Shown here: positions 1-30,463 of the stretch, piece after piece
How positions within the stretch are numbered: the first letter of the stretch is position 1
How the letters are laid out: each line of letters starts with the position of its first letter
Virus record (IMG/VR): IMGVR_UViG_3300037096_000012
Span: 1-30,463 of that record
Direction: 5' to 3' (one strand)
From: a virus
DNA length: 30,463 bases
Notes under the pieces: model-generated
What the model saw: the letters and a program-made list of their open reading frames with translations, nothing else
Database searches by the model: none
Told to the model about the DNA's origin: nothing
Program-made: the position numbers and the translations under genes

Positions 1-260
1 TCGTAGACGGTTAACTGGACCTTCGCGGCTTCGAGGTTCATGATGCCGCCCTGGTTGGCCCCGCGGATCGTGCTCACGCGCATGGCTGCAACGCAGGTTC
101 CGCCGGCTACCGTCTTTGCCACGATGCCGGGCTGTAGTTGACGGTCAAACCAGCGGAAAGGAACGGCCGGCGGCGGCTGCGTTGCGCCGAGGTCCGCCTG
201 CAGCGTTGAGTTCTGCTGCGCGAGAACCCGGAGTTTCGTGAGGATGTCGGTGTAAGCCAT
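1..260 (-). CDS. Hypothetical phage protein, C-terminus beyond window
   Basis: An open frame starts at ATG 260-258 and runs off the low end of the window, so only the first 86 codons are visible. The product begins MAYTDILTKLRVLAQQN and later holds GGIMNLEAAKVQLTVY. There is no membrane segment or recognised motif. The start is chosen because its ATG overlaps the TGA stop of the lysozyme gene (ATGA), the coupling used across this phage. It lies downstream of lysozyme and a tail-fibre-like gene, so a structural or lysis-accessory role is possible but not shown. Confidence 0.6.
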   Translation of the reverse strand, partial: MAYTDILTKLRVLAQQNSTLQADLGATQPPPAVPFRWFDRQLQPGIVAKTVAGGTCVAAMRVSTIRGANQGGIMNLEAAKVQLTVY

Positions 261-691
261 CAGGCGACAGCCTCCGTGAATAGGGCCTGCTCCGCCACCC
301 GGCGCCGCAACAATCCAGGATCTGCTTCGCCACCAGCCATATCCCACTTGGGGAATTCTGCCGCCGCTGCCGTGTAGCCTCCGGCGTTAATCAGTCGCAG
401 CATGGTTGAGGATCGAAGTCGCGCGATGCCCTCGTTGTAAGTGAAACTCACGAGTGCATCGAACTGATTCTGGTTCAGCTTTGCGTGGACCAGGGAATTG
501 ACTGCGTACTCCGCAGCCGAGACATCGTTACAGAGATCGGCGCTCGCCTGCGCGGCGGTCTCATACTCGTCCTTACGCGCTCCGGCGTGGCCATAACCAA
601 TAGTCCAGATACCGGCCTGATCCTGATACGCCCGGAGTTTGCAGCCTTCGAATTGTTCAATAAGTTCGATGCCGCGCTGGCTTGTATTCAT
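260..691 (-). CDS. Phage lysozyme, GH24 endolysin
   Basis: A 143-residue muramidase of the T4/P22 lysozyme family (GH24), which cuts the MurNAc-GlcNAc bond of peptidoglycan at lysis. The family signature is visible near the N-terminus: Glu15 in FEG is the expected catalytic acid, Asp24 and Thr30 lie in the Y-x-D-x-x-G-x-x-T-x-GYGH stretch (residues 22-35), and FTYNEG follows in the C-terminal half. No signal peptide or SAR anchor is visible, so export would depend on a holin. An upstream in-frame start at 823 would add a low-complexity extension; the ATG at 691 overlaps the previous stop (TAATG) and puts the family motif at the usual distance from the start. Confidence 0.9.
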   Translation of the reverse strand: MNTSQRGIELIEQFEGCKLRAYQDQAGIWTIGYGHAGARKDEYETAAQASADLCNDVSAAEYAVNSLVHAKLNQNQFDALVSFTYNEGIARLRSSTMLRLINAGGYTAAAAEFPKWDMAGGEADPGLLRRRVAEQALFTEAVA

Positions 692-1110
692 TAGACGCTC
701 GCAATCTGGAGACGCAACCTGGTCTGCGTGCTCTGGCTGTCCGATTCGGTCCCGAGGATGTCCCACGCGATGCCATCGACCACGGCCCGCCAGTTGGAGT
801 TTTCCGCGATCTGCGGATACCATCCGCCGAGCAGCATGTGACGAAGCTGGAAACCCTCCACCATTTCGGTTGTCTTCTTCTGGTCCGCCGTGAGACGCGA
901 GTCTGATTGCGGCGCGTTCATCGCCGGGATATCGATCATGCCCGCGACGTTATTCCAGCCGTCTCCGGAATCGCCGCCGGTTCGCGCGGGTGCCCCGGTG
1001 CTGGTCTGTTCCCCTGTCGGCTCCTGAATCGTCACCAGCGAAACGAATAGACCACTGGCGATGGCTTCCGGCATCACAGCGGAGATGTCGTAATCGTTGG
1101 CTTGGTACAT
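691..1110 (-). CDS. Phage virion-associated protein, head-closure or adaptor-like
   Basis: A 139-residue protein beginning MYQANDYDISAV. Its C-terminal part (AVVDGIAWDILGTESDSQ then TRLRL) resembles small phage head-closure or neck proteins in which a DSQ motif precedes a strand, but this is pattern recall, not a confirmed family. The middle is a Gly/Thr/Pro-rich loop. The ATG at 1110 has an AAGGCG Shine-Dalgarno-like sequence just upstream; an in-frame ATG at 1161 would overlap the tail-fibre gene by 29 bp and is less likely. It sits between the tail-fibre-like gene and lysozyme. Confidence 0.6.
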   Translation of the reverse strand: MYQANDYDISAVMPEAIASGLFVSLVTIQEPTGEQTSTGAPARTGGDSGDGWNNVAGMIDIPAMNAPQSDSRLTADQKKTTEMVEGFQLRHMLLGGWYPQIAENSNWRAVVDGIAWDILGTESDSQSTQTRLRLQIASV

Positions 1111-1132
1111 TTTCGCCTTAGTGGCCCTGATT

Positions 1133-2173
1133 TTATCCGCCGATGGCGCGGACAAAAACAATAGCCTGATAGTTGCCGCTTCCGCTCACTGTGTAGCTGT
1201 TCACAGTCGAGAAACTGCCCACGGGCAGGGCTGTGTCTGTGTAAAGCGCGCCTGATGCCAGTTGCGTCCCGGTGATTTGGCTCACCTGTCCGATGAGCGT
1301 TCCTTTGTTCACCGTGTTGGTGGACGTGGCGCGGTTGGCCGCGAAATAGATTCCCACTGAAGTGGCGGGCGCGCCGGAACTGTTCAACGTAATGGATGCG
1401 CTGCCGCTGCTGTTGTTGGTTGCCACTCCGTTGGGCATTTCTTGCATGACGATGGCTGCTGTCGTGCCGGGATTCATGGCCGCTACGCCACCAGTCGGAC
1501 CAACAAAAACGACCATACCGTAAACGCCGTCATAGGCGCCGGTCATAACCACCTGGGCAAAACCGTTGCTGATATCGGTTGCGTTCAAAATCTTGGCAAC
1601 CACGCTGCCGTCAAAGTTGCTGGTAGAGATGTTGTTATTGAGGAACGTCCAGGCGGTGTTACTGGCGAACGGAACGCCGCCAGCCTGGCCGATGCACACT
1701 ACACATAGGTCGCCTGCTGCGGTGCCGTCTGGTAGTGTAAGGTTTACCGTGCTCGATGCGCTGCCGGTGATGGAACTGCCTCGAATGGTCGGCTGTGTTG
1801 CGCCGCCTGCTGCCGCGCTGATGACGCCGCCGCCTGTGATGGTGATGGTGGTTCCGTCCGGTCTTACAACTCCCAGCGCGCCGTTCGTGGCCGTCGTCAC
1901 GCTGATGGCGGGGGTTAACCCGCCGCTGCTCACAATGGGCGCGGTGCCGGTTACTGCCGTGACTGCGGGGCTGGCTCCTGCCGCTGCACTGATGACGCCT
2001 GCGGTTGCCGTGATCGTGGTTCCGTCCACCTGAACCACGCCTTTGGCCGCGTTCGTGGCGTTCGTCACGGCGATATTTGGCGCGGTGCCTCCGGTGCTCG
2101 TGATAGGGGCCGTCGCGGTCACTGCCGTAACGCCGCCGGAACCGCCGCTTGACGGGGGAGTGTAGTAACTCAT
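1133..2173 (-). CDS. Tail-fibre or receptor-binding-like protein with two tandem repeats
   Basis: A 346-residue protein rich in Gly, Thr, Val, Ala and Ser. Residues 15-66 and 71-123 are two copies of one unit: VTAVT-TAPI, then SGG, AT-A-GVV, DGTTIT and GVISAAAG. Such repeats are typical of fibrous shafts in tail fibres and appendages. The remainder (130-346) alternates short beta-prone stretches and could be a tip domain. No cysteine-knot or peptidase motif was seen. The start ATG directly abuts the TAA of the preceding gene. A role in host recognition is inferred from composition and position before the lysozyme. Confidence 0.65.
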   Translation of the reverse strand: MSYYTPPSSGGSGGVTAVTATAPITSTGGTAPNIAVTNATNAAKGVVQVDGTTITATAGVISAAAGASPAVTAVTGTAPIVSSGGLTPAISVTTATNGALGVVRPDGTTITITGGGVISAAAGGATQPTIRGSSITGSASSTVNLTLPDGTAAGDLCVVCIGQAGGVPFASNTAWTFLNNNISTSNFDGSVVAKILNATDISNGFAQVVMTGAYDGVYGMVVFVGPTGGVAAMNPGTTAAIVMQEMPNGVATNNSSGSASITLNSSGAPATSVGIYFAANRATSTNTVNKGTLIGQVSQITGTQLASGALYTDTALPVGSFSTVNSYTVSGSGNYQAIVFVRAIGG

Positions 2174-2473
2174 TTAGACTGCGCTCCCTTCGACGCCGTA
2201 CTCCACGTAGATCTTGTCTCCGGTCGCCGCGTGGTACAGGATCTTCTTCAGGGGGTACATCTCCATCGGGTCCGATATCGTCGGGAACGTGAGCGAGGCT
2301 CCGGGCGCAACCGGGATACCGACGTTCGCCGCCGTGTCGGGTCCACCTACGCGCACGGCAGCGCTATTGGTCGGGTCGGCTACCACCAGGACAAACTTCG
2401 CCGTCGCAGTGTCTGTGACCAGAGGGTGCGTGCCGCCGTCGCCGGTGATGTCTGGTAGATTGTTCGTTATCAT
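2174..2473 (-). CDS. Small hypothetical structural protein
   Basis: A 99-residue protein with a beta-rich pattern (ATAKFVLVVADPTNSAAVR, later KIYVEYGVEG). No family is recognised. It lies inside the connector and tail gene run, 10 bp after the connector-like gene at 2484-2975 and immediately before the tail-fibre-like gene, so a small virion component is the most likely role. It has no membrane segment and no cysteine. Confidence 0.6.
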   Translation of the reverse strand: MITNNLPDITGDGGTHPLVTDTATAKFVLVVADPTNSAAVRVGGPDTAANVGIPVAPGASLTFPTISDPMEMYPLKKILYHAATGDKIYVEYGVEGSAV

Positions 2474-2483
2474 ATTTCCCCTT

Positions 2484-2975
2484 TCAGGAACTGAAACCCG
2501 ATCCTGCCGTCTGCCGTTGAAACTGATTCCACCAGCGCTGCGCGAACGCCCAGTCTGTCGGGGTCTGCTCGATAATCATGAACGCTCCGGAGTCGTCATC
2601 CAGTTCGCGGTATGACTTGGCTCCGTCTCGCAGCGCGTCCGAAACGTCCTTGATCTTCTGGAGCGTCACATCGAGAATCTTCAGCACGCTGCCGAGTTTC
2701 GCTTTGTTATTCGCCAGCGTGTCGAGAGCGAGAGCGGCCACACGGTAGAAACTGACCGGCTGACTCGGCAGGAACCGGCCCTGCGATCCCGAGAAGAACA
2801 TCGAACTTTGAAACCCGCTCAACTGCTGAATCTGAAAGAAAGCATTGATCTCCTGATCACTGAAGATCATCACCGGCGGAGAAGAATTCGGAATGAAACT
2901 TGTGTCCGGTATCAAAAGGCGCACGTATGAAATCGCCGGTGCCGTGTCGAAATCGTATGTGTACGTGGCCTTCAT
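2484..2975 (-). CDS. Head-tail connector-like protein
   Basis: A 163-residue protein. The N-terminal part (YVRLLIPDTSF, then IFSDQEINAFFQI) has the form common in small head-tail connector or adaptor proteins, where a short sequence of the type R-x-L-I-x-D-T is followed by FSDxEI and a helix. The central helix carries AALALDTLANNKAKL. The start codon immediately follows the TAA of the gene at 2976-3350. Its place after the capsid gene fits a connector. The assignment rests on motif layout and gene order; no detailed family match can be claimed. Confidence 0.6.
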   Translation of the reverse strand: MKATYTYDFDTAPAISYVRLLIPDTSFIPNSSPPVMIFSDQEINAFFQIQQLSGFQSSMFFSGSQGRFLPSQPVSFYRVAALALDTLANNKAKLGSVLKILDVTLQKIKDVSDALRDGAKSYRELDDDSGAFMIIEQTPTDWAFAQRWWNQFQRQTAGSGFSS

Positions 2976-3350
2976 TTACACGAGAGTGGATCGGCTCAAC
3001 AGCGTTGCGGTCAAAGTCGGAGCCTGCACGCTTCCGGCTGGCGTGAATAGGATGCGGCACTGCTGGTGCGTGGCGATAGTCGTCGCCCCGAGCATCCCGG
3101 CTCCGTCCACGATGGTTGTGCTGGCGTCTCCCGCCGCAATCGTCGCCGTCTGCCCCGAGGCGTTGATGTAGACAACCTCAAACGGCGTATCGGCCTGGAG
3201 CGCGGAAGCAATCGCGGAGGTCGCTGGAAGCGTATCCGTGAAGCCGCCGCCCGGCCCGGTGCGCGTGATGAAGCCGGCGAGAACCTCGTCGGTCGTAAGC
3301 GTGTGGTCACCGGCGGTCGTGATGTTCGTATTCGTCGGGTTCAGTGTCAT
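2976..3350 (-). CDS. Hypothetical phage structural protein, decoration-like
   Basis: A 124-residue protein beginning MTLNPTNTNIT, Thr/Ala/Gly-rich and strongly beta-prone (DHTLTTDEVLAGFITR, FTDTLPATSAIASAL, TTIATHQQCRILFTP). The ATG at 3350 has GAGGT eight bases upstream, which is preferred over an in-frame start at 3419 that would begin inside the hairpin region. It is the first gene after the major capsid gene and may be a decoration, head-fibre or head-completion protein. No sequence family is recognised. Confidence 0.6.
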   Translation of the reverse strand: MTLNPTNTNITTAGDHTLTTDEVLAGFITRTGPGGGFTDTLPATSAIASALQADTPFEVVYINASGQTATIAAGDASTTIVDGAGMLGATTIATHQQCRILFTPAGSVQAPTLTATLLSRSTLV

Positions 3351-3379
3351 TTCCGTTACCTCAATTCCTTTTGAAACCG

Positions 3380-3416
3380 AAAACGCCGCCCGCTGACCGG
3401 AGCCAAACGAGCGGCG
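3380..3416 (-). terminator. Hairpin with T-run after the capsid gene
   Basis: On the minus strand CGCCGC (3416-3411) can pair with GCGGCG (3389-3384) and is followed by TTTT (3383-3380). It lies between the capsid stop (3451) and the next start (3350). A weak or partial intrinsic terminator here would let capsid mRNA exceed that of downstream tail genes. The loop is long, so strength is uncertain. Confidence 0.45.
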
Positions 3417-3420
3417 CATC

Positions 3421-3443
3421 GCTGCCTTCGGGGAGAATCGCAG
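3421..3443 (-). other. Short stem-loop between capsid and next gene
   Basis: GCTGC and GCAGC pair across a 13-base loop. This stem lies just downstream of the capsid stop codon and ahead of the T-tailed hairpin at 3380-3416. It may protect the 3' end of a processed capsid mRNA or be part of a composite terminator; neither is shown. Confidence 0.35.
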
Positions 3444-3450
3444 CTAACCG

Positions 3451-4803
3451 TTACGCTACGCCAGTGCCGGTCGAACCGACGACCGAGCGCCCGTCCATGA
3501 TGTTTCCACCGAGGACCGAGATGGCCTTCATTTCCTGATTCATCGTTGTCCAGTCGCCCATCATCGGTTCCACGCCGCCGCCGGGCCGCATGGTGTTCGG
3601 AACCTTCTGGAAGAGCTGCGCCTGCCGGAAGCCACGGAGGTATCCGATTTCGATTGCAGGCCGCTCCAGCGTGTCGGGGTCCGCGAACATGCACCAACCG
3701 CCGGGCAGAGAAGAGAACCCTGCCGCAATTGCGCCGGTGTCGAAATACGGATCGTGAATCCAGTCCGTATTCTGATTGAACCAGGCGTTCGTTTCAAGCC
3801 ATTGCGACGGGAAGCCCTGAGCGTTCGCGCTGCCGCCTTCGACTGATACCTGATTGCGAACCGCGTTCTGGAGGTTCTTCGCGGTCGCCACATTGGCCGA
3901 ACCGTAAACGATCTTCACACGACCACCGCCCATCAGGATCGGCTGGCCGCTCGAATCGCGCTGCCCGGCCAGAATCTTTGTGGCGTCCATGATGCCCTGA
4001 GCCGAGAGTCCGGGGTTATCCGAGCCAGCTCCGTTCGCACGGAGGATGCGGTTGTTGTACCCGGCCTGAAACAGATTGGCGTTCAGATCACCGTTCCCCG
4101 CATAGAGCGAGTGAATAAAGATCGTGATGCCGCGGTTGATCGAGATGACAATCCGGCGCGGCACATCTTTGAATATGCCGAGGTTATCATTCAGCAACGC
4201 GCTCCAGTTGATGCTGGCTTTCGTCTGCATCAGCGCGGGCTGGTACTCGATTGCCGCTGTGTTGGTTGTCGGGAATACCGAATCGTCCTGCGGGACCGGG
4301 CCGCTCAGAGCCTGCTGCGCCGCCGGAGCCGCGAGATCGGCGAATACCGCCGGTTCCACCAGGCCGTCCAGCATATAGCGCTTCACGAACCGGGTATCGG
4401 CCAGATCCTGAATGCGGCAGACCGCTTCGTTGAAGATCGGAAATGCGTTGAAGTACCCGTAATACAGGATGTCCAGCACATCGGCGAAGAGTGCCTGATA
4501 ATCCGTGCGGGACATTGTTTCGCGCAATGTCGTGGTCACGTTTGCCGGGTAGAGGCCGGGGTATCCGTTCTCAGCCAGCATGGTTATGTGATTGTCGTCA
4601 GGCGGGCAGAGAGCCGTGCGCAGCCAGTACGGATCGACGCGGCCAGCTACGACGTCGGCGAACAGCCGGGCCGCTTCGTAAGCGCGGGTGCGGCGCGGGC
4701 CTTGCGGCATCCGTGCGATATTCTGGCGCCCGAATCCGCCGAGGCCGTTCAATGCGCTCTGGACACCCTGAGCGCCCGTGTGAATGGAAAGATTCATGTT
4801 CAT
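3451..4803 (-). CDS. Major capsid protein
   Basis: A 450-residue protein beginning MNMNLSIHTG. It is called major capsid protein from size, composition and order: it follows the protease/scaffold gene and a DUF2190-like cement gene, and precedes connector genes. Expected features include a flexible N-terminal part, a central helical region (residues about 80-160) and a C-terminal domain with DWIHDPYFDTGAIAAGF and PGGWCMFADPDTLERPAIE. It has no clear N-terminal delta-domain coiled coil. The ATG at 4803 has AAGGA about ten bases upstream and starts 13 bp after the previous stop; an in-frame start at 4857 lies inside the previous gene. The HK97 fold is inferred. Confidence 0.75.
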   Translation of the reverse strand: MNMNLSIHTGAQGVQSALNGLGGFGRQNIARMPQGPRRTRAYEAARLFADVVAGRVDPYWLRTALCPPDDNHITMLAENGYPGLYPANVTTTLRETMSRTDYQALFADVLDILYYGYFNAFPIFNEAVCRIQDLADTRFVKRYMLDGLVEPAVFADLAAPAAQQALSGPVPQDDSVFPTTNTAAIEYQPALMQTKASINWSALLNDNLGIFKDVPRRIVISINRGITIFIHSLYAGNGDLNANLFQAGYNNRILRANGAGSDNPGLSAQGIMDATKILAGQRDSSGQPILMGGGRVKIVYGSANVATAKNLQNAVRNQVSVEGGSANAQGFPSQWLETNAWFNQNTDWIHDPYFDTGAIAAGFSSLPGGWCMFADPDTLERPAIEIGYLRGFRQAQLFQKVPNTMRPGGGVEPMMGDWTTMNQEMKAISVLGGNIMDGRSVVGSTGTGVA

Positions 4804-4816
4804 GGTTTTGGTGTCC

Positions 4817-5221
4817 TTAGAGGTTGATATCGACGCCTGCCGCGTCGTCAGTTTCACCGGACCCGATGGGGTCTGCCTGCGAGTTCAGCGTGCCGAACAG
4901 AACTCCCCCCGAATCCGCGCACAGCGTGAATCCGCTCGTGACATTGGTCCCAGCGTCCAGCGTTCCGCCAAGCGCATATATTGGATCACCGGGGTTGATC
5001 GCCTTACCGACGAATGGAGAAATGGAGGACGCCGCTACAACTGGGAACGAAAACGCCCCGTCGAAGTAGCACGTCGCGCCGCCGATGGTGTCCTGGAACG
5101 AATCCAGATTGACGCACGGCAGGGAGCCGAGCAGCAGGGGAGTTCCAGCCACCGTGATGGTGTTCGGAAACTGAACCTGCCGGGTCTTTGTCGGGGTTAC
5201 CGAATAAATTTGGTTGATCAT
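4817..5221 (-). CDS. Capsid cement/decoration protein, DUF2190-like
   Basis: A 134-residue protein. The order of motifs fits the DUF2190 capsid-cement family: an N-terminal strand, GTPLLLGSLPCVN, a short segment leading to GAFSFPVV, then GDPIYALGGTLDAGTN, a C-terminal strand and GETDDAAGVDINL. Such proteins bind the outside of capsids and stabilise them. The gene lies directly between the protease/scaffold and major capsid genes, the usual place for this family. Its ATG abuts the TAA of the protease gene (TAAATG). Confidence 0.65.
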   Translation of the reverse strand: MINQIYSVTPTKTRQVQFPNTITVAGTPLLLGSLPCVNLDSFQDTIGGATCYFDGAFSFPVVAASSISPFVGKAINPGDPIYALGGTLDAGTNVTSGFTLCADSGGVLFGTLNSQADPIGSGETDDAAGVDINL

Positions 5222-6949
5222 TTAAGCTGCCACCCCCACGCTTTCTTTCGCATCTTTCTCACTCAAGCCGAGCTCAACGAGAGCCTGAACCTGCCGGGTC
5301 TGGGCTTCCTTCGTGTTCAGTTCGCGGGCCGCTTTCACGGCTTCCGATTCCTGAACCACCGTGATACCGGCGCCCATGCCGCGCACGCCACCAGAGGCCG
5401 GGAGTGTCGCGCTGTAGGACTTCGCCGCAGCGTTCACCGCTTCGGTCACTTTGGCCGCGTCCATCACGCCGTCTTTCGTCGCGATCTCGCGCGATGCATC
5501 GGCGGTTCCGACGACCAACTCAGCCACGAACTTGCGCTGCGCTTCGTTCAGACTGGTGGTTGCCAGCACTGCGCCCGCGAGTTCGATAGCGTCCGCACGG
5601 AGCGCCCGCTTTAGGAGGCGTTCGTTGATGGCCTGTGTTGCGGCCAGACTTTCTTTGAGTTTGTTACCTTCGGCTTCGGTCATTTCGACTTCGCCTCCTT
5701 CGTTGAATGATTCGAGCAACTTCGTAAACTTTGCGGATTCGGCGAGAGGCATCCCGCCGCGGCCGGCCTTCGTCACGTAATCGACGGATTCCACGTGATC
5801 GATCGAAGCCAATACCGGCTTGCCATTGATCGTCTTACCGGATGAGGTTCCACCGGCGCGGATTGAAAGCCCAATGTGCGGAGCGCGCTCGGCGATCTTA
5901 TCCGCGTAATCGGCCATGACTTTCGCTTCGGCATAAATGCCGGGGCCTTTCGGGCCGTTCTCGCGATACTCCCCGTCGCTCGTTGTGATTGCCGCGAGGT
6001 CGTTCAGGTCGCCTTCCGGTCTGGCGCTTTCCTGCGCCTGCGTCGGATGGTTCCAGTACATGAACGTCTTCGCCTTGAAGACTCCGGACTCCGCAGCTTT
6101 CTTCAGAACTTCAGCCGGGTAGTGCGCGCTCGAGCCGGTCCCGGGAGAGATCATCAGGATCGGGTAGGAGGTCCGCGCGGCTTCGGATATTTTCACGTCT
6201 CCGATAAAGCAAGTGCTGCCGGATTCCACCAGGCGCAAGCCGGTTGTGTTGCCCGTCGCCGATTCCTTCGGTTTCGCTTCGCCGTCCTGCCACGTCTTCG
6301 GGAGGTACTTTGTCCATCCCTTGCGCTTCGCAATCGCGATGATATTGCTCTTGATTTTCGCGATGCTGAAATTGTCAGACCCGGCGCGGCCCATCGACTT
6401 CGCAGCGGCATTCACATCTTCCGGCTTCAGGATCGGGAACGATTTCCCTTTCCCGGCGAAATCCTCACCACTGGCCGCTGCGCGTTCGTCTTTCGACACA
6501 AAGCGTTCATACAGCGGCGTTTTGCTGTAGAGCTTCGCGGATTCGCTCATCGTGGCGTATTCGTCGGCATCGTCCGCTTCCGGCTCGTAGATGATCCGCG
6601 GGACCACCTTCATGCCCTGATCGTGATGCACCACAGCCTTGGGAGCGTTATCGCCCTGTTTGCTGATTTCGTAGGGGCTGCACATCGTCGAGCCGTCGCA
6701 CGAGTAGTACACGTCGCCCGATTCGTCGTCTCCGGTGTGGTCCTGGTAATACGCCCAGTTGTTCGTGTCTTTCGTGGCCACGCGCACGGCGTCGGAGAGC
6801 CGCTGGCGCACGTCGTTTGACGTGAGGTCGTCCATCGCTTCCTGAATGCGGATTGCTACTTCGGCGGTTCCAGCTCTCAGAGTGGCGCGGACGGGCATCT
6901 GAGTGGGATAGTACAGCGGAACCCGGATTGCTGAAAACAAAAGGGACAA
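5222..6949 (-). CDS. Capsid maturation protease with scaffold-like C-terminus
   Basis: A 575-residue protein combining several parts. Residues about 165-215 (KSFPILKPEDVNAAAKSMG, then a basic helix) resemble the short domain often found in phage prohead proteins (DUF6582-like). Residues about 245-400 look like a prohead serine protease: His301 in YWNHPT and Ser362 in IGLSIRAGG are the candidate catalytic pair, followed by VESVDYVTKAGRGG. Residues 410-575 are helical and charged, as in a scaffold removed on maturation. The frame begins with TTG at 6949; other possible starts are TTG 6940 and ATG 6898. None has a clear Shine-Dalgarno sequence, so the N-terminus is uncertain. It is followed by cement and capsid genes. 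Confidence 0.75.
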   Translation of the reverse strand: MSLLFSAIRVPLYYPTQMPVRATLRAGTAEVAIRIQEAMDDLTSNDVRQRLSDAVRVATKDTNNWAYYQDHTGDDESGDVYYSCDGSTMCSPYEISKQGDNAPKAVVHHDQGMKVVPRIIYEPEADDADEYATMSESAKLYSKTPLYERFVSKDERAAASGEDFAGKGKSFPILKPEDVNAAAKSMGRAGSDNFSIAKIKSNIIAIAKRKGWTKYLPKTWQDGEAKPKESATGNTTGLRLVESGSTCFIGDVKISEAARTSYPILMISPGTGSSAHYPAEVLKKAAESGVFKAKTFMYWNHPTQAQESARPEGDLNDLAAITTSDGEYRENGPKGPGIYAEAKVMADYADKIAERAPHIGLSIRAGGTSSGKTINGKPVLASIDHVESVDYVTKAGRGGMPLAESAKFTKLLESFNEGGEVEMTEAEGNKLKESLAATQAINERLLKRALRADAIELAGAVLATTSLNEAQRKFVAELVVGTADASREIATKDGVMDAAKVTEAVNAAAKSYSATLPASGGVRGMGAGITVVQESEAVKAARELNTKEAQTRQVQALVELGLSEKDAKESVGVAA

Positions 6950-6981
6950 ATAATTTACTAAACCGTCCGAGCCGATTAATA

Positions 6982-6990
6982 TGTTAGAAT
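6982..6990 (+). promoter_or_regulatory. Extended -10 box for a leaderless transcript
   Basis: TGTTAGAAT matches an extended -10 element (TG, one base, TAGAAT). The next ATG lies seven bases after the box (6998), so a transcript would start at or next to the start codon. No Shine-Dalgarno sequence is present. No good -35 is visible at 16-18 bp, as is common for extended -10 promoters. Confidence 0.45.
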
Positions 6991-6997
6991 TTTCCCA

Positions 6998-7288
6998 ATG
7001 GCAACCAAATCGGCGGAAGAGACTGAAACTTGCTCCAGATGCGAAAAACCGTTAGACACGACCGGGACTCCTGGCTGGTGCCGAGCTTGCCGGGCGACAT
7101 ATCAGCGGGAATACAAGTCTCTCCAGAAACAGATGTCCGAGACGCGCGGATTCGCTTCCGGGGTTTCCGCCGCCAAGGCGTTCGTAGCTTCGGAGTTTGA
7201 GACTGCGATTCGCGGGGCGACGATCAACGGGTTTGAAGCTGCTCGCCTGGTGCGGGCCTGCAAGGGACCGGCCTTACCGGCAAGTTGA
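6998..7288 (+). CDS. Small zinc-ribbon protein
   Basis: A 96-residue protein beginning MATKSAEETETC. Two CxxC pairs (C12/C15 and C28/C31, in CSRC and CRAC) form a likely zinc ribbon, followed by a basic helix and an Ala-rich helical C-terminus. It is transcribed opposite to its neighbours and is the first gene of a two-gene cassette. It has no recognisable Shine-Dalgarno sequence and follows an extended -10 box closely. A DNA- or RNA-binding role is possible; no named family is recognised. Confidence 0.7.
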   Translation: MATKSAEETETCSRCEKPLDTTGTPGWCRACRATYQREYKSLQKQMSETRGFASGVSAAKAFVASEFETAIRGATINGFEAARLVRACKGPALPAS

Positions 7289-7326
7289 GAGTGTCACGCC
7301 CTGCCGCGTGACGGAAGGGGCGAGAC

Positions 7327-7494
7327 ATGTTGAGTCTTTACGTTGACCAGTCCGATATTGATTTTCTGACCCAGGCGGGCCGTGAACCGGCTATCTGTGA
7401 ACTGCGCTGCGAGAACTGCTACGACGGCATGAAGTTCGATCAGTTGCAGTGCGCGACGTGCGGGACTTTGAATCCGCGCTATCTCACCGCCTGA
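7327..7494 (+). CDS. 55-residue zinc-ribbon protein
   Basis: A short frame beginning MLSLYVDQSDIDFL, with cysteines at 24, 28, 31, 42 and 45 (C-x3-C-x2-C then CATC) that suggest a compact zinc-binding fold. GGAAGGGGC lies a few bases before the ATG and is a strong ribosome-binding site. It is second in the plus-strand cassette, 38 bp after the other zinc-ribbon gene. Its TGA overlaps the opposing membrane-protein gene tail to tail by 11 bp. Function is unknown. Confidence 0.65.
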   Translation: MLSLYVDQSDIDFLTQAGREPAICELRCENCYDGMKFDQLQCATCGTLNPRYLTA

Positions 7495-7684
7495 AGATCG
7501 GAACCGGTGCGGTTCCAGCCATCCCCATCAGGAAGTAAAGCAGCCAGATCACGACGCACACGATGACCACCACGCGGACTATCCGCGCTATCGTGGGGTC
7601 CATCGGAATCTGAGAGACAGCCCACAGGATGAGCCCTACCACGATCAGCACGATTATCAGTTGAAACAGCACGACTGGGAACAT
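7484..7684 (-). CDS. Small two-helix membrane protein, Thivi_2564-like
   Basis: A 66-residue protein with two hydrophobic helices (about residues 3-20 and 30-52) joined by a short loop SQIPMDPTIARIV. The pattern matches a small bacterial membrane-protein family often named Thivi_2564, known by sequence only. Holin activity is conceivable from its size and topology but the lysozyme is far away. An in-frame TTG at 7726 would add 14 residues; the ATG at 7684 puts the first helix at the N-terminus as in the family. Neither start has a strong ribosome-binding site. Confidence 0.65.
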   Translation of the reverse strand: MFPVVLFQLIIVLIVVGLILWAVSQIPMDPTIARIVRVVVIVCVVIWLLYFLMGMAGTAPVPIFRR

Positions 7685-7726
7685 GCTGTGCGGTATTGCA
7701 CGCTGAACGCCAACCGTTGAATGCAA

Positions 7727-8152
7727 TCAGGATTTGCCAAGTAGCGCGGTAGCCGACGCTACGTTGTCCCTGAAGATTTCCACGATTGCGGGCCGGGCCG
7801 TGTCGAGAGCCGGGCGAAGGTATGGCTGCGCTACCATTCCGGGCCAATTGGGATCATACGGGCCATCGCCCGCCCCAGGACTTGCCGCTCCGCGTTGCCC
7901 GGTCCCGAACTCGACATAGGCCGCGTGGTCTGAATCGAACACGACGTACCCAGTTGCTTCGGCGCCGTTCACTTCAATTTCAGTGTGGCCGGATTCTCGC
8001 AGTTCGCCGGTATCGACTGGGACTATCGCTTCAGCCTCTTCCAGGATGACTTCGGCGGATTGCTCCACGCTCAGACGGTTTGCAGCCTGGTAGGTGTTCA
8101 GCGCTACGGATTGGTTCAGGCCGGTGAAGGAGGACCGTGCGGAGAAGTTCAC
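7727..8152 (-). CDS. HK97 gp10-like neck/tail-completion protein
   Basis: A 141-residue protein. Residues about 30-65 (EEAEAIVPVDTGELRESGH) and AAYVEFGTGQRG are hallmarks of the HK97 gp10 family: a helix, the P-V-D-T-G-x-L sequence and then Y-V-E-x-G-T. The C-terminus has QPYLRPALDTARP, also typical. These proteins sit at the head-tail joint or complete the tail. The GTG at 8152 follows the methylase stop by four bases; an in-frame start at 8329 would overlap the methylase by 173 bp and reads poorly. Confidence 0.8.
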   Translation of the reverse strand: MNFSARSSFTGLNQSVALNTYQAANRLSVEQSAEVILEEAEAIVPVDTGELRESGHTEIEVNGAEATGYVVFDSDHAAYVEFGTGQRGAASPGAGDGPYDPNWPGMVAQPYLRPALDTARPAIVEIFRDNVASATALLGKS

Positions 8153-8156
8153 GCCT

Positions 8157-9152
8157 TCAGAATAACCCAACCTGACGAACACAGGCGGGTGAAAACCAGA
8201 TGCGTTCGCGGGCCGCGTTGCCACGCGCGGCGTTGTCTCCCTGTGATCCGTAGCCACCAGCCGCCTTCCACGCAACGCACTCCCAATCTTCCGGTATGGC
8301 GTGTTCACCGTCATATCCGCACAGCGCAATCCGTAGTTCCGGGTTGCCGCCGTTCGCTATCGCCCATTCGCTGACGGCGTGCGCCACCGTCGAAGAATCC
8401 GAGGAATACAGATCGTCGGTTCGTTCCGCGCTGTCGGCGTAAGGTGGATCGAGCAAGACAGCCGTAATGCCATGCTTGAAAGTCACAGAAGGGCCGAGGA
8501 TGCGGGCCCAATCTCCGCAACACACACGAACCTTGCGGAGCCGTTCCGATAATTCGCGCATGTAGGCTCTGAGTTGCAATCCCCGCGTTCCCGAGGTGAG
8601 GTCGCTTACGCATTCGACCTCCTCCAATACTCCAACCGTGCCCGCGTCCCCGAGGTGAGGTAGCTGCCGGTTCAGACCTTTGCCCGCGTTCCCGAGGTGA
8701 GGTCGCTTACGATGAACTCCCGTGCCCGCGTTCCCGAGGTGAGGTAGCTGCTTCGCGCACCACCCCGCACCAATCCAGATACATTGTCCCCATACCCACC
8801 ATCCTGCAATTTTGGAATCATAAAACTCCGGATCTACTTTCATCGCTTCCCGAAACTCAGCCTGCGAACACAGGCATAAATGCCGCGCGTGCTGGTCGGC
8901 CTCGTTCACTGGATTGTCCGCGTGGAAAGCCACGGCATCAGGATCAGACTGAAGCGCACGCCAGAAGTTCGCCACCATGCAATCGAGGTCGTTTATAGTC
9001 TCCGTGCCGGGTGCGTGCGGACGCTCCAGCAGCACCGCTCCAGAACCGAAGAATGGCTCTATGTAATTCGGCACGTTGCCGAAGCGATCCCAGATCAATT
9101 CTGAAGCGCGGGATTTCCCGCCGAACCACGGAAACGGAGCCTTGAGCACCAT
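8157..9152 (-). CDS. DNA adenine N6-methyltransferase, Dam/D12 class
   Basis: A 331-residue methylase that transfers a methyl group from SAM to the N6 of adenine. PFPWFGGKSR (residues 6-15) and EPFFGSGAVLLERP (32-45) form the SAM-binding motifs and DPPY (235-238) is the catalytic motif, in the order seen in Dam-type enzymes. Residues 134-190, in the target-recognition region, are replaced by repeats of the type (K/Q)(R/L)PHLG(N/D)AG. It stands alone between the minor head and gp10-like genes and may protect phage DNA or mark it for packaging. The start follows the conserved 13-bp motif at 9156-9168 by three bases, with no coupled upstream gene. The recognition site is unknown. Confidence 0.85.
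   Translation of the reverse strand: MVLKAPFPWFGGKSRASELIWDRFGNVPNYIEPFFGSGAVLLERPHAPGTETINDLDCMVANFWRALQSDPDAVAFHADNPVNEADQHARHLCLCSQAEFREAMKVDPEFYDSKIAGWWVWGQCIWIGAGWCAKQLPHLGNAGTGVHRKRPHLGNAGKGLNRQLPHLGDAGTVGVLEEVECVSDLTSGTRGLQLRAYMRELSERLRKVRVCCGDWARILGPSVTFKHGITAVLLDPPYADSAERTDDLYSSDSSTVAHAVSEWAIANGGNPELRIALCGYDGEHAIPEDWECVAWKAAGGYGSQGDNAARGNAARERIWFSPACVRQVGLF
8582..8750 (-). repeat. Four copies of a 26-29 bp repeat inside the methylase gene
   Basis: Copies start at 8582, 8641, 8683 and 8725 and share CCCGCGTTCCCGAGGTGAGG on the plus strand (one base differs in the second copy). The last three are spaced 42 bp apart, so they are read in the same frame as PHLG-NAG. The copy at 8582 is 59 bp from its neighbour and is read in another frame, giving SDLTSGTRG. 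Confidence 0.9.
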
Positions 9153-9155
9153 TAC

Positions 9156-9168
9156 ACTTTACCACGCT
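9156..9168 (-). promoter_or_regulatory. 13-bp start-proximal motif, copy 1
   Basis: The minus strand reads AGCGTGGTAAAGT, ending three bases before the methylase ATG. Identical or near-identical copies lie at 11443-11455 and 19837-19849, each just before a gene that is not coupled to its upstream neighbour. TGGTAAAGT fits an extended -10 box; an RNA-level role is also possible. Confidence 0.45.
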
Positions 9169-9198
9169 ATAACACTTCGGAGAGTTTGCGCGGACGGC

Positions 9199-10803
9199 CT
9201 AGAGAACGTGAACCAATAAATTACAGCCACACAGGGGATGGGCTGTGGGCTGATCGTCGCCACTCGGAAAATCTTCGTCTATGTCGATGACCCCGGCCAG
9301 TTGATTTTCAATGCAAATAACACAGGCCCCCGGTTCCGTCTCCCAACTCTTCCCTGTCGCTCCCGCTTCCCGTCCGAAATGAGAAATGCTCTCGTTGAAC
9401 GCATTGTTCAACTCAGTCCTGGCGATCATCTTCGCCCGCACCGTCGAAGCGTCTGCGAATGAATCCTTAACTGCCTGGACGATGCCGTCATAGTCCGCGC
9501 CTGATTCGTAGGCATCGGCTACCGCGCTGGCCAGCCGATCCACGGTGGTTTTGTCGATCTCCCCGGTGAGTTGCGAGAATCCCGAATCCTTCAGGTATTC
9601 GGCTATGAAGGATTCGGTATCCGCCGCTGTGCTGTTCATCATCGTTGCGGCCTGAGATGCGCCGTTTTCAATGGAGGCTTTTATTGCGCCAGTGAAGATG
9701 TCGTTTTCAGCCTGAGTCACAGGAACGGTGTAGATGTGCGTGCTGATGGCGGATGCGATCTCCGCTTCCAGCCGCGCGCGGTCCGGGTCTTCAGCTTCCC
9801 GCAGGGCTTCCGATGCCGCGATGCCTTCGTTCCAATCAGTCTCACCGTGTTGAGCGAAGTACTGGCCATCGGCGGCGCTATATGCGGGTTCCAGGCCTCG
9901 CCACGTCAGTACGAACAAATCCCCCGGCTTTGAGAAATCTGAATTACTTACAAGCTCGTCTTTGTCGATGCCGCGAAAGTTCAGCAACGCCGCCGCGTGG
10001 ATGATGTGCAGTGCCCTCCCGCTGGTGATGTTCAGAACGCGGGCGCCGGGCTTCAGGGAATCACGCTGCGCCACGGTTCCAGCGATCAGCCGTGCTGCTA
10101 CTTCGTTGAATGAATCCCCCTCTTTGCCGCTGTACCGACTGATGCCGGGCCGTTCGTCCGGTGTTTCAGTTACCAGCCGGTTGATGCAGTCCCGTGCCCC
10201 ATCCAGCGTCATGCCCTCGTACTTCCCGACGCCCCACGGTCGCAGCCATTCCGCGTCTTGCGCGTTCGCGTTGATGATCGATCCGGTTTCCCGGCTGCGC
10301 GAGGTCGGGGCTGTGAAGACTTCGATATCTCCAACGCGCTGCTTCAGTTCGTGCGCTTGCTTCCGGCCCGCGTCTGTCAGTGGAGCGTCTACAGAGCCGG
10401 TTACTCGCCGTACAGACTGGCTTTCACTCCCTGAATCTGATTGAGCCTCACGATGAGAAGATCGGCCCGGTCCCGCGTGAGTCTCACGTACCACTCCGGA
10501 TCGGTTCCCATCCGGTAGGGGTGTTCGATTGCCAGGGCTTCCTGAACCGGCATTCTCACTGACTGCGGGTACGATATTTGAACTACGACCTGTTCGGTTA
10601 AGGGTGACATGCAAGCTCCTGAGTGCGTGTGAGTCGATAACGGATTTTCGTTGTGCACGGAAGCGATCGCGGGCCAGTTTCTGAATCTTGCGCGACGGCC
10701 CGGCGATGGCTTTATCGCGGCGTTGCTGGACCGTTGGAGCCTTCGCTTCGAGGAGATCGGCTACGACAGTTGCTGCTTCGATGAGTTCGGACTCGATGCT
10801 CAT
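9199..10803 (-). CDS. Minor head protein (Mu gpF/SPP1 gp7-like) with histidine-phosphatase-like insertion
   Basis: A 534-residue protein. The N-terminus (1-65) is helical and basic. Residues 450-534 match the Mu gpF-type head morphogenesis domain: RAKMIARTELNNAFN, CVIC, then HPLCGC. Residues about 135-325 resemble a histidine phosphatase: DAPLTDAGRKQA, TAPTSRSRETGSII, LRPWGVGKYEG, GDSFNEVAARL and VLNITSGRALHII. The RHGET-like motif that normally opens this fold appears at the end instead, as QHGETDWNEG (318-327), suggesting circular permutation; the expected Arg is Gln and the second His is Ser, so activity is doubtful. Residues 66-135 are a Ser/Gly/Arg-rich linker overlapped by another frame (10401-10610). 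ATG at 10803 overlaps the KTSC gene stop (ATGA). Confidence 0.8.
   Translation of the reverse strand: MSIESELIEAATVVADLLEAKAPTVQQRRDKAIAGPSRKIQKLARDRFRAQRKSVIDSHALRSLHVTLNRTGRSSNIVPAVSENAGSGSPGNRTPLPDGNRSGVVRETHAGPGRSSHREAQSDSGSESQSVRRVTGSVDAPLTDAGRKQAHELKQRVGDIEVFTAPTSRSRETGSIINANAQDAEWLRPWGVGKYEGMTLDGARDCINRLVTETPDERPGISRYSGKEGDSFNEVAARLIAGTVAQRDSLKPGARVLNITSGRALHIIHAAALLNFRGIDKDELVSNSDFSKPGDLFVLTWRGLEPAYSAADGQYFAQHGETDWNEGIAASEALREAEDPDRARLEAEIASAISTHIYTVPVTQAENDIFTGAIKASIENGASQAATMMNSTAADTESFIAEYLKDSGFSQLTGEIDKTTVDRLASAVADAYESGADYDGIVQAVKDSFADASTVRAKMIARTELNNAFNESISHFGREAGATGKSWETEPGACVICIENQLAGVIDIDEDFPSGDDQPTAHPLCGCNLLVHVL
10401..10610 (-). CDS. Possible nested gene, 69-residue hypothetical protein
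   Basis: This frame lies wholly inside the minor head gene in another reading frame. It begins MSPLTEQVVVQISYP and contains EHPYRMGTDPEWYVRLTRD. AGGAG lies five bases before its ATG, a near-ideal ribosome-binding site. By hand inspection its third codon positions look more GC-rich than those of the enclosing frame, whose translation here is low-complexity Ser/Gly/Arg. It could be a true overprinted gene, or mark a pair of compensating frameshifts. It resembles no family I know. Confidence 0.5.
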   Translation of the reverse strand: MSPLTEQVVVQISYPQSVRMPVQEALAIEHPYRMGTDPEWYVRLTRDRADLLIVRLNQIQGVKASLYGE

Positions 10804-11240
10804 ACCTTGAACACCAGCACCGCAGCCTCGGATTCCCAATTCACGAGCGGGCCGTGCGCTTTCGGGTTGTAGACCGTGCCGCACTTCGGACACGTAAACG
10901 GCGAGAGGTTATCCAGATTGCCAGATAGCGAAGCTTTGTTCAGGTGTTTGCCACAACATCCGTCTGCCTGAGTCGTGTGCATCGGCTTGCCTGCGTAGAT
11001 TCTCGCATCCAGCGTGTCGCAAAGGTCTTTCGATGAACGCTTCAGAACCACACCAGCCCGCAGCGCCACCAGTCCCTGAATCGCTTTACCCTTTGATGGT
11101 GCGGCCATCAGGTCTTCATATTGCTGCTGCGTGACGCCGGGGTATTCGTACTCTGAGCCGTTGCGGAAGCGCACAGTGAGTGTGTTGTCGGCGTATCCGA
11201 TCGCAGCGACATTGGAGGATTCGACTGGTTTCATTTCCAT
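10800..11240 (-). CDS. KTSC-domain protein with C-terminal zinc-binding part
   Basis: A 146-residue protein. Residues about 7-60 fit the KTSC domain: SSNVAAIGY, LTVRFRNGSEYEY, a V-T/P position, YEDLMAAPSKGK. The second half has cysteines in GCCGKH and TCPKCGTVYN, a likely zinc ribbon. KTSC domains occur in many phages next to structural genes and their role is not well defined. The start follows TGGTAAAG closely and an alternative ATG lies two codons later (11234). Its TGA overlaps the ATG of the minor head gene. Confidence 0.75.
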   Translation of the reverse strand: MEMKPVESSNVAAIGYADNTLTVRFRNGSEYEYPGVTQQQYEDLMAAPSKGKAIQGLVALRAGVVLKRSSKDLCDTLDARIYAGKPMHTTQADGCCGKHLNKASLSGNLDNLSPFTCPKCGTVYNPKAHGPLVNWESEAAVLVFKV

Positions 11241-11244
11241 GTCT

Positions 11245-11436
11245 TTACCAGAAGTTCCACCAGAAGTTACGCACCTTGCGGGGTTGGTTCAATTGCGGCT
11301 CTTCGCGCAATACTTCGCGGTTCAGGATTCTCCGGATGGTCTTGCCGAGTCGCCTGCGGAGTTTCGATCCGCCACGCGATCTACCCGGAATAGATCGAGT
11401 GCCTGCCATGCGCGTAGAGTGATCCGTGCGACTCAT
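11245..11436 (-). CDS. Small arginine-rich hypothetical protein
   Basis: A 63-residue, very basic protein beginning MSRTDHSTRMAG with an RRRLGKTIRRILNRE stretch and an aromatic end (NFWWNFW). It fills the gap between portal and KTSC genes. The ATG follows a copy of the 13-bp motif by six bases, the same arrangement as the methylase gene, which supports it as a real start. The overall strong basic character suggests nucleic-acid binding. No family is recognised and a spurious frame cannot be excluded. Confidence 0.45.
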   Translation of the reverse strand: MSRTDHSTRMAGTRSIPGRSRGGSKLRRRLGKTIRRILNREVLREEPQLNQPRKVRNFWWNFW

Positions 11437-11442
11437 AGCGAT

Positions 11443-11455
11443 ACTTTACCACGCT
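11443..11455 (-). promoter_or_regulatory. 13-bp start-proximal motif, copy 2
   Basis: The minus strand reads AGCGTGGTAAAGT, identical to copy 1. It overlaps the portal stop codon and ends six bases before the ATG at 11436. Confidence 0.45.
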
Positions 11456-13475
11456 ACGCCGCTTTTGCGCGTTCTTCCTTCCACTTCGTAAACGCTTCCG
11501 CCAGGCGCTCGATCGCCGCTTCCATCGTTGGCGTCCCGCCTGGAGGTTGCGCCTTCAGTGTCGGCCCGATTGGCTTGCCGGTCTTAGGGTCTATCTGCGT
11601 TCCTCCGCCCGGCGTGGGCTGCGCTTTCTGCACTGGGTCCGCAATCTTCTGGTCAGCCCGGTTTGCGTTGTATTCGTCTTCCGGGTATTGATCTTCTGTT
11701 AACTCATCGGCTTTGTCCATGCCGAGGAGTTCGTACAGGTGCCGCACTCCAGCCTTTTCGTCGATGCCTGTTACCTGACCGCCCTTGTTCGCCAGCGTCA
11801 TTGCTTCCACGGTCGCGGTCACGAGTGCCGGGATGTCACCTTCACGGATCTCGGGGAATGTGACGGTGATCTCCATGACTTCGGGGTCTTTGTCTTTCGC
11901 TTCTACGTAGCGCCAATCGCCGCGCGCGTTGCGGACACGCTTCGCTTCGCGGATGTCGATTATCTTCAGGTCCAGTTCGCGCGCCACCATCGCTTCGCGT
12001 ACTTTGCCGTTGGGCGCCCGCAACGAATTGCGCAGAGCGCGGGTGACGATCACACACAGATCCTCCCGCCACTCCTCCTGGATCGATTTGAACCCAACTT
12101 CCGTGGGACGGTCCAGCGTTGTGGCCGTCGCCAGATTGCCCGTGCTCACATCTGCGAGAAAAGTTTCCGGCACTCCCTTAACCATGCAGCACATCAGCTT
12201 GTACTGTCTGACTTCTTCCGGGTCGCCGCCCTCACCTGAAGATTTGAACGCCGCCAGTTGCGTGCCAGGGCCGGATGCAAACATCGAGCCGGATACCGCG
12301 GTTGGGTTCTGCTCGTACCACGAACTGTTCCCCGTGGCCACCGTCGATTGTAATTGCTGCTTGACGCCTTCAAGGGCCTGCTGTCCGCCCTTCGTCGTAA
12401 TTGTCATGGCGATCTGAGCCAGAGCCGCTTTGACGGCTGCGCAGTGCTCCAGGAATCTCCGGGCCGCTTTCGCCCAATCGAGCATCGGGTAAATCCGTGG
12501 ACAGCCGAACAGCCACTTGCCGACCGTTCCCACCTTGCGATGATACACCGGGTTGTCCCACAGGACATCAGATCCGTTTATCGTGGTGACCTTCTCTGCG
12601 CCCGTGGGCTCATAGCCCAGCGCCGGGTACCAGGCGCAACGTCCGACGGTCTGGAACAGGCCCGATTGCGTAACGAAGGTTTTTTCAAACCACTGCCTCT
12701 TGTAGAACCACGGCGAAGCGGCGTCATCCGGATCGGTGACGATCTCCTGAATCTCGGTAGCGTCGATTGTCCGCACGTCGGTATCGCCGGTGTCCTGATC
12801 GCCGAAGAAACAAAAGAATAGATTGCCGTCGTAGTCTTTGCGCCGCTCCATGTCGGTCAGCGCGGCTTGCCCCAGTGTTTTATTGTTGCGGTCCATGAAC
12901 GCTTTGATCGCGGCGTTTACGTCCGGGTCCGGGCTGCTGATCTCGACGCCGCGGCCGAACACATAGACCGCGCACACGTCCACCAGCCGCCTCACGATGG
13001 GGTTCTTGATGTAGTACAGCCGGGATAGCAGAATGATTTGCTGGATTCCCCAGCGCGAGAACTCCAGCCAGCCGAAATTGATCTCGCGCCGCCACTCCCA
13101 GTTATTCAGTTCCAGTTCGAACAGGCCGTTCGCTCCCTGGGCATTGGCAAACGATTCCCGCGTGCGGATGCCGGCTGCGCTCGCTTTCGCCATTCCGCCA
13201 GGCTTAGCAGCTTCTCCAAACGTCATCGGCCCGAGCCACGGACCAGAGCCCCCCATTAGAGAGGCTTCCTGCAGCTCGCCCATGAATTCGAATACTTCGC
13301 GCTGGCGCATGTCATCGGCGGTTTGTTTCGCCGCAAGTTCGGACACCAGTGAGCGAACCACGGGTAGGAGATCCGGTGTTCGTTGGGGATCGGGAAGCGA
13401 GAGCGTTTGAATCTTATCGGAGGCGAGAGCGCGGATGATCCGCTGGCCGGTTTCGTGGAGGATGGATCGGATCAT
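11454..13475 (-). CDS. Portal protein
   Basis: A 673-residue portal protein, which forms the dodecameric DNA channel at one vertex. Typical features are NPIVRRLVDVCAVYVFGRG (about 157-175), a Trp- and Tyr-rich stem and clip region, and MVKGVPETFLADVSTGN with ATATTLDRPTE, a portal-like sequence ahead of the C-terminal helices. The C-terminus is Pro/Gly-rich and ends with a charged helix. Gene order (after terminase, before the minor head protein) agrees, although the glycan island intervenes. The ATG follows a TATAAT box by eight bases with no Shine-Dalgarno sequence, suggesting a leaderless mRNA. Confidence 0.88.
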   Translation of the reverse strand: MIRSILHETGQRIIRALASDKIQTLSLPDPQRTPDLLPVVRSLVSELAAKQTADDMRQREVFEFMGELQEASLMGGSGPWLGPMTFGEAAKPGGMAKASAAGIRTRESFANAQGANGLFELELNNWEWRREINFGWLEFSRWGIQQIILLSRLYYIKNPIVRRLVDVCAVYVFGRGVEISSPDPDVNAAIKAFMDRNNKTLGQAALTDMERRKDYDGNLFFCFFGDQDTGDTDVRTIDATEIQEIVTDPDDAASPWFYKRQWFEKTFVTQSGLFQTVGRCAWYPALGYEPTGAEKVTTINGSDVLWDNPVYHRKVGTVGKWLFGCPRIYPMLDWAKAARRFLEHCAAVKAALAQIAMTITTKGGQQALEGVKQQLQSTVATGNSSWYEQNPTAVSGSMFASGPGTQLAAFKSSGEGGDPEEVRQYKLMCCMVKGVPETFLADVSTGNLATATTLDRPTEVGFKSIQEEWREDLCVIVTRALRNSLRAPNGKVREAMVARELDLKIIDIREAKRVRNARGDWRYVEAKDKDPEVMEITVTFPEIREGDIPALVTATVEAMTLANKGGQVTGIDEKAGVRHLYELLGMDKADELTEDQYPEDEYNANRADQKIADPVQKAQPTPGGGTQIDPKTGKPIGPTLKAQPPGGTPTMEAAIERLAEAFTKWKEERAKAA

Positions 13476-13483
13476 TTGTGAGG

Positions 13484-13489
13484 ATTATA
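13484..13489 (-). promoter_or_regulatory. -10 box upstream of portal gene
   Basis: The minus strand reads TATAAT, a perfect -10 consensus, eight bases before the portal ATG (13475). A transcript would begin close to the start codon. No -35 match is visible; a palindrome lies where it would be expected. Confidence 0.55.
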
Positions 13490-13507
13490 CCGAATCCGAA
13501 ACGGTAT
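13487..13507. promoter_or_regulatory. Palindrome between divergent promoters, candidate operator
   Basis: ATACCG and CGGTAT form a six-base inverted repeat with a nine-base spacer. It lies between the two divergent -10 boxes and overlaps the portal one, a good position for a regulator acting on both directions. Confidence 0.4.
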
Positions 13508-13511
13508 GGGC

Positions 13512-13517
13512 TACAAT
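13512..13517 (+). promoter_or_regulatory. -10 box for plus-strand cassette
   Basis: TACAAT lies eight bases before ATG 13526, the same spacing as the opposite portal promoter. No Shine-Dalgarno sequence stands before that ATG, consistent with leaderless transcription. Confidence 0.5.
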
Positions 13518-13525
13518 GCTGGGAA

Positions 13526-13852
13526 ATGAACTGGCCCGCAGTTACCGCGTTTGTGGAGCGCCACAAGGAAGGCCTGGAGCTTTTCGCCATGGCCTCGGTG
13601 GTCACGATGCGGAAAACTTTGCCGTGGCCGTTCAGCCTAATTCCGCCGCTGGAATGGGGTTACGAATGGCTACGGGATGCCCTTCTGACACTGTTGAGCC
13701 TCAAAGGTCCACTGCCGCACGGGCCGGAAGCGCAATCGACTGAGCGCGTTAAGCAATCGCCGGATGGTGCGGTTGAAAGCGTGAAGGAATCCACAGTTTC
13801 AGGCGCGGCCCCGATCGTGCAATCCCCCACGGGTGACTCTCATAATGCTTGA
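13526..13852 (+). CDS. Hypothetical protein, possibly membrane-associated
   Basis: A 108-residue protein beginning MNWPAVTAFVERHKEG. Residues about 28-60 are rich in Trp, Leu and Pro (LPWPFSLIPPLEWGYEWL, then LLTLLSL) and could lie in or on a membrane; the C-terminal half is polar. It is first in a two-gene plus-strand cassette with a coiled-coil/TM protein, so a lysis (holin-like) role is possible but unproved. An in-frame start at 13478 would begin inside the promoter region and lacks support. Confidence 0.6.
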   Translation: MNWPAVTAFVERHKEGLELFAMASVVTMRKTLPWPFSLIPPLEWGYEWLRDALLTLLSLKGPLPHGPEAQSTERVKQSPDGAVESVKESTVSGAAPIVQSPTGDSHNA

Positions 13853-14093
13853 TCGTGAGCGCGAATCAGACCGGGATATCCTGATCGATCTGCGGGGTAT
13901 GGTCGCCAGGCTGGTCGAATCCCGTGACGATCACGAATCGCGGCTTCGCAAGGTCGAAGGCGATATCGCAGACACCCGAACCAGCAAACGCGAGCAGGAC
14001 GCCTCAACCCGGCGCTTGATCGGATGGGGAATGCTGCTGGCAGCTATGGCTGGCGCTTTCGGTCATCTTGCAATGAAGACGATCAATCCTTAG
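13845..14093 (+). CDS. Coiled-coil protein with C-terminal membrane anchor, XhlA-like layout
   Basis: An 82-residue protein beginning MLDRERESDRDILI. Residues 1-55 are charged and heptad-like, a probable coiled coil, and residues about 60-77 (IGWGMLLAAMAGAFGHL) form one membrane helix. Small phage lysis proteins such as XhlA have this arrangement, but the sequence match is not established. The ATG overlaps the end of the preceding gene by eight bases; an in-frame GTG at 13833 is a weaker alternative. Its stop overlaps the opposing gene at 14083-14208 by 11 bp. Confidence 0.6.
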   Translation: MLDRERESDRDILIDLRGMVARLVESRDDHESRLRKVEGDIADTRTSKREQDASTRRLIGWGMLLAAMAGAFGHLAMKTINP

Positions 14094-14208
14094 CCGCGCG
14101 CCACGCCAGCCGGAAGTACAGCACCGCAATCCCCACGCAGGCGTACTGCACGCATTCGATCCAATGCGTCTGCATCCACGCCTGCGCCAAATCAGTTATT
14201 CCACCCAC
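14083..14208 (-). CDS. 41-residue membrane protein
   Basis: A short frame starting with GTG 14208 with a perfect GGAGGT six bases upstream. The product contains DLAQAWMQTHW and a hydrophobic helix (CVGIAVLYFRLAW, about 24-36). It overlaps the end of the gene at 14196-14507 by 13 bp and the end of the plus-strand gene by 11 bp. Size and helix suggest a membrane peptide, possibly lytic. Unrecognised. Confidence 0.5.
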   Translation of the reverse strand: MGGITDLAQAWMQTHWIECVQYACVGIAVLYFRLAWRAAKD

Positions 14209-14507
14209 GTCGCCACCTCCAGAGTGCCATCGGCGCGGACCAATGCCGCAAACGCATATCCCTGCGGCAGATCCCGGCGCATGTCGATGATTGCCAGTGG
14301 TTCGCCGTCGTCGAAGGATTCCAACTTCAGGCCGTATTTGTGCTGCAATTCGGCCAGCGCGATATGGAACTGGCGGATTTCGTGGGCGCGCTCGTCGCTG
14401 ATGAGTGGCTCGCGGTCGGTGATGTGATCCACGGCGTGTCTGGTTTCATAGGCTTCGAGCAGCGGGAAAAGCCGCGCGAATCGTTCGTCTGTCGTTAACT
14501 GCCCCAT
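14196..14507 (-). CDS. Hypothetical protein
   Basis: A 103-residue soluble protein beginning MGQLTTDERFARLFPLL, with helical character in the first 75 residues (DERAHEIRQFHIALAELQ) and a beta-prone end. GGAG lies eight bases before the ATG at 14507; a longer frame from TTG 14549 has no ribosome-binding site. It is the last gene of the run that follows the glycan island, separated from it by about 90 bp. No family is recognised. Confidence 0.6.
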   Translation of the reverse strand: MGQLTTDERFARLFPLLEAYETRHAVDHITDREPLISDERAHEIRQFHIALAELQHKYGLKLESFDDGEPLAIIDMRRDLPQGYAFAALVRADGTLEVATWVE

Positions 14508-14597
14508 ATAACGTGCTCCGAGACTGCTGAGATTGTTTTCATGTCTCAAGTTTGCGCCGGAAGAGTCGAGGCGTCAATACTGTCAATCGTTGTATTA

Positions 14598-15308
14598 CTA
14601 AAGGGGTCGCAGCTCCAGCGGGCCACCGTGGCGGAACTTCGAATCCGCCGGGAATTTGTCTCCGATGACGATGTGCCGGTATTCATCCTCCGCTTTGTTT
14701 GCCGGGTCTTTTTCCTGGTACCAGCGATACTTGCGGAGCCGGTCTTCGCGGTGCAGATAGCCGTAATGCAGCAGCCCCACGCCGCCGTGTGAACGCGCCG
14801 TGATCGATTGCGGGCAGTTGCCACAGTGGAAGTTGACGCCGCCTGTGGCTTCGAATCGCTCCGGGCCGGGGCGGAAAGCCGATACCCGGCTCATGCTGCG
14901 ATAAACGCCATCCACGCGGATCTGATCTTCGCGGTCCCACAGGTAGAGAACGTTGAAGGCGAGCGCACGACAGCCGCCGGGATGCCGCATGGCGCGGCCC
15001 ATCACGGATAGCAGCCGTTGGGCGTGGCCCGGCTTCAGAACCTCGTCGCCGTCGATCATCACCACCCAATCCGCTTTCGCTTCGATGCACGCGCCCAGCA
15101 GATAATTCTTGTCGCGAACCTCGTCGGTGCCAGTGAACGGCGACAGCAACACGGTCACGCTTCTGATTTCGGCTGCAATGCTGGCCGTGTCGTCTGTCGA
15201 GTGGTCATCGAAGACGATAACCTCGTCGCACGCGGGCAGGATCGATTCGATCGATCGCTGAATCCACCGTGATTCATCTTTAACACGCAGAGCTCCAATG
15301 ACTCGCAT
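14598..15308 (-). CDS. Family 2 glycosyltransferase
   Basis: A 236-residue GT-A enzyme, expected to move a sugar from a nucleotide sugar. It shows the GT2 pattern: an N-terminal strand, SIESILPACDEVIVFDDHSTDD (the nucleotide-binding part, about 21-42), then DWVVMIDGDEVL, where DGD is the metal-binding DxD motif (about 86-88). The C-terminal half has HCGNC and several aromatic residues. It is the last gene of the island; its ATG overlaps the previous stop by one base (TGATG). The acceptor is unknown: host glycan, virion protein or DNA are all open. Confidence 0.85.
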   Translation of the reverse strand: MRVIGALRVKDESRWIQRSIESILPACDEVIVFDDHSTDDTASIAAEIRSVTVLLSPFTGTDEVRDKNYLLGACIEAKADWVVMIDGDEVLKPGHAQRLLSVMGRAMRHPGGCRALAFNVLYLWDREDQIRVDGVYRSMSRVSAFRPGPERFEATGGVNFHCGNCPQSITARSHGGVGLLHYGYLHREDRLRKYRWYQEKDPANKAEDEYRHIVIGDKFPADSKFRHGGPLELRPL

Positions 15309-16138
15309 CAGCGCAGCCTCCAGTCGTAGCCGCCATCCCCGACGATCTCCCGAAGTTTATCGACCCGCCGCGCGATCCGTTGCCGTTCCTCGCGGTACTG
15401 CACATTCGGTTCTTTGTCTTTCCACGCCGCGTGCCAGCCGAACTTCGCGAGCGGAGAAGCGTAGATGTCTGGGTAATGTGGAATCGAGTTGTACTTCAGT
15501 CCGGTTTGCCATGCGGCGACCGGGAAGGAAAGCTGGTCGCGTCCGCAGCCCGCCGAGTATAGACTCCACCATGCTTCGCACGTCCGCTTCACGATCTCCG
15601 CGTGCCGGCGGATCATGATCCCGTTTGCGGTCAGTCCGTTGATCGCCGGGTATTCGGCATCGCGGTAGCTTTGCGCTTCGGCTTCGACCGCATCCGGGCT
15701 CAGTCCAGGCCATTCCGCCGGCCTTTCGCGCGATGCCTTCGCCAGCAGTTCCGCTTCTTTGTACACGCAGTCGCGGGCCGGGTGACGATGCGCGGCCCAG
15801 TCGTCGAAGCGCAGTTCCGTGTTGACGATCTCGCTGGCTGGTTTGCGAAGCTGAAAGTTTCCGTCGAGCCAGATCGAGTAATCGCAGTCCTCCGGCAGCA
15901 TCAGGTGCGGGAGGATCTTCGGGAGGCGTGAGGTGCGGGAGGCGTCCAGCGTTCCGTGGCCGAATCCCTGAAGATCGTCCTTCTCGATTCGATGAATCGG
16001 CCGAAATTCCCACGGCGCGACATTCGGCAGCACCGGAACGTCAGTGAAGCAGATGAAGCGTGTACCCGGCTCCGAGGGCACCAGCGGAGGGAGAAGGTTG
16101 TCGAAGCCGCCGAGGATGCAGGTGTAGACATAGATCAT
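15308..16138 (-). CDS. DUF616/TOD1-like glycosyltransferase
   Basis: A 276-residue protein beginning MIYVYTCILGGFDNL. The start, then FICFTDVP, DASRTSRLPKILPHL and DYSIWLDGNFQL, is the motif order of the DUF616 (TOD1/MUCI70) glycosyltransferase-like family, in which the LDGN segment takes the place of DxD. The C-terminal part contains NGIMIRRH and RDQLSFPVAAW, common in related GT8-like enzymes. ATG 16138 overlaps the TGA of the previous gene; an in-frame start at 16324 would overlap that gene by nearly 190 bp and reads as low-complexity basic sequence. Confidence 0.8.
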   Translation of the reverse strand: MIYVYTCILGGFDNLLPPLVPSEPGTRFICFTDVPVLPNVAPWEFRPIHRIEKDDLQGFGHGTLDASRTSRLPKILPHLMLPEDCDYSIWLDGNFQLRKPASEIVNTELRFDDWAAHRHPARDCVYKEAELLAKASRERPAEWPGLSPDAVEAEAQSYRDAEYPAINGLTANGIMIRRHAEIVKRTCEAWWSLYSAGCGRDQLSFPVAAWQTGLKYNSIPHYPDIYASPLAKFGWHAAWKDKEPNVQYREERQRIARRVDKLREIVGDGGYDWRLR

Positions 16139-16827
16139 CGGTTCACGTAGTCCTTTGCCAGATATCGGATACCGCCTTTGAAGTGCAGAATGCGGGCTTC
16201 TGGAGGTGGCGGGAAGTGCCAGCAATTCCACTCCATCGCGTCGAGGATAAGTACGCGGGCCCCTGCATACCCAACTACAATAGTTCCGCGCGCAGTGTTC
16301 CATTCCGTGCCGCCTCGGTGCCATCCCGTGGCTTGATTCAGCGCTCCCTGATCAGTATGAAATGCTCGCGACAGGACACCCCAGTGTTGGCAGAAATCGC
16401 GGCCCTTCATCGTGTTCCTGATCCAGACTACTCCGCTGTTCAGGTAGTCGAGCGCCGGGTTATTGCTGAGTCCGATCTCGGGAGCCGGGCGAAGCGTGAC
16501 AGCTGCATCCGCCGGGTTTTTGTCCGCCATAGAAAGTGGCTGAAACTTTTGAACGGGGATGCAGTCGGCATCAAGCCAGCAGACCGTTTCCCCGGGATAC
16601 GCAGCTTGCAGAGCCTCCATCACCAGTGCGGCTTTGAATGTGGCGGGTGGCAGGCTGTCTCCGTTCACAGTGGGCTTCAGGTCAGAGGCCGGGACTTGGT
16701 ACGGTATCCCGATGCCGAGGCCGCCAAGGTCGTAGATTCGATGCTCATAGCCGAACTCTCGGCACTTGCGCGCCTGAGCTTCGATGATGGGCTTGTATTC
16801 GGCGGTTCCGGCGGTGACGACGATCAC
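16135..16827 (-). CDS. GT-A glycosyltransferase-like protein
   Basis: A 230-residue protein starting with GTG 16827, which overlaps the upstream stop as GTGA. The N-terminal IVVTAGTAEYKPIIEAQA and VCWLDADCIPVQ (DAD is the DxD motif) mark a nucleotide-sugar binding fold. LDYLNSGVVWIRNT and FHTDQGALNQA resemble the donor- and acceptor-side motifs of GT8-like enzymes. It ends with HFKGGIRY. It is embedded between the PIG-L-like deacetylase and the DUF616 gene, so it likely acts on the same glycan. Confidence 0.75.
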   Translation of the reverse strand: MIVVTAGTAEYKPIIEAQARKCREFGYEHRIYDLGGLGIGIPYQVPASDLKPTVNGDSLPPATFKAALVMEALQAAYPGETVCWLDADCIPVQKFQPLSMADKNPADAAVTLRPAPEIGLSNNPALDYLNSGVVWIRNTMKGRDFCQHWGVLSRAFHTDQGALNQATGWHRGGTEWNTARGTIVVGYAGARVLILDAMEWNCWHFPPPPEARILHFKGGIRYLAKDYVNR

Positions 16828-17447
16828 AGCGAGTACACCCCGCACGTGGCTTGCGGCTCCCAGCTCCAGGTCCAGCATCCCCGCGCATCGTAGATAGCCT
16901 TGATGCGGTCGAAGAGCGGGCGGTCGATCTCGTATGTGTAATTGCCGAGCGCGATGCTACCCATTTGATCCCACGTGTGGACGTGCGGCTTCCCCTGCTC
17001 CCACGCGAGTATCGGGACCCATGCCGGGCTCTCGGTTACCGCAATGTCCGTCACCAGCAGTTGACCGCCGTGCCGCGCTTGATGCGTGCGGGCGATGTGA
17101 TGGCACAGCAGATGGTCGATGTGCCCGTACTCTCCCCAGGCGTTGTGTGTGGCGACAATCTCCGCGCCTTCGAGTGTGCGCAGCAGATCGGAAACGATGA
17201 GATGAAGTGCGCCGTTTCGCGTCGGGACGCGGTAGAATTCGCTGTTGTTCCATTGGCAGACGATTTCGCATCCGAGCAACTTGCCCACTTCCGCCAGGCA
17301 TAGCCCGCGCTCTTTGCAGAACGTGCGCTCCGGGTTGAAGGCGTCATTCGAGGCGCACACGATCCGCTTCACGCGGCTTAAAAACGGCCATAGGAATATG
17401 GCCTCGTCGTCGGGGTGCGCGATGAGCAACGTGACGTCGCGCGTCAT
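16824..17447 (-). CDS. PIG-L/LmbE-family deacetylase
   Basis: A 207-residue member of the family of zinc-dependent de-N-acetylases that act on GlcNAc-type sugars. AHPDDE (residues 10-15) gives the first metal ligands (His11, Asp14) and the general base Asp13; HNAWGEYGHIDH (101-112) carries the third ligand, expected at His112. The start at ATG 17447 has GAAGGT upstream and overlaps the stop of the previous gene (ATGA). A longer frame from 17657 reads as Arg/Pro-rich non-coding sequence. Its presence among glycosyltransferases suggests that it trims an acetylated amino sugar in the assembled glycan. Confidence 0.88.
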   Translation of the reverse strand: MTRDVTLLIAHPDDEAIFLWPFLSRVKRIVCASNDAFNPERTFCKERGLCLAEVGKLLGCEIVCQWNNSEFYRVPTRNGALHLIVSDLLRTLEGAEIVATHNAWGEYGHIDHLLCHHIARTHQARHGGQLLVTDIAVTESPAWVPILAWEQGKPHVHTWDQMGSIALGNYTYEIDRPLFDRIKAIYDARGCWTWSWEPQATCGVYSL

Positions 17448-18367
17448 GAAACCTTCTTTCCATAATGTCGAGCCACTGAAGCGTGCCCCATGTGGAGTAT
17501 CGCCTCGTCCCCCACTCCGATGTGTCTTTCGCAGACACAGAACTGAGGAGGGAGCGGCAACGGGGTTACACCTGTAAATTTCATCGCTTCCCACCACGCC
17601 AGGGGACCGCGTTGCGGAGTTTGCAGGATGATCCGGCAGTACTCTTCGGCGAGCCACACGGAACGCTTAGAACCCAGATTGATAGCCACCGGGGAACAGT
17701 TAAACGAAGGCCCGTACCACGTCGTCTGGTCGATGCAAGCCGGAGTATCGGCACCATCGACGAAGTCCCGCTTCACGACGTATCGCGGATTTATCGGCAT
17801 GCAGATGCCAAACGTCATCGCGAGAGGGACGATCTGGCGCGCGGCATCGCGATCTCTGATCCACATATCGGCGTCGAAGCTGATCGCAACATCAGATCCC
17901 GAGTCAAGACATTTTCTGATCTTCCCCCAATCGTTCATGCGCCAGCCATAGCGCGGGTGCGCCGGGTCGAGTCGCGGCGTCTCTGGCAGGTCGTTTCCGC
18001 CGAATACCTGAATATCCGCTTCGGGCCAGCACTCCCGATATTGCGAAACGTCTGGCGCTGCCTTGCCGTACTCTGCGATCACGATTGCTATTCGAGGTGA
18101 CGCCATTTTTTCCCCATTATGATATTCCCAACCTGCTGCTCGGTGACCGGCGACCATCATCTCCGCACCTGTTACGGGGTGTCGCTCTCCCTCTGGGCCG
18201 TCCATGTTCGGTTTCCCGAGGTATCCAATGTCATGTACAAAGAACGCCACCCATAGACGCGGATCGAACGGGAAACCGTAGAGTTTCCACCACGCCAGAG
18301 CGACAAACCACGGATGCATAAAAAAACAGTGCGCCCCGAACAGAACTGACTTTGTACCTACCTTCAA
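17444..18367 (-). CDS. Fusion of an HD-like domain and a glycosyltransferase-like domain
   Basis: A 307-residue protein. Residues 1-85 look like a phage HD-type hydrolase: HPWFVALAWWKLYG, FVHDIGYLGKPNMDG and ERHPVTGAEM contain the HD pair and a later His, but the C-terminal half that normally supplies the last Asp is missing. After NGEK the sequence changes to a glycosyltransferase-like part starting MASPRIAIVIAEY, with AISFDADMWI (DxD) and a C-terminal domain with NCSPVAINLG. The join lies at a run of six A residues. TTG 18367 has GGGGGTG upstream and overlaps the upstream stop (TTGA). An internal start at ATG 18106 could give the glycosyltransferase alone. Confidence 0.7.
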   Translation of the reverse strand: MKVGTKSVLFGAHCFFMHPWFVALAWWKLYGFPFDPRLWVAFFVHDIGYLGKPNMDGPEGERHPVTGAEMMVAGHRAAGWEYHNGEKMASPRIAIVIAEYGKAAPDVSQYRECWPEADIQVFGGNDLPETPRLDPAHPRYGWRMNDWGKIRKCLDSGSDVAISFDADMWIRDRDAARQIVPLAMTFGICMPINPRYVVKRDFVDGADTPACIDQTTWYGPSFNCSPVAINLGSKRSVWLAEEYCRIILQTPQRGPLAWWEAMKFTGVTPLPLPPQFCVCERHIGVGDEAILHMGHASVARHYGKKVS

Positions 18368-19143
18368 CTGATCACCCCCAACTCTCTCAGACCTTTCAAG
18401 TAGCTCCAAGGTGCCCCGCCAGTGCGATGCAGGAACCCTCTCTCAGCCTCTATTGCCCACTGGCTCACCCGGTAGTACTCGCTCAGATACCCGACCTCCA
18501 TACCGTGCGCGTTCATAAACTGCCGTAACGGCTCTCCCAGCGCGTTCCAGGCGCTCAGTGCGTCCATACCCTGCGGAGTATCGGTTTGGCCTGTCCTGTC
18601 CAGCCCTGTTTCCGCCAGCGGTATCCTGCCACCCAGCATGCGGATTAGTTCCAGCCGGAATATCTCGAATGAGCCGCGGGCGTAACCCTTCGGTGCTTCC
18701 GGGTAGCGGCCATTCGTCCATAGAAGCGTGTTCGGTTCGCGGGCACAAAGGTCGCGGATCATCGGGAACAGATCCCGCCGCCGGATGTAGGTGTCATCGT
18801 GCAGGAAAAGGATGGCTTCGTATTCGATCAGCGGGCTGTCCATGTACTCCAGCCACTGATTCAGAAATCCCCAATCGCCGATTGTGTTCGCCGCTTCGTG
18901 GTAGTCCCATCCGAGGTGCCGCAGATCGGAAACGCTTATCGAATCGTCGTATAGTTCCCGGTCCAGATCAGCCATCGGCGCTTCCAGATCGTCAAGGATG
19001 TTTTTTTCCTCATAGACGGCTGGATCATCCGGGCTTCGGTGCCCGATGCAAAACAGGTCCACGTCCGCATCCGCTTGCGCGGCTAGTGCACGGAAAAGCG
19101 AGAGAGGATAATGCCAGCCGCCCACACAAACCGCTATTCTCAC
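18364..19143 (-). CDS. Glycosyltransferase-like protein
   Basis: A 259-residue protein beginning MRIAVCVGGWHYPLSLFRAL. A Rossmann-like first half leads to EAILFLHDDTYIRRRDLF, where HDDT looks like the DxD-type metal site of GT-A enzymes. Later motifs include GYARGSFEIFRLELIRMLG. The ATG overlaps the previous stop and its own stop overlaps a TTG start, placing it firmly in the island operon. The family is not recognised exactly; assignment rests on the DD motif and neighbours. Confidence 0.65.
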   Translation of the reverse strand: MRIAVCVGGWHYPLSLFRALAAQADADVDLFCIGHRSPDDPAVYEEKNILDDLEAPMADLDRELYDDSISVSDLRHLGWDYHEAANTIGDWGFLNQWLEYMDSPLIEYEAILFLHDDTYIRRRDLFPMIRDLCAREPNTLLWTNGRYPEAPKGYARGSFEIFRLELIRMLGGRIPLAETGLDRTGQTDTPQGMDALSAWNALGEPLRQFMNAHGMEVGYLSEYYRVSQWAIEAERGFLHRTGGAPWSYLKGLRELGVIS

Positions 19144-19589
19144 GGTCGCGCCTCAATCCTGAAGTCCCTGGCTGGTACGTGGTACTGAGCGGGCTTCAGT
19201 TCCTGCCGGGTGAATCCGCAAAAGGAAAGCAACTCAGAAAGCGATTGCGGCGAGTATGACCACTTGACCATGTGTTGCGGATCGCGCGGCCCCGGATCAC
19301 CGTGAACCCATTCGACCTCGCTGGACGCGATATGAAAGTTCGGCTGCTCCAGGATCAGAACGCCGTCCAAATTCAGCACGAGCCGTATCTGCTTCAGCAG
19401 GGTTTCGCCGTCCCACGGATACAACTGCCCTATGCCGTGGATCAGTTCGATCTCATCCCACAATTGCTCCCGTACTTCGCGCGGCAGCGGTGGCACCAGC
19501 GCAGTGTAATCCGCGCCCGGTTTGCAGTCCAGCGTCTTCCACCCTTCGCGGCGTCCGGTTATCCCGGCCATGACTGATAGGCGGTTCAC
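19140..19589 (-). CDS. SAM-dependent methyltransferase-like protein
   Basis: A 149-residue protein. ITGRREGWKTLD may be a variant motif I, followed by an acidic strand end, EIELIHGIGQLYPWDGETLL, and VLNLDGVLILEQPN, which matches the post-motif-III strand of class I methyltransferases that act late in glycan or small-molecule pathways. The C-terminal SPQSLSELLSFCGFT is also typical. It is short for the fold and lacks a classical GxGxG loop. Start GTG 19589 (AGGTGG upstream, GTGA overlap) is preferred to GTG 19598 or ATG 19571. Confidence 0.65.
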   Translation of the reverse strand: MNRLSVMAGITGRREGWKTLDCKPGADYTALVPPLPREVREQLWDEIELIHGIGQLYPWDGETLLKQIRLVLNLDGVLILEQPNFHIASSEVEWVHGDPGPRDPQHMVKWSYSPQSLSELLSFCGFTRQELKPAQYHVPARDFRIEARP

Positions 19590-19828
19590 TTCGTCCACCT
19601 TTCAATTATCGGAGCCATGAACAGCATCGCAGCGAACAGCCAGCCGAGGATTGCGACCGCGCGCCAGCGCTTCCCGTAAGCGTTCTCTTCCTGCGCCTGG
19701 ATTATCCAGTTCGCCACCGCCATACGGAGTTCCACGATTTCAGTTGCGCGCCATTCCATCCAGTTTTCCTTCACCGGGTCATCGCGCCGGATGTGTGCGG
19801 CCTTCAGGAACTGCTGGTCTGCGGTCAT
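19586..19828 (-). CDS. Small single-pass membrane protein
   Basis: An 80-residue protein beginning MTADQQFLKAAHIRRDD, with one hydrophobic segment near the C-terminus (AVAILGWLFAAMLFMAPII, about 57-75). The charged N-terminal part would face the cytoplasm. AAGG lies nine bases before the ATG within copy 3 of the 13-bp motif. It lies between two island genes and may tether glycan enzymes to the membrane; this is inference. Confidence 0.6.
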   Translation of the reverse strand: MTADQQFLKAAHIRRDDPVKENWMEWRATEIVELRMAVANWIIQAQEENAYGKRWRAVAILGWLFAAMLFMAPIIERWTK

Positions 19829-19836
19829 TGGAATTT

Positions 19837-19849
19837 ACCTTACCACGCT
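19837..19849 (-). promoter_or_regulatory. 13-bp start-proximal motif, copy 3
   Basis: The minus strand reads AGCGTGGTAAGGT, one base different from copies 1 and 2. It lies in the 27-bp gap between the GT2 gene and the 80-residue membrane protein, ending eight bases before that ATG. Here the motif also supplies a possible ribosome-binding sequence. Confidence 0.4.
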
Positions 19850-19855
19850 GTAATG

Positions 19856-20551
19856 CTACTTCGCAACGTGGGCCCACTTCTCCGCAAACGTCGCCGCGCC
19901 ACCCTTGTCGTATCCCGGTCCACCTGGCCCGCGTACCGTGCTGACCAGACTGCCGTGGTCAACATAGCAGCCGTCGTGAACGCCAACCAGAAGCCCGGCG
20001 CGGTTCACGGACTCGCAGTAATCGCGATCTTCGAAGCCACACACGTAGCGTTCATCGAGATAACCGATATCCTCACGGTCGAGTGTTGAGCGAGGGATGA
20101 AAACCGCAACAAAGGCGATGTGTTGAACCAGGCGAAGACCCCACGGCTGCCGGTCCTTATTGCGCGGCATCTGGAGTGGTTGCCCGGTAACGTTCGTCGT
20201 CGCTCCGATGATGGCGAATTCCTTGTGGCACCCGTGCTCCGATTGAAGCAGCGAGAATCCGCCCGGCGACTTCAGGAGCGCGTCGTCGTTGCATAAAATT
20301 ACGTCTGAATCTCCAGCCGCCCTGATACCCATGTTCACATTTCGCGAGAACTGAAACGGCTTCGGCGCTGCTATCGCATTGTCCATCACCGCTCGGACCT
20401 GCTGCGGGTTGATGCCGATGTATTCGTGCCAGTCGATGCCATCATCTACGGTGATGATGCGGACGCCGGGCTCATGCTGCCAGATGGCTGTGACACACGC
20501 CGCGAGATTGACTGCGTTCTTGCTGGGGATGATGACGCTGATTGGGGTCAT
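19856..20551 (-). CDS. Family 2 glycosyltransferase
   Basis: A 231-residue GT2 enzyme. ISVIIPSKNAVNLAACVTAI starts the nucleotide-binding half, RIITVDDGID is the first acidic site, and VILCNDDALL carries the DxD-like motif (about 92-98). The C-terminal GYLDERYVCGFEDRDYC holds the ED motif typical of GT2 acceptor sites. AGAGGT precedes the ATG by four bases, and the ATG overlaps the stop of the 21-codon frame upstream. Donor and acceptor are unknown. Confidence 0.85.
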   Translation of the reverse strand: MTPISVIIPSKNAVNLAACVTAIWQHEPGVRIITVDDGIDWHEYIGINPQQVRAVMDNAIAAPKPFQFSRNVNMGIRAAGDSDVILCNDDALLKSPGGFSLLQSEHGCHKEFAIIGATTNVTGQPLQMPRNKDRQPWGLRLVQHIAFVAVFIPRSTLDREDIGYLDERYVCGFEDRDYCESVNRAGLLVGVHDGCYVDHGSLVSTVRGPGGPGYDKGGAATFAEKWAHVAK

Positions 20552-20613
20552 TGGACCTCTGGCGCTGGCAACGCGAGTTGCGATTCCATGTAAATCGGTT
20601 TCTTTGTCGCCAT
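20548..20613 (-). CDS. Possible 21-residue peptide
   Basis: A very short frame, MATKKPIYMESQLALPAPEV plus one residue. Its ATG overlaps the stop of the methyltransferase gene (TAATG) and its TGA overlaps the start of the GT2 gene (ATGA). GGAGG lies ten bases upstream. It fits the unbroken coupling of the operon, so it may be translated to carry ribosomes to the GT2 start rather than for the peptide itself. Confidence 0.4.
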   Translation of the reverse strand: MATKKPIYMESQLALPAPEVQ

Positions 20614-21149
20614 TACTTCACAGCCTCCAGAACTGCCCGAATCTTCCAAACATGCTCCCCGAATCCCTCGCCCGGCATCGGTCCGAGATCCTTCATTTCC
20701 ACGATCCTGAACGCCGCCGTGATGCCATACGACTTCGATAGCCGCGTGTGTGCGAAGGCTCCATGCTCAAAGTATTTGAACGTTGATCGGCACCACGGAG
20801 AGACGTGGGTCGGGTCTTGCCAGAACCCCACGCCTCGAGATGCGTCCGGGGTTTCGATGGTGGCGCGACCGCCGGGCTTCAGGACGCGGTGCAGTTCGTT
20901 CATGAAGTGAATACGTCCCAGTGGATGCCTTTTTATCGACAATGCATGCGCGCAGTCCGCAATGTGCTCGCAAACGTCCAGCGCCAGCACTTCATCCACG
21001 CTCGAGTTTTCCCACGGCCACGGCCCCGCGAGGTCAACTTGCTGGTAACCGTCTGGCGTGTCGTGTGGCCCACCAACCCACGCATCGGCTATGTCTACGC
21101 CGGTGAACCCGGGTATAACCCGGTCCCCGCAACCCAAATTCAGTTTCAC
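20613..21149 (-). CDS. Class I SAM methyltransferase, type 11-like
   Basis: A 178-residue protein beginning MKLNLGCGDRVIPGF. KLNLGCGD is motif I, GVDI ends the second strand, DLAGPWPWENSSVDEV and LDVCEHI match motifs II-III, and LHRVLKPGGRATIETPD is the conserved region after motif III. This set is common in O- or N-methyltransferases placed among glycan genes. GTG 21149 overlaps the upstream stop (GTGA) with AAAGG eight bases before it; a longer frame to 21560 overlaps the HNH gene and is low-complexity. Confidence 0.85.
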   Translation of the reverse strand: MKLNLGCGDRVIPGFTGVDIADAWVGGPHDTPDGYQQVDLAGPWPWENSSVDEVLALDVCEHIADCAHALSIKRHPLGRIHFMNELHRVLKPGGRATIETPDASRGVGFWQDPTHVSPWCRSTFKYFEHGAFAHTRLSKSYGITAAFRIVEMKDLGPMPGEGFGEHVWKIRAVLEAVK

Positions 21150-21301
21150 CCTTCCCGCCTTTCCTGCGCCGCGTATGAATTTATTACCGCCGTGATCCGG
21201 GCGATCTTCCGCAGGCGCTTCCGCTTGCGAATGGACAGCCCAACGATGATGGCGAATCCCACCACCCAGACAGCGCCGAGACTGATTGCGATTGTAATCA
21301 T
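21146..21301 (-). CDS. 51-residue membrane protein
   Basis: A short protein beginning MITIAISLGAVWVVG with a single helix (about 3-23) followed by a very basic segment (RKRKRLRKIARI), an N-out or cytoplasm-in anchor by the positive-inside rule. AGGAG lies five bases before the ATG, which overlaps the HNH gene stop (ATGA). It is the second small membrane protein in the island. Confidence 0.65.
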   Translation of the reverse strand: MITIAISLGAVWVVGFAIIVGLSIRKRKRLRKIARITAVINSYAAQERREG

Positions 21302-21723
21302 GATTGCTCCTGTTTGAATCGTGCGTAGTGCTCTGCTGCGATGGCCGCGAGGTCCAGATTGTACTTCGCGGCAAACTGTTCTTTGGTGACGACCTTCGTT
21401 CCGGCCCGGCCATCCATCTCCGCGTGGTGCTCGTGACAGAGCGGGATACAGGAATCGTCTGGACCTTTGGAGCTTCGGCCATTGTTCTTGGCTGTGTGCG
21501 CCGGTTCGCATATTCCACCGGCATACCACCGAGCACTTCTTTCGTGCATCCCAGTCGCAAGATTGAGAGCCACGCACGCCACGCAATATTGCGACTTAAG
21601 CCAGTCCATGTAGCACTGGGAGCGTACCACCGATACCCGCCGCGCCGGTCCCGGCCTCTTTGCTTTCGGTCGCTTTCCGCGTGCGATAGGCTTCGTACGT
21701 GGTGGAAGCGGGGAGCGCTTCAT
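21298..21723 (-). CDS. HNH/DUF968-like nuclease
   Basis: A 141-residue protein. A basic N-terminus is followed by YCVACV, CEPAHT, KGPDDSCIPLCHEHHAEMD and a helix. The Cys pairs and HH motif match small HNH-type zinc nucleases of phage (DUF968 or RecA-dependent nuclease-like). It is the odd gene in a glycan island and may be a homing or recombination enzyme carried with the cassette. ATG 21723 overlaps the previous stop as ATGA; in-frame ATGs at 21753 and 21771 lie inside the upstream gene. Confidence 0.75.
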   Translation of the reverse strand: MKRSPLPPRTKPIARGKRPKAKRPGPARRVSVVRSQCYMDWLKSQYCVACVALNLATGMHERSARWYAGGICEPAHTAKNNGRSSKGPDDSCIPLCHEHHAEMDGRAGTKVVTKEQFAAKYNLDLAAIAAEHYARFKQEQS

Positions 21724-22544
21724 CGCATCGCCCCCGCGCAATACGAATCCCATGCCGGAACTCTCTGCCATGCCGGGTTCTTCCGTTTCGATTCAGCCGC
21801 CATCTTGCGGGGATCGTATGCCGTGCTCGTGTTTTGACCGTGAATGCGGGCGATCATGCGCGGCTTTCCGTCACTTGGACACGAGCCGTATTTGTACATG
21901 CCGCGGAACGTCTCGTTTTCCGGCAGCGATGAAATGGTTTCGACTTTGGCCCGCGAGAGAAACTGCAACTCTTCGCCTTGCGACGTTGCGGGAAATGGAT
22001 TGCGACTCCAGAATTCGCGGGTGTAGCAGAGCGTCGTCCCAGGTGGCGCCGGCTTCGGACCGGCTGAGGTGTAGAGCCATGCTTCGCCGGGTTCTTCGCC
22101 ATCCGAACATCCGTCATTCAGTGCGGACGCTGGGATTTCGGATAATGCCAGTTTGCGCGGTTCCCGCCAGAACAGCAGATCACTGAAACCTACGCAATCC
22201 GCGCCAGAGCTTTGCAGCAGCGCAACCTGTTCCGAGAATCTGTTCGCGTGGCTTCGGTCATCGGAGTCGAGGTTGATGATGACCTCGGCTTCGCCCCAAT
22301 CTCCCGCGCACCAGTTGGCCGCGTTGCGAATCCCTCCGATCGTCGCGCCGTTCAGGTCCGGCATCCAAACCGAGGTTGCATCCGGCTGGCCATACGGCAT
22401 GGAGTTGTCCGCGTCCTTCGCGTTGTCGAGAATCAGCAACCGCTTGTTTTCGTAGGTCTGCGCCCTGAAATCTGCAATCGCCTGGTGGGCCATCTCACTG
22501 CGCCCGCACACCGGCATAACGGCGACAACTCGCGGCTGGCTCAT
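21720..22544 (-). CDS. Family 2 glycosyltransferase
   Basis: A 274-residue protein beginning MSQPRVVAVMPVCGRSEM. It has the GT2 layout: AIADFRAQTYENKRLLILDN, GGIRNAANWC and IINLDSDDRSH, where DSDD is the DxD-like motif. The middle contains FSDLLFWREPRK and TLCYTREFWSRNPFP. GGAGG lies four bases before the ATG, which overlaps the stop of the ribbon-helix-helix gene (ATGA). It is the first gene of the glycan island, next to the terminase. Confidence 0.83.
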   Translation of the reverse strand: MSQPRVVAVMPVCGRSEMAHQAIADFRAQTYENKRLLILDNAKDADNSMPYGQPDATSVWMPDLNGATIGGIRNAANWCAGDWGEAEVIINLDSDDRSHANRFSEQVALLQSSGADCVGFSDLLFWREPRKLALSEIPASALNDGCSDGEEPGEAWLYTSAGPKPAPPGTTLCYTREFWSRNPFPATSQGEELQFLSRAKVETISSLPENETFRGMYKYGSCPSDGKPRMIARIHGQNTSTAYDPRKMAAESKRKNPAWQRVPAWDSYCAGAMR

Positions 22545-22753
22545 GCATCCTCCAGCGGCACATTGACAGGTTCCCGTAATCGAACGGAGTCGACCTTTTG
22601 GACTTGTCGCAGCGCGTAGCCGGAATTGGTCTGTTCGCAGGCGTCCGCGATCGCTCGCTCGACCCACTTTCGAAACAGCATCCCGGCTTTGGCCGCCGAA
22701 ACCTTCGCAGCATCGTAAACAGCCTGATCTACCGGCACGTTGATATTTGGCAC
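22541..22753 (-). CDS. Ribbon-helix-helix DNA-binding-like protein
   Basis: A 70-residue protein. PNINVPVDQAVYDAAKVSA then AGMLFRKWVERAIAD fits an RHH (Arc/CopG-type) fold: one strand, two helices. Such proteins act as dimeric repressors. GTG 22753 puts the strand at the N-terminus as in the family; a TTG at 22789 would add 12 residues. Neither start has a clear ribosome-binding site, so the start is uncertain. It lies at the border of the island and could control it. Confidence 0.65.
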   Translation of the reverse strand: MPNINVPVDQAVYDAAKVSAAKAGMLFRKWVERAIADACEQTNSGYALRQVQKVDSVRLREPVNVPLEDA

Positions 22754-22798
22754 ACTTGCAGGATACTTTAAGTGCTTTAAGGAATGCAACCGAAATCT

Positions 22799-24169
22799 TT
22801 AATACTCTGATATTCGGTACTCTCCAGCCGGGCTGATACCCATCGGGGTCTGGTCGACGTCGATCAGCAACTCTGTGACGGCCCATACCAGCGCGTCCAG
22901 CCTGTCCGGCGATTTCTCGTTGCCTTGCGGGGTCCAGCCGCACATCTGGTCTTCCAGTTCGGGGAATGTGCCGATATGATGCACGCGGCCCTGCTGGTAC
23001 AGGTTGGCGACCGGCTCCGCGCGGATGTACTTGCCCCGGCTGGCCCGCACGCTGCGCACGTTCACATTCGGGTCAATCGCGCGGATATTCCCGGCCACGA
23101 GGTCGCCGCCGTTGTTCACCTCAGCCACGATGAGGTCGGCACGCCGGCTGCGATAGGCCTGGACCGCGATATCGCCCCACTGTCGGGCATCCACTCTGCA
23201 ACTCAGATCGTCCAGAATCAGCACATGCCAGCCCCGGGTGAGAGCCGCCACGATGATGCCTGTTTCGTCGCTGTCGGGGTTGTGCGTCACTGCCGGGTCG
23301 ATTGCCACCACGATCCGCACGATCCCGTCCGAGCGCACGTCTGAGGCGTTGCCGCGGTAGTCGTCTATTACTTTGCGGGTCCAGAGTGCGCCGGGTACGT
23401 CCTCCAGAATCTCCGCAAGAAGTTCCTGCCTGCCGATTCTGGTGCCCTCGTATTTGCTGACAATTGAGTCGAAGAACGCTGGCGCGAGGTTGTCCCGGTT
23501 CTCATGGCTGGCATGGCGCGTGGTGACGGTTCCGGGGTCCGCAATCAAAGTCTTGAGCCATTTCAGCGGCTTCGGCGTCGTGGTGCATATGCCGCGCGTG
23601 TCATCGCCGAGCCGGAAACCGAACATGTGGTTATCCCAGGCCTCATCCAGAAATCTCCACGCGCAAGGCTCATCGGCCCAATACTTTGAACAGAATGGAC
23701 CGCGAAGGCGTTCCGGCTCATCCGCCGAGAACGTCTCTCCGACAGCGCCGGATGGGAACAGGATGCGATGCCGGGTGGGTTCATAGTCAGGGCGACGGTA
23801 CGGCGGGTAACAGGAAAGCAGCCCACTCTTTCCCTCGATCATGACGGAGCGGACGGAACTGGAGGTCGGGCCGATCAGGTGGATTTTCTCTTCTGGCTTC
23901 TCTGCCCACTTCTTGACCGACTCAGCCCCAACGCGGGTCTTACCCCAGCCACGGCCCGCAAGCGGTATCCAGTGAACCCAATCCCGCCGCTGGCTCATTG
24001 CCCCCGGGGTACCGGGCATGAGTTGACCGGGGCGCGCCCAGAAGCGCCAATCCCATCGGAGTGTTTCGAGTTGATCGCTGCTAAGTTTTTGGAGAGCCTT
24101 CAGCCTGTCGGTTTCGCTCAGCGAGGCGAGAAAGCTCGCTGGTGATTGCTTCGAGAGGGTCAACTGCAT
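22799..24169 (-). CDS. terL: Terminase large subunit
   Basis: A 456-residue DNA-packaging motor. The ATPase half has Walker A GRGWGKT (72-78) and a Walker B-like YWADEP (163-168). The nuclease half shows VAIDPAVT with Asp291, a candidate Glu350 in VAEVNN, and DRLDALVWA (422-430) as the last acidic site. The N-terminus SFLASLS and DWRFWARPGQL is typical of this terminase type. The ATG at 24169 overlaps the small-subunit gene by 89 bp, longer than elsewhere here, and no close Shine-Dalgarno sequence is seen, so a later start is possible. Confidence 0.92.
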   Translation of the reverse strand: MQLTLSKQSPASFLASLSETDRLKALQKLSSDQLETLRWDWRFWARPGQLMPGTPGAMSQRRDWVHWIPLAGRGWGKTRVGAESVKKWAEKPEEKIHLIGPTSSSVRSVMIEGKSGLLSCYPPYRRPDYEPTRHRILFPSGAVGETFSADEPERLRGPFCSKYWADEPCAWRFLDEAWDNHMFGFRLGDDTRGICTTTPKPLKWLKTLIADPGTVTTRHASHENRDNLAPAFFDSIVSKYEGTRIGRQELLAEILEDVPGALWTRKVIDDYRGNASDVRSDGIVRIVVAIDPAVTHNPDSDETGIIVAALTRGWHVLILDDLSCRVDARQWGDIAVQAYRSRRADLIVAEVNNGGDLVAGNIRAIDPNVNVRSVRASRGKYIRAEPVANLYQQGRVHHIGTFPELEDQMCGWTPQGNEKSPDRLDALVWAVTELLIDVDQTPMGISPAGEYRISEY

Positions 24170-24422
24170 GGTGGATTGGACCGCCTCCGGGTCCGGAGTG
24201 CTCTACAGACCGGAGTTCCGGGTAAACGAACCTTGAGAGTTTTGCATGACAATGGGCGCGAAGTTCCAGGCTGGCGTTTTTGTTTTCAGCGATTTCGATT
24301 AACCCGACAATCGGGTCACAGCCACGCTCTTGCAACTTCTCCCGCACTGTCCCGGCGAGGTTGAATTGTCCTTTTTTTCTACCACTTCCGGGTGGTCTGG
24401 TGGAACCCTTCTGGAACGGCAA
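24081..24422 (-). CDS. terS: Small terminase-like DNA-binding protein
   Basis: A 113-residue protein beginning MPFQKGSTRPPGSGRKKGQ, an N-terminal GSGRKKG signature common in phage packaging or terminase-associated proteins. The centre (DPIVGLIEIAENKNASLEL, then RAHCHAKLSRFVYP) is helical and resembles other small-subunit proteins. The position just before terL supports the name, but function is inferred. The frame can only start at TTG 24422, with GAGG nine bases upstream and TAA directly before it. Confidence 0.7.
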   Translation of the reverse strand: MPFQKGSTRPPGSGRKKGQFNLAGTVREKLQERGCDPIVGLIEIAENKNASLELRAHCHAKLSRFVYPELRSVEHSGPGGGPIHHAVDPLEAITSELSRLAERNRQAEGSPKT

Positions 24423-24438
24423 TTATGCAAACCTCATG

Positions 24439-24582
24439 CTATTTCGCATTACCGCCCGATTCTACCCCGGCCAGTGCATTTCTGCAAGGTGCTGAGATAG
24501 GAACTGTCGTCCGATGAATTCGGAGTAGTCCCTTCGTTGCACCACCGGCCCCGCAAAATAGATCAAGTGCTCGTAGTTTCAT
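24439..24582 (-). pseudogene. Internal-deletion remnant of a C5 cytosine methyltransferase
   Basis: ATG 24582 opens MKLRALDLFCGAGGATKGL, which is motif I of DNA cytosine-C5 methyltransferases (DLFCGAGG). The rest of that frame is unrelated and stops at 24439. In another frame, 24462-24520 encodes DYSEFIGRQFLSQHL and ends EMHWPG; the Y-x-E-x-I-G-x-Q-x-L form is typical of the C-terminal motif X region. The enzyme thus seems to have lost its middle, leaving both ends joined out of frame. The ATG overlaps the preceding stop (ATGA), so the start is still translated with its neighbours. Confidence 0.6.
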
Positions 24583-24818
24583 GCTTTCGCTTCGCGCGTG
24601 CCCGCCAGCCCGCTTGAGGGTTGCGGCCAGCGAAATCGCCGGTGTTTGACGATTCTGGCGACATACTCCCGCTGTAAAGCCTTCTCCTGTGCGTCCTGCG
24701 GCTCCGTCAGCGCGTTCAGACGGGTCTGCCGGGTCATGTGGGTGCGGAGTTCCGGTTCCAGGTGCTTACAGCCCGTTTCTGCGCCACAGATGAAGCACTG
24801 ACAAACGTCGTCAATCAT
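24579..24818 (-). CDS. Small cysteine-containing hypothetical protein
   Basis: A 79-residue protein beginning MIDDVCQCFICGAETGC. Four cysteines in the first 20 residues (CQC, ICGAE, GCKH) and His suggest a zinc-binding site; the rest is a charged helix (DAQEKALQREYVARIVKHRRF). AGGTGG stands before the ATG, which overlaps the previous gene by eight bases. GTG codons at 24827 and 24824 are alternatives. Function unknown. Confidence 0.6.
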   Translation of the reverse strand: MIDDVCQCFICGAETGCKHLEPELRTHMTRQTRLNALTEPQDAQEKALQREYVARIVKHRRFRWPQPSSGLAGTREAKA

Positions 24819-25356
24819 ACACACCACCTAAGCTCGCCGCCAGCAGGGAGTCAATGTCCTCCTGGGTAACGCGCGGAAATCCCTTGTCGCCGCTGGCCAT
24901 CCGGCGTTTCATCAGTTCCACGTGAGCCTGATCCGCCTGGCGGGCTTCCTCGCTGTATCGCGGTCGCATCGCCGGCGGGATCTTCAGCCCCATCCGCGCG
25001 TCTGATTCCGTCATCGGCAGATGCGTGCAGGGATATGCCGCCGTCATCCCGAATTCGCCCTGTACCTCGACGTATCCGGTTCCGTGGCATCGATCGCACT
25101 TCTCGCGGGCCTGCCGCGCGTGCGCCTGCTTCGGGTCTGTGATGAGCTGGCAGAGTTGAGTGATCTCCGAAGGCTTCGGCCATTGGGGCCGCTTCTCAAT
25201 CCAGCCATCAACTACGGCGGCCGCGTGATGTTCGGATCGCGCGTGCTTCGCCAGAGCCTTGCCGAGTAGTTTCATTCCGGCGACCTCCGGCGGGTAATCC
25301 AGTTTCGCGGTCACAAACTTCTCTACTTCGAGCATGGCGCTTTTTATGTCGATCAA
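24811..25356 (-). CDS. Zinc-finger protein of the replication module
   Basis: A 181-residue protein. Residues 1-90 are helical (MLEVEKFVTAKLDYPPE, then WIEKRPQWPKPSEI), a pattern seen in small phage replication accessory proteins. CDRCHGTGYVEV with a later Cys/His forms a zinc knuckle. The C-terminus is acidic and ends SLGGVYD. TTG 25356 overlaps the TGA of the preceding gene (TTGA) with a perfect AGGAGG five bases upstream. The gene lies directly after the initiator-like gene and may assist helicase loading; this is inference from position. Confidence 0.65.
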   Translation of the reverse strand: MIDIKSAMLEVEKFVTAKLDYPPEVAGMKLLGKALAKHARSEHHAAAVVDGWIEKRPQWPKPSEITQLCQLITDPKQAHARQAREKCDRCHGTGYVEVQGEFGMTAAYPCTHLPMTESDARMGLKIPPAMRPRYSEEARQADQAHVELMKRRMASGDKGFPRVTQEDIDSLLAASLGGVYD

Positions 25357-26069
25357 TCTGCCCTCCTGAGTTCTTCCAGAATCGTTTCGGTTTTGGACTT
25401 CGCTGGCTTCCGGTCGATTGCTTCCGGCGGAGGGAGCGGCATCCCGTTTTCGTGCCACTCCAGCATTGTGAGATTACAAACCGTCCATCCGGCCCGGTCC
25501 CAGAATTCGCAGAATGGCGTGTGGCGCGCGTCCCATGCGTCCCAGTCAACGTCGAGCAACCTCTGAGCCACCATCTGACGGGTAACTCCTCCACGGTGCT
25601 TTTTGTGCCGGTCCCAAGCTAAGGAAAACCGTTCCTCGAAATCGGTGGTTTCGTGCGGTACCCGCGCCGGTTTTCTGGTCTGCTTCTGACTCTGCTCTGT
25701 CTCTGTCTCTGTCTCTGTCTCTGTCTCTGGGGGTGTTTCTGAAACGTTTCCTTTTCGTTTCCGAAACGCTCTTACACGTTCCGTAACGTTGTCAGATTTG
25801 TACTGGTGTTTGTCCCAGTTTTTAGGCCGAAACGTTCCATTATCAAAGCGCTCCAAAAGGCCGTAATCATTAACTAATTCATCAGTCCATCGCTGCGCCG
25901 AGTTTAGCCCGCAACGGAGATGAAAAGCGATCTCTGAAACCTTGGGGATTGAACCTTCGCCGAGCTTCGCGAGGCATAGAAGTTGAACCCATGCTTTGAA
26001 GATTGGAGCGGGAAGAGAAGCCACCACCTGATGGTGTAATGAATCTGTGTGCATCCGAAACCAACTCAT
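25353..26069 (-). CDS. Phage replication initiator-like protein
   Basis: A 238-residue protein. The N-terminus MSWFRMHTDSLHHQVV, with LPAPIFKAWVQLLCLAK, IPKVSEIAFHLR and WTDELVNDYGLLERF, is a winged-helix layout like phage replication proteins of the DnaD or lambda O type, followed by WDKHQYKSDNVTERVRAFR. Residues about 114-124 are a Thr-Glu run from a simple DNA repeat. The C-terminal half contains WDRHKKHRGGVTR and aromatic residues, perhaps a helicase-loading part. The ATG overlaps the stop of the 53-residue gene; GGAGAT is 11 bases upstream. Confidence 0.7.
   Translation of the reverse strand: MSWFRMHTDSLHHQVVASLPAPIFKAWVQLLCLAKLGEGSIPKVSEIAFHLRCGLNSAQRWTDELVNDYGLLERFDNGTFRPKNWDKHQYKSDNVTERVRAFRKRKGNVSETPPETETETETETEQSQKQTRKPARVPHETTDFEERFSLAWDRHKKHRGGVTRQMVAQRLLDVDWDAWDARHTPFCEFWDRAGWTVCNLTMLEWHENGMPLPPPEAIDRKPAKSKTETILEELRRAD
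25695..25729 (-). repeat. CTCTGT simple repeat in replication gene
   Basis: Five complete CTCTGT units and a partial sixth on the plus strand. On the coding strand this is read as alternating Thr and Glu in the linker between the two halves of the initiator-like protein. The six-base unit keeps the frame when its number changes. Confidence 0.9.
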
Positions 26070-26227
26070 CGGTCGCCGATCTCCGGCAGTTTGTCTCCGT
26101 AGAGGCGAATATAATCGGACAGACCTTCCAAGTACTGTCGGTCGTATTCGTTCAGTTCGAAGGCGTTAAATTCGCCGGATACCGTCAGTGTTCCGCCCGA
26201 TTCGAGCGTGATAGTTTTCGTATGCAT
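26066..26227 (-). CDS. 53-residue hypothetical protein
   Basis: A short protein beginning MHTKTITLESGGTLTV and ending KLPEIGDR. An N-terminal beta pair is followed by an acidic helix (FELNEYDRQYLEGLSDYI). Its TGA overlaps the ATG of the initiator-like gene. The ribosome-binding sequence (GGGATGAG) is weak. No family is recognised; coupling and amino-acid make-up support a real gene. Confidence 0.55.
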   Translation of the reverse strand: MHTKTITLESGGTLTVSGEFNAFELNEYDRQYLEGLSDYIRLYGDKLPEIGDR

Positions 26228-26345
26228 CTCATCCCGTCATCCCTGAAATCCGGACGTTGGCCCGGCGGCTAGTGGGAGGAGGACCAAGCCGCCGGTTTGT
26301 GTGCCATTTCCGCGCCTGGGCATGACTCCAGACGAAACCATCTTA

Positions 26346-26843
26346 CTACAAAACTCGCCGCGCATACTCCGCAATTAAGGCCGCGTCCGCACGGCCATGG
26401 TCTTTGCGCCGGCTCAGTGCCTCTTCCGTCTGATCCGGCCACAGCCGCCGCGCTACAGCCCTGCTGGCGTCCTTCTCTTTGCGCTCCCCGGCCATCAGGA
26501 GCCGCTTCCACGTCTGCGGAGGGACTTCGGTGTATGGGATCTTCAGCGCCTCAAGGATGCCGATCCAGATGCCGTAGCCCACGCCGTAGCCGAACATGGA
26601 AACGGAACCCTGTTTGCGGCCGGCAGGGGAGAATGATCCGGCTTTCTCAATCGCCACCACAAGCGGGTTATTCCCGCGCTCGAGGTCGATGCGTTCCAGC
26701 AGCCGCGCGCATCCATCCGCGGCGATGCGGGACCGATTCCCGGCCTTGAATGTCGGGGTGTCGAAGAACTGCAACTCGCCGTCTTCTAGTGTGACGATGG
26801 CCCCGGTAAGCCCGGGGTCCACGCCAACGTAAACCGTCGTCAC
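26346..26843 (-). CDS. RuvC-like Holliday-junction resolvase
   Basis: A 165-residue RNase H-fold nuclease. Asp9 in YVGVDPGLTG, Glu66 in VVAIEKAGS, and Asp153 in DHGRADAALIAEY (with His149) give the acidic set expected for RuvC-type resolvases; the GVGYGIWIGILEAL and PPQTWKR segments are also typical of the phage branch. It would cut branched DNA before packaging. Start GTG 26843 overlaps the TGA of the previous gene (GTGA); an in-frame extension to 27329 overlaps that gene and is repetitive. It is followed by a 118-bp gap with no convincing gene. Confidence 0.88.
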   Translation of the reverse strand: MTTVYVGVDPGLTGAIVTLEDGELQFFDTPTFKAGNRSRIAADGCARLLERIDLERGNNPLVVAIEKAGSFSPAGRKQGSVSMFGYGVGYGIWIGILEALKIPYTEVPPQTWKRLLMAGERKEKDASRAVARRLWPDQTEEALSRRKDHGRADAALIAEYARRVL

Positions 26844-27469
26844 TTCTTTTTCGCCCGCTCCCGAATCTCCGCGAACTTCTTGCGCTCCGCGTCCCGAGCT
26901 TCCTTCTTCTGTGCGGCCGTCGGAACAACTTCCAGTAGATTCCCCTGCTCCCCATCCTTCGCCCCGGATTGCACATCCACCCGCGTACCTTCCAGTTCCG
27001 ATTGCGTTGGCGCCGGATCGAACGAGATCAGCATTTCGCTGCTCTTGTTGGCCCCGACCTTGTAGGCTTCCAGAAACGCTAACGCGGACTCGCTGGTGAA
27101 CCGGACTGTGCAGAGCACGTCGACAACCCGCTTCGATGCCTTGACCGGGTTCTTGCCGTTTTTCTTGGCCTTCGTCTGGATCTGGAAATCGCTGATCGTC
27201 GATGCTTCGATGTTCAGAGCTTTCCCTTTGAGTTCCGGCGCGTTCGGAGTGAGCTCGATGAAGTGGCAGCGGAAAGAATCGTTCGGCGCTTCCGGCTCCC
27301 ACTCCGAAGCTCCGATGATATCCGGCCATTCAAAGCTCTTGCGAATCGCCGAGGTCATCTGAAACTTAAACTTTGCGTATGCTTCTTTGGCGTCTTTCCG
27401 CCCGATTCCTTTCATGATGCAGTTCACTGCTGTGACTTGCTCCCGGCCTTCAGTTTCTCTTTTTGCCAT
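26840..27469 (-). CDS. Hypothetical protein of the recombination module
   Basis: A 209-residue, charged protein beginning MAKRETEGREQVTAVN. Residues about 30-55 are helical (AKFKFQMTSAIRKSFEWPD), the centre is beta-prone (NIEASTISDFQIQTK), and residues 185-209 form a strongly charged helix rich in Lys, Arg and Glu. It has no motif known to me. It is in the operon with the resolvase and Gp157-like gene, so a DNA-binding or recombination-accessory role is possible. AGGA lies seven bases before the ATG. Confidence 0.6.
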   Translation of the reverse strand: MAKRETEGREQVTAVNCIMKGIGRKDAKEAYAKFKFQMTSAIRKSFEWPDIIGASEWEPEAPNDSFRCHFIELTPNAPELKGKALNIEASTISDFQIQTKAKKNGKNPVKASKRVVDVLCTVRFTSESALAFLEAYKVGANKSSEMLISFDPAPTQSELEGTRVDVQSGAKDGEQGNLLEVVPTAAQKKEARDAERKKFAEIRERAKKK

Positions 27470-27477
27470 CGTTTATC

Positions 27478-27669
27478 CTATTCAACCGAAATCGTGTTAT
27501 CGAGGTCCAGCGTGTCTGATTCCCCAGTGGCGCAAGGCCCGCAACATGTCCAACTCAGGGATTTCGATAGATCCTTGTCGGCTGGATTATTGCAGTTGTC
27601 GCACAGCACCAGGCCATCGGCTATCCTCCCCATCCGCACAGCCCGCGCGATGATCTTTTCAATCGTCAC
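27478..27669 (-). CDS. Small zinc-ribbon protein
   Basis: A 63-residue protein beginning MTIEKIIARAVRMGRI. CDNC and CCGPC pairs form a likely zinc ribbon, with an acidic C-terminus (DTLDLDNTISVE). GTG 27669 overlaps the previous stop (GTGA) and has GGTGG seven bases upstream. The zinc-ribbon form recurs in several small genes of this phage. Confidence 0.6.
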   Translation of the reverse strand: MTIEKIIARAVRMGRIADGLVLCDNCNNPADKDLSKSLSWTCCGPCATGESDTLDLDNTISVE

Positions 27670-28484
27670 TTGATCACCACCGATTGACCGCGCTCCCCGA
27701 GCCTTGCGCCTGGTACGCCAGTCTGTCCGGTGCCGCCGCACGCTTCGCACTGCATCTCAATCTTTCGGGTTATGGCGACACTGCGATGTGTTGTTACCTT
27801 CATCTGTCCAGATCCTTCACAGAGTCCGCACGGCTTCGCCAGAGCTTCCGCCACAGCGGACCTGCTAACCTCGCGCTTTCCCTGGAGTGTTGCGAATCCG
27901 GCCCTGTACTCTTTGGGAATGACCTGTCCGAACGATGCAGCCAGCACAGCGGCGCGGAACATCGGAGCGGGCATTGTGACGGTGATGCGGCAAAATTCTT
28001 CCGGCACCAGACTTTCGTCGTGGATCTCAACTGGCTGTGCCCCGCCGTTTCCGCGTAGTGTGAAGCTCCCGCGCGCCGATTCAAATTTCCGCGATTCCTT
28101 TGGCTTCCACTCCCCGGCCTGGTCCAGCGCAATCATGCAGGAGCGAATCAGGTCTTTCAGTTTGTCGTAGCGATTCTGCAACACCATCGCGCGGTTGGTT
28201 GCTGCCGCGGCATCCGCTTTGTTGATCGCTACTCCCTGTTCCAGTGCTTTCAGGGGAGCGCGGAGACCGTCCACGTCGCGGAGCTGCTGTGCTACGAATT
28301 GCGTGATGCCGTGCTCGATGGCGGCGAGTTCAGCTCCAGCTTCCTGTTGAAGTGTTTCGTCCTGAACGGTTCCGGCTCTGAATTGCTCTGCTATTGCGAC
28401 ACGTTGCGCGGCTTCTTCCCGCGCTTCCAGAAGCTCGAACAGAACCCCGCCAAGGTTCCATAGTTGATTGGGTTGCGGGGTCAC
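27666..28484 (-). CDS. Gp157-like protein with two DnaJ-type zinc knuckles
   Basis: A 272-residue protein. Residues 10-125 are helical and heptad-like with the helix MVLQNRYDKLKDLIRSCM, as in the siphovirus Gp157 family. Residues 135-180 hold FTLRGNGGAQPVEI and FCRITVTMPAP. The C-terminal part has CGLCEGSG (219-226) and CEACGGTG (246-253), two CxxCxGxG knuckles like those of DnaJ. Gp157 proteins have been linked to phage resistance in streptococci, but the role is not settled. GTG 28484 overlaps the previous stop (GTGA). Confidence 0.65.
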   Translation of the reverse strand: MTPQPNQLWNLGGVLFELLEAREEAAQRVAIAEQFRAGTVQDETLQQEAGAELAAIEHGITQFVAQQLRDVDGLRAPLKALEQGVAINKADAAAATNRAMVLQNRYDKLKDLIRSCMIALDQAGEWKPKESRKFESARGSFTLRGNGGAQPVEIHDESLVPEEFCRITVTMPAPMFRAAVLAASFGQVIPKEYRAGFATLQGKREVSRSAVAEALAKPCGLCEGSGQMKVTTHRSVAITRKIEMQCEACGGTGQTGVPGARLGERGQSVVIK

Positions 28485-29110
28485 TCGACACCCGCCATCT
28501 TCTTCATATCCGCAAGCGCATCTTCGTCCGAATCGTAGAACCGGACTGGGTTGATCTTATAGCCGGGGCATGATGCATCGTAAATCTTCATAGCAGCCAG
28601 ATCCCAGCCAAACCGTTCCTCCAGTTTCTTGCCCGCTTCACCAGCCAGCGTTACCACCCAACCGGCGCGGCAGTGAGTCGTAGCGCAAGCATGGACTTCC
28701 GACATATCCAGCGCCTCTTCCGTCGCCGTCACAGCGGCATAGAGCTTCTGGTGCAGGTTTTCGACTACAGGAACTTCAAGGCGCTGGGACGGTTGCGACT
28801 CGACAGGTGCTGCATCTTTCAAGTCGAAGCAGCCGGAGCAGTCGGAGCAGCCGGAGCAGTCGGAGCAGCGGGAGCAGCGGGAGCAGCCGGAGCAGCGGAA
28901 GCAGCCGGAGCAGCGGGAGCAGCCGAAGCAGCGGGAGCAGTCGGAGCAGCCGGAGCAGTCGGAGCAGCCGGAGCAGTCGGAGCAGTCGGAGCAGTCGGAG
29001 CAGCGGGAGCAGCCGTCCAGACTCGCTAGCGCTCGTCTGGCACCCTCTTCTGATCCCCACCTCTCAATACTGGCGCGGTTTCTGTTTGCGTCTGTAATCC
29101 ACGTTTTCAT
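28481..29110 (-). CDS. Cys-Ser triplet-repeat protein
   Basis: A 209-residue protein. Residues 1-33 (MKTWITDANRNRASIERWG) precede 21 consecutive C-(S/F)-x triplets (34-96), x being mostly Asp, Gly or Arg. Residues about 110-209 form a separate domain with ACATTHCRAGWVVTLAGEAG, FGWDLAAMKIYDAS and FYDSDEDALADM, a module I have seen in phage and bacterial small proteins of unknown role. GGAGG lies seven bases before ATG 29110, which overlaps the upstream stop; a longer frame to 29242 has no support. The repeat could bind metal or form a disulphide-rich rod. Confidence 0.7.
   Translation of the reverse strand: MKTWITDANRNRASIERWGSEEGARRALASLDGCSRCSDCSDCSDCSGCSDCSGCSDCSRCFGCSRCSGCFRCSGCSRCSRCSDCSGCSDCSGCFDLKDAAPVESQPSQRLEVPVVENLHQKLYAAVTATEEALDMSEVHACATTHCRAGWVVTLAGEAGKKLEERFGWDLAAMKIYDASCPGYKINPVRFYDSDEDALADMKKMAGVE
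28823..29011 (-). repeat. 21 tandem 9-bp units in coding sequence
   Basis: Units of the form GAGCAG plus three bases (CCG, TCG or CGG) on the plus strand follow one another without interruption; three units begin AAG or GAA instead. Each encodes one Cys-Ser-x or Cys-Phe-x triplet on the minus strand. Confidence 0.95.
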
Positions 29111-29313
29111 TTCGATTCCTCCCTGAGTGCCAACTGATCGCCCGCCGGCGTCTCCGTGCGCGGTTGCCCTGCGTCTGATCTCTTCTTCCGTGTGCCGGGT
29201 ATCTGGATCAGGCCCCGTACCTCCATAGCGCCGGTTACCCACTGATAGCCAGCGAGAGCTTCGGCGTCTTCCGCGTCCTTGAAAAAGCGTTTCATTTCGT
29301 TGATATCGGCCAT
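29107..29313 (-). CDS. 68-residue hypothetical protein
   Basis: A short protein beginning MADINEMKRFFKDAEDAEAL, with an acidic helix, then VTGAMEVRGLIQIPGTRKK, and a polar C-terminus. The ATG overlaps the ERF gene stop (TAATG), with GGTGG about seven bases upstream. An in-frame ATG at 29373 lies inside the ERF gene. No family is recognised. Confidence 0.55.
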   Translation of the reverse strand: MADINEMKRFFKDAEDAEALAGYQWVTGAMEVRGLIQIPGTRKKRSDAGQPRTETPAGDQLALREESK

Positions 29314-30041
29314 TACTCCACCACCGGAGGACCAGACAGAGCGTCTACGAATTCGATCAACTCTGCCGCACAAGCATGAGTGGGTTTCAGTGATTTGAAT
29401 TCGTCCGCGTGCTCGACGCCGTGCTTGCCGAGCGTCCCGTAATAAGCCTTTTCGCCGTCCTTCACTCCGAGTTGGCGAACCAGTTCCGACTTCAACTTTT
29501 TGAACACATCCAGGCTACTGAATTTGTCCGTCATCTCCGCAAGGATTTCCTGCACCCCACCGGATAGAGGTTTCGCGGGTGGCTTCGGTTCCGAGCGCGG
29601 GGCCGATACAGGCTTATTGCTTTGCCGCCCTGCTGGCTGTTGGCCGCGTTCGCTTGCCGCCGCGCCATCGTCATCCTCTGGGGCGATCCCGACCATCGCA
29701 CAGAGGCCATAGCGCCGCGCGTAGGTGATTGCGGAACCGATCTGCTGAGGAGTTCCGCCCGCCGAGGTCATTGTCAGTTCGCCTTCGATCTTCTGGCCGC
29801 TCTTGTGACCCAGAATCGTGCGTACCGTGACCTTGGGGCCATCGGCTGCCGGGATTTGGATTACACAGATACCGTGCTTTGTCAGCGCCGCGCGGCAGGA
29901 TTCCCAGCATGAGGCGAGATCCGCATACTTGGTTTTCTGCTGGCCAACCTGTCCCGTTACATCCTTCAGCGCGGGCTTCAGTTCGCCCTGAACTTCGGCC
30001 ATAGCCGCGAACAGGTTACCACTCGTTTCGGTCGTTTCCAT
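29313..30041 (-). CDS. ERF-family single-strand annealing protein
   Basis: A 242-residue recombinase of the ERF type, which anneals complementary single strands. KYADLASCWESCRAAL, TILGHKSGQKIEGEL and PQQIGSAITYARRYGLCAM followed by EDDDG are the family signature. A Pro/Ser/Lys-rich linker (about 133-158) leads to a C-terminal helical part, often used for partner binding. GGAGG lies five bases before ATG 30041. An in-frame start at 30134 would overlap the upstream gene by more than 100 bp. Confidence 0.88.
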   Translation of the reverse strand: METTETSGNLFAAMAEVQGELKPALKDVTGQVGQQKTKYADLASCWESCRAALTKHGICVIQIPAADGPKVTVRTILGHKSGQKIEGELTMTSAGGTPQQIGSAITYARRYGLCAMVGIAPEDDDGAAASERGQQPAGRQSNKPVSAPRSEPKPPAKPLSGGVQEILAEMTDKFSSLDVFKKLKSELVRQLGVKDGEKAYYGTLGKHGVEHADEFKSLKPTHACAAELIEFVDALSGPPVVE

Positions 30042-30423
30042 GTCGTCCTCCGTGATCTTCCGCCAGTCTGTTATCCATCTCCGCGCTCTGCTTCGCCGCT
30101 TCTTCACGACGCAGGGCCGCGTGGATAGCGTCAACCTCTGAAGGGGTGAAGTCCTCGAATACGTCGTGCTCCATCAGGTAATCATCGAACGAAAATTCGC
30201 GAGCCACATCCCGGTAATCCTTGCGGGTGAGTTGCGCGAAGTCGCCGCGCGGAAATACCATCTGTTCGGCCTCGCGGGACGCCTGAACGCCAGAGGATAC
30301 GCCTTTCGACCAGAGAGCGAGAACGCGGGAAAGTTCTGGGTTAACGTGAGAATTTACCGGGGACGCGCCTCCGTTGCCCGGTACGGAGTGGAGGCCAGCG
30401 GAGGACTGGCTGCGCGATGTCAA
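30016..30423 (-). CDS. Hypothetical protein of the recombination module
   Basis: A 135-residue protein with a Ser/Asn/Gly-rich N-terminus and a charged body (DFAQLTRKDYRDVAREFSF, FTPSEVDAIHAALRREEAA). It starts with TTG 30423, which overlaps the TGA of the upstream gene (TTGA) and has GAGG seven bases before it. It overlaps the ERF gene by 26 bp. No family is recognised; its position suggests an accessory of recombination or replication. Confidence 0.55.
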   Translation of the reverse strand: MTSRSQSSAGLHSVPGNGGASPVNSHVNPELSRVLALWSKGVSSGVQASREAEQMVFPRGDFAQLTRKDYRDVAREFSFDDYLMEHDVFEDFTPSEVDAIHAALRREEAAKQSAEMDNRLAEDHGGRHGNDRNEW

Positions 30424-30463
30424 AACGGCACCTCTTCCGTGATTAACGGAGTCGAGGGCGCTT
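30420..30463 (-). CDS. C-terminal end of a gene, possible SSB-like acidic tip
   Basis: Only the last 13 codons plus stop are inside the window, ending PLITEEVPF. An acidic tail ending in PF is a mark of single-stranded DNA-binding proteins (compare DDIPF), and an SSB next to an ERF gene is common in phages. The fragment is too short to prove this. The frame is supported by the TTGA overlap with the next gene. Confidence 0.4.
   Translation of the reverse strand, partial: APSTPLITEEVPF

Follow-up and report, generated by a model that had tools for sequence, protein, structure and literature searches.

Why does a tailed phage carry a long run of sugar-modifying genes inside its head module, and what do their products act on? 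The question is raised by the window analysed here, a whole IMG/VR record of 30,463 bases that represents a tailed-phage fragment and has no megablast match among phages. The minus strand carries all the main structural genes of the window, and on this strand, between the gene for the terminase large subunit (terL; 22799..24169; PHROG 979, 1e-29) and that for the portal protein (11454..13475), lies a locus of 12 coupled genes and a membrane frame of 51 aa (14598-22544). The portal protein has 38-72% best-segment identity across the clade and is matched by distant cultured portals. Successive genes of the locus are joined by stop/start overlaps of the ATGA, GTGA or TTGA type or by short gaps, and the glycosyltransferase genes share both strand and coupling with the structural genes. 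The locus encodes seven glycosyltransferases of the GT-A type together with a complete methyltransferase and a partial one, a deacetylase resembling PIG-L, a protein of weak HNH likeness and two small membrane proteins.

Reading from terL towards the portal gene, with all coordinates on the minus strand, the locus begins with GT7 (21720..22544, also given to 22550), a predicted GT-A/GT2 glycosyltransferase (PF00535, 2.2e-7). Overlapping it by an ATGA is a gene (21298..21723) that matches PHROG 1588 (3e-10) and the HNH family PHROG 131 (1.6e-4); its homologues are found in the loci of several relatives, and the HNH assignment is weak. It is followed by a basic micro-frame with a single TM segment, the second of the small membrane proteins, recovered by six-frame reading (21146..21301), and by MT2 (20613..21149, also given to 21560), a predicted class I SAM methyltransferase with a GTG start (PF08241, 3.5e-4; PHROG 6636) and homologues of up to 60% identity in relatives' loci. 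GT6 (19856..20551) matches PF00535 weakly (0.006); the profile of its 22-member family matches the solved GT-A enzymes chondroitin synthase (1e-10) and WrtF (4e-7). Next come an 80-aa single-TM protein (19586..19828; KD19 2.35), 62% identical in the relative L022 and 40% in L020, and MT1 (19140..19598), a short methyltransferase-like protein of 152 aa with a 51% identical counterpart in L036. The match of MT1 to PF13489 is marginal (E 0.097) and covers the C-terminal part of the class I methyltransferase profile only; a glycine-rich SAM motif I is not evident on reading its sequence.

In the portal-proximal half GT5 (18364..19143) is a GT-A-like protein by its sequence, with an HDD motif, no Pfam family and a 45% identical counterpart at the same place in L036. 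GT4 (17444..18367) follows the truncated remnant of an HD domain in the same reading frame: its glycosyltransferase part, which has a DAD motif, runs from an ATG at 18106 with its own GGGGA and is 54% identical to that of L017, and the HD part is 72% identical to a bH1327-like phage protein. The PIG-L-family deacetylase (16824..17447, also given to 17657) matches PF02585 at 3.3e-6, with a score of 28.0 bits that is slightly below the curated cut-off of 28.2, and contains the zinc motifs of the family (LLIAHPDDEA, YGHIDH); a homologue at 60% is present in L017/L104. GT3 (16135..16845) is GT-A-like, with a DAD motif, a sub-threshold match to PF03407 (0.022) and 60% identity in L017. The last two genes encode a TOD1/MUCI70-type glycosyltransferase (15308..16138, also given to 16324; PF04765, 3.4e-13; 65% identical in L017, 38% in L036) and, nearest the portal gene, the GT2-family enzyme GT1 (14598..15308; PF00535, 3e-10).

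Three glycosyltransferases supported by Pfam, GT6 confirmed by its profile, and GT3, GT4 and GT5, so called by a DxD-like motif and synteny in L017 or L036 only, thus give seven glycosyltransferase-like genes; by hydropathy the window's glycosyltransferases contain no TM segment. An earlier note, made from the letters alone, had described a glycan-modification island between terL and the portal gene, transcribed in the direction of the structural genes. Gene reading and Pfam bear this out, and the twelve coupled genes with a micro-frame, the PIG-L-like deacetylase and the two small membrane proteins that it named are all in place. Its count of about six glycosyltransferases was one too low; of its two SAM methyltransferases MT2 stands and MT1 is doubtful, and its HNH-like nuclease keeps a match of the weak grade given above.

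The note further took the locus for an insertion of roughly 8 kb, a view that the comparison of synteny which it proposed, with and without the island, refines: the locus is not private to this phage. About 100 related loci were gathered by terL and portal searches in IMG/VR. Of the 56 distinct loci for which enough sequence is available, 48 encode a GT1-type enzyme no more than 3.5 kb upstream of the portal gene, and a GT7-type enzyme is encoded further upstream, near terL, in 36 of 42, redundancy having been removed by hand; where terL is recognised, the gap between it and the portal gene spans 5.4 to 9.8 kb. Near-complete relatives have hardly any PF00535 matches elsewhere: of 51 in all, 45 fall in the 13.5 kb upstream of the portal gene, and the number rises to 49 if four contigs are taken as circularly permuted. 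Across a large uncultured clade nearly all relatives keep the locus at this one fixed site, bounded on both sides by a GT-A enzyme. L017 has almost the gene order of the window (MT2, GT6, GT4, PIG-L, GT3, TOD1, GT1), and L036 shares a different subset of the window's locus genes. One relative, L067, whose portal is 52% identical, is without the locus. Its terminase is a different one and ends at 6952, its portal ORF starts at 9863, and the 45.8-kb record contains an integrase and no PF00535 match.

Beyond the clade, a glycosyltransferase set between terL and the portal gene is absent from the distant cultured relatives LuckyBarnes, Mae-JY09 and Methanoculleus virus L4768 and from the uncultured GenBank records Desulfofustis phage LS06-2018-MD02 and ctuI7215. 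Among 50,697 phage records, GT7, GT3 and PIG-L find no match and GT1 a single partial one, in an Enterococcus phage record. Scans of viral contigs with GT5 alone and with GT3 alone return nothing and that with PIG-L only the contig of L017, which marks these middle genes as rare. Acidobacteriia were considered as hosts and set aside because the link, a single portal relative on a 3.9-kb MAG contig among 396 genomes of the phylum, is too thin. A paper on Tunturi (Acidobacteriota) viruses presents glycosyltransferases as scattered genes and describes no comparable locus.

Between the two ends the content turns over: the middle is exchanged among relatives, and in L020 and L022, whose portals are about 69% identical, it is almost entirely different. 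By their predicted families the contents of the clade loci are a glycan-building inventory: 139 ORFs from the loci of 15 relatives yield Pfam matches to GT2 (27), Glyco_tranf_2_4 (16), FkbM methyltransferase (11), Methyltransf_24 (9), epimerase (5), GDP-mannose dehydratase (4), RmlD (4), TylF (3) and DegT aminotransferase (1), where one member may match more than one family, and there is one HldE-like PHROG match. Sugar O-methyltransferases and nucleotide-sugar enzymes are thus among what is exchanged. Pairwise scores of GT1 and GT7 follow portal similarity only loosely (Spearman 0.21 and 0.18), as against 0.37 for the protease and 0.80 for the capsid protein; this near-decoupling indicates that the two end genes are exchanged or change fast. 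Part of it may be due to paralogues among the profile hits for GT1 and GT7.

The two conserved end enzymes retain their catalytic residues: D86/D88/E89 of GT1 are invariant in 41 homologues and D95/D97/D98 of GT7 in 36. Both are modelled as confident GT-A folds with a metal-binding motif of the DxD type. The AlphaFold model of GT7 (pLDDT 88.5) has a fold like those of RmlT, TarP and heparosan synthase, and by this model GT7 appears to resemble chain-building or chain-decorating enzymes. The solved enzyme nearest to the GT1 profile is GmaR (1e-11), an enzyme with an N-terminal domain that adds GlcNAc to flagellin (PMC9638930). SunS and ThuS take ranks 1-6 in a Foldseek search with the GT1 model, and a second fold comparison places ThuS (Z 20.9) and SunS (Z 18.9) ahead of the next enzyme (16.3). 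The closest enzymes to GT1 by fold and by profile are thus all peptide or protein glycosyltransferases, and we infer that GT1 is likely a protein-priming enzyme. Identity with SunS/ThuS is about 15-19%, the alignment is that of the GT-A domain, and GT1, with 236 aa, is without their C-terminal regions. Many GT-A enzymes score close behind SunS and ThuS, and a common fold does not fix the acceptor.

As to the target, the earlier note had offered virion proteins, phage DNA and the host surface. On the evidence presented here the first gains support and the other two lose it. Remodelling of a host cell-envelope glycan during infection, by way of host lipid-linked intermediates and with receptor masking or superinfection exclusion as its outcome, would fit the combination of GT2, O-methyltransferase and nucleotide-sugar enzymes, which is typical of O-antigen and capsule loci, as well as the two small single-TM proteins and the nearest folds of GT7, those of TarP and RmlT, which add sugars to wall teichoic acid. 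A known phage case, O-antigen conversion by GtrABC as in P22, likewise employs phage-borne glycosyltransferases, but it has GtrA and GtrB with a polytopic GtrC, whereas the clade loci contain neither the GtrA flippase nor a polytopic protein. None of 198 locus ORFs of at least 100 aa, from the loci of 21 relatives, has two or more TM-like segments by a script that finds 8 in GtrC and 2 in GtrB of P22 but only 1 in GtrA, and so under-counts small membrane proteins; GtrA (PF04138) is found in 0 of 32 records, with a positive control matched in 7 of 14 genomes. The locus genes sit, moreover, within the head module, and an integrase is present in only 5 of 32 records, so that most relatives look lytic and would gain little from seroconversion. 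We regard a host-surface role as unlikely.

Glycosylation of modified bases in the phage DNA is a very unlikely role. Virus-encoded glycosyltransferase sets that act on DNA are known, according to the part of PMC12619734 that cites Pyle 2024, and one relative has a DNA methylase in its locus, but the hydroxymethylase of the thymidylate-synthase type that marks hypermodification by base hydroxymethylation is found in 0 of 31 near-complete relatives (a set outside which the window lies), with a control that matched in 9 genomes. A TET/JBP dioxygenase likewise appears in 0 of these 31, in a search whose control was silent too. The sugar O-methyltransferases and nucleotide-sugar enzymes of the loci also speak against DNA as the substrate, as do the nearest solved enzymes, which are protein or glycan glycosyltransferases. 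Together, the missing polytopic ORFs, GtrA and thymidylate-synthase-type enzymes make O-antigen conversion and DNA hypermodification less likely. One could also regard the locus as an insertion site for miscellaneous cargo (morons), where sugar genes gathered by chance without forming a single pathway: relatives differ strongly in content, and HNH, sigma-factor-like and truncated HD genes do occur. This we judge most improbable, given that in most relatives the two ends are occupied by the same two glycosyltransferase families, their catalytic residues intact, and that GT2 matches are nearly restricted to this position.

We consider it rather probable, with the acceptor deduced from context, that the locus is a cytoplasmic cassette for the glycosylation of virion proteins. 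Several lines lead to this reading: the location beside the structural genes in nearly all relatives, with invariant catalytic aspartates; the nearness of GT1 to protein and peptide glycosyltransferases by profile and by two fold comparisons; the sugar-enzyme families of the clade loci, with no polytopic ORF among those scanned; and the decoupling of GT1 and GT7 from the portal, unlike the capsid protein. The genes would probably be expressed late, together with those for packaging and the head, and the soluble GT-A enzymes would work in the host cytoplasm, where GT1 would most likely attach the first sugar to a protein of the particle. The remaining glycosyltransferases would extend the chain from nucleotide sugars, supplied by the host in this phage and in some relatives probably also made by their own enzymes; the methyltransferases would methylate, and the PIG-L-like enzyme N-deacetylate, its sugars. 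A capsid C-terminal S(T/N)G tail was tried as a marker of glycosylation and rejected, as L043 and L067, which are without the island, have the same tail.

With conserved ends and an exchanged middle, each phage would come to have its own coat glycan, perhaps altering surface charge, adsorption, protease resistance or recognition. Tentatively, and with somewhat less than even confidence, we suggest that the conserved end glycosyltransferases, one of them protein-priming, frame an exchangeable middle as a fixed-address modular glycan 'serotype' locus, through which related phages would differ mainly by the sugar coat of the particle, in the manner of bacterial O-antigen loci. If virion glycosylation is indeed the role, it would be a permanent and rapidly changing trait of a widespread uncultured clade rather than something rare and peculiar to mycobacteriophages; the loci would form a natural series of coat-glycan cassettes and a source of phage-borne protein glycosyltransferases, and one would have to ask which selective force favours coat glycans in the absence of antibodies: adsorption, grazing, proteases or host recognition.

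Phage-encoded virion glycosylation is already known as a kind, and the earlier note, which knew of no described phage system with such a set, put this too strongly. The mycobacteriophage Corndog has an O-methyltransferase, two glycosyltransferases and a putative N-acetylglucosaminyltransferase between its portal and protease genes (PMC4351075), and PMC11600133, citing Freeman 2023, and PMC12363180 report glycosylation of its virion proteins. For Corndog (cluster O) and Che8 (cluster F), glycans on capsid and tail-tube proteins are reported in PMC11600133, PMC12619734 and PMC12363180. Like the present locus, Corndog has a methyltransferase and glycosyltransferases inside the head module; it differs in their position, here between terL and the portal gene, and in the seven glycosyltransferases with a deacetylase, the clade-wide presence and the exchanged middle of the locus, which is known from genes alone. 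Che8 gp110 is no close homologue of GT1 (0.7% probability against its profile), and gp109 matches GT6 at 89% probability over the N-terminal 42 columns only. The position, the size, the conserved-end and variable-middle design and the clade-wide persistence appear undescribed in the literature searched, which leaves most subscription journals outside. In chlorovirus PBCV-1 a virus-encoded glycosyltransferase set acts in the cytoplasm on the capsid protein of the virus itself, independently of ER and Golgi (PMC5408694), much as proposed here; virus realm and host are unrelated, and the comparison is one of mode of action. The position in the head operon, the Corndog precedent and the absence of genes for export or base modification from the records searched make cytoplasmic glycosylation of virion proteins the simplest reading, and the locus is best read, by analogy, as following the mode of Corndog and Che8 with an enzyme set that would be independent, much larger and clade-wide.

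A truncated remnant of an HD domain (window 18116-18367, minus strand) lies in frame ahead of GT4, one of the GT-A-like glycosyltransferases of the locus. This remnant aligns at 72% with a 'bH1327' protein of the Manatee Spring phages, in which the annotated gene is ~640 bases long; a search of the relatives' loci recovered no counterpart of it. Three ORFs from the relatives' loci match sigma-70 region 2 (alignment A5); hence, a transcription factor may be encoded within some of these loci themselves.

Outside the locus, the Mu F-like head morphogenesis protein (window 9199-10893, minus strand) contains a histidine-phosphatase domain in its middle. In many relatives, similarity to this protein is confined to the regions on either side of the domain (residues ~1-112 and 363-563), which makes the domain look as if it were inserted. 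The protein encoded at window 28481-29242 (minus strand) contains an extended series of cysteine repeats resembling SDCSDCSGCSDCSR and matched no Pfam family.

Among the relatives, the terminase large subunit of L005 (8069-10282) is in two pieces, with a break at residue 160 and ~930 bases between them. The split is also seen in L006 and L007, and its appearance in these three sequences is as if an intron or inserted element had interrupted the gene. A portal relative is found on a 3.9 kb contig of an Acidobacteriia MAG (L102/G032 contig 162), which provides a thin hint regarding the host. L067 (1-12000), a further relative, has a different terminase and no glycosyltransferase locus, with an integrase elsewhere in the record; it offers a natural island-less comparison for the phages with the glycosyltransferase locus.
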